From Pirellula staleyi DSM 6068 (GTDB lineage: Bacteria > Planctomycetota > Planctomycetia > Pirellulales > Pirellulaceae), in the NCBI GenBank assembly GCA_945875845.1, contig CAMCMB010000051.1:1-50848 (forward strand): a DNA stretch of 50,848 bases. Direction: 5' to 3'. Positions within the stretch are counted from its first letter, which is position 1, and each line of letters starts with the position of its first letter. This document shows positions 1-50,848 of this stretch, piece by piece. The translations under genes were made by a program, and so were the position numbers. Below the pieces are notes generated by a model. That model made no database searches. It was not told the DNA's origin and saw only the letters and a list, made by a program, of their open reading frames with translations.

Positions 1-427
1 GTGCGATTTGGTCTGGAACTTCAAGAAGTACTTTTGCAACGGCAGCTCCGCCGGATCACCCGAAAGCATGAAGCAACGTGCTTCGCAACGGAATCGCAAG
101 TTTGCAAGAGGTCAGCATGCTGCCGCTGCATGCTTCGCAGGTCGCTGAACGCACTTTTCTACATGCCAAGGGACAAGTGTTTTGCAGTCTGCGATTCCAT
201 TGGATAGGAACCGTAACGACGGCTGACCGTCAGGACGTAAGACAGTCAGGACTTTGGGGGAGGCGAGCTTCAGTCCTCACTTTCTCCGAGAAGTGTGAAT
301 CAAAAACGCGTCGATGACCTGTCCTTGGGAGAAACGGGTGAGGATTCATGGGAGAAGAGAGCCTAAGTTTTTTTGGTACAATATGTCCGACCACAGGGCC
401 CGATCGACACCCGTACCGAACAACGCC

Positions 428-1786
428 ATGAAAACACCTGCCGTTAGAACCACGATCCAATGTCTGCTCATCCTTTTTTTCGCCTCACGGGCTTGGAGCC
501 AAGATCCCCTTCCTTCGTGGAATGAAACAGGGGCAAAAAAAAGGATCGTGGCTTTCGTCGAGCGAGTTGTCCAAGTTGGTTCGCCGGAGTTTGTACCCGA
601 ACCTGAACGCATCGCCGTTTTCGACAATGACGGATCTTTGTGGTGTGAGAATCCAATCCCTTTTCAAGCCGCCTTTGCATTGGACGAGATCAAGCGGCGG
701 AAGACATTGGAACCTCAATGGAACGACGATCCCATGGTTCAAGCGGCATTAGCAGGCGACATCGGCAAGCTTCTCGAAGGAAAACACCACGATGGTCTCA
801 TGCGTATTCTCGCATTAACTCACACAGGAATGACAACGGATGCGTTTCGCGTTCAAGTCAAGAATTGGATTGCTACCACAAAACATCCTCGCTTTGGTAA
901 ACCCTACACCGACTTAACCTACCAGCCGATGTTAGAGTTACTCCGCTACTTGCGATCCAATGGATTCAAGACATTCATCGTCTCCGGTGGTGGTGCGGAC
1001 TTCATGCGGGTTTGGTCCGAGGAGGTCTACGGTATTCCGCCTGAGAACGTGGTTGGCTCGACGGGAATGGTCAAATTGGAATGGCGCGACGGTAAGCCAA
1101 CCCTGGTGAAGACATTGGACCATCTTTTCGTTGATGACAAAGAAGGCAAGCCGATCGGCATTCACCAATTCATCGGCCGCCGACCGATCGCATGCTTCGG
1201 TAACAGCGATGGCGATCAGGCAATGCTGGAGTATACGACAATCGGTAATCCGAGGCCTAGCTTTGGACTGATCGTGCATCACACGGATGCGGATCGCGAG
1301 TACGCCTACGACGCAAATCCCAAGAGCAGCGGCAAGCTAACCACTGCGCTAGAAGCCGCCCCAAAAAATGGATGGACTGTTGTCGATATGAAGGCGGATT
1401 GGAAGCAGGTTTGGAGCACGTCGAAGAGCGATTCAGCGGATGGGACCTCACCTTCGTTGTTCGGTAAATGGCTTGCCGAAGATATTGCTGGACGAGGTGT
1501 GGTCGACCGAGCGCAATCGACACTTGAGTTAACCGATGATGGTTCCGTTTCGGGGAACACATGCGTGAACAACTTCGGTGGTAAAGCGACCATCCATGGT
1601 CAGAAGATCGTTTTCGGACCGCTTGTCATGACCCGACGCGCAGGGCCACCAGCATTGATGGATCAGGAATCCCGATACACGAGCGCACTTGAAAGGGTGG
1701 TTGGCTTTCGCCTGGATGAAAACGGTTTGTTATTCTTGGTAGACGCAGAACAAAAGGCTATTCTCCGCTTCTCTAAAATGAAGTAA
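428..1786 (+). CDS. Secreted HAD-family phosphatase fused to a META domain
   Basis: The protein starts with a signal peptide (MKTPAVRT, hydrophobic LLILFFA, cleavage near AWSQ), so it should act outside the cytoplasm. The HAD hydrolase domain has motif I FDNDGS with the nucleophile near D66 and the acid near D68, a serine/glycine-rich motif VSGGGADF, and a late acidic motif FGNSDGD, as in phosphoserine-phosphatase-like HADs. From about residue 345 a second domain follows (GKWLAEDI, a conserved NNFGG, then FGPLVMTR, ALMDQE and GFRLDENGLLFLVD), which is the META/HslJ-type fold of envelope proteins. I chose the ATG at 428 because only this start exposes the signal peptide; the frame is open to 314, which would add a charged leader. 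The substrate is unknown. The HAD assignment is firm, and the META part is clear by pattern. Confidence 0.85.
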   Translation: MKTPAVRTTIQCLLILFFASRAWSQDPLPSWNETGAKKRIVAFVERVVQVGSPEFVPEPERIAVFDNDGSLWCENPIPFQAAFALDEIKRRKTLEPQWNDDPMVQAALAGDIGKLLEGKHHDGLMRILALTHTGMTTDAFRVQVKNWIATTKHPRFGKPYTDLTYQPMLELLRYLRSNGFKTFIVSGGGADFMRVWSEEVYGIPPENVVGSTGMVKLEWRDGKPTLVKTLDHLFVDDKEGKPIGIHQFIGRRPIACFGNSDGDQAMLEYTTIGNPRPSFGLIVHHTDADREYAYDANPKSSGKLTTALEAAPKNGWTVVDMKADWKQVWSTSKSDSADGTSPSLFGKWLAEDIAGRGVVDRAQSTLELTDDGSVSGNTCVNNFGGKATIHGQKIVFGPLVMTRRAGPPALMDQESRYTSALERVVGFRLDENGLLFLVDAEQKAILRFSKMK

Positions 1787-1805
1787 TAACGCATTTTAGG
1801 CAATT

Positions 1806-1880
1806 GCGTTGAAAAAATGTTCCGACGGACAACCTTGTCCTTTGAAGACTCAACGGACTTCGGAGTCCGTCGTAGGGCAC
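1806..1880. repeat. Twin-hairpin intergenic repeat, GGACTTNNNAGTCC type
   Basis: The gap between the convergent HAD and TPR genes holds a palindrome CGGACTTCGGAGTCCG and, upstream, an imperfect partner (GACGGACAACCTTGTCC). Read on the opposite strand it resembles 45844-45901, which has two copies of the same stem. It looks like a small dispersed REP-type element. Confidence 0.6.
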
Positions 1881-1905
1881 TTCCATTTCGAGCGGTCGCA
1901 ATGAC

Positions 1906-3594
1906 CTACTTGGACTCGTTCTCACTAGGTTGGGCCGCTCGCAGTTGTTCCTGTCGTTGTTGGATCTTATTCCTCAGTTGGACCAACTGGTCACGCTGCT
2001 GCTGGGCTTGTTCAAGATTGCCAAGTTCATCAAGAAGTGCGATGAGTTTCACACGAGTCTTTTCTCTTTCTGGGTCGCGTTTCAGTGCGTCCTCGAAGCT
2101 AGCGATGGCGTCGCTCTTTCGACCGGATGCGATAAGAACTTCCGCACGTGTATCATGTAATTCAGCAAAGTCTGGAGAAATTTCAATGGCTCGATCAATG
2201 ATTTTAAGGGCTTCGTCATTTCGCGGTACTTCCAGGAACGTATAAATCATTGCCAGGTTGTTAATGGCCAACGTCATGTTTGGAAGTTCAGCCAACAAGA
2301 CTTCGTATTGATTCACCGCGGACGGGAAATCTCGACTACGTAGAGACGACTCCGCCAGTATAATCCTTGAAATATAAGAGGTTCCGTTAATAGCAATTTG
2401 ATCCCTCAAGGCCTTTAACGTCGAATCATTTTGGCCAATCCCCATCTGAGAAAGCATGTCTAGTTCTTCCCGAATTGCAACATTGGTAGGATCTAAAGCG
2501 ATTGCAAAATTAAGATATTCTAGATTCACTCGAACCTGGGAATCCTTTGTTACCAGCGTTGTCCGAAACTTGATTCGCATCGCATCGGATAGCGCTCGTC
2601 GCAGTACGGGCGATTGAGGGCGCAATTTGAGACCCGATTGCATCAATTCGATTCCCATGTCGAGCCGATTGGTCAACACATAGCCTTGAGCAGCCAATAA
2701 CAAATTTTCGTCGGCTTCCTCTCCTGTCCATTTGTCTTTCACGCTATCGACAAGCATGTCCGCTGCGGATTTGGCCTGACCCACCATTCCATTTCGCACA
2801 TAAATAGCGATCGAACTTAGCAAAAGCCTTGGCTCGAACTTAGCTGCTTTACGTAGGACTTGTTCAGCTTCGGTGATTTGGTCGTCGCGTTGAAGGAGTT
2901 GAGCATAGACCACCAACAAGACAGGATTCACGTCGGGTCGCATGGTCCCGTACTTGAGATGATGCTTTAGCGTCTCGGAGTCGATCGATTCGCCACTCTG
3001 TGCTCGTTGGATCATATCGCCTGCCACCCATGCGTGGGCCGAATCGTAGCCGCCAAATTGGGTGGGAGCCAAGCCATCCATGATGTGTCTTGCAGCGGAA
3101 ACCTTGCCATAGCGAGACATTTGAAGCGCGACGTGAAACAACGCGCGTCTGTTATTATTCTCGAGCTGCAGTACACGTCGAAACAACATATCGACAAACT
3201 CTGCGATGTCCTTGGGATCTGCGATTTGCTTGGCCGCTTTCGGAGTGGTGGAGGAGTCTTTTGACGGCAATTCCGTGTTCGGCAGCTTTTGTGTTGCGAG
3301 CGTTATCCTTTCATCTGCGAGGTCCACGTACCACTTGACTTTGGATCTATTCGTCGAAAGCTTCCCAACAGCCACAACCGAACCCACAGCCAACAACATA
3401 AGTACAATTGGCAGCATGAGCAGTGTCGCTTTCCACCTTCGTGTCGCGAACCAGAGCGAAGAAAGATCCAGCAACTCGCCCGCCAAGTCGACGAACGAGA
3501 AAGACGTCCAACTCGCCCAACGCGAAAAAGCACCCGGTGCTTGTGGGTCCTCCATCTCATTTTCGGATGGCTTGTTACGGCTTAGGAATTTCAA
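1906..3594 (-). CDS. Membrane-anchored tetratricopeptide-repeat protein
   Basis: 562 residues. A cytoplasmic stretch of about 55 residues is followed by one transmembrane segment (TLLMLPIVLMLLAVGSVVAV, about residues 58-77) and then a long helical region with TPR signatures (for example ALFHVALQMSRYGKVSAA, PDFAELHDTRAEVLIASGR, SDAIASFEDALKRDP). The C-terminus is a Gln/Arg-rich coiled coil (QAQQQRDQLVQLRNKIQQRQ). The start overlaps the stop of the exosortase-like gene by 4 bp, so the two are translationally coupled. TPR proteins often scaffold envelope complexes, and a partner role to the exosortase-like protein is inferred from position only. Confidence 0.85.
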   Translation of the reverse strand: MKFLSRNKPSENEMEDPQAPGAFSRWASWTSFSFVDLAGELLDLSSLWFATRRWKATLLMLPIVLMLLAVGSVVAVGKLSTNRSKVKWYVDLADERITLATQKLPNTELPSKDSSTTPKAAKQIADPKDIAEFVDMLFRRVLQLENNNRRALFHVALQMSRYGKVSAARHIMDGLAPTQFGGYDSAHAWVAGDMIQRAQSGESIDSETLKHHLKYGTMRPDVNPVLLVVYAQLLQRDDQITEAEQVLRKAAKFEPRLLLSSIAIYVRNGMVGQAKSAADMLVDSVKDKWTGEEADENLLLAAQGYVLTNRLDMGIELMQSGLKLRPQSPVLRRALSDAMRIKFRTTLVTKDSQVRVNLEYLNFAIALDPTNVAIREELDMLSQMGIGQNDSTLKALRDQIAINGTSYISRIILAESSLRSRDFPSAVNQYEVLLAELPNMTLAINNLAMIYTFLEVPRNDEALKIIDRAIEISPDFAELHDTRAEVLIASGRKSDAIASFEDALKRDPEREKTRVKLIALLDELGNLEQAQQQRDQLVQLRNKIQQRQEQLRAAQPSENESK

Positions 3595-5288
3595 GGTATC
3601 ACCTTTGATTCGCTCTTCGAAGCAAGGATTTGTTTTCGAACTCGATTCAACATGTCCACAAACAATGCTTGGTATTGTTCGATCTGAGTTTGACTCAAAT
3701 CTCTGCCAGTTTCGAAAAACAATCGGAATTGAATGCGAGAACTGGTGACGATTTCAGGGGAGATAGGGCCACGAAGCAAAGAAACGAGTGTCGTTTCTGG
3801 ACGCGGGCTTTCATCCTGCAATGGTTCACCCAATTCGTTGAACAAAACACTCCAAACATTCGCTGTCACTCCAAATCGATTCGTCATTCTCGTGGTGTCA
3901 ATGATCCAAGGAACATCGGTATTCATTTCGATGTCGCGTGACTCCTCGATTTTCCAACCCGTGAATTGATAGTAAACCAGCAGTGAATTCCAGGGGTTAA
4001 GTGGGAATTCCAGAGACGCCACCACGCGTATGTCTCCCCCATCGAATTGCCAAGAATGGGAATATTGGCTGAGTACACCGCCCTCAGGGCGAGTCTCAAA
4101 TGCATAGTTTATTCTCTTAAGATTGCCAAGTTGTTCCGGAAACACATCTTCCGTAACAAGCCCCTCCGCCTGTCCTCGACTCATCGAAAACAGTTCGATG
4201 TTCGGTTGCGGCCTAATAAACAAAACCCACATGCAGGCTAAACCAACCGCGGCGCAAAAAAGGCTGCAAATGGCGACAAGTCGGAAGGGCATCGATGTCT
4301 TCCCATTTCCAACTGTCACCGGAATAGGAGAGCTCGACGGCCATTGAACACACCAAAGGTATGCTCTAGTTGCTCTGCTTGAAACGTGCTCGCCTTCGAT
4401 TGGGGCGAAAAGTGCGGCGATCGCAGAATCGAACGCCATCACACAAGCAATGTTCAACCCGAATACGACGCAACTCAAAATCAATGCCGCGTAGCCACTG
4501 CTAAGATCTATCCAGTTCTCCTGGACAGCAATCGATATCAATAACAGTCGAACAAAATCGCCAATCATGGACCAAAAAAAGACCGAAAGTGAGACAAGCA
4601 GAGCTACCAAAAAAGGTCGACGCCAATAGATCAACCATGCAAATGCGAACGCAAGCAGCGCAAAACAACTTCCTGCATCTCGACATACCTCGTGTACCAA
4701 TAGTTGATTGCCTTCCACTCGCAAGACACTGTATTCAAGTACATTGGGGATGCTAACCGATTCTAAAAATCCACTGCACAGCCATGCCGCCGAAGCTTGC
4801 AACGAATGACTGATCCATGTACTCAACCCTTTCGGCAAAGGGAGCGTGACCGCAAACAACGAGCAAATGGCAAACACTCTAGTCCACGCAGTCCCGCCGA
4901 ATGCCCCCAAAGCCCACCCGAAAACCACCACGATCAAAGCTAAGTGAACTCGGGATGTTGACAGGATATACATGCCCCAAACCGCGATTGCCATCCCGCA
5001 AAACAGCAACACGCTTGAAAGAATGGATCGGAAGCGACTCGCTCGACGAAACTCACAAGTGAACACAAGGTACGCAACTCCAACCGCGATGGACAACGGA
5101 AAGAATCGGAATGGCAGTTGCTTCCAAAGTTGCTGCGCCGTGAGGAATAAAACAGGCGCCATCGCGATGATGGGAAGCAACAAACCAAAGAAAAACAACA
5201 GCATCTGTCGTTCCGCAGGTATCGGCGTGTTATTCGTCACTATGGAATCTAACCTCGTTTCATTCGACTCCACTCCAGCAAAGCTCAT
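3591..5288 (-). CDS. Exosortase-like membrane protein with extracytoplasmic C-terminal domain
   Basis: About 565 residues. The first 300 or so form eight or more hydrophobic segments with the exosortase layout: the run QLLVHEVCRDAGSCFALL carries the candidate catalytic Cys (about residue 202), and GDFVRLLLIS carries the candidate catalytic Arg (about 247). The third conserved residue of exosortases is a His on the next helix; here the matching stretch reads DLSSGYAALILS with no His. After the membrane part comes a soluble domain of about 230 residues, as in exosortases that carry an EpsI-like tail. The ATG at 5288 is preferred to the GTG at 5297. Exosortases process PEP-CTERM proteins, and one such protein is at 43392. 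The family call is good; activity is doubtful. Confidence 0.75.
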   Translation of the reverse strand: MSFAGVESNETRLDSIVTNNTPIPAERQMLLFFFGLLLPIIAMAPVLFLTAQQLWKQLPFRFFPLSIAVGVAYLVFTCEFRRASRFRSILSSVLLFCGMAIAVWGMYILSTSRVHLALIVVVFGWALGAFGGTAWTRVFAICSLFAVTLPLPKGLSTWISHSLQASAAWLCSGFLESVSIPNVLEYSVLRVEGNQLLVHEVCRDAGSCFALLAFAFAWLIYWRRPFLVALLVSLSVFFWSMIGDFVRLLLISIAVQENWIDLSSGYAALILSCVVFGLNIACVMAFDSAIAALFAPIEGEHVSSRATRAYLWCVQWPSSSPIPVTVGNGKTSMPFRLVAICSLFCAAVGLACMWVLFIRPQPNIELFSMSRGQAEGLVTEDVFPEQLGNLKRINYAFETRPEGGVLSQYSHSWQFDGGDIRVVASLEFPLNPWNSLLVYYQFTGWKIEESRDIEMNTDVPWIIDTTRMTNRFGVTANVWSVLFNELGEPLQDESPRPETTLVSLLRGPISPEIVTSSRIQFRLFFETGRDLSQTQIEQYQALFVDMLNRVRKQILASKSESKVIP

Positions 5289-5379
5289 CAAACTCACCCA
5301 TTAACGATTGACACTCACTACCGAACCAAGTTAAGTCTAGCTTGAGGACCGGGATATCAGACCGAGCACTTCAGGAGTT

Positions 5380-7839
5380 TCATCTAAAATTCCCAACCCA
5401 ATTTCGCTTCCTCCGAGAAGCTTGCAATTCCAAGGATTTTATGGACTGATCGACATTGGCCTGTTCCTGTTCGCTCAGTTTTGCGAGCCCCCCAAATCGT
5501 CTAGCGTAAAACATCCTCGACAACATGGCTCCATCCCATTGGAAAGATTCGTCGCAGAGCTGAGCCGCCGTATTCCCCAAAAATTCTTCAGGTGTTTCGT
5601 GTCGCTTGCGTTCGAAGCCGAGTCGTTTCAATGCTCTGGCTGCTCGATCGTAAAAATCAATTTTCGACAAGGTCGCTTTGGAGGCGCGCCACGGAACCTT
5701 GAATCGCATCATCCATGTTGGGAAAAACCAGAGCAATAAACGATAGCACAAGGCAAACGCAGATCCCGCAAGGATGATCGCGGTTGCAACACGCCATGAA
5801 AACCAACGATCAGGAGTAATAAAAACGCCGGCGACAGGGTTGTTTTGCAATCGCTCCATTCCAGACTTAAATACTTGCCAAATCCCTGTATACGAAACGC
5901 TTGATGACTCGCCAAACAACGACAAAAGGGTGCTCTGTTTGGATTTGTCCATGTTCAAAACCATCTCATCCCAAAGATCTTGTATTGCCCCAAGCGTCTG
6001 ACCAGATGACGCTCTAAGCGTTCCACCCGCGTTGGAGCCTTCGCCAGGGGGCGTAGGATCCAATCTCAACCAGGCTCCGCGTTTTACCCAAGCTGGAAGA
6101 GAGGGGAATCGCGATTTCAATTCATCAACGGTGAAATAGGCTTCTACCCAAGCGTGCGCATGATTCTGTTGGACCAAAAAATACTCGCCAACTTCGTTGT
6201 ACTCGCCTGGTCTAAAACCGATCACGATGCGTGTCGGAATATCGAGCGAACGAAGCCAAAGCGCCAACGCAGACGCAAAATACTGGCAGTGCCCTTTGCG
6301 TTTATTGAGTAAAAAATCGACGATCGGATCCACCGTCCGATCGATCTGTCGCGTCAGCGAAAGACTATACGAGAAGTCTGGCCCATTGGCCAAATACTCT
6401 TCAAGCAAAATCGCTTGGGTGAGCTTGTCACTTTCTATGGCTTGACCTGCCGAGAGAAGCGTGTCTCGCAGAGGTAAGATCGGCTCGAGCGATAACGGGA
6501 AATCCTTATGATCATCCAATGGAAAGACGCCGTTATCGGTCTCAAACCCATTGGCGTTCGAGCTCGTCAAGCAGTCTTGCAACTCCGGCAAGATTACCGA
6601 CTCCAAACCATCGGTAAACGCGTAGGTTGAAAACGAATACCTTCTCTTTTTATCATCGTCGTGCGACGCACGGCTTACATCGACAACGCACCAGCTTCGT
6701 CGCACCGTGCGAAACTCGTTCATCGGCGTCACGCGGGAAAGCGGTGCAATGGTCGGCACAAATGTTCCAAAACTGCTCTTCTCAATGACGTTAACCGTCA
6801 CGGAATCCGCCGTCGCAGCCAACAACGCGTCGATGTCGGTGGACGATGGCACCTTTTGCATTATCCGCGGGCTATTCGGAGAAAAAGTTTGACCAGAGTG
6901 CCAAGTCCCTTTTGCTGGACCATCGTCGTACCGATGGGAAACGGTAACACGAATATAGGGCGGTTGACTGGGCCGGTAATTCGTCTGTTTGCGATTATCG
7001 ACCATGGACATACGAAACGCCAATGCATCGGTCTGCAACATATCGCCAATGTGCCGCAATGAAATCTGGCTACTAAAACCAATTCGATTTTGTCCCCCAC
7101 CGAAACCCTCGTAGGAACTAGAATTCAGCCTCGGCAGAAAATAGAAGTACACGAGCGAGAACAAAAACACCGAAAAAGCAATCGGTAGTACACCTGTGAG
7201 CCATCGCGATGGTGCGAAAGAGGGTGGATTGGCGTTCAAGTTGTCCGGTGGTGGTGCATAAAGGGCAACTCCGGAACTTCGTTTCGAGACAAGTTTCTCT
7301 TTGCCAATCCAGTGCAGTATTCTCGCCCACATACTTGTCGATTCGGAGATCGACTCATGGTGTCGGAGCTGCGACGTGTATTCGGCTAAGGCCATCATTG
7401 ACGCGCAACCAAGGGCAAGAACCGGTAGCATTAACAGGCCATACAGCACCTTGTCGTTGACCAACGCTGCTACCACCAACTCCAAAAGCAAAAAGACTCC
7501 CCATTGCTCATAAACTCGTATCGATTTCTTTTGAAACATTAAAGGCAACTGAACGTAGACTAGCAGGTTCCCTACCGCCAGAATTTCTTTCGAAGGGGAG
7601 TCGCTCAGGAAGCCAAGGATAGCCACCCCCGCCCCGAAGATCATGGCGATGAAGACAAGCCATTTCGGAAACGCAATCCAACACAGGCGGTCGGTGTAGA
7701 TAATCGAAACGATGCTGCAAAAGCCCACCAAAAGCGGTAAATTCCAAGACCCTTGCCCCAGTCCGATCATGCCTGCAGCAATGGTCGCAAACACCGCAAA
7801 GTGGATCGTAACGCGTATAGGACTATGCTGCTGACTCAT
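5380..7839 (-). CDS. TgpA-like transglutaminase-fold membrane protein (DUF3488/DUF4129 type)
   Basis: 819 residues. The N-terminal half has about six transmembrane segments (DUF3488 type). An extracytoplasmic transglutaminase core follows with all three catalytic residues visible: Cys518 in KGHCQYFASA, His562 in NHAHAWVEAYF and Asp594 in LRLDPTP. A late transmembrane segment (ATAIILAGSAFALCYRLLLW) and a cytoplasmic DUF4129-like tail (RRFGGLAKLSEQE) close the protein, which is the standard TgpA layout. The start overlaps the A24 peptidase stop by 4 bp. TgpA proteins act at the periplasmic face on unknown substrates, probably crosslinking or cleaving peptides. Its place among processing enzymes for exported proteins supports an envelope role. 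Confidence 0.9.
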   Translation of the reverse strand: MSQQHSPIRVTIHFAVFATIAAGMIGLGQGSWNLPLLVGFCSIVSIIYTDRLCWIAFPKWLVFIAMIFGAGVAILGFLSDSPSKEILAVGNLLVYVQLPLMFQKKSIRVYEQWGVFLLLELVVAALVNDKVLYGLLMLPVLALGCASMMALAEYTSQLRHHESISESTSMWARILHWIGKEKLVSKRSSGVALYAPPPDNLNANPPSFAPSRWLTGVLPIAFSVFLFSLVYFYFLPRLNSSSYEGFGGGQNRIGFSSQISLRHIGDMLQTDALAFRMSMVDNRKQTNYRPSQPPYIRVTVSHRYDDGPAKGTWHSGQTFSPNSPRIMQKVPSSTDIDALLAATADSVTVNVIEKSSFGTFVPTIAPLSRVTPMNEFRTVRRSWCVVDVSRASHDDDKKRRYSFSTYAFTDGLESVILPELQDCLTSSNANGFETDNGVFPLDDHKDFPLSLEPILPLRDTLLSAGQAIESDKLTQAILLEEYLANGPDFSYSLSLTRQIDRTVDPIVDFLLNKRKGHCQYFASALALWLRSLDIPTRIVIGFRPGEYNEVGEYFLVQQNHAHAWVEAYFTVDELKSRFPSLPAWVKRGAWLRLDPTPPGEGSNAGGTLRASSGQTLGAIQDLWDEMVLNMDKSKQSTLLSLFGESSSVSYTGIWQVFKSGMERLQNNPVAGVFITPDRWFSWRVATAIILAGSAFALCYRLLLWFFPTWMMRFKVPWRASKATLSKIDFYDRAARALKRLGFERKRHETPEEFLGNTAAQLCDESFQWDGAMLSRMFYARRFGGLAKLSEQEQANVDQSIKSLELQASRRKRNWVGNFR

Positions 7840-9086
7840 GATTTCCTGCCGTTCAACTCCAATCCTAATAGCGTACTCTTAATCGTTACCATCAGCCAAA
7901 GCATCACGCCTAGAGCCAGCAGCAGGCAAGCAAGTATCGGCAGGATCAAGAGCGGCGGAAGAAACAGTGCCGAAGCCCATTGCCACAAATTGCCCCAATC
8001 CAGCATCGCATACAAAGTGGCTGCACACAAGTAAGGCCCAAAAGGCGTCGCACTGTCTCGCGTAATCGCCCAAACAATTAACACAAAAATCAATCCAAAA
8101 AACGGCGCCAAAAAAAACGCGATCCAGACGATCTGCCAGCCAAAGAACGAGCCGATCATCGCCATCAACGTCACGTCGCCGAACCCCAACGCCTCTTGTC
8201 CCATCGCCCACCGCGCCACCAAACGGAAGCCCCAGACAAGTAATCCACCCAATCCAATTCCAAAAAGTGACGAAAGCAATGCTTCCCACCGCGACGCACC
8301 GATCGTCCAATACGCTCCCACCAAACAAACAAGTCCTACGCACCAAATCGTTAGCAGGAACCTTGAGCTTGGGCTTCGTTTGAGCACTTCCCCAAAATAA
8401 ATAAACGCCTTTTTTAAACCTCGACGCATAATCCAGCGACGATCGGCCATCCCAAAACACCAGCCGCTCCAAAACAAGACCCCAAGCCAAAGTCCAAAAT
8501 TGCCAGGTGCTCCGACACTCCATGCTCCATTCCACATATTTGGCGAATTGGCTTGGACCGATGCAGGCGTCCCGACCAATGCCGGAAAAATAGGTACGCT
8601 CATTTCCAACAATCGCCAATCTGGAAACACGACCGCCCCAACCAAACCCAGTATCGTACCCGGTACGGTAATCCAATCTGGAATCGTTCGCTCATCGAAG
8701 TCGATAAACGTCGCCACCGTCATCAACGCGATCAGCAATCCGTACGCCATAAAGATATGCACCAGCGTTTGCGAAGGAATCCATGCAGGCGAAACATTTC
8801 CTGCCATAACGTAGCGATAAAGCCATAACAAAAAAAACGGCGTCGCTAACTCAATCAAGAACGGGCGGAACCAAAAGAACCGACCGAAGAATACAGCCTC
8901 CTGCTTTCGAAGCAACCATCCAACGATAGGCAATTTGGCTATCCACGTTCTTTCGACCATTCCTAGCGGACGTGCATGCCATGGACTGAAAGGTCTTGGG
9001 AAATAAGCGAGCGAATAGATGAAGTAGTTGATCGATGGGCCCAAGATCAACCCAAAAAGGAATAGCCCAATTTCAAAAGTGCCCAT
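7836..9086 (-). CDS. A24 (prepilin peptidase-type) membrane aspartyl protease
   Basis: 416 residues with eight or so membrane segments. Both aspartate motifs of the family are present: DFDERTIPDWIT after the third hydrophobic region and GFGDVTLMAMIG near the C-terminus. The N-terminal region lacks the paired CxxC zinc motifs of the methylating domain found in PilD, so it may cleave without the usual zinc-bound module, or methylate differently. A likely substrate class is present in the window: the DUF1559 protein at 44735 with a GFTLVELL pre-pilin-like leader. It lies 17 bp after aroK and overlaps the transglutaminase gene by 4 bp. Confidence 0.85.
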   Translation of the reverse strand: MGTFEIGLFLFGLILGPSINYFIYSLAYFPRPFSPWHARPLGMVERTWIAKLPIVGWLLRKQEAVFFGRFFWFRPFLIELATPFFLLWLYRYVMAGNVSPAWIPSQTLVHIFMAYGLLIALMTVATFIDFDERTIPDWITVPGTILGLVGAVVFPDWRLLEMSVPIFPALVGTPASVQANSPNMWNGAWSVGAPGNFGLWLGVLFWSGWCFGMADRRWIMRRGLKKAFIYFGEVLKRSPSSRFLLTIWCVGLVCLVGAYWTIGASRWEALLSSLFGIGLGGLLVWGFRLVARWAMGQEALGFGDVTLMAMIGSFFGWQIVWIAFFLAPFFGLIFVLIVWAITRDSATPFGPYLCAATLYAMLDWGNLWQWASALFLPPLLILPILACLLLALGVMLWLMVTIKSTLLGLELNGRKS

Positions 9087-9103
9087 CTCTCATCCCGTCG
9101 CAT

Positions 9104-9637
9104 TCATGTGCTTGTGCGATACCAGTGTGCGATCTTCATCGCCAAGCTTTCCATCGAAAGCTCGTCTGTTGACACACACATGTCAGCCACTTCTTCATAC
9201 AACGCCCATCGCTCGGCAAGAATCGAACGAATCTCCTCCAGATCCCCAAGTTTACTAAGTTTTGGACGACGCGTTTGCGTGTTCACATCTTTCGAGATTC
9301 GATCAAAGATCTTTTCTGGGGATACCTGCAACCAAACGGTTCGCCCGAGCTGCTTGATGCACGCACGGTTCTCTTCGCGAAGGATCGAACCGCCACCCAA
9401 AGACACAACCGTGGGCTCGGTCAGCGAACGCAGTAGAGAAATCTGCTGGCTTTCGAGATCGCGAAAAGCAGCTTCTCCCGATCGAGCAAAAATTTCCGAG
9501 ATCGTGTTGCCGCTCTGAAGCTCAATCTCGTCATCGGTGTCGATAAACGCGAGAGAGAGTTGGCTCGCAACCAATTTTCCAATCGTGGATTTGCCGGAAC
9601 CACGATAACCGGTCAGAAAAAGGTGCTTTTGAAACAT
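9104..9637 (-). CDS. aroK: Shikimate kinase
   Basis: Phosphorylates shikimate at the 3-hydroxyl with ATP in chorismate synthesis, in the cytoplasm. The sequence shows a P-loop (GYRGSGKST), the shikimate-binding DTDDEIE motif, FRDLESQ with the conserved Arg/Glu, the glycine-rich VSLGGGSI, and RRPKLSKLGD for the lid. About 177 residues is the normal length. The ATG at 9637 is chosen because it is preceded by GAAGG at a suitable distance; an in-frame TTG six codons upstream is also possible. It lies 33 bp after rplU and 17 bp before the peptidase gene, so it is likely cotranscribed. Confidence 0.95.
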   Translation of the reverse strand: MFQKHLFLTGYRGSGKSTIGKLVASQLSLAFIDTDDEIELQSGNTISEIFARSGEAAFRDLESQQISLLRSLTEPTVVSLGGGSILREENRACIKQLGRTVWLQVSPEKIFDRISKDVNTQTRRPKLSKLGDLEEIRSILAERWALYEEVADMCVSTDELSMESLAMKIAHWYRTST

Positions 9638-9670
9638 CCAAACCCTGACCTTCAACCGCGAAAGAGCTCG

Positions 9671-9985
9671 CTAGCTTCGAATCGTTTCGATCTTGATGCG
9701 GGTGTATTTTTGGCGGTGCCCCGTTCGCACTTCGTAGTTCTTGCGTCGGCGAAACTTTTGGATGTAAATCTTGTCGCCCTGCTCCAAACCGATCACGGAT
9801 GCGCTTACTTTGGCTCCAGAAACAGTTGGCTGGCCAAGCTGTAGACCTGCATCGCCACCGATTGCGAGAATGCGATCGAATTCGACCTTGTCGCCAGTCT
9901 CAGCCGTTTCTCGGTAGTCAATATCGAGCAATTGCCCCTCAACTACTTTAAACTGACGGCCACCATCACAAATAATCGCGTACAT
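9671..9985 (-). CDS. rplU: 50S ribosomal protein L21
   Basis: 104 residues, the usual L21 length. The sequence begins MYAIICDGGRQFKV and contains the typical C-terminal IYIQKFRRRKNYEVRTGHRQ rRNA-binding stretch. It binds 23S rRNA near L20. The ATG at 9985 fits family N-termini, and the frame extends seven codons upstream without support. It is the first gene of the minus-strand run and is divergent from the helicase gene, so the 176 bp between them should carry both promoters. The usual partner rpmA (L27) is not next to it. Confidence 0.97.
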   Translation of the reverse strand: MYAIICDGGRQFKVVEGQLLDIDYRETAETGDKVEFDRILAIGGDAGLQLGQPTVSGAKVSASVIGLEQGDKIYIQKFRRRKNYEVRTGHRQKYTRIKIETIRS

Positions 9986-10161
9986 AATGGATTCTGAAAC
10001 CAACAAATTGCATCACCGAAAAACGACAGCCCCGGACATTTCCGAAGGAACAAGTTTCCCAGAATATCAAGAAGTTCCGCTTTCGTCGAGTCCAAAGAAT
10101 CAGATTTCCAGCCTTCGAAAAAGGGCTTTTCCTGACCCGGTTGTCCACTACATTGGTTGGA

Positions 10162-12294
10162 ATGCCAGAACTGAATCCACCCCAGCAAAACGCAGTCGAT
10201 ACTCTTTCCGGCCCGCTGTTGGTTCTGGCTGGCGCTGGAACCGGCAAAACTCGGGTTGTGACGTTCCGCATTGCAAATCTTATTCGCAACGGAATACGGC
10301 CGGACCGAATCTTAGCCGTCACCTTCACCAATAAAGCATCCCAAGAGATGCAAGAGCGAATCAGCCATCAGCTCAAAATCCCAAAAAGGGTTCGACGCGG
10401 TCAACCCACCCCGCTCTGTCCCGCCGTTGGCACGTTTCATTCCCATTGCGTTCAAATTCTCAAGCGGCATGCCAATGTCCTCGGATACCCGGCGAAATTC
10501 ACGATCTACGATCGCAGTGACGCCGAAAGCGTCGCCCGAACCGTCCTGCGCGAAATTCGCGTCCACGACGAAATGCTCAAGCCAAGTGACTTCCTCAGTA
10601 TCGTCAGTCGCTGGAAGAATCTCGGCGTCCGGCCCGAACAAGCCGATGGCGTGGCGACCTCGGACAAAGAACACTTAGCCGCCAGCGCCTTCAAACGCTA
10701 TCAACGCTCGCTCAAGAACCAAGCGGCGTTTGATTTTGATGACCTCCTGGTTTGTGCGGAACAGCTTCTTAACGAAAACGAAAAAGTCCGCCTCGAGGAA
10801 TCTTCTCGCTACGATCACGTTCTGGTGGATGAATATCAAGACACAAATGGTTCCCAATATCGAATCATCCAAGCCCTGGCTATCGACCACCGCAATCTTT
10901 GCGTCGTAGGGGATGACGATCAATCCATCTACGGCTGGCGCGGTGCAGAGGTCCGCCACATCTTGAACTTCAAGAACGACTGGTCGGAAGCCAAAGTCGT
11001 TCGCCTCGAAGACAACTATCGTTCCACGGACGCAATTCTTCAAATGGCAAACCGTTTGATCATTTTCAACACCGAGCGGCATGACAAAGTCCTTCGAGCT
11101 GCACGCCCCAACGGACTCCAGCCTCGAATTCTCCAGTTTGCAGGCGAAGCCGAAGAGGCCAAAGGCGTCGTCGAAGAAATCGCAGCCCGACTCGCGCAAG
11201 ATCCCTCCACGAAAGCCGGCGACTTTGCCATTCTGTTTCGAACCAACGAGCAGCCTCGCCCTTTCGAAATGGAGTTGCGACGTTGCAAGTTGCCGTACGT
11301 CATTACGGGAAGCCAGTCCTTCTTCGATCGAAAAGAAGTGCGCGACATACTCGCCTACTTGAAATGGATCGAGACGCCCGAGGATGAGCTATCTCTGCTC
11401 CGAGTGATCAATGTACCCCCACGCGGCATGGGAGCCACAAGCATCGACAAACTTCTTAAGAAGGCCGTCTCAACGGGCACAAGTGTTTGGAAAATCATGC
11501 AGGATGAAAGCTTCACCAGAACACTGCCGACGGCCGCCCAACAAGGCATTCAAAAACTAAAATCAATTTTTCATGAATTCTCGAATAAGTTTCAAGGCAA
11601 GTCAACCGCCACAGCGAATGCGAATTCAAGCGCAGCACCCGCGCAACCCCATTCTTCATCACAGGAAATCGCGGACCGCGACGATGACAGCGACGAATCG
11701 GACATGCTCGAAGGCACTGGTAATCTCACCCAATCGGTTCGCGAATTGATCCATGGATTGCAGTATCGGGCCGAGATCAATCGCTTGTACCCCGATGCAG
11801 AGGAAGCCACCAACCGTATCGGGACGCTCGACGAAGTCATCAATGCCATTGCCGAGTACGAGCACGAGGCCAATGAACCTGACTTGGGCGATTTCCTTTC
11901 TAAGGTCATGTTGTCAGGCCGTGAATTTGGTTCTCCCAAAGAAAAACAAATGCAACGCCATTCGATCTCGCTCATGACATACCACAGCGCCAAAGGGCTG
12001 GAGTTTCCCTTTGTCTATATGGTCGGAATGGAAGAGGGGGTGTTGCCGCACCGCAGATCGCTCACCGATGGCGAAAACGGCGTCGATGAGGAGCGACGAC
12101 TGTGCTATGTGGGTGTGACCCGTGCGCAGGATGAGCTCTCAATGTCCTTGCCCATGTCGCGATTCAAATGGGGCAAGCCTCGGCCAACCTACCCCAGCCG
12201 ATTTCTGTACGAGGTCACCGGTCAAGCGGACAATCCGAATTGCAAGAATGCCATCCGCGAAGCAACCAAAGAAGCTAGGAAGTCGATGCGTTAG
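10162..12294 (+). CDS. uvrD: UvrD/PcrA/Rep superfamily I DNA helicase
   Basis: 710 residues. An ATP-dependent 3'-5' helicase of the UvrD/PcrA class for nucleotide excision and mismatch repair or replication restart. Motifs run in order: Q-motif LNPPQQNAV, Walker A AGAGTGKT, motif Ia TFTNKAS, motif II VDEYQDTN, motif III GDDDQSIYGWRGA, motif IV NYRST, motif V MTYHSAKGLEFP and motif VI EERRLCYVGVTRAQDEL. A low-complexity Ser/Ala/Asp insertion (about residues 490-520) sits in the 2B region. The frame opens at a TTG at 10141, but the ATG at 10162 (MPELNPPQQ) matches the family. UvrD and PcrA cannot be told apart here. Confidence 0.95.
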   Translation: MPELNPPQQNAVDTLSGPLLVLAGAGTGKTRVVTFRIANLIRNGIRPDRILAVTFTNKASQEMQERISHQLKIPKRVRRGQPTPLCPAVGTFHSHCVQILKRHANVLGYPAKFTIYDRSDAESVARTVLREIRVHDEMLKPSDFLSIVSRWKNLGVRPEQADGVATSDKEHLAASAFKRYQRSLKNQAAFDFDDLLVCAEQLLNENEKVRLEESSRYDHVLVDEYQDTNGSQYRIIQALAIDHRNLCVVGDDDQSIYGWRGAEVRHILNFKNDWSEAKVVRLEDNYRSTDAILQMANRLIIFNTERHDKVLRAARPNGLQPRILQFAGEAEEAKGVVEEIAARLAQDPSTKAGDFAILFRTNEQPRPFEMELRRCKLPYVITGSQSFFDRKEVRDILAYLKWIETPEDELSLLRVINVPPRGMGATSIDKLLKKAVSTGTSVWKIMQDESFTRTLPTAAQQGIQKLKSIFHEFSNKFQGKSTATANANSSAAPAQPHSSSQEIADRDDDSDESDMLEGTGNLTQSVRELIHGLQYRAEINRLYPDAEEATNRIGTLDEVINAIAEYEHEANEPDLGDFLSKVMLSGREFGSPKEKQMQRHSISLMTYHSAKGLEFPFVYMVGMEEGVLPHRRSLTDGENGVDEERRLCYVGVTRAQDELSMSLPMSRFKWGKPRPTYPSRFLYEVTGQADNPNCKNAIREATKEARKSMR

Positions 12295-13098
12295 CCGGCC
12301 CCTTCATGGCACGCAAAGCTCAAATCGCAAATCTGAAATCTGAAATCTCAACGCTCAAATCCCTATTCCCTAATCCCTAATCGTTGTTCCTGCCACACTC
12401 ATCCCTACGCTTCACAGAATCCCGTCAGAATGTTAAATATTGGTGAAAAATCGAACGATTGAGGGGCGCGTGAGCATGAAATGGGTCTTACTGTGCCATC
12501 CGAAGATTCTTTCTAAAGTAATCCCCCCATTTGAAACGAAACTAGGTGCAGGACGGCTTGATCTGCGCTGGACAACTCAAAAGAGTCAAGTTCAGTTTTT
12601 TGAAAAGTCGGCCGAGTTTGATTAGGGGGGAAATTGCTTGCTATCATTGCCTCACGGCTCTGATGCAGCTACCGATGTGCACTGGCTCTTGAGCTTGCTA
12701 AACATCGGTAGTCAACGCTGATTCTCCGCCCCCAGCCATTCTCGGCTGGTTCACCGAATTCGAATGCTTGGAGTGAGTAAATGCGTTCCGTCGTAGGGGT
12801 GCGGTTGCTCGCCAAAGACTCAAGCTGAGGGTTCGAGTCGGTTCAAATGCAGGAAAAGTACACAGCGAAAGATGCAGAAATGGAGTTTTGCAATTCGCAA
12901 CGTGAACTAGCTGTTTCAATGATGTTTATGCCCAGACCCAGTTGTCACCTGGCAGTGGTTCGATGGAAGATGGCCCGCAAAGGCTAACGAATTTCGATCG
13001 CGGCTAGGTACAGCAAGGGCAAATACCGTCATGGATTGATTACGCATTGTAGTCGATCCGGACTCATTCACTATTGGAAGGTAACGGAGACCAAAAAT
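12295..13098. other. 800-bp intergenic region without a supported gene
   Basis: Right after the helicase stop lies a short tandem-like stretch (12320-12382) of AAATCTG and CCCTAATC near-repeats. A 61-codon frame at 12440-12625 has no recognisable features and I do not call it. The stretch 12690-13090 has no open frame worth calling and no RNA family I recognise. Confidence 0.6.
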
Positions 13099-13671
13099 AT
13101 GAAGGTGTTCACCACAGGCCAGGTCGCGAAGATCTGCAAGGTGGCCCCGAGAACCGTAAGCAAATGGTTCGACTCCGGCCGACTCAAAGGTTACCGCATC
13201 CCCGGTTCACAAGACCGCCGCATTCCCCGCGAGTATCTGATCAAATTCCTCAAAGAACATGGTATGCCTTTGGGAGATTTGGAAGATGAGGCCATGGCCA
13301 AAGTCCTGATCGTTGCGCAAGATCAGGTCTTGATCGAAAACTTGAAGCGAGAGCTCCCGCAAGAACGAAGCTTCAAGGTGTCGGTTGCTGCAAGCGGTTT
13401 CGAGGCAGGAATTCAAGCGGAAAGTTTTCACCCAGATTGCATGATTGTCGACTTCTCAGTCGGCAAGTTAGAAGCATTGCAAATCTGCCAAAACCTACGC
13501 AAGAATGCTGACTTTTCCGAGATCATCTTGATCGCATTGCTACCAGACGACGGCAACGTAATGAGCTTCGATCGCTCGAGTATCAACGAGACGTTTAAGA
13601 AACCATTTGACGCCCGTCTTTTGGCTGAACGACTCCGCACGCTCATCGGAGCCAAGAAGGAATTGGTCTAA
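13099..13671 (+). CDS. HTH (MerR/excisionase-type) DNA-binding protein with receiver-like domain
   Basis: 190 residues. Residues 1-60 form a winged-helix DNA-binding domain of the MerR/excisionase type (FTTGQVAKICKVAPRTVSKW, then GRLKGYRIPGSQDRRIP). Residues from about 70 form a CheY-like fold (KVLIVAQDQ, then a phospho-acceptor-like Asp in CMIVDFSVG, and a KKPF motif). The acidic pair at the start of a true receiver is reduced to AQD, so phosphorylation is uncertain. The DNA-binding domain is at the N-terminus, the reverse of OmpR-type regulators. The ATG at 13099 follows GGAG; the frame is open to 13036. It is a stand-alone gene with its own terminator. The target is unknown. Confidence 0.8.
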   Translation: MKVFTTGQVAKICKVAPRTVSKWFDSGRLKGYRIPGSQDRRIPREYLIKFLKEHGMPLGDLEDEAMAKVLIVAQDQVLIENLKRELPQERSFKVSVAASGFEAGIQAESFHPDCMIVDFSVGKLEALQICQNLRKNADFSEIILIALLPDDGNVMSFDRSSINETFKKPFDARLLAERLRTLIGAKKELV

Positions 13672-13701
13672 CCACCAATCTCCCCTTCTCCAAAACGAAT
13701 C

Positions 13702-13734
13702 AACCTTTGCTGACAAAATCAGCAAAGGTTTTTT
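13702..13734 (+). terminator. Rho-independent terminator of the HTH-receiver gene
   Basis: A perfect 12-bp stem (AACCTTTGCTGA paired with TCAGCAAAGGTT) with a CAAAA loop is followed by TTTT, 30 bp after the stop codon. Confidence 0.9.
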
Positions 13735-13811
13735 CGTTTCCATCCCGGCAAATTCCCCTGCGTTGACGCAACAAGATCGAAACGCGATATTGAGCCGCTT
13801 TCGTCGAGCAG

Positions 13812-14087
13812 ACTAAGTTGCACGACGCTCCGCACTAAGTTGCACGACGCTCCGCGTCGTGATTCCTGCGTGATTCCTGCGTGATTCCTGCGTGATTGCT
13901 GCGTGATTGCTGCGTGATTGCTGCGTGATTCCTGCGTGATTCCTGCGTGATTCCTGCGTGATTGCTGCGTGATTGCTGCGTGATTGCTGCGTGATTGCTG
14001 CGTGATTGCTGCGTGATTGCTGCGTGATTGCTGCGTGATTGCTGCGTGATTGCTGCGTGATTGCTGCGACGCGGAGCGTCGCACAAC
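13812..14087. repeat. Inverted-repeat element enclosing a minisatellite
   Basis: The left arm (13839-13859) and right arm (14067-14087) are inverted copies over 21 bp with two mismatches, built on the core ACGCTCCGCGT. The left arm is preceded by a tandem copy, giving two 22-bp units at 13812-13833 and 13834-13855. The right arm runs into the stop codon of the glycosyltransferase gene. Confidence 0.85.
13861..14069. repeat. 11-bp tandem repeat, 19 units
   Basis: Nineteen head-to-tail copies of GATTSCTGCGT, where S is C or G. The variant order is CCC GGG CCC then ten G units. Because 11 is not a multiple of three, all minus-strand frames read through as 11-residue periodic peptides; these frames are not genes. 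Confidence 0.95.
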
Positions 14088-14830
14088 TAAGATCCACTCG
14101 CTCGTTTACTCGCTCGCTGCAACGATGCAACGCTATGAAGCGATGAAATCGTCGACCAAGCCTCTTTGAGCGATATCTTCGATTTGCCCTCGCGACGCTC
14201 GCTATAGGTAATCCCTACTTCGCTCAGACGAGCCCCTTGATCGAGGAGATGCCATAGCACTTCTTCCAAAAATCCGTAGCCAACTCCCGTCAAAGTGTCC
14301 AACTGCAGAGTCTTTAACTTTGCCACTCGGTAGAGACGAAATGCACTGCTGCAATCTCGAACTGTCCAGCCAATTAACCACGTGGCATATCGGTTCGCAC
14401 ATCTGCTTACGAAAACACGACGCCATGAACAACCTACCATGCCTCCGCCAGGCACATATCTCGATCCAATAACCACATCGGACTGCCGTTTCTTGGCCAA
14501 TAGATCCGGGATCGATTTAGGATCGTGACTCAAATCACCATCGAGGTTAAGCAACCACTCATAGCCATTCTCAATCGCGTAGTGCATACCCGCCCGAATG
14601 GCCGTCCCCAATCCCATTTTTCCACTTCGGTGTATGAGAAATACGGATGGATGCGATCGTTGATACTCCTCGACCCAATCGCTCGTGCCGTCGGGCGAAT
14701 TGTCATCCACGACTAGAATGTGCGCATTCGGTACGGCCGCATTGATCCGCTCAAACAAAGAAGGCAGATTGGCGCGTTCATTGTAGGTGCAGACCAACAC
14801 AAGCAACGAATTTGACAGCTCTTGGGTCAA
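14087..14830 (-). CDS. Polyprenol-phosphate mannosyltransferase-type GT2 glycosyltransferase
   Basis: 247 residues. A family 2 glycosyltransferase of the dolichol/polyprenol-phosphate mannose synthase type, which moves a sugar from a nucleotide donor to a lipid phosphate at the inner membrane face. Visible motifs are CTYNERANL, VDDNSPDGT, the metal-binding LDGDLSHDP and GSRYVPGG. It has no C-terminal transmembrane segments, as in the soluble DPM1-like type. The start is TTG at 14830, 26 bp after gyrA; no ATG precedes the first motif. The last codons (RASGS) lie at the edge of the inverted-repeat element, so the C-terminus may have been altered by its insertion. Confidence 0.88.
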   Translation of the reverse strand: MTQELSNSLLVLVCTYNERANLPSLFERINAAVPNAHILVVDDNSPDGTSDWVEEYQRSHPSVFLIHRSGKMGLGTAIRAGMHYAIENGYEWLLNLDGDLSHDPKSIPDLLAKKRQSDVVIGSRYVPGGGMVGCSWRRVFVSRCANRYATWLIGWTVRDCSSAFRLYRVAKLKTLQLDTLTGVGYGFLEEVLWHLLDQGARLSEVGITYSERREGKSKISLKEAWSTISSLHSVASLQRASKRASGS

Positions 14831-14856
14831 GACTGGGCTCTCAATCGTTTTCTCAA

Positions 14857-17724
14857 TCAGTCCTCGCTATCCGAGTCTACCTCGGAATCGGACTCATCGG
14901 AACGTGTCTCTCCAGAACTCGACTCCTCCGAGATGGCTTCCGATGGTTCGATGCTTGGTGGGGAGATAATTGCATTGGCGATTGCTGCCTCATCGATTTC
15001 ATCTGGAGGAACGCGAACGATCGCCGTGAGTGTATCCCCCTCATCGAGACTCATAATCCGCACCCCCTGGGTGTTGCGTCCGATGACACTGATATCCTTG
15101 GCAGCCACACGTTGGATCTTGCCACGAACGGTCATCATCATCAATTCGTCGCTATCGTCGACGGGTACGATACCCACGACCCGCCCGTTGCGCTTGGTCG
15201 TCTTGATGTCGATAACACCTTTGCCGCCGCGTCGCTGGGTTCGATATCGATTTGCGGAATTGAGATCTTCAACTTCGTCCTCTGCTTCTTCGACAACCTC
15301 TTCTTCGACCAGTATTTCCTCGCCGTTCTCATCGAGAAGCGGAGCCGCAACCTCACGGCCAGCCATCTCGTCACCTGGGCCGAATGTGGTTCGCTTGCCG
15401 TAGCCCAATTCGCATACTGTTAGCAGCGTTGCGGACGGTTCCGCTACAACCATCCCGACGAGCTCATCGCCCTTTCTGAGCGTGATGCCTTTGACGCCAG
15501 ACGTATTGCGGCCTGTGGAACGCGCGTTGCTTTCGGTGAATCGGATGGCCATTCCATTGGCAGTCGCCAAAACAATTTGATCGTTGGGTTTCAACACGAC
15601 AACATCCACGAGTTCATCGTCTTCACGCAACTTGATCGCGATAATGCCACCCTTCTTTGGACGACTGTATGCCTCAAGCTCGGTTTTCTTAACGACACCT
15701 TTCTTGGTGGCCATCATGAGGAAGTGACCGGGCAAATTGAAATCGCGAACGACGACGCAGTCACGGATTTTCTCATCAGGAGTCAAATTCAGTAAATTCA
15801 CGACAGCCCGCCCACGGCTTTCCCGACTCATTTGAGGGATTTCCCAAACCTTCTGCCAGTAGACTTTTCCTTGATTGGTGAAGAACAGCAGATACGCATG
15901 CGTACTGGCTACAAACAAATGCTCGACGGGATCTTCCTCTTCCGATCTTAGGCCCGCGATACCTTTACCGCCGCGTTTCTGGGCTCGATAGGTCGTTGCC
16001 GGAATGCGCTTGATGTAACCTTGATGCGAGATGGTGACGACCATCGTTTCTTCGGTGATCAAGTCCTCCATGTTATAGTTGCCAAGCTCTTCGCCATCGA
16101 TCACCGTTCGGCGGTCGTTGCCAAACCGCTTGGCGATGTCCTCTAGATCGGCTTTGATGATGGCAAAAATGTTGGCAGGATCGCCTAAGATGACTCGGTA
16201 CTTTTCAATCTCGGTCAAGATGGTTGCGTGCTCGTCGGTGAGCCTCTCTTGTTCGAGGCCCGCCAACTGGCCCAACGTCATCCGGAGGATCGAATCGGTC
16301 TGCACGCTCGTCAACGTGTAAACATCGCTCGAACCGCGTTCCAATTGAAAGTCGGCAAATCCTCGTTCGCCTAACGCTCGCTGCATCATCGAGGCAGGGC
16401 ATTCAACGCCCATCAATTTGACTTTTGCCTCAGCCTGGGTGCGGCTTTGCCGAATGAGCATGATGATCTTGTCGATGTCTGCCAAGGCCAACAGCAGACC
16501 TTCGACAACGTGCTTGCGCTTTCGTGCCGAAGCCAGCAGGAATTGGGTTCGGCGTCGAATCACGGTCACGCGATGCCGGATAAACTCCTGAATGAGTTCT
16601 TTGATGCTCAATTCGCGTGGCTTGCCATCCACCAACGCAAGCATGTTGATGGAAAACGACTCTTGCAAGGACGAAAACTGATAGAGCTGATTGAGAACAA
16701 TGTGCGGATCTGAATTCTGCTTGATCTCAATGACGATTCGAACGGGTTCCTTCAAATCGCTTTCATCGCGAATCGCCGAGATACCTTTGATCTTTTCACT
16801 TCGAACCAGATCCGCAATCCTTTCGATGACTCGATCGCGAAATTGCTGATAGGGAATCTCGCGAATAATCAGCCGAGCTTTTTTGCCTTCTTCGACATCG
16901 ACGCGAGCCCGCATAACAATGGTCGAACGGCCCGTGTTGTAACCCTGGCGAATCGCGTAGCGACCGCAGATGATTCCGCCGGTTGGGAAGTCGGGTCCCG
17001 GAATGATTTCATTGATTTCCGCGATGGAAACATCCGGGTCGTCAATGACTCGGATGATCGCCGCGCATACTTCGCGTAGATTGTGAGGCGGTATGCTTGT
17101 GGCCATACCGACCGCAATGCCAGTCGCACCGTTTACGAGCAAGTTCGGAAATTTCGACGGCAATACAACAGGCTCGGTGCGTCGCTCGTCGTAGGTTGGG
17201 ATAAAGTCGACGGTGTCGAGCCGGATGTCGTCGAGCATCATCGCCGCAGGAGCCGCCAGACGAGCTTCGGTATATCGCATGGCAGCCGCAGGTAGTCCGG
17301 CGATCGAGCCAAAGTTCCCTTGCTTGTCGATGAGCATATGCCGCATGTTCCACTCTTGAGCCATGCGGACGAGGGTCGGGTAAATGATGGCTTCGCCGTG
17401 AGGGTGGTAGTTACCCGACGTGTCGCCCGCGATCTTCGCGCACTTGACGCGAGCCGCACCCGGCGTGAGACTCAAATCGTTCATGGCGACCAGGATCCGT
17501 CGCTGGCTGGGCTTCAACCCATCGCGAACGTCCGGAAGAGCCCGACTGACAATAACGCTCATGGCGTATGTGAGATAACTATCTCGCAATTCGTCTTCGA
17601 TCGACTGATCGATCAGTCGCTCGCCGCCACCCCCAGACCCGCCACCCCCAGCAGATGGTAATGAGGCTGGATCATTGGATTCAGAATCATCATTGGGTGG
17701 GACGTTTGACACAGGAGCGGCCAT
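14857..17724 (-). CDS. gyrA: DNA gyrase subunit A
   Basis: 955 residues against about 875 in E. coli. The N-terminus has an extra Ser/Gly-rich leader (GGGGSGGGG near residue 30). The breakage-reunion domain has the catalytic Tyr151 in [10 protein letters not shown]. In the quinolone-determining loop [10 protein letters not shown], the residues aligned with E. coli Ser83 and Asp87 are Ala112 and Pro116. The C-terminal beta-pinwheel has the GyrA box in blade 1 as QKRGGKG and a second copy QRRGGKG further on, with an acidic insertion ([14 protein letters not shown]) before it. The tail is strongly acidic ([11 protein letters not shown]). gyrB is not in the window. It is upstream of the GT2 gene with a 26-bp gap. 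Confidence 0.97.
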
Positions 17725-18006
17725 TTCGACAAGGGGAACGGAACAGCGTTAAAACACCAATCCTGACGAATGCATTTCGTCAGTGTTTTTCCAGGGTTTT
17801 CCCGCGTTTTTCGATACGTAAAAATATACCAGAAACCAGCGTTTTCACAACATGCTCAGAAATTGATTCGAGATCGCAAAACAATTGAAATCGAGTGGTC
17901 TCGTGTGCCGAGCTGTCACCAAGGCGATGGTATTTGACCTTCACGCTAGGGCGAAGGCAACGATCCCCTGGGGTGAACCTCCCCGAGCCGGCCTAAAGCG
18001 CGCGAC

Positions 18007-19434
18007 TCAAACGTGCCGTTTTGGCTTGTAGATTTCGGTTGCTGTACCGAAGTGAACTTCGCCGGCGTTCATGAGCGTTTCACTCAATGTTGGATGCGGG
18101 TGGATCGATTCGGTTAGGTCGCGAACTTCGCAGCCCATCTCGATCGCCAAAACAGCCTCTGCGATCAATTCGCCCGCGCCCGAGCCTACGATTCCACAGC
18201 CAAGAACACGATGGGTTTCTGGGTCAACCAACCATTTCGTAAAGCCATCCGTTCGGCCAATCGCTTGCGCCCTCCCACTTGCGGCCCAAGGGTAAACCTC
18301 AATATCGACTTTGCGCCCTTCGCGTTTGGCTTGGTCGTCCGTTAACCCAGCCCAAGCAATTTCCGGATCGGTGAAGACCACAGCAGGGATTGCAACCTTG
18401 TCAAAGACAGCAGGTTTGCCCAAGATCACTTCAATCGCGACCTTGGCTTCGTGGCTGGCTTTATGGGCCAACATCGGATCTCCGGCCACATCGCCGATTG
18501 CAAAGATGTGCGGGTCGGCCGTTCGCTGTTGTTTGTCACAAACGATAAAGCCCTTTGGGTTGATTTGGGCTTTTGTGTTTTCAAGGCCGAGGCCTTGGCT
18601 CACAGGGCGTCTTCCAACGCTGACCAACACACGATCGAAGCGTTCGTGCCCAAACTTGCCCGGGCCTTCGAAAGTTACCTCGATCTGGTCGTCGATCTCG
18701 GCGATCGAACCCACTTTGGTATTCAAGAAAATGCGATTGTCAAAAAGTGCCTTAAGCCGATTGTGCAGTGGCTTAACCAAGTCCCGGTCAGCGCCTGGCA
18801 AGAGCCCATCGGTCCATTCGACAACGGATACCTTGGAGCCCAGGTTCGCGTACACGGTCCCCATTTCCAACCCGATGTATCCGCCGCCAATCACTAAGAG
18901 TTTCCCGGGGATATCGACCAAAGCTAACGCTCCAGTCGAGTCCATGACTCGCGATGAACCGATGTTGAACGACGGGGGCATCGCGGGGACGCTGCCCGTT
19001 GCAACAACGCAATAGTCGAACGTTACACGCCCACCTTCGGGAATCGACGCATCGTCCCCTTCGAGCAGCAAGGTTGTGGAATTCTCAAACTTGCCGCGAG
19101 CTTTGATGACTTTAACGTTTCGGCGCTTGGAAAGTTGAGCCAATCCGCCGGTTAAAGTATCGATCACTTTCTCTTTGCGAGCCCTGATTTTGTCGATGTC
19201 GATCTTGGGTGCTCCAAAATCGACGCCCCAATCGTGGCTCATCTCATGCACTTCACCAAGCACTTTTGCAACGTGCAGCAACGCCTTGGAAGGGATGCAG
19301 CCTCTCAGCAGGCAGGTTCCGCCGAGCCGGGAATCGGCTTCGACAATGATGACCTCTAAGCCTTCGTCGGCAGCCAAAAAGGCTGCCGCATAGCCGCCAG
19401 GTCCACCACCTAATACGACAACAGGAGCGTGCAT
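18007..19434 (-). CDS. lpdA: Dihydrolipoyl dehydrogenase (E3)
   Basis: 475 residues. An FAD enzyme that reoxidises dihydrolipoyl groups of 2-oxoacid dehydrogenase or glycine cleavage complexes with NAD+. It has the FAD-binding GGGPGGYAAAF, the redox disulfide Cys41/Cys46 in GGTCLLRGCIPSKAL, the NAD-binding VIGGGYIGLEMG, FAIGDVAGDPMLAHKA, and the catalytic base region HPHPTLSE. Length and motifs are normal. It lies 24 bp after rpsD, so the two are likely cotranscribed. The E1 and E2 genes are not nearby. Confidence 0.96.
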   Translation of the reverse strand: MHAPVVVLGGGPGGYAAAFLAADEGLEVIIVEADSRLGGTCLLRGCIPSKALLHVAKVLGEVHEMSHDWGVDFGAPKIDIDKIRARKEKVIDTLTGGLAQLSKRRNVKVIKARGKFENSTTLLLEGDDASIPEGGRVTFDYCVVATGSVPAMPPSFNIGSSRVMDSTGALALVDIPGKLLVIGGGYIGLEMGTVYANLGSKVSVVEWTDGLLPGADRDLVKPLHNRLKALFDNRIFLNTKVGSIAEIDDQIEVTFEGPGKFGHERFDRVLVSVGRRPVSQGLGLENTKAQINPKGFIVCDKQQRTADPHIFAIGDVAGDPMLAHKASHEAKVAIEVILGKPAVFDKVAIPAVVFTDPEIAWAGLTDDQAKREGRKVDIEVYPWAASGRAQAIGRTDGFTKWLVDPETHRVLGCGIVGSGAGELIAEAVLAIEMGCEVRDLTESIHPHPTLSETLMNAGEVHFGTATEIYKPKRHV

Positions 19435-19458
19435 GAGATGTAGATCAAGGTTGAGAAA

Positions 19459-20070
19459 CTATCGAGACAAGAATTCGACCACGATGTTGGCATTCACTGG
19501 AAGCGAAATATCGCTGGGCCCAGGTGCGCCTTGGACGATGGCTTTGAGTCCTTCGCTATCGAACGAAACCCAATCCAAAGGCACTGGCGAATTGTTTGCA
19601 ATCACTCCGCGATAGAGATTTCGGATGGCCTCGTTGCTGCGAATTTCGATCACATCACCTGGTCGCAACACGTACGATGGGCTAGTGACTTTGACTCCGT
19701 TGACCTTGAAGTGACCGTGCACGATCCCTTGTCGAGCTTGCGGACGGGTTTTCGACAGACCGATGCGGCGAATGATATTGTCGAGGCGTCGCTCGCACAT
19801 CAAAAGCAATGTTTCACCAGTATTCCCCTTCTTGCGAACCGCGTCATCGAAGTAACGTCGAAGCTGGCGTTCGCCAAGCCCATAGTAGTACTTGATCTTT
19901 TGCTTTTCGGACAAAGCGGTGCCGTAGTTGCTAGTCCGGCGTCCCTTTGGGTGCATGCCGGGTGGTTGCTCGCTGCGCTTTTCGTAAGCTCGCATTGCGC
20001 CGGCGCTTTCGTACAAGACAGCGCCGAATCGTCGGTTTACTCTGGCCTTAGGGCCCGTGTATCGTCCCAT
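19459..20070 (-). CDS. rpsD: 30S ribosomal protein S4
   Basis: 203 residues, the expected length. It has MGRYTGPKARVNRRFGAVL at the start, the central CERRLDNIIRRIGLSKTR S4 signature and an S4 RNA-binding domain (HGHFKVNGVKV, YVLRPGDVIEI). It nucleates 16S rRNA folding. The N-terminus lacks the four zinc-binding cysteines, so it is the zinc-free form. It lies outside the alpha operon and leads a pair with lpdA. Confidence 0.97.
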   Translation of the reverse strand: MGRYTGPKARVNRRFGAVLYESAGAMRAYEKRSEQPPGMHPKGRRTSNYGTALSEKQKIKYYYGLGERQLRRYFDDAVRKKGNTGETLLLMCERRLDNIIRRIGLSKTRPQARQGIVHGHFKVNGVKVTSPSYVLRPGDVIEIRSNEAIRNLYRGVIANNSPVPLDWVSFDSEGLKAIVQGAPGPSDISLPVNANIVVEFLSR

Positions 20071-20411
20071 TTCTCAATTCTCATTTCCGAGCAACCGCTC
20101 GATTGCAAAAAGGTGTGTACGATGAATCATTTCCCATCAGGAAACGTATCGCTATGGCTGAGTCCGATCGATTGATACGTTTCTAATCGCACCAAAAAAC
20201 AAACGACCCCCGGTTCTCCGGCGGCCGTCTCACCCCGCTACGCTCGCGAGCTGTGGCTCAACCCAATATCGTGAAATTCTGGATTAATAGTATCCTAAAC
20301 CTCGCTGCGGATCACAACCCCAAACCGGAGGACTAGTTCAACCACTCACGACGAAAAACCTTGCCCCCCTCGCTAAGTACTCGAGACCGCTGACTTAATC
20401 CTCATTAATCC

Positions 20412-20436
20412 CAACCCGACTCGTCACAGCTTGTTG
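20412..20436. repeat. Short form of the AAGCCGGTAAGCG repeat family, inverted
   Basis: Begins CAACCCGA and ends CTTGTTG, matching the two ends of the full-length family members (for example 20583-20638) on the other strand, but lacks the central hairpin. Confidence 0.5.
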
Positions 20437-20466
20437 CTTTTATGGGCTGGGAGACGGGGGGGCTTT

Positions 20467-20516
20467 GTGGCATGGGCGTCTCGCCCATGGATACACGAGC
20501 GAGACGCTCGTGCCAC
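20467..20516. repeat. 50-bp twin-hairpin repeat, copy 1
   Basis: Two adjacent hairpins (CATGGGCGTCTCGCCCATG and ACGAGCGAGACGCTCGT) are closed by GTGGC and GCCAC. A second, inverted copy is at 45996-46046. Confidence 0.85.
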
Positions 20517-20582
20517 GGATAGATCCCTAAAACCGGGGCTAACGCCCAATGGCTGATCTAGTCTGCTAAAACCCGACTACTT

Positions 20583-20638
20583 CAACAAGCCGGTAAGCGA
20601 GGGACGGTCTGCCCCTCGCTCACGCTTCGGGTTGTGAT
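20583..20638. repeat. CGGTAAGCGAGGGA palindromic repeat, copy 1
   Basis: CAACAAGCCGGTAAGCGAGG, a short spacer, CCTCGCTCACG and CGGGTTGTGAT. The stem GCGAGGG/CCTCGC makes a hairpin. Close relatives are at 45933-45990 and 46079-46138. Confidence 0.85.
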
Positions 20639-20875
20639 CGAGCCTTTGCTTGCAGCAAATCCACTAAATCAGCAGTCTCTCCCCTGGATAACCGAGGGAG
20701 AGCGAGTCAAGATTCTTTCGAACTCCTGCCCCAATGGGTAAAATTCACCCATCAGTTGGTTCCAATGCGGGTCGCTTTGGCTTTACTTAGTCGTGTGTTG
20801 CTTGCCTCGCACCCTGCCATTATACTGGACCGCCCAATTTGCTTTTATTTATTAACCTCCAGATGGGAAGAACCA

Positions 20876-22354
20876 ATGACGAAACCAAATCGCCGTAAGT
20901 TTATTCAAAATGCTTCGGTCATTAGCGGCGGATACTTTGTTGCCGCAGGCAACCGGACGGCACTCAGTCAGGCTGCGAATGAGAAGCTCAACGTCGCCTG
21001 CATTGGTGTCGGAGGCAAGGGAGGTAGTGACTCAAGCAACGCTGCGAAGTTCGGTAATGTCGTCGCGATTTGCGACGTCGATCGAAATACCATGGATGGC
21101 AAAGGCGATTCACCCGCGTTCAAGAATGCGGAGAAATTCACGGATTTTCGAGAACTATTCGCCAAGTTCGGCAAAAAAATCGATATCGTCACCGTCAGCA
21201 CACCCGATCACATGCACGGACCAGTCACACTGGCCGCGATGCGATTGGGAATTAGCTGCTACACGCAAAAGCCTTTGACACGCACCATCTACGAAGCTCG
21301 ACTCTTGGCAAAAGTAGCCGCTGAAACCGGCGTATGCACCCAGATGGGCAACCAAGGAACCGCCCTCGATTCTTCGCGTGAGGCAATCGCACAATTGAAG
21401 TCAGGCGTGCTTGGAGCTTTGAAGGAAGTCTACGCATGGTCGAATCGACCTGTGTGGGCCCAAGGCCCGGGTCGACGCATGGACATTGCTAAGTTTGCTG
21501 CCGAAGCAAAGAAAGAAGATGCGGCGGAAGCACCCAAAATCATCGAAGCCAAACAGAGAGAAATCGCACGCACTCTCGAACGTTTGGATTGGAAGAGTTG
21601 GATTGGTGTCGCACCCGATCGCGAATACTGGCCAGGACTTTATCATAGCTTCCAGTTCCGAGGATGGTGGGACTTCGGTACAGGCGCACTAGGCGATATG
21701 GCATGCCATCAACTGACCGTTCCTTTTGCATCCTGCGGCCTCCGAGATCCCATCTCCGTGGTTGCCAAAACCAGCGGCCACGATTTCGACAGCTTCCCTG
21801 CGAGCTCGGTCATTAAGTTCGAGTTCCCAGAAACCAAAGAACGTCCAGCGATTCCGTTCTGGTGGTACGACCGCAAGGGTAACAAGCCACCTGCGGCCGT
21901 ATTTGAGAAGTGGGGTATCAACAAGGTAGCCGACAGCGGCGTGCTCATTGTCGGTGAAAAGGGCGCTTTCTACAGCTCCGATGACTATTGCGGCAAGTAT
22001 GAACTCAAGGGTGTCGACAAAGTCACCGTCGACTTTGAAAAGGCAGAGAACAAGGGGGATAACGATACAAACAATATGTACGAGTTGTTCCGCGCCAAGA
22101 TGTCAAACGATCCGAAGATCTGCAAATCGAACTTCATCGATCGAGCCGGACCGCTCACCGAAACCATCTTGTTGGGTAACCTAGCCGTATGGGCCGCTTC
22201 CAAAGGCGGAGCCAACGGTGAGATGGGTGAGTGGGGCGAAAAAGTCGAATGGGACGCCAAGAACCTCGTGGTCACGAACTTGGCTTCTCTGAAGACACCG
22301 CGCGTGGCGGATTTGATTAAGCCAAAGTATCGTGAAGGCTATCGATTGGACTAG
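20876..22354 (+). CDS. Tat-exported Gfo/Idh/MocA family oxidoreductase
   Basis: 492 residues. It begins MTKPNRRKFIQNAS, a twin-arginine-type signal, followed by a short hydrophobic stretch ending in ALSQA. The Rossmann NAD(P)-binding motif is CIGVGGKGG, and the family substrate-site motif appears as CYTQKPLTRT (usually EKP). The C-terminal part fits the bacterial Gfo/Idh group common in Planctomycetes. Members oxidise or isomerise sugars or inositols; the substrate cannot be told. I chose 20876 because GGGAAG precedes it and the Tat motif is at the start. A strong terminator follows, so it is probably monocistronic. Confidence 0.9.
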   Translation: MTKPNRRKFIQNASVISGGYFVAAGNRTALSQAANEKLNVACIGVGGKGGSDSSNAAKFGNVVAICDVDRNTMDGKGDSPAFKNAEKFTDFRELFAKFGKKIDIVTVSTPDHMHGPVTLAAMRLGISCYTQKPLTRTIYEARLLAKVAAETGVCTQMGNQGTALDSSREAIAQLKSGVLGALKEVYAWSNRPVWAQGPGRRMDIAKFAAEAKKEDAAEAPKIIEAKQREIARTLERLDWKSWIGVAPDREYWPGLYHSFQFRGWWDFGTGALGDMACHQLTVPFASCGLRDPISVVAKTSGHDFDSFPASSVIKFEFPETKERPAIPFWWYDRKGNKPPAAVFEKWGINKVADSGVLIVGEKGAFYSSDDYCGKYELKGVDKVTVDFEKAENKGDNDTNNMYELFRAKMSNDPKICKSNFIDRAGPLTETILLGNLAVWAASKGGANGEMGEWGEKVEWDAKNLVVTNLASLKTPRVADLIKPKYREGYRLD

Positions 22355-22397
22355 TTTGACCGATCTTTGGCAATGAAATAGAGTACTGCAACATCCG

Positions 22398-22434
22398 GCA
22401 GTAGTGTAGTTCGCTACACTACTGCTGTTTTTTT
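22398..22434 (+). terminator. Rho-independent terminator of the Gfo/Idh gene
   Basis: A perfect 12-bp stem GCAGTAGTGTAG/CTACACTACTGC is closed by a stable TTCG tetraloop and followed by TGTTTTTTT. Confidence 0.95.
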
Positions 22435-22457
22435 ATCTAGAGAAAAGGGTTTTTGCG

Positions 22458-23744
22458 ATGAGTCGTCGTCAAGAGTGGCTTTATACGAATGGTCTTCGTT
22501 TGGCTTTGATGGTTAGCTGTTTCGAATTCGCGTCGACAAACGTCGGCTGGTTGATTGCCGAGGTCGAAGTTACCTCAAGTGGCGATGAAATCAACGCTGC
22601 AAAAAAACGCTTGGTAGAGTTGGGCCCGACGGCAAAGGTCACGATGGATGGGACGCGTTTAACCGAGATCGTGATTCAAGATGGATCACTCTTAACATCC
22701 GATGACCTAACTTTGTTTGGTCACTTGACCGATTTGAAAAAACTGCAAATTTTTAATTGCCGAACGCTCAACACCGAGATGGCAGCTAAGCTCAACGGCC
22801 TCAAAGATCTGACAACTCTTGCGTTGACCAATACCGTCATCGACGATGCTGCTGTCGAGGCAATCGCAAAGTCCTTTCCCAAGCTGACCGAGCTTGACTT
22901 GTCGTCCAATGCGAACATGTCCAGCCAAGTGCTAAAGTCGATTTCCGAGCTGAAAAATCTGCAACGATTGTCCCTGGTGCAGAACCGATTCAATGAACTC
23001 AGTACGCGCAGACTTTCTAAATTACAAGATCTCCAAGTGCTTGATCTGCGCGGTAACATGGAAGCCGGCGACATGACCCTGGAGGTGCTCGCCGCCCTGC
23101 CAAAGCTAAAGGCCTTGAAGCATCGTAGCACGGCGGTTTCCGATTACGGGATGGAATTGCTTTCGCGCAATGGAACCATAGAAAACCTTCTGATACAAGA
23201 CTTCGCAATTACGAACCAATCTGGAGCGCATTTAGCCAAACTCAAGAAGCTATCTCAGCTCGAAATTTTTCGTTGCCAAGGCTTCGGAAACGAGGGCGTT
23301 TTGGCCTTGAAAGGCCTCAATCTTCAACGCTTGACGCTTCGCGACTTGCCCGTCGTGGATGACCAAGCGCTTGAAGTGTTCACCGAACTGCCCAAGCTGC
23401 GCCGACTGTACTTGCATGAAATCAGTGGCATTAGCGATGTCGGCCTAAAGAATCTGGGATCCCTCCAATCACTCGAGCTGCTCGATATTTGGAGCGTTCC
23501 GCAAATGACGGACGCCTCGGTGGACGTGATTGCAGCGCTGCCGAATCTCAAGGAGCTTACGATACGATCGACTAACGTTACGGATGCATCTGTCAGCAAA
23601 CTACTCGCGATGCCAAAGCTGCAGTCGTTGACGTTCAAGGAAAACGGCAATGTAACCGAACCAGCCTTGAAAAAGCTGTCGACCAAGAAGTGGGCCAAGC
23701 TGGACGTCGGTTCGGCTGACTCAGGCAGTACCGGAATCGAATAG
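22458..23744 (+). CDS. Exported leucine-rich-repeat protein
   Basis: 428 residues. The N-terminus (MSRRQEWLYTNGLRLALMVS) has a weak hydrophobic stretch compatible with export. From about residue 90 there are about a dozen repeats of 24-26 residues with L..L.L or L..L.I cores (LKKLQIFNC, LTTLALTN, LTELDLSSN, LQRLSLVQN, LRRLYLHEI, LELLDIWSV, LKELTIRST), the AMN1/RNI-like type widespread in Planctomycetes. No catalytic domain is visible. It probably serves as a protein-binding scaffold. It starts 24 bp after the terminator of the preceding gene. Confidence 0.85.
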   Translation: MSRRQEWLYTNGLRLALMVSCFEFASTNVGWLIAEVEVTSSGDEINAAKKRLVELGPTAKVTMDGTRLTEIVIQDGSLLTSDDLTLFGHLTDLKKLQIFNCRTLNTEMAAKLNGLKDLTTLALTNTVIDDAAVEAIAKSFPKLTELDLSSNANMSSQVLKSISELKNLQRLSLVQNRFNELSTRRLSKLQDLQVLDLRGNMEAGDMTLEVLAALPKLKALKHRSTAVSDYGMELLSRNGTIENLLIQDFAITNQSGAHLAKLKKLSQLEIFRCQGFGNEGVLALKGLNLQRLTLRDLPVVDDQALEVFTELPKLRRLYLHEISGISDVGLKNLGSLQSLELLDIWSVPQMTDASVDVIAALPNLKELTIRSTNVTDASVSKLLAMPKLQSLTFKENGNVTEPALKKLSTKKWAKLDVGSADSGSTGIE

Positions 23745-23747
23745 TCC

Positions 23748-23894
23748 TCAACAAAGTCGGTTACTTTTAAGACAGAGAAAACTCAGGACAACCGAAATCG
23801 TGCCGAGAACACACCACTGAGTGACGGTCATATGTTCGACGCAGAAGCAAACGCCTCGAACGATCGCATCGAACTGTTTTTCCAGGGTATGCAT
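23748..23894 (-). CDS. Small single-pass membrane protein, unknown function
   Basis: 48 residues beginning MHTLEKQFDAIVRG with one membrane segment (WCVLGTISVVLSFLCL). Supported by a Shine-Dalgarno-like GAAAGG seven bases before the ATG and by a soluble-then-membrane layout. It is convergent with the leucine-rich-repeat gene and ends 3 bp from it. The frame extends upstream to 24044 without support. I do not recognise the family. Confidence 0.5.
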   Translation of the reverse strand: MHTLEKQFDAIVRGVCFCVEHMTVTQWCVLGTISVVLSFLCLKSNRLC

Positions 23895-24148
23895 GGTCAA
23901 GCCTTTCAAAACAAATGTTGGCCGATTTATTCCTGGCGTGCAGGATGCAGACGGTCTGCCCAAAAACGGCAGGTCTGATTCAAACACAATGCATTGGGCC
24001 GCGACAAACTGACTTAGAAATCCTCGGAGAAATCCGTGGAACATTGATCGATGGAATCGAAACGAACGGTTTTTCGGTTAAGTCCGCTTGTAATTGCGGT
24101 GTAACCCATTGAATCCACTGAAAAACGGAATGTGGCAAGCAACAGTCC

Positions 24149-24176
24149 TTGCGGGGGGCAAATGGAGGTATATAAT
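24149..24176 (+). promoter_or_regulatory. Sigma-70-type promoter of tRNA-Asp
   Basis: TTGCGG (24149-24154) and TATAAT (24171-24176) with a 16-bp spacer, 13 bases before the tRNA. Confidence 0.7.
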
Positions 24177-24189
24177 CCTCTCAAGCGAA

Positions 24190-24263
24190 GGGGTTGTAGC
24201 TCAATTGGTTAGAGCACCGGACTGTCGATCCGGAGGTTGCGGGTTCGACCCCCGTCGACCTCG
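24190..24263 (+). tRNA. tRNA-Asp (anticodon GUC)
   Basis: A full cloverleaf can be drawn: acceptor GGGGTTG with CGACCTC (two G-U pairs), D arm GCTC/GAGC, anticodon stem CCGGA/TCCGG with loop CTGTCGA, T arm with TTCGACC loop, and discriminator G. The anticodon GTC is at 24224-24226. CCA is not encoded. The 3' half is repeated at 44115, marking it as a probable integration site. Confidence 0.95.
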
Positions 24264-24314
24264 CTTACAAAAACCCTGGTTTTCTCAATGAATTCCAGGG
24301 TTTTTTTGTTTTCT
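24226..24314 (+). repeat. Left direct repeat (putative attL) over the tRNA-Asp 3' part and terminator
   Basis: 89 bp from the anticodon loop of tRNA-Asp through its terminator, matching 44115-44203 without gaps at 81 of 89 positions. The start in the anticodon loop is typical for tyrosine-recombinase attachment sites. Confidence 0.8.
24269..24309 (+). terminator. Terminator of tRNA-Asp
   Basis: Stem AAACCCTGG (24271-24279) with CCAGGGTTT (24295-24303), running into a seven-T tract. Confidence 0.85.
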
Positions 24315-24510
24315 GACCCGGTTTTAAACCGCTTTAGCAATGAGTTGCTGAAGTATAGCAAACAAGAGGGGGAAAGCAGAAAGTCATGCAACTCCTTTGG
24401 GGGCGGCTATCGCCCAACGGCTAATTGGTATGAAAAACAGTTGCTGATGTGCTTAGCTTGACTGCGCTGCGATTACTCCCCAGTGCGGTTCGGCTTGCCG
24501 AGACACTTCA

Positions 24511-25521
24511 CTACGGCAAGGGTGACAGACCGAGCTCTTTCAGAAATTGGTTGTGCTTGGCGGTGGCTGCCTGGATGGTTTTCTCGATTCCCAACAGATC
24601 GCTGTGCGTTGCGCCTAATTCGATTTCGTCCTCGCCCACTGCCGTGCTGATGTAGCGGGAGATATTCAGGTTGAAGTCGTTCTTCTCGATTTCGGCCATA
24701 TCCACCCGGCGAGAGTAGCGGAGCTCTTGCTTGCGGAATTGGTAGGTGGCGTGCGGACCCATGCGTTTGCGTACGTTGAGGAGCAACGAACCGGAGCCGC
24801 AAGCGAAGTCAAGCACGCTGGCGAGGCGGTCTTTCTTGCCGGAGGCGGGTTCCTGGCTGTCGAGCGTAACGATGGTAGAGAGGATGTCGGAAATCTGCTG
24901 CGGGGTGTAGAACTCGCCCGCCTTCTTGCCGGACCCGGCTGCGAACTGGCCGATCAGATATTCGTAGGCATCGCCAAGCGCATCGATGTCCGATGAGAAT
25001 TCCGCCAGTCCTTTCGCGATCTCCGCGATTATGGAGCAGAGCTTGGTGTTCCGGTCTTCATACTTCCGGCCGAGTTTGTCCGAGCCGAGATTGATCTCTG
25101 AGAATAGGCCATTGAAGGTACTCTCGAACGATTCGTTTTCGATGTATTTGAAACCGGCCTGTAGCGTGTTGAGCAGTTTGCCATTTTGGGTGCGAGCCAT
25201 TTCGGCAATGCTGTTCCAAAGGTGAGACGGCTGGATAACATAATGCACCTTGCGGCGCATTTGTTTTTCGAAATCCGATACGTCCTTTTTGTTCTCCTTG
25301 TACCAGATTTTTAGAGGCACGCCGCTCTCGTCCGGCTTAAGCTTGGCATAGTCCTTTCCAAGTTCCTTCTTTGCTGCCGTCTCGTAGTTGTCCGAGAGGT
25401 AGCGGAGGAAGAGGAACGACAGCATATAGTCGCGGAAATCGTCCGCATTCATAGCCCCGCGCAGTTGATCGGCGATGTTCCAGAGGGTCTTGCCGAGTTG
25501 CTTTTGGTTGGTGTCGTTCAT
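24511..25521 (-). CDS. hsdM: Type I restriction-modification methyltransferase subunit, internally deleted
   Basis: 336 residues against about 500 for normal HsdM. Residues 1-150 are the HsdM N-terminal helical domain, followed by GEFYTPQQI and the AdoMet-binding motif I LDFACGSGSLL (about 237-247). Directly after RKRMGPH (about 257) the sequence jumps to TYQFRKQELRYSRRVDM and the normal C-terminal end (EKNDFNLNISRY, KHNQFLKELGLSPLP). The catalytic NPPF motif and the rest of the Rossmann core, about 170 residues, are missing, yet the frame is intact. It should not methylate DNA. The ATG at 25521 is 14 bp after the DUF3037 gene. It is the last gene of the operon. Confidence 0.88.
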   Translation of the reverse strand: MNDTNQKQLGKTLWNIADQLRGAMNADDFRDYMLSFLFLRYLSDNYETAAKKELGKDYAKLKPDESGVPLKIWYKENKKDVSDFEKQMRRKVHYVIQPSHLWNSIAEMARTQNGKLLNTLQAGFKYIENESFESTFNGLFSEINLGSDKLGRKYEDRNTKLCSIIAEIAKGLAEFSSDIDALGDAYEYLIGQFAAGSGKKAGEFYTPQQISDILSTIVTLDSQEPASGKKDRLASVLDFACGSGSLLLNVRKRMGPHATYQFRKQELRYSRRVDMAEIEKNDFNLNISRYISTAVGEDEIELGATHSDLLGIEKTIQAATAKHNQFLKELGLSPLP

Positions 25522-25534
25522 GCAGTCGATTCGA

Positions 25535-26341
25535 TCAGTGTGCGTTTTGCTCAACTTCGTTGGCAAATGCGTCGGCATTGAAAGGACGTATCAATCGCAC
25601 ATCGTATGCCTTAAACAACGGTTCTATATGCTCGTCAATTTCTCTTGCCTGTTCCGGTGTTTCTTGCGTTGAAACAATAATCAGTTTGTGATGCTCACCG
25701 TTGATCGTGTCCCTTTGAATCAGGTCTCCATTGACTGCTAACTTTGCCGCCTGAGTTTCCGCTTGCTTCGTTGCCGAAAAGACTTGAGGCTTGATGAGAT
25801 TGACGACCCCGTTCTGATAAGCGTAGGGAATTTCCAGTTTGGTCTTAAACACTGGGATGGTGAATTGCCCTGGCCTCCAAATCTTCTTCTCTTGCTGCAA
25901 CTTGTAAAACACTTCGCTTAACCGTGGAGGTAAAACCTCAGCGGGAGAATCAACTGCTAGTGATGCGGTTGTTCGTTCGTCCACGAGTTCAGAAAACAAT
26001 CTCTCGAAGTCGGCATTGATGTCCGCAATCTTGGCAAGTCGCGGCTCGGTCAAACGCAAATCGTTCGCCCGTGAGCTGGCGAAGGCAGCAAACTCATCTG
26101 GAGTTCGCCAGCCATCCGTCGCACTTTCTATCCGCGATTTCATCGCTTCGGTCGCAATCTTGAGACTATTCAAATCGGGCTTAGAGATTCCAAACAGCTT
26201 GCGCACACGGCCGAACTTCTCAGTCATTTGCACGCGCGATGCGTGCGGCTCCAAGCACAACAAAACCAAGCCCACATTCACCCCCTCCGCTCGAAAGCGA
26301 TCAGGGCAATACTGAATCACGCTGTAAAAGCCTTTAGCCAT
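25535..26341 (-). CDS. DUF3037 domain protein
   Basis: 268 residues. The N-terminus (GFYSVIQYCPDRFRAEGVNVGLVLLC) is the DUF3037 signature. The rest is mixed alpha/beta without catalytic motifs that I can name. The ATG at 26341 overlaps the end of the HipA-like kinase gene by 8 bp, so the two are coupled. From memory, DUF3037 genes commonly sit next to HipA-like kinase genes; a partner or antidote role is inferred, not shown. Function unknown. Confidence 0.75.
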   Translation of the reverse strand: MAKGFYSVIQYCPDRFRAEGVNVGLVLLCLEPHASRVQMTEKFGRVRKLFGISKPDLNSLKIATEAMKSRIESATDGWRTPDEFAAFASSRANDLRLTEPRLAKIADINADFERLFSELVDERTTASLAVDSPAEVLPPRLSEVFYKLQQEKKIWRPGQFTIPVFKTKLEIPYAYQNGVVNLIKPQVFSATKQAETQAAKLAVNGDLIQRDTINGEHHKLIIVSTQETPEQAREIDEHIEPLFKAYDVRLIRPFNADAFANEVEQNAH

Positions 26342-27188
26342 TGTTCTTTCTCCCAGTTTCGCCAAACCAAGGCGCTGCTTTTTCGATCGAATTGCAGATG
26401 TTATCGGCTACAAATGGTGCTCGCCGACAGATCAACTCACTCCAAGCGTTCCGGGTCTCCGTGGATACATCCCATTCACCAGGAACCGACTCAATAACCG
26501 CATCGGCCGTACTTTTGTCCATCTCGCGTAAGCGTGAAGCACAATCATCGATTGTACTCTGGCGAAGTCTCTCGCGGAATTCGGGGAAAAGTCCATAGAT
26601 ATTATCGTCTTGGACCTTCCCGATGTTTGCTAGCTTCGGAGTCAGGTCATCGCCTGAGCGTATGAAGCACAATCCATGATCCATCGCGATCAACCGTCGT
26701 TTCCCCGCTTCAACACCCTCACTCGACAAATAAACGTTGTCTGGGTTTGGTTTGCGTGCAGTCAGTTCGTGATGGTGCCGGTCACAATTGAGCGTCCATG
26801 TATCGAACACCACGAGCCTGCTGATGTCCTCGGGATTGACGAGCACATTCAATTGCAGACCGGACTGACCCCACGGTTCGCCAGGCAATGCCCGAGCGGC
26901 GAACGCTGGTCCCGGCTGTGCTGTGTAGCCTCGCGGTAAGGGGAACGCATCGTCCGCGTCAAGCGTGAGAATAGCAATTTCGAACGTGTTCAGTCCGAAC
27001 CATTTGGCGAGGTGCGTGCCGACCCAATCCGTTGCCAACACATGCGGTCCCTGACGGTTCCCCATCGGTTTAATATAAGCTCGACCTGCGTCCGTGCTTA
27101 CTTCGGTCGTACCGGTACTTGTGTCGACAGACCCGGCCACTTGTAGCAACCGCGTCGGTTGCCACGTTGATTCCATCGCCCACGTCAT
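26334..27188 (-). CDS. HipA-like Ser/Thr kinase
   Basis: 284 residues. A HipA-type kinase fold: a lysine in AYIKPMGNRQGP (about K40) for ATP, the catalytic segment VFDTWTLNCDRHHHEL (Asp near 136), NPDNVYL (Asn near 151) and the metal-binding MDHGLCF (Asp near 170). HipA proteins phosphorylate translation factors and cause dormancy. There is no HipB-like HTH gene beside it; the coupled neighbour is DUF3037. The ATG at 27188 is preceded by GGAGGAGA and lies 2 bp after the hsdS stop. It could act as a growth-arrest arm of the defence operon (inference). Confidence 0.75.
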   Translation of the reverse strand: MTWAMESTWQPTRLLQVAGSVDTSTGTTEVSTDAGRAYIKPMGNRQGPHVLATDWVGTHLAKWFGLNTFEIAILTLDADDAFPLPRGYTAQPGPAFAARALPGEPWGQSGLQLNVLVNPEDISRLVVFDTWTLNCDRHHHELTARKPNPDNVYLSSEGVEAGKRRLIAMDHGLCFIRSGDDLTPKLANIGKVQDDNIYGLFPEFRERLRQSTIDDCASRLREMDKSTADAVIESVPGEWDVSTETRNAWSELICRRAPFVADNICNSIEKAAPWFGETGRKNNG

Positions 27189-27190
27189 GA

Positions 27191-28489
27191 TCAACTCTCC
27201 TCCAGGGACGGGAAAAGCTGCTGCATCAGCCCTTTTTTGTGGGTCTTGAGGGCTTCGAGCTTTTGGGTTTGCGCGGCGATGAGGTCGTCGAGGCTGGTCA
27301 GGCACAAGGCAATGCGTTGTTGTTCTGGCGTACTTGGGAGGGCCACTTCGAGATTCTCAAACTCGTACTGGCTCAATGTGCGGTTGCGACCGGCACCGCC
27401 GGGCGAGGCGATCTTTAGCAACTCCTTTCCGACAGGTGTCAAGAATTGCCGCTGGATGAAGTTGACTTCACACCGATTATCCCTCGGAACGAACATGGGA
27501 AACCGATGAGACGCGATGAAGCCCATTTCATCATGCGTGGTGACGGCAAGCGCCAGTTCCCAAGCGAACACAATGTTAATTACGAGGGCATTCGGCACGA
27601 CATGGAAGACACGCTTCGTTCCGATCGACTTCCCGGTGACAGGTACTTTGTGGAACAAACCTTTCCCATGCGAGCGGATGCCGATCTCCTGATACAAATC
27701 GTTAATGTCAAGAGTCGCTGGTTCAGCCTTCTTCACAAGTACATCACTAATCTTCCGCTTCTCCCACTCCCCTGCGTTTTGGAATTCGGGGAAGCGGAGG
27801 CGGGGTTGGGTTTCGCCTTCGCGGGGGAACAGCTGCTGCATCAGCCCTTTTTTGTGGGTCTTGAGCGCGTCCACTTTCCGCGCTTGCGCGGCCATCAGCT
27901 CGTCCACCGAACTCAGGCACTCAGCGATTTTTTGTTGCTCGGGAAATGTTGGTGGAATTGGCAACTGTATCTCCGCCAAGTCCGATGAATTGATTGCGGG
28001 ATAATTGGAACCCGTGCACTTGGCAATGATTCTTCCGACGAAGGAATCGGTGTGGATGCACTGATACAAGAACCGATTGCTGCCTTTAGCCCGGAGTAGG
28101 GCATAGCCCGTAGATGCGACGTAGTGCTCATAGTCATCAAACTCGCACAGCAGATTGTTGCGTTGGTACGGGCGGACGACTTGGTAAATAATGTCACCGC
28201 GTTCCACGAGTCTTTGAGCGCGGCTTGGCGCATCGATTCGGGAAATACGTTCCTTTGCGTTTAACACTCCCGCATCAACCGACTCAAGGTCAATATAGAC
28301 GAATGATTCCGGTAGTCCGCCGTTTGCTGGATTGATGTGTGCTGCTGCTTTGAGCGGCTTTTCTGCCCAGCCCTCCGCATCCCGAAACTCCGGAAACCGC
28401 AGCTTCGGCACCAGTGTGGGTTTGCTGTCTTGCTTTTCTGGCTGACGCATAGACGCAGAGGCGCCAAGTGCTTTTGTTCGCTTACTCAT
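27191..28489 (-). CDS. hsdS: Type I restriction-modification specificity subunit
   Basis: 432 residues with the usual two half-sites. Each half has a target recognition domain followed by a conserved helical spacer; the spacer ends LKTHKKGLMQQLFP appear twice (near residue 230 and at the C-terminus), as do the TRD-closing segments P.TFPEQQKIAECLSSVDEL and PSTPEQQRIALCLTSLDDL. The two TRDs differ, so the recognition sequence should be bipartite and asymmetric. The ATG at 28489 overlaps the DUF1016 gene by 4 bp; a frame open further upstream has no domain content. It looks intact. Confidence 0.93.
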   Translation of the reverse strand: MSKRTKALGASASMRQPEKQDSKPTLVPKLRFPEFRDAEGWAEKPLKAAAHINPANGGLPESFVYIDLESVDAGVLNAKERISRIDAPSRAQRLVERGDIIYQVVRPYQRNNLLCEFDDYEHYVASTGYALLRAKGSNRFLYQCIHTDSFVGRIIAKCTGSNYPAINSSDLAEIQLPIPPTFPEQQKIAECLSSVDELMAAQARKVDALKTHKKGLMQQLFPREGETQPRLRFPEFQNAGEWEKRKISDVLVKKAEPATLDINDLYQEIGIRSHGKGLFHKVPVTGKSIGTKRVFHVVPNALVINIVFAWELALAVTTHDEMGFIASHRFPMFVPRDNRCEVNFIQRQFLTPVGKELLKIASPGGAGRNRTLSQYEFENLEVALPSTPEQQRIALCLTSLDDLIAAQTQKLEALKTHKKGLMQQLFPSLEES

Positions 28490-29718
28490 TGGCTCTTCTT
28501 CGTTGCTTTGCGTCTTGGCGTCTTGGCGTGAACCTTGCCCGGCGATTCGCTCTCGCTGTCGAGTTTGGAGGACACCAGATCGCCAGCCAATTCCGCTTCG
28601 ATCTCCTCGATGCTGGGCAGGCTGCTGCGGAGGTCTTCGGGTAGTGAGTCGGTGAGCTGGGTCTGCCAAGCGGCGACGGCGATCGATTGATCCAGGCCAC
28701 GCAACGCGTATTCGGCAACGACTCGATTCTTCGTCCGGCACAACAGCAGGCCAATCGTCGGCTGATCGTCCGGATGCTTTAACAAATCGTCGACCGCAGA
28801 GAGATACAGATTGAGCTGACCAACATCGCCGGGAGTAAAGTCTCGTGCCTTGAGTTCAAGGACTACGAAGCGGCGAAGCTTCAGGTGGTAGAAGAGCAGA
28901 TCGATCGGGTAATCGGATCCGCCGACTTCCAACCTTACCTGACGCCCGACAAACGCGAAACCAGTCCCCAGTTCCAAAAGGAACTTTTGGATGTGATCCA
29001 CCAGAGCTTGCTCGACCTCCGCTTCACGGCGCGGATCGGCGGTGCCCAGGAAGTCGAAGAGGTACGGATCTTTAAAAAGTTGTGCCGCCATGTCGGACTC
29101 GGCTGGCGGCATGGTCATGGCGAAATTGTTCTGTGCTTTGCCGAGGCGAAGGTGCAGTTGGTTCTGGATCTGGATTTCCAAAATGCTGCGGCTCCAGCCT
29201 TGGGCGAGCGTTTCGCGGATGTAGAAGTCGCGGACGGCGGGGTCTTTGACCATCTGGATAAGGCGGATGATCTGGCCCCACGGCAATTGTGAAACAAGTC
29301 GTTTCACAATTGGGCCGTCCGGAAAAGCCTCGGCAAATGCTCTCATGGAGAACAAATTGCGACGCGTGAGACCACTCATGTCGGGAAACTCTTCCTGAAG
29401 ATCGGCAGCGAGGCGGTCGATGACTTTGGCTCCCCAACCGGCCTCTTGCTGGCGGGTGAGAATGATTTTTCCGGTCTGCCAGTAGGCTTCGATCACGATG
29501 GGATTAGCCGCCAGGATGGCGCGGACGCGGGCGCTGCGGAGGTGGGACTTTATCTCCTGAAGCGTGGCAGCGTAGCTCTCCGGCAGCGACGCAGCAGACG
29601 GCGCGACTGGGAAAATCGCCTCAGGGCGGGTGCGGCCGCGGGACAGGCGGGTGTCGTCCAGTTTTTCCGAGGTGGGTTCACTAGGTTTCTTTTTGCTCAT
29701 TCGCGCTGTCTCTTTCAT
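28486..29718 (-). CDS. DUF1016/YhcG-type PD-(D/E)XK nuclease
   Basis: 410 residues. The N-terminal DUF1016 part (IVIEAYWQTGKIIL, GLTRRNLFSMRAFAEAF, LPWGQIIRLI) is followed by a PD-(D/E)XK nuclease core with Asp273 in SDYPIDLLFYH and Glu288/Lys290 in FVVLELKARDF. The C-terminus has an extra basic tail (TPRRKATKKSQ). Such proteins are frequent next to type I restriction loci and in defence islands. It overlaps both neighbours by 4 bp, so it is translated as part of the operon. Active-site residues are present, so nuclease activity is expected. Confidence 0.88.
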   Translation of the reverse strand: MKETARMSKKKPSEPTSEKLDDTRLSRGRTRPEAIFPVAPSAASLPESYAATLQEIKSHLRSARVRAILAANPIVIEAYWQTGKIILTRQQEAGWGAKVIDRLAADLQEEFPDMSGLTRRNLFSMRAFAEAFPDGPIVKRLVSQLPWGQIIRLIQMVKDPAVRDFYIRETLAQGWSRSILEIQIQNQLHLRLGKAQNNFAMTMPPAESDMAAQLFKDPYLFDFLGTADPRREAEVEQALVDHIQKFLLELGTGFAFVGRQVRLEVGGSDYPIDLLFYHLKLRRFVVLELKARDFTPGDVGQLNLYLSAVDDLLKHPDDQPTIGLLLCRTKNRVVAEYALRGLDQSIAVAAWQTQLTDSLPEDLRSSLPSIEEIEAELAGDLVSSKLDSESESPGKVHAKTPRRKATKKSQ

Positions 29719-30101
29719 TCGCCTTCCCGTTTACCAGGGTTCTTCAGGGCTTTCGTTTCATCGGAACTCAAGCGTCGTCCCACTGTTCTGACATCCTCGG
29801 TCGAAGGCAAAATGGCACCCGTGGCCTCGATCCATTTGCGCGGGGTGAGCGAGAAGCTGTTGAGACCAGCCTGATTTCTAAAGGTCTCGAATTCGAGACT
29901 TTTAAAATCCGGGTTGTGTATCTTTTCCCAAATACCGATGAATTCGAGTGTATTGCGGTTCCGCATCCAACTGTAGATCAGCACGTCATCCCCGAATTTT
30001 TGAGCCATGTCGGTGAGGGAGATGAAGTCTTGGCTGTTCTGCGAGACGATGGTGATGGCGGTCCCCTGAACTTCGATCTTGGTACGTTTGGCTTTGCTCA
30101 T
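29715..30101 (-). CDS. Short KilA-N domain protein
   Basis: 128 residues from the ATG at 30101 (162 from an ATG at 30203 that overlaps hsdR). The sequence IEVQGTAITIVSQNSQDF, ISLTDMA, WMRNRNTLEFIGIWE, FRNQAGLNSFSLTPRKWIE is the N-terminal part of the KilA-N DNA-binding domain found with RhuM-like genes in restriction loci. Family members continue with a GRYGGTYAHKDIA-type segment; here the chain ends instead with a charged tail (STEDVRTVGRRLSSDETKAL). It is probably shortened. The stop overlaps the DUF1016 start (ATGA). Confidence 0.7.
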   Translation of the reverse strand: MSKAKRTKIEVQGTAITIVSQNSQDFISLTDMAQKFGDDVLIYSWMRNRNTLEFIGIWEKIHNPDFKSLEFETFRNQAGLNSFSLTPRKWIEATGAILPSTEDVRTVGRRLSSDETKALKNPGKREGE

Positions 30102-30192
30102 GGTTGTAGGCTGTCTCGTGAAGGGCAATTTCAATTCCGTCGAATCCGAGTGGTTTGAGTGTGGCGATTCCGCCCTATTCAGAACGGTGCTT

Positions 30193-33100
30193 TCATTGCT
30201 CATACGCGCTGAGTCCTGAGATGTCGCGACCAGCGGCGCGTTTGATGAGAAGTGGATGAAGGTCCTTCATCAACGCGAGTTCGGCCTGGGTGCGTTCTTT
30301 CCAGCCGAGGTCGAGCGGGGCCATGAGGTCGCTGAGCTGCTCGCCATCGAAGATCAAACGTTCTAGGATGCCGTCCACGAAGGTTTGCAGAGTTGGGGTC
30401 GCGATACTGTGCTTCGCGGCGATGGCGGCGAGTTCCTTGGCGTTCTTCTCTGCCTTGAAGCGGGTGTAGCCGTCGCGGATGGCGATTTCGCTAAGCCCCT
30501 CGCCCGCCTTGAGTGTGCTAATGTATTCGGCGATGTCGTCCCGCTCGTTCATGAGCTTGGCATCGGAACTGATGAGGCCAATGAGTTCCTCGCGGGTCAT
30601 CTTCGACTTGCCCGGCCCCTTGGCCGAGAATTTAGTGATAAGGCCCATGATGTAGTCGTAATCGATCACGGCGGAGGCGAAGAGAGCGAGTTCCAGCTCA
30701 AGTTGGTCCAGTGATTCTGTGGCGTCCGTTTTTTCGCTGCCCTTGCCTCGCTTCTCTCTTAGCCTTTTTGCGGTTTCCAGGTACTCGCCCCGAAAACCAC
30801 GATGACTGTCGGTCGGTAACGCTTGCTCGATGGTCTGTTTGTTTTCCTCGGTGAGGTCGGTGTATTGGTCGAGTTGCGTCTTGAGCCGCTGGACTTCCTT
30901 GAAGTGATTGATGAAGGCGGCCTTGGCTATGTCCCCTTTGAGATTTGCCACGGCAGACGGCGTGCAATCCAGGCCTTGCGATTTCATAAAGCTGCCGAGC
31001 TTCTGGACGGCATCCTCCAGCTTCTTGATGACCACTGGGGCTTTTTCCACAAGCCAAATTTCCCGCGTTTGATCGCCAGTCTTTTCGCCCGAGAAGAGGG
31101 TTATGGCGGCATCCACTGCTTCCTGCTGCTGACGGAAGTCGAGGATGTTTCCGAAAGGCTTGGTGCCGTTAAGCACCCGATTGGTGCGTGAGAACGCCTG
31201 GATCAAGCCGTGGTGCTTGAGGTTCTTGTCCACATAGAGCGTATTGAGATATTTGGAATCGAACCCGGTGAGCAACATATCGACCACGATGGTGATATCG
31301 ATCTTGTGATGTGGAACGTTCGTGTTGGCTTTGCGTAAATCCTCGTCCGGCCACTGCTGGTCTTTAATCCGCTTTTGCACATCCTGATAGTAGAGATCGA
31401 ACTCGGAGATACGATGATTGCTACCGTAGCGGGCGTTGTAGTCGATGAGGATGGCCTCAAGGGCCTTCTTTTTCTTTTCGGGCTCTACCTTGTTGTCCTC
31501 CTGCTCCTGCGGCAGGTCTTGGGCGAGCTGCACAATGTCCTTTTTGGCGTCCGGGTTCTCTGCGAGTTGGGCAGGCGGGGAGAACACGCAGGCGATGTTC
31601 AGCGGCTTGAAGTCAGGATCGGTTTCCTTCTTTTTCTTCTGCATCTCGCTGAATAATTCGAAGTATTCGATGGCGTCGTTGATGGACGCGGTCGCGAGGA
31701 TCGCATTGAAACGGCGTCCCCCCGTCGCGGCATCGTGCTTGGACAAAATGCACTCAATGATAGATTTCTTTGGAAGTGGCTCGCCGGACTTCGGTGGGTT
31801 CTTGCCCTCCGGTTTGAAGTAGTCGATGTGGAACCGCAATACGTTGCCGTCCTCGATGGCATGCGTGATGGTGTAGGCGTGAAGCCGCTGCTGGAACAGG
31901 TCGTTCGTCGTGCGCAACGAGGCTTGCGTATCCTCGATCTTCTGCAACGAAGCGTTTTCCTCAAAGATGGGCGTTCCCGTGAAACCGAAGAGCTGAGCAA
32001 GCGGGAAGAACTCTTTGATGGCTTTGTGGTTTTCGCCAAACTGCGATCGGTGGCATTCGTCGAAGATGAAAACAATGCGTTTGTCTTGCAACGGTTCAAG
32101 GAGCTCTTTGAAGGTGGGTTGGCCATTTTTCGCCCGTTGCTTGTTGCGTTTGCTCCCTTCATCCAAAGCGAGGCCGAGTTTCTGGATGGTGGTTACGATG
32201 ACCTTGTCGGTGTAGTCGTCCGAACGCAGACGGCGTACGAGGGCGGCGGTATTGGTGTTTTCTTCCACGCAGCCTTCCTGGAAGCGGTTGAACTCTTCGC
32301 GAGTCTGGCGGTCGAGGTCTTTTCGGTCCACGACGAAAACGCATTTGTGGATACGATCGTTCTCTTTGAGTAGCGTAGAAGCCTTGAAGGAGGTGAGCGT
32401 CTTGCCGCTGCCGGTCGTATGCCAAATGTATCCATTGCTGCTGTTGTCCTCGATGCACTTCACAATCTGCTGCACGGCATAGACCTGATAGGGCCTCATG
32501 ATCATGAGCTTCTGTTCGCTGACAACGAGCACCATGTAGCGACTGATGGTCCTGCCGAGGTCGCATTTTCTGAGGAATAGCTCCGCAAAGGAGTCGAGGT
32601 GGGCAATTTTCTTGTTTTCTTCGTCTGCGAACTCATAGACCGGCAGGAAACGCTCTTCGGCATTGAATGCAAAGTGGCGGGCGTTGTTGTTGGCGAAGTA
32701 GTACGTGCGGTTCCGATTGCTGACGATGAAGAGCTGCATAAAGCACAGCAGCGTTTTGGCGTAACCGTTGCCGGGATCGTTCTTGTATTCGACGATCTGC
32801 TCCATTGCCCGTTTAGGGCTGGTGCCGAGCGTTTTCAGCTCGATCTGCACGACGGGCACGCCGTTTATGAGAAGGAGCACATCGTAACGGTGGTGGCTGT
32901 TTTCCGTGTTGATGCGGAGCTGGTTGATGACTTCGAAGGTGTTCTTGCACCAGTCCTTGATGTTGACGAGCGTAAAGTTCAGCGGTGTGCCATCGTCGCG
33001 GGTGAACGCATTGATGCTGCGTAGGGTCTTTGCAGCCGTAAAAACATCGGGCGTGATGATTTCGTCGAGCAGGCGGGCGAACTCGGAATCGGTAAGACGG

Positions 33101-33288
33101 ACTCGGTTGAGGGCCTCGAACTTCTCACGGAAGTTCTTCTCAAGTGTCGCTCGGTCGGTGATGTCGCGGCGGTATTCGTATTTGAGGCTTTGGAGTTTGC
33201 CGATGAAACCGGCCTCGATGCGGTTTTCTCGAACGACGGATCGAGTGGTGTCCGAGGACTGCCCGTAGTTAAAGTTGGAATCGGGCAT
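30193..33288 (-). CDS. hsdR: Type I restriction endonuclease/translocase subunit
   Basis: 1031 residues, full length for HsdR. The N-terminal nuclease domain has Asp136 and Glu150-x-Lys152 in the YDVLLLINGVPVVQIELKT run. The superfamily 2 translocase follows with Walker A TTGSGKT (291-297), motif II DECH (410-413), motif III GFTGTP, and late motifs MLLTGFDSKYLN and QAFSRTNR. The C-terminal helical region for docking to the methylase is present. It is the first gene of the seven-gene operon. Nothing is visibly broken, which contrasts with the deleted HsdM. Confidence 0.95.
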   Translation of the reverse strand: MPDSNFNYGQSSDTTRSVVRENRIEAGFIGKLQSLKYEYRRDITDRATLEKNFREKFEALNRVRLTDSEFARLLDEIITPDVFTAAKTLRSINAFTRDDGTPLNFTLVNIKDWCKNTFEVINQLRINTENSHHRYDVLLLINGVPVVQIELKTLGTSPKRAMEQIVEYKNDPGNGYAKTLLCFMQLFIVSNRNRTYYFANNNARHFAFNAEERFLPVYEFADEENKKIAHLDSFAELFLRKCDLGRTISRYMVLVVSEQKLMIMRPYQVYAVQQIVKCIEDNSSNGYIWHTTGSGKTLTSFKASTLLKENDRIHKCVFVVDRKDLDRQTREEFNRFQEGCVEENTNTAALVRRLRSDDYTDKVIVTTIQKLGLALDEGSKRNKQRAKNGQPTFKELLEPLQDKRIVFIFDECHRSQFGENHKAIKEFFPLAQLFGFTGTPIFEENASLQKIEDTQASLRTTNDLFQQRLHAYTITHAIEDGNVLRFHIDYFKPEGKNPPKSGEPLPKKSIIECILSKHDAATGGRRFNAILATASINDAIEYFELFSEMQKKKKETDPDFKPLNIACVFSPPAQLAENPDAKKDIVQLAQDLPQEQEDNKVEPEKKKKALEAILIDYNARYGSNHRISEFDLYYQDVQKRIKDQQWPDEDLRKANTNVPHHKIDITIVVDMLLTGFDSKYLNTLYVDKNLKHHGLIQAFSRTNRVLNGTKPFGNILDFRQQQEAVDAAITLFSGEKTGDQTREIWLVEKAPVVIKKLEDAVQKLGSFMKSQGLDCTPSAVANLKGDIAKAAFINHFKEVQRLKTQLDQYTDLTEENKQTIEQALPTDSHRGFRGEYLETAKRLREKRGKGSEKTDATESLDQLELELALFASAVIDYDYIMGLITKFSAKGPGKSKMTREELIGLISSDAKLMNERDDIAEYISTLKAGEGLSEIAIRDGYTRFKAEKNAKELAAIAAKHSIATPTLQTFVDGILERLIFDGEQLSDLMAPLDLGWKERTQAELALMKDLHPLLIKRAAGRDISGLSAYEQ

Positions 33289-33750
33289 GATTTGCGATGG
33301 GGCGATGTTGTTGGATTTGAGCTAGAACCAATCGACGGCCATTGCGAGTCCAACTCCCAGTATCGCGGTGCGCAAACATAGGCGTGAAGGTCGAATGGAC
33401 TTGAATTTTTGAGCATTCTACACCAATTGTGGGACGTGAGCGTGCGATCATTTAGATCGATACACTGGTCAATCATTCATCATTCCCCCAATAGGACAAG
33501 CACAACAACTAGGGGGAGCACAAGTAATTTCCACGGCGAATTTTTTGGCTGATCACGGATCCACGGAGGAGCTAAAAAATTCATTAAGTTTTGGGGATTC
33601 GGACGGGATATTACTTGCAGCATCAGACCAAAGTCGCTTACGATCGAGCGCCTTATCTAGCAGATTGACACTCTCGGTTGAAATATCTACCAGTTTTCGG
33701 TGTGGACAGTCGCTAGCATCAGCACAATTTTCCAGCGCAAGAGTTTTTCA
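33289..33750. other. 460-bp divergent intergenic region
   Basis: Lies between the starts of hsdR (minus) and the giant gene (plus), so it should hold both promoters. I see an imperfect inverted pair CCCCC/GGGGG around 33485-33515 and an AT-rich stretch near 33540-33590, but no clear promoter boxes or gene. Confidence 0.5.
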
Positions 33751-36700
33751 ATGATCTCAGCTTTTTATCGTTGGCTGCGAAACCTCCTCTACTTATTGCG
33801 GACGCGTCGATCTCGGCGGGTAAAACTTCAGGCAAACCAGCGGACCACGGCCTGGACCAGCGTCAGGTACTTCGCTGGAGTCGCACGTAAGCATCCATTT
33901 CGACGACAGCTCGCTATCACGGATTCGACCATGGGCGTTGAGGCACTGGAACCTCGTATACTCCTCAGTGCCGACGCCCGCGTGTTTGCCACCTTCGACG
34001 GACAGCTCGTCGGCTCCGGTGGAAGCGATCGGATCGAATTAGGGATCAGCAATTCGGAATTCACGTTGAGCGGCGGAAAGATGAACTTGGGCTTTAAGCT
34101 CGTGGCAGGCGACGGCAGCAACCTTGATCCCGCGACAGTGACGATTCGCAATTCCAGCACGAATGCGGTCGTGGCCCCGGCCCTCAGTCAGCCGGATCTA
34201 GCGGCCAAACGTCAGAGTCTCGCCATCGCCGAGCTTTCTGCGGGAAATTACTACCTCACGGTGTCGTCCGAACGCAGCACGTCAGGTTCTTATCGGTTGA
34301 ACACCTATCTAGTGGGTGACGTCAATGGCGACCGCAAGGTCGATACGGCTGACGGAACGGCGATCAACGCGTTGATCAGAAACAGTCAGTATCAAGTCGA
34401 AGCGGACGCGAACCTCGACGGGCTCGTGACGGCATACGATTATTCGCAATGGCGCACGAATCTCGGTGACAGCACGACTCTCAATCCCCTTTCGATGACC
34501 CTCTCGGCCCTACCCGGCTCCATCGTGTTAGCGGATGGCACTCGGGTCACGAATCAATCGACAATTCTCGTGACGGGGACGACAAGTGCCGCCGCGTCAT
34601 TCACGGCGGAAACGGGCGCCGACAACGGATTCGATAATGGGTCCGGTCTCGCCAGCAGCGCAGGTACGTTCACGGTTTCGGGAGTTACCTTGGCCGAGGG
34701 GGACAATGTCGTTCAAGTGCGATCACGGGCGGCATCGTCGTTCACTCAGCAACGGCTCGAATCGTTCTCCATCACACGCGATACGCAGGCTCCCGTCGTC
34801 GTCATTGATGCCCCCGTCTCGGGTCTCGTCAGCAACCGCAATGTCACGGTGAGTGGTCGAGCAACAGACAGTCGTGCAGGGATGGGAATTTTAAAGGCAA
34901 AGGTCGATTCCGGGCCGTTGTTCGACGTCGCATTCGATGCCGCAGGGAATTTTCAACTGGAAACAACACTGCCGCTGGATGGATCGGCCGATGGTCCGCA
35001 CGTCGTCTACCTGCGCGGGACCGACCTAGTCGGCAATGTCTCTAGTTTCTTTGACGTCACTTTTACGCTCGATTCCCTTGCTCCCAGCGCCGCGTTTGAC
35101 CTGTCGATTGCATCGGACACCGGGACCGTCGGCGACCTCTCTACAAGTGCCGGAAGCGTTACCTTGGTTGGACGAACCGATCCTGGATCGACCGTCACGC
35201 TGTCGAAGAGCGGCGCGACGATCGCAACAGCGCTTGCCTCGGGCTCAGGGAGCTTCCAGTTCGCCAGCGTTTCGCTCGCCCTCGGAGGTAACGGGTTCAC
35301 CGCCCAAGCCGTGGACCCCGCAGGAAACGTAGGTGATTTTAGCATGGTGTTGACGCGAGTCAGTCCTGACGCGAACCAGCAGGATGTCGTCTTGCGATGG
35401 AATCAGGCTGCCCTCAACGCGATCCGCCTTGATGCCTCGGCCCCACCGGTAGCGACGCGCGCCCTGGCGATGGTTGGAACGGCGATTTTCGACGCTGTCA
35501 GTGCGATCGAAGGCACGCCCGGGTACCTCGCCAAACTGACGCCGCCGGTGGGCGCGTCCGCCGAGGCGGCGGCAACAACTGCGGCTCATAGGATCCTCTC
35601 CTATCTGTACCCAGGTCAGCAGGCCGCCTTCGATGCGACGCAAACCGCCGCCTTGGCGCAGGTGGCAGCCGGTGCCTCCAAGACCGACGGCGAGGCGTTC
35701 GGACGCGAGGTCGGAAACGCCGTCATCGCTTTGCGTGCGAACGACGGATCTCGACAGTTCACGGACTACATGCCCCCGAACACCAATGAGGGAACCTGGC
35801 AGCCAACGACGCCAATGTTCGCCGAGGCGCTTCTGCCGCAATGGGCCACCGTCACGCCCTTCGCCCTCAACTCGCCTAACCAGTTCCGACCAGCCGCGCC
35901 CCCGGCTCTGGGAAGTGTGGAATACGCGACCGCTTTGAACGAGGTCCAGACAAAGGGCCGGGCCGCGGGGTCCACGCGCACAGCTGACGAAACGAATTCC
36001 GCCCTGTACTGGGCCGACGGGCTGGGCACGGTGACCCCGGCAGGTCACTGGAATCAGATCGCCGCGCAGTTGGCTCAGTCTCAGGGCTACGGCCTGTCGG
36101 CCAACGCCCGACTGTTTGCCGAATTGAACGTCGCCTTGGCCGACGCCGCCATCGCCGCTTGGGACGCCAAGTACTTCTACGGGTTGTGGAGGCCCGTGAC
36201 AGCGATTGTGGGGGCGAGCTCCGACGGCAACAGTCTGACAACGGTTGAGGCGGCCTGGACGCCACTCCTAGTGACGCCTAACCACCCCACCTACTCGTCC
36301 GGGCACAGCACGTTTAGCGGTGCTGCTCAGATCGTCCTGGAGTCGTTCTTCGGTACCAGCACCAGCTTCACGGCGGCCACCGAGGCTCCCGGTGTGGCAC
36401 CGCGCACCTTCACGAGCTTCCGCCAGGCTGCCGAAGAAGCGGGCCAGAGCCGTATTCTCGGCGGGATTCACTTCCAGTTCGACAACCAGGCAGGGCTGAC
36501 CGCCGGGCGGAACGTGGCGAGCTACGTGCTCCAGGCATTCTCCCTGGCCGCTGATACGCGCGCTCCCGGCGTGAGCATTCAGAGCCCGGTGGACGATCTG
36601 GTCACGGCCACCAACGTGACTATCCACGGCCAAGCCCTCGACAACCTTTCCGGGCTCAAATTGCTCGAGGTTCAACTCGATGGCGGCAGCTACGGCCCGG

Positions 36701-39700
36701 TCGCTTTTGACGCCGACGGCAACTTCACAGTACCCACCGCATTGCCGTTAAACGGGTCGGCCGATGGTGCCCACATGCTGCGATTCCGGGCCACCGATTT
36801 CGCCGGAAACGTCTCCACAGCCCGGACATATTCGTTCACGCTCGACACATTGGCTCCAACGATTTCGCTCACGGCCCCCGAGGTGAACGCGGCCTTGACG
36901 GCAGCGTCCCGGTTGTCCGGCGTCGCGTCCGGTACCGGGTCCGCAGTGACCGCGCTCGCGTACGCCTTTGACGGCGGGCCATCGCTCTCGGTGGTGTTCG
37001 ACCCCGCCACCGGCGCGTTCGATCAGGACCTGGACATGTCCGCGCTTGCGGCTGGCGTGCACACGATTGTCGTGACCGCCCAGGATGCGGCCGGCCACAC
37101 CACGACAACTTCCGTCGCCGTCACCCTCGCGTCTGCGATCCCGCTGACAGTCACTGAGGTCTCGCCCGTAGCCGGTGCCAGCGAAGCGGGATCCACGGAG
37201 AAGCCCAGGGTCTTGTTCTCGCGGCCAATCGACAAGAACACGCTCAACGGCGACAACTTCTACGCGACGGACACCACCGGGAACAAGCTCCCGGCCCACA
37301 TCGTCATCGCGGACGACGGCGCCGGGGCCTGGCTGTTCTTCGCCAGCTCGATGCCTGGCGCTTCGACCATCACGGTCACAGTCGATGGTGCGACCATCGT
37401 GGCGGACGACGGTTCATTGCTCGATGCCGCCGGAAGCGGAATGCCCGGCAGCAAGCTTACGTACAGCTTCACCACGGTTAGCCTCGCGAGCCTGCCCGGT
37501 ACATCGCTGACCGGCATCCTGGCTGACCCCGGTCCGGACCTTAGGCCCAACACGATCGACGACGTGCGCCGCGGCCCCGACGGCGTTTTGATGACCGGCG
37601 ACGACATCTACCTCAACCCGATTTCGAATGTCCGCGTGTACATCCTCGGCCAGGAATCGCAGGCGGTTTTCACCGATGCGCAGGGTCGGTTCACGCTCCC
37701 CTCGGTGCCGTCCGGCAACGTCAAGTTTGTGCTCGACGGCATGACGGCGACCAACACGCCGGTCGGCTGCTACTTCCCCGAAATGGTCATGGAACTGACC
37801 ATCGAGCCGGGGAAGGTCAACACCGTGATGGGGAGCATGGGCAGCCGCGAACAGGCGACCGCGTCGGAACTGATTCAGGGCGTCTACCTGCCGCGTCTGA
37901 AGTCGGCGATCTTGCAAGATGTCAGCGATGTTGTACCGACACTCATCGAAGTACCCGCGGAAGCCGCCCCGGACCTGACGGCGGAGCAGCGCGAACTCCT
38001 GACCGCCGTAGTCCAGCCTGGTACGGCCATCGACGCTAACGGCCAAGTGATGACGAACGTGCAACTCGGCATCAGCACAGTGCCTACGGAACTGATCCGC
38101 GAAATGTTGCCGCCGGGCGTGTCCGAGCCGCCGTTCGCGATTACTGTGCAGGCGCCCGGCGTGGTCACGTTTACAACGCCAGTCGCGGTCAGCTACCCGA
38201 ACGTGGACAACGCCGCGCCCGGATCGAAGATGCTGTTCATCAGCTTCAACCACGCGACGGGCCGGTTGGAGATCGACGGCACGGCCACGGTTTCGGCGGA
38301 CGGCACGACAGTCGTGACGGATCCGGACAGCGGTATTACGCATCCGGGATGGCATTTCGTCATCAACGGAAGCCCAGCCCAGATTCAAGTTGGCAGGAGC
38401 CTGTCGAATGGATGCGCCTCGGGCGACGACTTCAAGTCAGCTGACTTCCCCACCTTCACACCGACGCGTCTTGAGGGGTTGTTATTGGGCTTCCACCGGC
38501 CTCTGTCGGACGCCGCACTCGAGTCCTTGTTTCGGACCTCCATGACGCTGCTGACAACTGGATCCCTGGGCCAGGACATGGTTACCCAGTTTCTTGGAGG
38601 CAGTGGTGCGAAGTACACGCATGGCGTCGGGGGCGAGCTCTCGCAAATCGCAAAGAGTACCAATGTCGTGAAGCGGATCGTGGACGACATCAAGATGCGA
38701 ATCCAGCGCGACATCCAGTCCCAGGCGAACGGCGGCACGATTAGCGGTCCGAACCTCTCGAGTTACGTGGTTCCTCGCCCGGACTTCACGTTGTTGGACG
38801 CCGGCCTCAAGATGAAATCGATCATCGGGGGCACGCAGGGAGCGGACGCTTTCGTCGATAACTTCCAGGCAACCGGGACGATCATCGACCCCAGTGTCGG
38901 TGGCTTCGGGTCGTATACCGGAAGTGTCCGCCTCGTCATCTGCGACGACTTCGGAGTCGATCGGTCCGACATTTACGCCCCGCCACTGACGGCGTTCTGG
39001 ATTCTCCAGCACGAAAGGCGCGGGAACGCTCCTTTCGTGAACGAGATCATCGTGGAATTCGACCTATCCGGCAACTTCACGATCCCACCCGGCTACAAGG
39101 ACGTGGTTATCAATTCTCACGCGTTTTTGGGCCATTCTGCGCCGTTTGGCGCGACGCTCGTCTCGGCGACTCCGGCGGGCTTCGGTGACGACCCGACAAT
39201 CTATTTCCGCTATCTGCTGGACGGCGGCCCAGATATCGTGGGCACGCTGCAACCCGACGGTGGTCTGCCCTCGATCGTGCTTCCCCCCGGGCGGTTCTAT
39301 ACAGCCTCGTTTTATCAGCCGTCCACGAACCGCGGGAACGTGATCGCGTCGGTTTCAGGTGCAAGCGGCGAGGTGACACTCATCGGTTCGTCGCCGCTCT
39401 CAGACGGAAACCGCGGGTCGCGGCTTGACCTGCCGATCTTCGGCGGGGACGACAGCGACGGCGATGGAATCCCGGACTTCGGCGAATCGACGATAGGCAC
39501 CGACCCCAAGAAAACCGACTCCGACAACGACGGCATCAGCGACTCCGCCGAACTCGAACAGGGCCTCGACCCGCTCAGCGGTCGCTCCTTTCCTACCGGC
39601 GTCATCGCCACGTTGCCCCTCCAGGGCAATCCACAACGCGTCGCGGTCGAAGGCGACCGCGTATATGCAGCAACCGGGAGCTTTGGTCTCGCCGTCATCG

Positions 39701-42700
39701 ACGGGACACGGTTCGACGGCCCGATCGTTCTCGGGCAGCTTGACCTTGCCGGCACCGCGACCGACGTTGCGGTCGACGGCAATCTCGGCATCGCTGCGGT
39801 CGCCACCGGTTCGGCGTTGACGCTCGTCGATGTTTCGGAACGGACGCAGCCGCGTTTATTCCGCACGGTCAACGTGGCGGCCACGCGGGTGATTGTCGCC
39901 AACGGGCTCGCCTACGCCGCTTCGGGGAACCAGCTCCGCGTGGTCGACCTGGCCAGCGGCAACCTCATTCAGTCGCTCTCCCTGCCGGGTTCTGGCACGC
40001 TCACCGGGTTCGTCCGCGAAGGTTCGTTTCTCTATGCGTATCTGAGCGGCAGTGACACCTTCTCGGTGATCGACATCACCAACGAAGGGGCTGCGGTCGT
40101 GCGCGGGCAAGTCTTTGTCAGCGTGGCCTCGTCCGACGTGGGGCTGTTCGTCGGTAACGGCGTGGCATGGCTGTCCGGCAGTGGTCTGCGGACCATCAAC
40201 GTCAGCAACCCGGCCAACCCGCAGATCATTCAGACTCCGAGCGGCAGCCAATTCTTCACAGCTCGCCGGATGGCGCTCAACGGCAGCGGCCTCGGCCTGC
40301 TCCTGCCGGATGGCGGGAACTTCCTCCAAGTTTACGACACCAGTAACCCGAGCAACGTCGCGAACCTGCTGCTCCAGCTCAACCTAACCGGCAACGCCCG
40401 CGATGTCGTCGTCAGTCGCGGCGTGGCGTACGTCGCGACGACCAGCGGACTCGAAGTTGTCAACTACCTGCCGTTCGACAACGCTGGCACCGCCCCAACC
40501 GTGACGGCGACCACATCCGCGGTCGATCAGAACCCGACCGCCCCTGGCCTCCAGGTGTTCGAGGGCAGGACGATCCCAGTTCGAGTGAATGTTACCGACG
40601 ACGTCCAGGTCCGGAATGTCGAACTGTTGGTGAACGGCCAGGTTGTCCGGAACGACGTGTCGTTCCCATTTGACTTCTTCGTCGCCGCACCGGATATCGC
40701 GACTGTCGGCAGTTCGGCCACGATCCAAGTGCGAGCCACCGACACTGGCGGAAACGTCGCGCTGTCCAACGCATTGACCGTCGAACTGGTCGCGGACACG
40801 TTTGCCCCGACCATCACCGGTTTCGTGCCCCCCACAAACGCGTCGGTGGTCGAGCCCATCCAGATCGTGCAGGTCCGATTCAGCGAGCCGATGGCGGGCG
40901 CCTCGATCACGTCAGCCAAAGTGCGAGTTCTCGATGCGAGCGACAACGTCCTGACGCCCACGACATTCCAGCTTCGCGACGACGACCGCCTAGTGCAACT
41001 GACGTTCCCGGCCCTGCTGGTTGGCACCTACCGGATCGAGGTGAGCGGGTCCGTGACCGACCGCGCGGGCAACGCCCTCGGCAGCAATGTGACAAGTTCA
41101 TTTACCCTGACACCGCGGGCGTCGCTTGCCACCAGCGTGGTCGATGCGGATCCAGGAACCGCCGGCCTCCAGGTGTTTGAAGGGATAACAGTTCCATTTA
41201 CAGTCAGTGTCGTTGCAGGTGTGAGTGTGCAGAAGGTCGAGCTGGTTGTGGATGGCGTCACGGTTTCGACCGACATTTCTGCGCCCTACCAATTTTCATT
41301 CGTTGTTCCAAATATCGCGCCAGGAGTGAGCGGTTTTAGGACTCTGGCCAAGGTGACCGACACGGCTGGGCTGGTGACGTTCACAACCCCGCCGCTCGAT
41401 ATTGGCCTCCTCGAAGACGTCACCGCGCCCGCGATTGTTGGCACCAATCCAGGTCCAGACAGTTCAGGCTTCGAAGGTCTCACGAAGGTGGTTGTCACGT
41501 TCTCCGAGGCAGTCGCAGCGACGAACATTTCGCCAGCCAACTTCCACCTCTTCAAGGCGTCTGCCAGCGGCGTTTTCGACGGTACGGAGTCTGAGATTTC
41601 GATTAGCGGTATTCAACTGCTCAACGACGACACCCAGGCGCAGGTCAACACGCCAGTGCTTTCGAAGGGCGTCTATCAGCTGCGTATTCTGAAGGATGGC
41701 ATCACCGACCGAGCGTTGAACCCGCTTGGCGTCGGCACCTTTACGAGCCAGTTCACGCTGCAAGAGCAGCTGATCCTGAACGCCAGCTTCGAGACAGGGG
41801 ACTTCACCGGCTGGACGATCGCTCCGTCGCCGGGCGGCGGCGCCCAGATTGTCACAGCGTGGACCGAGCGACCGTCCAACAGTTTGACCTATCAACCCAA
41901 GCAGGGCACGCATTTCGCCCTTCTTGATTCGGGCCAGGCGGGAGTGTTTGAGCGGATTTCACAGCAGTTCACCGCGCAACCTGGCGATGTAATCTCCGGT
42001 TGGGCATTCTTCGACACTTCGGACTACCTGCCGTACAGCGACAGTGGCTACGTCCGCGTCTACGACAGTAGCAGCGTCGTCGTCGCAACGCCCTTCTCCG
42101 CCAGCATCTCCTCGGTGGGCAGCTACGGCCAGACGCCGTGGACGCAGTGGCAGTATACATTCACCACGGCGGGCATCTTCAGGATCGAGGCCGGAGTGGC
42201 TAACGGTGGCGACAGTGGCGTCGACAGCTACCTCGGTCTAGATGCCGTACAACTCGTCCACGGCGCATCACTGTTATCTAGGACGAACAATGTGGCGGCA
42301 GCATCTACCGAAAACATACGCATACTTACTGCCTCTGAGGTTCAGCCACTGGTAGATGCTGCATCACTAGTCTGGGCGAATGCACTTGGTTTTACGCCGC
42401 CGCAAGTTTTTCATGTCGGCTTTGCCAACCTGGCAAATAACTCCCTCGCAGTGACTGCTCCGACCGGACTTGTTATCCTCGACAATGACGCTGCCGGCAC
42501 TGGATGGTTCATCGATTCATCGCCGCTGGACAACTCCGAGTTCTCAACAGCAGCACGAGGTTCCGACATGGAGGCCACAGCAGGCTCGCCCGCGATTGGT
42601 CGTTATGATCTGTTCACGGTTCTGCTGCACGAGTTTGGACATGTTATGGGTTACGGACATTCCTCTGATCCCGCAGATTTAATGGCGAGTACACTTGATC

Positions 42701-43224
42701 CGGGTGTGCGCATTCTTCCCAATATGGAATTAGTTGATCGTGCGCTGCAAAGTGTCTTGGTTCCCGCGTTTCCCGACCTGGATGATGCGGAGGTCGGCCC
42801 AAATGCAGGAACCTTAGTGAAGACCTCGCAATTTCGGCAACCCTCATGGGACCAACTCGATGTCAACCAAGACGGAACGGTCTCGAGACTCGATGCTTCA
42901 CTGATTATCGACTTGCTCAATTCTTCCGGCCTGGGTCGAATCGCTTCGATGGATAATGCGCTGAAGACAAACTGCGATGCAAACGGCGATGGGGTGGTCT
43001 CGCCCTTGGATGCGCTACTTGTGATCAATCGACTAAATTCCTATCGTAGCGAAAAATTGGATACCGCATGGCCCACCATCCTCAAGCTTGACGATGACAC
43101 TTCGCAACGAAAAGAATACTATCAAGGACTTGTCAAAGTCTCCGATGACCGCGATCCTCCAGACGAACTCCTTTCCCTGTTGGCGTTGGATGTTGCCGAG
43201 GAACTTGCCCGCCGCTCTGACTAA
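33751..43224 (+). CDS. Giant multi-domain surface protein: LEPR-XLL, dockerins, vanadium haloperoxidase, zinc protease
   Basis: About 3157 residues. Order: basic N-terminus with the LEPR-XLL motif LEPRILLSA (66-74); dockerin-like repeat GDVNGDRKVD (about 189-243); Ig-like repeats (341-540); a vanadium-dependent haloperoxidase/PAP2 domain (about 542-937) with all signatures, KYFYGLWRP (K807, R814), SSGHSTFSGA (H852) and SRILGGIHFQFD (R901, H907); more Ig-like and carboxypeptidase-regulatory-like modules; TSP3-type calcium repeats DSDGDGIPD (near 1900); LVIVD-like beta-propeller repeats (about 1950-2240); two Ig plus SbsA-type pairs; a jelly-roll lectin-like domain (about 2674-2838); a matrixin-type zinc protease with HEFGHVMGYGH (H2960, H2964, H2970); and a C-terminal two-repeat dockerin (about 3036-3100). 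No classical signal peptide. The ATG at 33751 is preferred to a GTG at 33700. G+C is near 68% around 36000 and near 48% around 42300. Surface attachment is inferred. Confidence 0.9.
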   Translation: MISAFYRWLRNLLYLLRTRRSRRVKLQANQRTTAWTSVRYFAGVARKHPFRRQLAITDSTMGVEALEPRILLSADARVFATFDGQLVGSGGSDRIELGISNSEFTLSGGKMNLGFKLVAGDGSNLDPATVTIRNSSTNAVVAPALSQPDLAAKRQSLAIAELSAGNYYLTVSSERSTSGSYRLNTYLVGDVNGDRKVDTADGTAINALIRNSQYQVEADANLDGLVTAYDYSQWRTNLGDSTTLNPLSMTLSALPGSIVLADGTRVTNQSTILVTGTTSAAASFTAETGADNGFDNGSGLASSAGTFTVSGVTLAEGDNVVQVRSRAASSFTQQRLESFSITRDTQAPVVVIDAPVSGLVSNRNVTVSGRATDSRAGMGILKAKVDSGPLFDVAFDAAGNFQLETTLPLDGSADGPHVVYLRGTDLVGNVSSFFDVTFTLDSLAPSAAFDLSIASDTGTVGDLSTSAGSVTLVGRTDPGSTVTLSKSGATIATALASGSGSFQFASVSLALGGNGFTAQAVDPAGNVGDFSMVLTRVSPDANQQDVVLRWNQAALNAIRLDASAPPVATRALAMVGTAIFDAVSAIEGTPGYLAKLTPPVGASAEAAATTAAHRILSYLYPGQQAAFDATQTAALAQVAAGASKTDGEAFGREVGNAVIALRANDGSRQFTDYMPPNTNEGTWQPTTPMFAEALLPQWATVTPFALNSPNQFRPAAPPALGSVEYATALNEVQTKGRAAGSTRTADETNSALYWADGLGTVTPAGHWNQIAAQLAQSQGYGLSANARLFAELNVALADAAIAAWDAKYFYGLWRPVTAIVGASSDGNSLTTVEAAWTPLLVTPNHPTYSSGHSTFSGAAQIVLESFFGTSTSFTAATEAPGVAPRTFTSFRQAAEEAGQSRILGGIHFQFDNQAGLTAGRNVASYVLQAFSLAADTRAPGVSIQSPVDDLVTATNVTIHGQALDNLSGLKLLEVQLDGGSYGPVAFDADGNFTVPTALPLNGSADGAHMLRFRATDFAGNVSTARTYSFTLDTLAPTISLTAPEVNAALTAASRLSGVASGTGSAVTALAYAFDGGPSLSVVFDPATGAFDQDLDMSALAAGVHTIVVTAQDAAGHTTTTSVAVTLASAIPLTVTEVSPVAGASEAGSTEKPRVLFSRPIDKNTLNGDNFYATDTTGNKLPAHIVIADDGAGAWLFFASSMPGASTITVTVDGATIVADDGSLLDAAGSGMPGSKLTYSFTTVSLASLPGTSLTGILADPGPDLRPNTIDDVRRGPDGVLMTGDDIYLNPISNVRVYILGQESQAVFTDAQGRFTLPSVPSGNVKFVLDGMTATNTPVGCYFPEMVMELTIEPGKVNTVMGSMGSREQATASELIQGVYLPRLKSAILQDVSDVVPTLIEVPAEAAPDLTAEQRELLTAVVQPGTAIDANGQVMTNVQLGISTVPTELIREMLPPGVSEPPFAITVQAPGVVTFTTPVAVSYPNVDNAAPGSKMLFISFNHATGRLEIDGTATVSADGTTVVTDPDSGITHPGWHFVINGSPAQIQVGRSLSNGCASGDDFKSADFPTFTPTRLEGLLLGFHRPLSDAALESLFRTSMTLLTTGSLGQDMVTQFLGGSGAKYTHGVGGELSQIAKSTNVVKRIVDDIKMRIQRDIQSQANGGTISGPNLSSYVVPRPDFTLLDAGLKMKSIIGGTQGADAFVDNFQATGTIIDPSVGGFGSYTGSVRLVICDDFGVDRSDIYAPPLTAFWILQHERRGNAPFVNEIIVEFDLSGNFTIPPGYKDVVINSHAFLGHSAPFGATLVSATPAGFGDDPTIYFRYLLDGGPDIVGTLQPDGGLPSIVLPPGRFYTASFYQPSTNRGNVIASVSGASGEVTLIGSSPLSDGNRGSRLDLPIFGGDDSDGDGIPDFGESTIGTDPKKTDSDNDGISDSAELEQGLDPLSGRSFPTGVIATLPLQGNPQRVAVEGDRVYAATGSFGLAVIDGTRFDGPIVLGQLDLAGTATDVAVDGNLGIAAVATGSALTLVDVSERTQPRLFRTVNVAATRVIVANGLAYAASGNQLRVVDLASGNLIQSLSLPGSGTLTGFVREGSFLYAYLSGSDTFSVIDITNEGAAVVRGQVFVSVASSDVGLFVGNGVAWLSGSGLRTINVSNPANPQIIQTPSGSQFFTARRMALNGSGLGLLLPDGGNFLQVYDTSNPSNVANLLLQLNLTGNARDVVVSRGVAYVATTSGLEVVNYLPFDNAGTAPTVTATTSAVDQNPTAPGLQVFEGRTIPVRVNVTDDVQVRNVELLVNGQVVRNDVSFPFDFFVAAPDIATVGSSATIQVRATDTGGNVALSNALTVELVADTFAPTITGFVPPTNASVVEPIQIVQVRFSEPMAGASITSAKVRVLDASDNVLTPTTFQLRDDDRLVQLTFPALLVGTYRIEVSGSVTDRAGNALGSNVTSSFTLTPRASLATSVVDADPGTAGLQVFEGITVPFTVSVVAGVSVQKVELVVDGVTVSTDISAPYQFSFVVPNIAPGVSGFRTLAKVTDTAGLVTFTTPPLDIGLLEDVTAPAIVGTNPGPDSSGFEGLTKVVVTFSEAVAATNISPANFHLFKASASGVFDGTESEISISGIQLLNDDTQAQVNTPVLSKGVYQLRILKDGITDRALNPLGVGTFTSQFTLQEQLILNASFETGDFTGWTIAPSPGGGAQIVTAWTERPSNSLTYQPKQGTHFALLDSGQAGVFERISQQFTAQPGDVISGWAFFDTSDYLPYSDSGYVRVYDSSSVVVATPFSASISSVGSYGQTPWTQWQYTFTTAGIFRIEAGVANGGDSGVDSYLGLDAVQLVHGASLLSRTNNVAAASTENIRILTASEVQPLVDAASLVWANALGFTPPQVFHVGFANLANNSLAVTAPTGLVILDNDAAGTGWFIDSSPLDNSEFSTAARGSDMEATAGSPAIGRYDLFTVLLHEFGHVMGYGHSSDPADLMASTLDPGVRILPNMELVDRALQSVLVPAFPDLDDAEVGPNAGTLVKTSQFRQPSWDQLDVNQDGTVSRLDASLIIDLLNSSGLGRIASMDNALKTNCDANGDGVVSPLDALLVINRLNSYRSEKLDTAWPTILKLDDDTSQRKEYYQGLVKVSDDRDPPDELLSLLALDVAEELARRSD

Positions 43225-43391
43225 ATCCGAAATCACTTCATTGGATCACAGTTCAGACTGAGACTTTTTGCAGTGGCGGGGCGATGCAAGGCACCGACTG
43301 GCAGTCACTTGAATGGTCAGTACAATGCCGTCGTTTATTAAAATTACGTGAACGTTTGATGACACACCGAAGGCTTCAAGGAAAAACTGAT

Positions 43392-43988
43392 ATGCGAAGT
43401 GCAATTCTCTGTATGGCGACTGTCCTATTTTTGCTTTCAAAAACGTGCGAGGCGGGGATGATATTCACTCTTTCTTCGAATGCTTCGGATCTCAACAACC
43501 TGACGGTCGGACAGAACGTGCAGTTTAACGTGTACCTCAGTGGCCTGGGCGATTTCGGAAATCCGATCGAATTGTCTAACCTCAACGTCGACGTCCTGTT
43601 TTCAGAACTCTTGTTCGGTACCCCAACACTCGTCTCTGAAGGTCCCATCGTTCCAGATCCCATTAACACGTTCACTGGTGTCAGTAATGCTGGCGTTGCC
43701 GGTGCGATCTTCGACAATGTCTTTTTGACGCCGCCCGCTGTGACACTCAGTTCCAATGGTCTTTTCTTCTCGTTCCAAGTCGTCGCACTCGCGACAGGTT
43801 CGGGAACGATCATCATGGATCCGCCCGCTTCTGGGTTCGACTCCAACAATGATCCCATCACGATCGATAGTACATCGTCGCTGTCGTACCAGATTGTGGT
43901 GAATACCGTCCCGGAACCTTCAACGCTGGGGCCGATCTGCCTGACTCTGGTCATGACTCTCGGTTACCGTAGATTCGCCGTTCGTTAA
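43392..43988 (+). CDS. PEP-CTERM exported protein
   Basis: 198 residues. A signal peptide (MRSAILCMATVLFLLSKTCEA), a beta-rich middle of about 150 residues resembling cohesin-like or surface-domain folds (VGQNVQFNVYLSGL), and a C-terminal sorting signal: VPEPS, a hydrophobic stretch (LGPICLTLVMTLGY) and RR near the end. Such proteins are recognised and cleaved by exosortases and anchored or released at the cell surface. The ATG at 43392 follows AAGGA. It lies 167 bp after the giant gene on the same strand. A cohesin-like middle next to a dockerin protein would suggest binding, but that is speculative. Confidence 0.85.
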   Translation: MRSAILCMATVLFLLSKTCEAGMIFTLSSNASDLNNLTVGQNVQFNVYLSGLGDFGNPIELSNLNVDVLFSELLFGTPTLVSEGPIVPDPINTFTGVSNAGVAGAIFDNVFLTPPAVTLSSNGLFFSFQVVALATGSGTIIMDPPASGFDSNNDPITIDSTSSLSYQIVVNTVPEPSTLGPICLTLVMTLGYRRFAVR

Positions 43989-44090
43989 AGCATAGCCAGC
44001 AACGATTCGGTTCGAAGCACGATCGCGACAGTCGCATCATTGGGATGAATTGTCATTGACCGATCAGGTTGATAGCTTGCGAATCACAGA

Positions 44091-44203
44091 GCGAAGGGGC
44101 GTTTGTCGCCGACGCGATCCGGGGGTTGCGGGTTCGCCGCCCGTCGACCTCGCTTACAAAAGCCATGGTTTTCTCAATGGATTCCAGGGCTTTTTCGTTT
44201 TCT
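44091..44203 (+). pseudogene. tRNA-Asp remnant and right direct repeat (putative attR)
   Basis: 44115-44203 matches the tRNA-Asp 3' part and terminator (24226-24314) at 81 of 89 positions. Just before it, GCGAAGGGG (44091-44099) matches the 5' edge of the tRNA, but the D arm and most of the anticodon stem are gone (17 bp shorter). The T loop has two changes (TTCGCCG), so it cannot fold as a tRNA. Confidence 0.8.
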
Positions 44204-44246
44204 AGCTTGAGAACCTCAGATGGCCAAACGGAGGACTCCTCCTAGC

Positions 44247-44450
44247 TTATTTCGTCAAAATCAGCTTTCCTTGCTTGGTTCTGCGCAATCGATAGATCTG
44301 GCCGTCATTCTCAATCCAAACTTCTTCGCCGCAGCGGCATAGGTCACGGAAAGGGACAATTTTGGGAAGCTTCGTCGCGGGAACCGCCGGCGCCCCAGGC
44401 GTTTCGAGCTTCCGTACCTCAACCGGCGTTTCCTCGTTTTGAGCGCTCAT
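44247..44450 (-). CDS. hemP: HemP-like small protein (hemin uptake family)
   Basis: 67 residues from the ATG at 44450 (88 from a GTG at 44513). The C-terminus IYRLRRTKQGKLILTK is the family signature of HemP/YdiE. The middle has an RCGEEVWIENDGQ segment. HemP proteins are iron-regulated and linked to haem use, with an RNA- or promoter-binding role proposed in some bacteria. No haem receptor gene is nearby. It lies just outside the right repeat of the island. Confidence 0.75.
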   Translation of the reverse strand: MSAQNEETPVEVRKLETPGAPAVPATKLPKIVPFRDLCRCGEEVWIENDGQIYRLRRTKQGKLILTK

Positions 44451-44734
44451 TGCACTGTCTGTATTTCTTGAAACATGTGGGTTTTCGGGTTCATCACAAA
44501 TTTTCGCATCCACGACTGAGAAAAGTCGCGTGCATTATTGACACAACCAGCGATATCCGCAATACTTGTTGATACTGATTCTCATTTGCGTCAGTGTTTG
44601 GACGAAGCAAGCGATTGGATTTTGCGGTGAACCATCACACTCCTCCTCAGCCAGCCACGTTCGGTTCTGCTCAAAAGGCTCACGGTCGAGCCTACCGAGC
44701 CCGTCCGTTCCTATGGTTTCCGAGGAGTTTGAGT

Positions 44735-45727
44735 ATGCGTTATCCAAGTGGCACCCCATTTCATTGGACTCTCATCCGACGGCGCAGAGGCTTCACATTG
44801 GTTGAGCTGTTGGTCGTCATCGCCATCATTGGCATTCTCGTTTCGCTATTGCTGCCGGCCGTCCAGGCAGCCCGTGAAACCGCCCGCCGTATCGAATGCA
44901 CGAACAATTTGAAGCAACTAGGGCTGGCTCTGCACAATTACGAATCGGCACACCGAACCTTCCCCCCTGGATTTATATCTCGCACAACTGGCCCTTGGCC
45001 GGGCGGAGGGAATTCCCCGGTGCCGGAGGTTGGGCCGGGCTGGAGTTTCTTTGCAATGATCCTGCCCCAGTTGGAACAAGCTGGCTTGCACAGCCAGATT
45101 GATTTCCGACTGCCCATTTCCTCGCCGGCCAACCGATCGGCACGCAGCACCAAGGTCAAGGCTTTTCAATGTCCTTCCGATACGTGGACCGATCCGGTGA
45201 CCCCTTGGCCTACCTCGCTGGGTATCAGCGACTTGGCCCCTACGAGTTACATTGCCTGCCTCGGCGGCGGCGATCCAGCGAATGCCCCCGGTTACACAGC
45301 CATGTATGAAGAACAGCTTTTTAACGGCATGTTCCATCGCAATGTCGGCATCCGTCACGCCGATATCCGCGATGGGCTCTCCAACACGATTGGACTAGGG
45401 GAGCGAGCAAGTATGTTTGCTCCGAACGGTTGGGCGGGTGTCATACCAACAGCGCAAACCGTATTTTCACCATCGCTGGCGAAGAGCCGCGGTCAATCCG
45501 TGGGCCAGACAGCACGGCCTGCGATCACCATGGCCACCGTACATGTCCGAGCCGGTGGTCCGAACGCTGCCACAGGTAGCCCTGGAGGATTTTGGAGCCC
45601 TCATGCAGGCGGTTGTCTCTTCATGCTGATGGACGGATCGACGCATACGATTGCCACGACGGTTGACTTGCCTATTTTTCGCGCGATGGCTGGTAGGAAT
45701 GATGGCGTTCCTGTATCTATGCCTTAG
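44735..45727 (+). CDS. DUF1559 protein with pre-pilin-like leader
   Basis: 330 residues. The leader R.RRGFTLVELLVVIAIIG is a type IV pilin-like (type 3) signal cut before the Phe, followed by one hydrophobic helix, then AVQAARETARRIECTNNLKQ and LALHNYESAHRTFPPG, the hallmark of the planctomycete DUF1559 family. The C-terminal SPHAGGCLFMLMDGS motif is also typical. These paralogous proteins are numerous in Planctomycetes and probably form pseudopilus-like or surface structures. The A24 peptidase at 7836 is a candidate processor. The ATG at 44735 follows GGAGT. A longer frame starts at 44594. Confidence 0.93.
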   Translation: MRYPSGTPFHWTLIRRRRGFTLVELLVVIAIIGILVSLLLPAVQAARETARRIECTNNLKQLGLALHNYESAHRTFPPGFISRTTGPWPGGGNSPVPEVGPGWSFFAMILPQLEQAGLHSQIDFRLPISSPANRSARSTKVKAFQCPSDTWTDPVTPWPTSLGISDLAPTSYIACLGGGDPANAPGYTAMYEEQLFNGMFHRNVGIRHADIRDGLSNTIGLGERASMFAPNGWAGVIPTAQTVFSPSLAKSRGQSVGQTARPAITMATVHVRAGGPNAATGSPGGFWSPHAGGCLFMLMDGSTHTIATTVDLPIFRAMAGRNDGVPVSMP

Positions 45728-45809
45728 TCTAAGAAGTTACGATACATGCGCGTGTGCCCCCGAAGATAAGCGTACTCTTCCTTAAGGCTAGCGGCAGATT
45801 GCAGTATCC

Positions 45810-45834
45810 CAACCCGAAGCGTAACGGCTTGTTG
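45810..45834. repeat. Short form of the AAGCCGGTAAGCG repeat family, inverted
   Basis: CAACCCGAAGCGTAACGG followed by CTTGTTG. On the other strand it reads as the two ends of the full-length element without its central hairpin. Confidence 0.7.
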
Positions 45835-45843
45835 CTTTAATGG

Positions 45844-45901
45844 TACGACGGACTTCCTAGTCCGTCGAATTCTCCATTGACGGACTTGGAAGTCCGTCTT
45901 A
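45844..45901. repeat. Twin-hairpin repeat, GACGGACTTNNNAGTCCGTC type
   Basis: Two consecutive palindromes, GACGGACTTCCTAGTCCGTC and GACGGACTTGGAAGTCCGTC, separated by about 14 bases. Related to 1806-1880. Confidence 0.8.
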
Positions 45902-45932
45902 CCGCCCTTACCCAATAACGACTTCATTAAAT

Positions 45933-45990
45933 CAACAAGCCGGTAAGCGAGGGATTGCAGTTGGCTCCTCGCTTACGGGCACGGGTTACC
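45933..45990. repeat. CGGTAAGCGAGGGA palindromic repeat, copy 2
   Basis: Same ends and stem as 20583-20638: CAACAAGCCGGTAAGCGAGG, CCTCGCTTACG, then CGGGTTAC. Confidence 0.85.
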
Positions 45991-45995
45991 AACGC

Positions 45996-46046
45996 GTGGC
46001 ACGAGCGCACTGGCTCGTGAATCCATGGGCGAGACGCCCATGCCAC
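45996..46046. repeat. 50-bp twin-hairpin repeat, copy 2 (inverted)
   Basis: The reverse complement matches 20467-20516 nearly throughout; the ACGAGC/GCTCGT hairpin has a different loop (GCACTG in place of GCGAGAC). Confidence 0.85.
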
Positions 46047-46078
46047 TTTCGAATACCCCGCCTCACAATCCATGAAAG

Positions 46079-46138
46079 CAACGAGCCGGTAAGCGAGGGA
46101 CAATTTCGCAGTCCCTCACTTACGTATCGGGTTATGAT
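46079..46138. repeat. CGGTAAGCGAGGGA palindromic repeat, copy 3
   Basis: CAACGAGCCGGTAAGCGAGG, a 13-base spacer, GTCCCTCACTTACG, then CGGGTTATGATT. Confidence 0.85.
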
Positions 46139-46165
46139 TGCGTGCTTCCGAAACGCGTCGTGCTT

Positions 46166-46951
46166 CTACGCGAAGCGTCCTAGGACTCGGTCTGTGATCC
46201 TTGGGAAAAGCCGACCAGCCCAGACAAGGGCTTTGCCCCCAAGACTGATGATCATTTCACGTTTAGATCGCACCAACGTTGAAATTGCAAGTTGAGCAAC
46301 TCGTTCGGAAGACATGCTTCCAAGCGATTGACTCTTTTCATCGACATTCGTTTCGACCAGCGACTCTAGAAACTCACTGCGAGTCGTGCTTGGGCTGAGC
46401 ATGAGCACTTCAATCTTTTTTCGGGCCAACTCCACTCGCAATGATTCTGCCCAACCGCGCATGGCGAATTTGGCCGCGCAGTATTCGCTCTTGTTCGGAA
46501 CGGCGCGATGCGAGAGCACCGAACCGATGTTCAGAATGGCCGGACGAATACCGCGTTCGAGAAGTGGCAAGCAAAGCCGCGTTAGTTCCACCGGCGCAAA
46601 GAAATCGATTTCCATGACTTTGCGCAAGCGATCGCTGGTTGCATCATCGAATCGGCCGATCGCACCGGCACCCGCGTTGTTGATTAAGCCGTCTAATCCA
46701 TTCCAGCGTGACGCTGCCTCGTCCACAAGGGCTTGACGATGTCGTTCGCAAGTAAGATCGCCAGCCAAAATATGGACATGTCCCGGCAGGTCATGGCATA
46801 TGTTTTCCAGTTCTTGAAGCCGTTCTAGTCGCCGAGCGGTTGCCAAAACAAACGCTCCGCGCTGACAAAGCTGAATCGTTAGCTCACGTCCGATACCGCT
46901 CGAGGCACCCGTCAGAAGGATGCGTGCCTTCGTGAGATCTCGTCGAGCCAT
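46166..46951 (-). CDS. Short-chain dehydrogenase/reductase
   Basis: 261 residues of the classical SDR type: cofactor motif TGASSGIGREL, NNAGAG, catalytic Ser in NIGSVLSHRA, and Tyr/Lys in SEYCAAKFAMR. The Arg after the glycine motif region (ATARRLERL) favours NADP. The C-terminal LGGKALVWAGRLFPRITDRVL may lie at a membrane surface, as in DltE/YqjQ-type SDRs. The substrate is unknown. It starts 3 bp after the hflX stop, so the two are cotranscribed. Confidence 0.92.
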   Translation of the reverse strand: MARRDLTKARILLTGASSGIGRELTIQLCQRGAFVLATARRLERLQELENICHDLPGHVHILAGDLTCERHRQALVDEAASRWNGLDGLINNAGAGAIGRFDDATSDRLRKVMEIDFFAPVELTRLCLPLLERGIRPAILNIGSVLSHRAVPNKSEYCAAKFAMRGWAESLRVELARKKIEVLMLSPSTTRSEFLESLVETNVDEKSQSLGSMSSERVAQLAISTLVRSKREMIISLGGKALVWAGRLFPRITDRVLGRFA

Positions 46952-46954
46952 AAC

Positions 46955-48466
46955 CTAGGCAACTTCGCCAATCGCCCCTGTCGCAGGGTTACCTGTGCTT
47001 TGGTCCGTTGAACCAGCAGGTTTTTCGATGGGCAGGGGTGGCAAGAATGTGGCGGAATCCGGACTTTGTTTCTCATGCGCAATTGGAATCTTGCCCTTGA
47101 TCACGCGAATGTCCGCACCCTGAGCTGCTAGCTTTCCAGCAACCCGGCTAGGCATTCGGCAATGCACCAATGCGTGGTCATCGTTGTACTGTTTGGACAG
47201 GATTTCGGCCGCGCTTGCCAGCCAAGCGATTGTTTTGCCATCGTCGAGCGCAAGTCGCACTTCTAACTCGACGAAGTTCTTCGTAAGTGCATCGCTGACT
47301 GCCATTGCAAGCTGCGAGATTCCGATTCCGCTGCGAGCTGAAATCGGAACTGCGTTTGGATAACGCTCTCGAAGTGCAACAACGCGTTCGCTTGCTCCCT
47401 CGCAATCGACTTTGTTTAGGACCAGAAGAGTGTCTTTCTCTTCGATCCCGATTTCGTGAAGGACTTTGTATACGGACGAAATTTGATTCATGACGGATGG
47501 GTTGCTTGCGTCGGCAACATGAATCAGCAGGTCCGCCTGCCGCGTTTCTTCGAGAGTGGCTCGAAAGCTGGCGATGAGTCGGTGAGGCAGGTCGCGAATG
47601 AACCCGACGGTATCGCTGAGCAAGATGGGGCCCCAGCCGGGCAACATCCACTTTCGCGTGCGTGTATCGAGGGTTGCAAAAAGCTTATCGACCGCCAGGA
47701 CATCTGCATCGGTCAACACATTCATGAGCGTGCTCTTGCCCGCGTTGGTATAGCCAGCCAGTGAAACACTAAACGTATCGCCCCGCGATGCAACTTCGCG
47801 AGCTTTGCGGTGCTCGACTTTCTCGAGTTCTGCTTTGAGATCGTGAACTCGTTTTTCAGCAAGGCGACGGTCAACTTCCAATTGTTTTTCACCCGGCCCA
47901 CGCATTCCAACACCCATGCCCTGGCGAGACAAGTGCGTCCACATGCGCTTTAGTCGCGGCAAGGAATACTCGAGTTGAGCCAATTCCACAGAGAGTCTTG
48001 CTTCATGCGTCTGCGCGTTGGAGGCAAAGATATCGAGAATGAGCTCCGATCGATCGATCACCTTGACATTGAGAGCTTTTTCCAAGTTGCGTGTTTGAGC
48101 CGGGTTGAGATCGTTATCAAACAAAACGACGTCTGCCGAATGCATTTCGACCAATTCTCGCAGTTCTGCTACTTTCCCCTTGCCCAAATAAGTGGTTTGG
48201 TCGGGATGCTCGCGTTTCTGGATAACGCTCGCAACCACAGTGGTTCCGGCGGTGGTGGCTAAGCCGGTTAACTCATCGAATGGGTCTTCGGCCAAAAAGT
48301 CGTTAGGCAATATTAAACGAGCCAGAACACTTCGTTCGCTAGCCAAACTTTCCGATCGATCATGTGTTTGCAAGAGGGTGAGTTTCCTTGAACGGTAAAT
48401 GGCGGTGGAATAGGGGGATTCGAAATCCCAACGGAACGGATTAAGTATAGCGTGCGCCGGTCGCAC
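46955..48466 (-). CDS. hflX: GTPase HflX
   Basis: 503 residues. A ribosome-associated GTPase that splits stalled or stressed ribosomes. The N-terminal domain has TTYLGKGKVAEL and FDNDLNPAQTRNLEKAL; next come LSRQGMGVGMRGPGEKQLE and the G domain with G1 GYTNAGKST, G3 DTVGFIRDLP, G4 NKVD and G5 SAR. The C-terminus has an added Pro/Thr-rich tail of about 40 residues. The frame opens with a GTG at 48466 and the true start may be some codons later, since the conserved part begins near residue 45. Confidence 0.95.
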   Translation of the reverse strand: MRPAHAILNPFRWDFESPYSTAIYRSRKLTLLQTHDRSESLASERSVLARLILPNDFLAEDPFDELTGLATTAGTTVVASVIQKREHPDQTTYLGKGKVAELRELVEMHSADVVLFDNDLNPAQTRNLEKALNVKVIDRSELILDIFASNAQTHEARLSVELAQLEYSLPRLKRMWTHLSRQGMGVGMRGPGEKQLEVDRRLAEKRVHDLKAELEKVEHRKAREVASRGDTFSVSLAGYTNAGKSTLMNVLTDADVLAVDKLFATLDTRTRKWMLPGWGPILLSDTVGFIRDLPHRLIASFRATLEETRQADLLIHVADASNPSVMNQISSVYKVLHEIGIEEKDTLLVLNKVDCEGASERVVALRERYPNAVPISARSGIGISQLAMAVSDALTKNFVELEVRLALDDGKTIAWLASAAEILSKQYNDDHALVHCRMPSRVAGKLAAQGADIRVIKGKIPIAHEKQSPDSATFLPPLPIEKPAGSTDQSTGNPATGAIGEVA

Positions 48467-48557
48467 GGGGCAAAGAAAACTTTTCGCTCGGATATCCAGG
48501 AGAAGGCAAGGACGGACTCAACGGAAAAAGGGTTCGCCGGGAGCTAAATTTTCGTTA

Positions 48558-49058
48558 TTATTCTAGCAGTGCCACTTGCCGGTGGGCTTCGAACAGACCG
48601 ACCCCAACGGCGACGGACAAATTCAAGCTGCGTACAGGCCCCACCATCGGCAGGGACAAGCATCGATCTGCATATTCGGCCCGGATGGAGTCTGGTAGAC
48701 CGCTCGTTTCGCTTCCAAAGACTAGCCAGTCGCCATTTTGAAAAGTGGCGCCGGTATAGCTCTTTGACCCGAATTTGGTGAAAAGCCAAGTGCGTTCCCA
48801 TTGCATCAAACCGGTCATCTTCGACCAAGAATCGACGGCCTCCCAGTTGAGGTGCTGCCAGTAGTCAAGGCCAGCTCTCTGCAGTTGCTTGTCGTCTAGC
48901 CGAAATCCAGTGGGCCGCACAATCCAAAGCTTGGCGCCCAACGCCACACACGTGCGTCCGATGTTGCCCGTATTTTGCGGGATTTCAGGTTGGAACAGCA
49001 CCACGTTAAAACTAATTCTAAATCTCCGCTTTTCACTTGGACGCTTTGGCACGCTCAA
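48558..49058 (-). CDS. trmL: tRNA (cytidine/uridine-34-2'-O)-methyltransferase
   Basis: 166 residues. A SPOUT-class enzyme that methylates the wobble ribose of tRNA-Leu isoacceptors. Motifs are LFQPEIPQNTGNIGRTC, FGSETSGLP and the knot segment MVGPVRSLNLSVAVG. The start is TTG at 49058; no ATG lies before the first motif, and the first ten or so residues look like an extension. It is a separate unit about 90 bp upstream of hflX. Confidence 0.93.
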   Translation of the reverse strand: MSVPKRPSEKRRFRISFNVVLFQPEIPQNTGNIGRTCVALGAKLWIVRPTGFRLDDKQLQRAGLDYWQHLNWEAVDSWSKMTGLMQWERTWLFTKFGSKSYTGATFQNGDWLVFGSETSGLPDSIRAEYADRCLSLPMVGPVRSLNLSVAVGVGLFEAHRQVALLE

Positions 49059-49130
49059 GGTGTTAGCGATGGGCGTGGGAAGTTGGCAAATGATTTTAGC
49101 AAATCACACGCCCTTCGCACCTCGATACAG

Positions 49131-49223
49131 CCGACAAAAGTAGCAGGCACACTCCGCCGTTCCGACAAAAGTAGCAGGCACGCTCCGCCGTGCCGACAAA
49201 AGTAGCAGGCACGCTCCGCCGTG
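49131..49223. repeat. 31-bp tandem repeat, three units
   Basis: Three head-to-tail copies of a unit starting CCGACAAAAGTAGCAGGCAC, each holding the hairpin GGCACGCTCCGCCGTGCC; the first copy has two base changes. The core GCTCCGC is shared with the arms of the element at 13812-14087. Confidence 0.9.
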
Positions 49224-49309
49224 CCGTTCGCAGTCAAGCTTTTACCAGGATTCCAGGTGGACGGAACATGGAATGCGCCTACTACTTTGACTTTTGTCCG
49301 CTGTGTCAT

Positions 49310-50515
49310 TTACCAAGCATAAAATGGCCGACATCCTGCAGTTTGCTCATTCAAGGGTATTTCGACGAATCCATCCGACTGGATCAGGGAAGCAATATCG
49401 CCTGACCCTTGACTCGGAACCAGCGACAATCGACCATCGGGCTTCAAACAAACCAAACGAAACCAAATCAGGTCGAGCGTCTTGGTATCATCGCAGTCCA
49501 ATTGCAAGACAGGCGGATGCTCACATTGCGCAAATCCGGCCACGTTTCTAATCATTTCCAGTCCGAATCGGCGAAAGGTAACGGCAACGCTTAGCGGATT
49601 GCCGGGGAGTCCTAACACCAGTTGGCCGGCTGGACCAACCGCTCCCAACATCGGTCTACCTGGACGAATGGGTATCCGATGAAACACGACCTGACACCCT
49701 GCACTCTTGATCGCTTCGGGCACGTAGTCGGTATCTCCCATCGAGACGCCGCCCGTCATGAGCAATACATCGCAACGCTCTAAGCCATATCGAATCGCCT
49801 GTGCGGTCGCATCTTGATCGTCCATGACCTTGGTGCGTGTGGCTTCCACCCAAGGAAGGCGAGCGAGCATCGATTCCAAAAAAGGACCATTCGAATCTCG
49901 GATTTGCCATGGTTCGATGGGCTGCCCAAACTCGATCAATTCGTCGCCAGTATTGATGATCCCGACTCGAACTTTTCGAAAGAGGGTTAGCGAGGCCTGA
50001 TCAGAAAAGGTCACGGCCCCAGCAAAACGGCATGGTGTTAAGAGTGAGCCGGCTGCGATCACCGTTTCACCTGCTCTCGCGTTTTCGCCACGGCGTCGGA
50101 TGTTTTGCCCAGGAACAAGCGATTCCTTAGGAACGCAAATGCTAACGTAGGTTTCCGATTCATTGCAGTCTTCACGTCGAACAACACACTGCGCCTGAGT
50201 CGGTACGGGGCCGCCGGTGAAGACCCGGACCGCACTTCGAGGAGCCAGGTGCATAGGCGCGGAGCCAGCCGTTGCGGTCCCGCAAACGGGAAACGCCCTA
50301 CCGTCATAGTCATCAAGTCGAATCGCGTAACCATCCATGGCGGAAACGTCGATTGCCGGGCTGTCGCGAAAGACATGAATGTCTTGTGCGAGTACGCGAC
50401 CGATGCTTCCTAACATCGGAACAGACTCTGTCGAAACGACTTTAAGCCTGGATTGAAGGTCAGCCAATTTGGCTGCGATCATGTCTTGAGGTGCAGACAA
50501 CGGGTTAATGAGCAT
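49310..50515 (-). CDS. moeA: Molybdopterin molybdenumtransferase
   Basis: 401 residues. It inserts molybdate into adenylylated molybdopterin. Visible motifs are the DVSAMDGYAI region of domain III, FTGGPVPTQAQCVV, VGIINTGDEL, the MoaB/Mog-like core with LLMTGGVSMGDTDYVPEA and the GLPGNPLSVAVTF loop. The C-terminal domain IV is present. Either Met1 or the Met at residue 12 may start it. No other molybdenum cofactor gene is in the window. Confidence 0.95.
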   Translation of the reverse strand: MLINPLSAPQDMIAAKLADLQSRLKVVSTESVPMLGSIGRVLAQDIHVFRDSPAIDVSAMDGYAIRLDDYDGRAFPVCGTATAGSAPMHLAPRSAVRVFTGGPVPTQAQCVVRREDCNESETYVSICVPKESLVPGQNIRRRGENARAGETVIAAGSLLTPCRFAGAVTFSDQASLTLFRKVRVGIINTGDELIEFGQPIEPWQIRDSNGPFLESMLARLPWVEATRTKVMDDQDATAQAIRYGLERCDVLLMTGGVSMGDTDYVPEAIKSAGCQVVFHRIPIRPGRPMLGAVGPAGQLVLGLPGNPLSVAVTFRRFGLEMIRNVAGFAQCEHPPVLQLDCDDTKTLDLIWFRLVCLKPDGRLSLVPSQGSGDIASLIQSDGFVEIPLNEQTAGCRPFYAW

Positions 50516-50568
50516 CCATTTCTATGCAATTTAGGCAAGCAATTCAGGGGAGCAATTCAGGGGAGAGC

Positions 50569-50613
50569 GAGGCTCCTGCCGAGCTTACGACGCCATGGTT
50601 CGGCAGGAGCCTC
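50569..50613. repeat. REP-like palindrome
   Basis: GAGGCTCCTGCCGA and TCGGCAGGAGCCTC form a perfect 14-bp stem around a 17-base loop. Just before it a 14-bp sequence containing GCAATTCAGGGG is repeated twice. Confidence 0.8.
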
Positions 50614-50720
50614 ACCCTCCCAAGCAAGGAATGGATTGGGCAAAGTCGAGGAAAACATGTTTAGAGGGGTGGCCTCACCCTTCCAGTATAACCTACACTG
50701 CAGAATCCATGGAAGTCCTA

Positions 50721-50806
50721 GGTTTGGGGCGGGAGTCTTTGCTAAAACTGGCGACTCTGTCCCGTGATCACGAAAGCGATCGTGTCACACTGACCAACCC
50801 CAAACC
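50721..50806 (+). ncRNA. Candidate structured RNA before the last ORF
   Basis: A perfect 9-bp closing stem (GGTTTGGGG, 50721-50729, with CCCCAAACC, 50798-50806) encloses two hairpins: GAGTC/GACTC with a 15-base loop, extended by GGG/CCC, and GTGA-CACG/CGTG-TCAC near 50764-50788. The layout resembles a three-way junction and sits 15 bases before the ATG at 50822. Could be an IS110-type bridge RNA or a 5' leader. Confidence 0.35.
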
Positions 50807-50821
50807 CACGGACAAACGACA

Positions 50822-50848
50822 ATGAAGATTCTCGCACTCGATTTCGGT
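50822..50848 (+). CDS. Start of an ORF cut by the window end
   Basis: Only nine codons are seen, MKILALDFG. This start fits an RNase H-like fold beta strand, as in IS110-type DEDD transposases of Planctomycetes or in RuvX. The preceding segment looks like a structured RNA, which favours IS110. The evidence is too short to decide. Confidence 0.4.

Follow-up and report, generated by a model that had tools for sequence, protein, structure and literature searches.

Among suicide devices coupled to restriction enzymes, PrrC is the classic one. According to the published sources, the type IC enzyme EcoprrI silences PrrC, a latent anticodon nuclease, until Stp acts, and RloC is found in type I or III restriction loci in only 8 of 72 cases (PMC2610378). 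A different effector pair has been published as the defence system DS-6, or HipAD. In Retron-Sda1 the HipA kinase is required, deletion of its DUF3037 partner is toxic, and HipAD alone gives defence without the retron neighbours. The same kinase-DUF3037 pair is already known in PADLOC as PDC-M66, one of the PDC candidates that come from a 'guilt-by-embedding' approach (PMC12988326). The window examined here, the whole 50,848-nucleotide contig CAMCMB010000051.1 of Pirellula staleyi DSM 6068, holds an EcoR124-like type I restriction-modification operon with a HipA_2/DUF3037 pair between hsdS and hsdM.

Seven open reading frames, all on the minus strand, occupy positions 24511-33288, and both their boundaries and their Pfam domains agree with the order given by the sequence-only reading: hsdR, KilA-N, DUF1016 nuclease, hsdS, HipA_2, DUF3037 and hsdM. 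The hsdR gene (30193-33288) encodes a full-length, type IC-like protein of 1031 residues with HSDR_N, SWI2_SNF2 and EcoR124_C domains (Pfam) and the ELK (nuclease), GSGKT and DECH motifs, giving the nuclease, SNF2 motor and EcoR124_C region of a type I HsdR. It is followed by a KilA-N gene truncated on its C-terminal side (29715-30203, likely start 30101) and by a full-length gene for a DUF1016/YhcG PD-(D/E)XK nuclease (PDC-S02; 28486-29718), whose product contains DUF1016_N and YhcG_C (Pfam) and a D...ELK motif. The 432-residue product of hsdS (27191-28489) matches the PADLOC specificity model over its full length and has two target-recognition domains, seen as two Methylase_S stretches (Pfam). 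The last three genes encode the HipA_2 kinase (PDC-M66A, the HipAD kinase; 26334-27188, 284 residues), the DUF3037 protein, a likely antitoxin (PDC-M66B, the HipAD partner; 25535-26341, 268 residues), and an HsdM with HsdM_N and N6_Mtase domains (24511-25521) from which 199 internal residues, including the NPPF motif, are missing in frame.

With the most likely start codons, overlaps of 4 bases join KilA-N to DUF1016 and DUF1016 to hsdS, HipA_2 and DUF3037 overlap by 8 bases, and gaps of 2 and 13 bases lie between hsdS and HipA_2 and between DUF3037 and hsdM, respectively. The tight joins claimed earlier hold for most genes; KilA-N, excepted in that claim because of its uncertain start, begins 91 bases past hsdR if position 30101 is its start. 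Because of the gene overlaps a single transcript is likely, in line with the earlier claim that the accessory genes are expressed together with the restriction genes.

The HipA_2 protein has a kinase fold and matches the HipA_2 Pfam model with 36.5 bits (cut-off 27), the match to PDC-M66A being weak (16.6 bits). Residues K40, D136, N151 and D170, which we take to be the conserved kinase catalytic residues, are invariant in 24 aligned rows. A sequence search found no relative of HipA_2 with a solved structure. The directly adjacent DUF3037 protein scored 44.5 bits with Pfam and 54.9 bits with PDC-M66B. Its AlphaFold model reached a pLDDT of 82 but a pTM of 0.49, and no fold was assigned; the only Foldseek match under an E-value of 0.001 was 1xmx (VC1899), below which came weak matches to the nuclease folds of NucS, Can2, XisH and EcoT38I. 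Comparison with locus L031 or L038 gave no usable dS for a selection test of either gene, the values being saturated or undefined.

Of 36 loci scanned, 34 have DUF3037 next to HipA_2, and contig ends interrupt the remaining two. Restriction genes lie near the kinase in four of the 36 loci and were not found near the other 32, seven of which span less than 10 kb. A well-supported clade of the HipA_2 tree (100/100) holds the restriction-linked members from Pirellulaceae; it comprises four such members and three rows of unread context, and all four HipA_2 proteins of the branch with known context are restriction-linked. Carriage by phages or plasmids was not supported by searches of two partial collections: no HipA_2 relative was among the 20 pattern matches in viral_contigs, and PLSDB gave one distant record with 34.5% identity.

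The segment 24313-33553 is missing from a congeneric genome (G864), in which 407 unrelated bases stand instead. Because that site is empty, the operon is taken to have come or gone as a unit of about 9.2 kb. The left edge of the insertion is marked by a tRNA-Asp (gtc) gene on the plus strand (24190-24264). The only other exact match of at least 14 bases to the 3' end of this tRNA gene is at 44140; a longer copy was not found on the opposite flank of the operon, and integration into tRNA-Asp by an attachment-site model is therefore unsupported.

All seven reading frames proposed earlier are present, but they do not make up an intact seven-gene system, as hsdM and KilA-N are both damaged. hsdM encodes 336 residues against about 535 expected, with the deletion junction between positions 24751 and 24750. 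Of the 311 positions of the N6_Mtase model, only 2-70 and 271-307 are matched, no [ND]PP[FYW] motif is left, and the score of 151.9 bits is below the NCBIfam hsdM cut-off of 242.75. A complete methyltransferase core with an NPPF-type motif is thus lacking in the window, although it is present in the HsdM of three relatives (G117, G869 and P0002). Judged from its sequence, the KilA-N gene is a fragment without the C-terminal part. Some 97 of its 162 residues can be aligned to relatives, which mostly have 274-281 residues (among the 120 matches listed of 7876), and its match to the PDC-S22 model, 281 positions long, spans positions 3-98. Type I cleavage requires the M2S core. With the catalytic core of HsdM gone, the prediction is that modification is lost and restriction off too, and neither DNA restriction nor modification is expected from the set as written in P. 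staleyi.

An error of the assembly, with the operon intact in the organism, would also produce a short hsdM, and the window is a single draft contig from an assembly with a listed contamination of 3.55%. We consider this very unlikely. The best other match in the assembly over the lost stretch is only 44% identical, which argues against repeat collapse, as no near-identical copy exists, and five member sequences on two contigs are listed in the cluster to which the 336-residue protein belongs, so that nearly identical short forms may have come out of more than one assembly, perhaps of the same data. The 44% match likewise gives no support to a split gene, with the lost part of hsdM encoded at another genomic site; contig C57 carries a 219-residue hsdM fragment that is 30% identical.

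The damage could instead mean that the whole operon is being lost in this lineage and that its other genes are still open only for lack of time since the damage. Besides the hsdM deletion and the KilA-N truncation, the absence of the operon from G864 is in agreement with such decay, and a recent loss is indicated by a relative that is 95.5% identical outside the deleted stretch and retains a full-length hsdM of 535 residues. On the other hand, hsdR, DUF1016, hsdS, HipA_2 and DUF3037 are free of stops and frameshifts and fit full-length models, and the hsdM deletion preserved the reading frame. Ongoing decay is a rather unlikely explanation. The HipAD reading frames remain open in the window despite the broken methylase.

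The hsdM type of the window occurs in nine of the 241 Pirellulaceae genomes searched. In seven of these the contig shows what lies 5' of hsdM, and in all seven it is an accessory gene: HipAD in three, PrrC in two, and a weakly PD-T7-5-like protein and an HD-domain pair in one each, a small count from related genomes that are not independent. Since accessory genes including PrrC occupy this position throughout, HipAD looks to be placed in a cargo socket of the EcoR124-like system that is shared with PrrC. In the operon of G023, which has an HsdR 83% identical to that of the window, PrrC lies between hsdS and hsdM and has the Arg-X3-Glu-X35-Ser-His pattern and a Walker A motif. PrrC is otherwise found among the family operons only in G101, also directly 5' of hsdM, where the expected His and, with the pattern searched, Walker A are missing.

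Cargo is swapped 5' of hsdM among these related operons. The DUF1016 gene is replaced as well, by a distant DUF1016 in G117 and by other genes in G023, G133, G867 and G619. The sequence-only reading had stated that free variation of the accessory genes among related loci would count against a defined system, and this is half borne out because the cargo does vary among them. It had also named recurrent linkage across phyla as support for a system. The gene order recurs, with a full-length hsdM, in a second genus (G117), but linkage across phyla comes from one locus of Armatimonadota (L060), in which the order is different. HipAD is also beside hsdM in G869, where hsdS and hsdR are absent from the 10.4-kb contig, and about 1 kb from hsdR in L029, where the contig end interrupts the locus. 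Exchange of cargo driven by repeats at the DUF1016/hsdS boundary was not supported, as the 121-base junction had no second genomic copy at the sensitivity used.

By analogy with EcoprrI, the pair may be an arrest switch, open to exchange, that stands behind restriction in the position of a PrrC-type gene, a reading to which we give slightly less than an even chance. In loci with a full-length hsdM, DUF3037 would silence the kinase, a role reported for it in HipAD. Release of the kinase would be coupled to infection or anti-restriction proteins by the restriction complex, or just by the shared transcript, in the manner of EcoprrI and PrrC. In the P. staleyi genome, HipAD and the DUF1016 nuclease, with their genes at full length, would be the remaining defence. 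The earlier proposal that failure of restriction triggers arrest finds a precedent in PrrC and in the position shared by two related operons, but it does not suit the window itself, where the hsdM core is missing. An open HipAD beside a broken methylase would be unexpected for a strict guard unless DUF3037 alone silences the kinase.

That HipAD guards restriction is an inference from its position, and plain co-transcription is nearly as probable: HipAD, DUF1016 and KilA-N may be independent modules gathered in a mobile operon for its promoter and transfer, with HipAD sensing infection by itself, uncoupled from restriction. The defence by HipAD alone in Retron-Sda1 and the 32 of 36 HipA_2/DUF3037 loci in which no restriction genes were found nearby both speak against the switch, as they indicate that HipAD function does not need restriction coupling. 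The G869 and L029 loci and the missing motifs in the PrrC of G101 also count against it. The free change of cargo and the gain or loss of the operon as a unit also fit passive co-transcription. It accounts less well for the non-random placement of the cargo directly 5' of hsdM in seven of seven visible cases, albeit few and from related genomes, and for two cargo genes being PrrC, whose family includes a member known to be coupled to restriction. Bolder than the switch, and doubtful, is the idea that, in these planctomycete type I operons, the site 5' of hsdM serves as a socket for guards in general. PrrC, HipAD, the PD-T7-5-like protein, the HD-domain pair and DUF1016 nucleases would then be interchangeable and wired to one restriction complex, HipAD being a kinase guard released when a phage disables restriction.

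If one chassis carries PrrC, HipAD or other effectors in one position, depending on the genome, guarding is likely a modular trait, and the broken hsdM offers a natural case in which an embedded kinase seems to be tolerated alongside a defective methylase. A literature search, with subscription papers and bioRxiv outside its scope, returned no paper joining PrrC, type I restriction and HipA, and none on KilA-N in a type I restriction hsdM operon.

Among described systems, EcoprrI-PrrC resembles the window in its EcoR124-like HsdR and in an effector gene embedded among hsd genes, and PrrC itself has the matching position in the related operon of G023. The window differs in having as effector a HipA_2 kinase, accompanied by DUF3037 as a partner of its own, rather than an ABC-ATPase anticodon nuclease, and in its gene order and broken hsdM. 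The restriction-linked open reading frames of Campylobacter type I loci, RloC among them, are likewise accessory genes inserted in restriction loci (PMC2610378), although RloC, an anticodon nuclease, has a different architecture. Three accessory elements correspond to PADLOC phage defence candidates: DUF1016 to PDC-S02, KilA-N to PDC-S22 and HipA_2/DUF3037 to PDC-M66. With HipAD, DS-6 and PDC-M66 the window shares a HipA_2 kinase followed by DUF3037, so the view that the unit has no name does not hold for this pair. What stands is its setting, since the published cases considered are stand-alone or retron-adjacent, whereas here the pair lies inside a type I operon.

The seven genes lie on the minus strand at 24511-33288 in the order hsdR, KilA-N, DUF1016, hsdS, HipA_2, DUF3037, hsdM, as the sequence-only reading had proposed. 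Their Pfam domains are HsdR with an EcoR124 C-terminal domain, KilA-N, DUF1016_N plus YhcG_C, Methylase_S, HipA_2, DUF3037, and HsdM_N plus N6_Mtase. Computed from the most likely gene starts, both the KilA-N/DUF1016 and the DUF1016/hsdS joints are 4-base overlaps, hsdS and HipA_2 are 2 bases apart, HipA_2 and DUF3037 overlap by 8 bases, and a 13-base gap precedes hsdM. The distance from hsdR to KilA-N is 91 bases with a KilA-N start at 30101. Because of these overlaps and short gaps, the seven genes are predicted to be likely to share a single transcript.

The HipA_2/DUF3037 pair (HipAD) is already known. PADLOC assigned the kinase weakly to PDC-M66A (16.6 bits) and its partner to PDC-M66B (54.9 bits). 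Residues K40, D136, N151 and D170 of HipA_2, which we take to be the kinase residues, are invariant in 24 aligned rows. The AlphaFold model (pLDDT 91) matches kinase structures with TM-scores of about 0.4-0.55, among them PI4K-II-alpha (ranking first), CtkA, HipT and HipA. For Retron-Sda1, PMC12548924 states that defence was lost once the HipA kinase was deleted, that removal of DUF3037 was toxic and that the retron components were dispensable. A two-protein system of the same kind is DS-6, renamed HipAD according to PMC13092281. At one other locus (L045, 8648-9448) two ORFs make up a split DUF3037 adjoining an open HipA_2, possibly a broken antitoxin or a sequencing error.

Two genes of the operon, hsdM and KilA-N, are damaged. 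hsdM encodes 336 residues, and its N6_Mtase match is split (positions 2-70 and, separately, 271-307 of 311) within a single open frame. Compared with the 535-residue HsdM of genome G117 (locus L031) it is 82% identical over the aligned parts, with the middle missing; compared with the related protein P0002 (535 residues), 199 residues are absent in frame and the remainder is 95.5% identical. A search of the product for an NPPF-type motif found none remaining, and its NCBIfam hsdM score is under the model cut-off. P0002 and P0122, a HipA_2 protein 96% identical to that of the window, are probably encoded on a common contig, since for each 5 contigs are listed, the longest of 319,508 bases. About 97 of the 162 KilA-N residues align with relatives that, among the 120 matches listed, mostly have 274-281 residues. 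The remaining five genes are free of stops and frameshifts, and their model matches are full-length or nearly so. Elsewhere in the same genome (L034, contig C57, 4873-7138) an hsdM piece of about 200 residues adjoins hsdS, possibly a second broken type I locus.

Because type I cleavage depends on the methylase core, restriction is predicted to be off in this genome. If so, HipAD is tolerated there without working restriction, which would fit silencing by DUF3037 and speak against a model in which the restriction complex alone keeps it silent.

The operon of G117 (HsdR 81% and HsdM 82% identical to the window's; DUF1016 distant, phmmer E 6.6e-42) has the order hsdR, KilA-N, DUF1016, hsdS, HipA_2, DUF3037, HTH_17, PIN_3, hsdM, in which HTH_17 and PIN_3 look like a second toxin-antitoxin pair added to the window's order. 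In G023 (HsdR 83% identical) the order is hsdR, KilA-N, a 148-residue ORF, hsdS, a PrrC homologue, hsdM. This homologue (E 9.6e-137 against PADLOC PrrC) contains a Walker A motif, as well as an Arg-X3-Glu-X35-Ser-His pattern resembling the triad described in PMC2610378. In two related operons (L074, 9904-10350; L090, 450-896) KilA-N is followed by similar 148-residue ORFs, for which Pfam and PADLOC gave no match.

With the G117 HsdM as query, a close hsdM was found in 9 of the 241 family genomes. An accessory gene lies directly 5' of hsdM in all seven readable ones, G020 and G120 being left out of the count because contig ends cut the 5' side. The position is occupied by HipAD in the window's genome (G000), G869 and G117, where HTH and PIN genes adjoin hsdM; by PrrC in G023 and G101; in G133 by a protein of 332 residues that weakly resembles PD-T7-5 (E 9.3e-16); and in G867 by a protein with weak DarG similarity, then an HD-domain protein. 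The stretches from G869, G101 (where the contig starts) and G867 contain no recognised hsdS, so cargo between hsdS and hsdM is seen only in G000, G117, G023 and G133. The G101 PrrC may be inactive, because Ser-His after Arg-X3-Glu is absent and the Walker A pattern is unmatched. Outside the family, G619 has DUF1016 5' of hsdM, and G637 carries two genes between hsdR and hsdS, one for an Rv0078B-type antitoxin and one for a possible nucleotidyltransferase (under its cut-off); among further HsdR relatives, contig ends cut off the loci of G669 and G689, and hsdR is broken in G841. This comparison of neighbours across related operons indicates that the socket 5' of hsdM stays constant while the accessory genes change. 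PrrC occurs in related operons and is absent from those closest to the window's.

Further arrangements were seen at other loci. The window's genome has another type I locus (L037, contig C79, 7261-11128), in which hsdM, DUF1016 and hsdS are joined by 4-base overlaps, the DUF1016 gene there too lying between hsdM and hsdS. In a Lake Erken Pirellula (L038, 1956-3701), a divergent FHA-domain Ser/Thr kinase and DUF1016 adjoin HipA_2-DUF3037-hsdM, on a contig with neither hsdS nor hsdR. In G133, genes for a PtuA-like ATPase and its partner (PADLOC PDC-M01A/B; L089, 4550-6987) are found upstream of the hsdR-hsdS-hsdM operon.

A HipA_2 alignment scanned against genome contigs detected 36 loci. DUF3037 adjoins HipA_2 in 34, and contig ends cut the other two. 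A phmmer search, limited in its R, M and S queries, found restriction genes near four: L039 (identical with L031, G117), L038 (G869), L049 (identical with L029, G009) and L060; with these limited queries, and with 7 of the other 32 loci shorter than 10 kb, restriction genes may have been missed. A broader alignment found HipA_2 in 15 of the 241 family genomes, restriction-linked in four (the window's, G117, G869 and G009). In a 43-row tree the HipA_2 of the window, L031, L038 and L029 form one clade (support 100/100) with P0122, P0161 and P0171, whose gene context is unread. That of L060, from an Armatimonadota genome with the order hsdM, hsdS, TIR-domain gene, HipA_2, DUF3037, hsdR, falls outside it on a long branch. 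This placement points to one main capture of HipAD by a restriction operon in the window's branch and probably a separate one outside it. The TIR-domain gene of this Fimbriimonadaceae locus (L060, 8906-9979) lies between hsdS and HipA_2, giving two effectors in one restriction operon. The window's branch is larger in metagenomes, where it is known from proteins alone: of 525 found, the 120 listed share at least 67% identity with the HipA_2 of the window.

In the congeneric G864, the proteins flanking the operon on the left and right (93-97% identical) adjoin each other, with the same tRNA-Asp. Window positions 24313-33553 (9,241 bases) correspond there to 407 bases, with no similarity at the sensitivity used. 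Since both flanks are kept with the operon stretch replaced, the operon was gained or lost as one unit. No integrase was seen among its ORFs and Pfam domains, and the tRNA-Asp 3' end has no repeat at the far side of the operon. A large GC-rich gene (33700-43224, 3174 residues) borders the operon, its start forming the right flank of the G864 empty site.

Position and shared history suggest that HipAD is an arrest switch serving as a back-up to restriction, because it holds the place of PrrC in a related EcoR124-like operon. Almost as likely, HipAD is an independent module simply co-transcribed with the restriction genes, as it functions alone elsewhere. In the literature searched, we found no published description of a HipAD-for-PrrC exchange in one chassis; the preprint defining the PDC names may show related embeddings. 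Both the parts and the principle are already known. In EcoprrI, according to PMC3874165 and PMC2610378, the prrC gene lies within a type IC operon, and PrrC is kept in the restriction complex and freed when the phage T4 Stp peptide blocks restriction. The likeness to EcoprrI-PrrC is that HipAD fills the place of PrrC of a related operon on the same EcoR124-like chassis.
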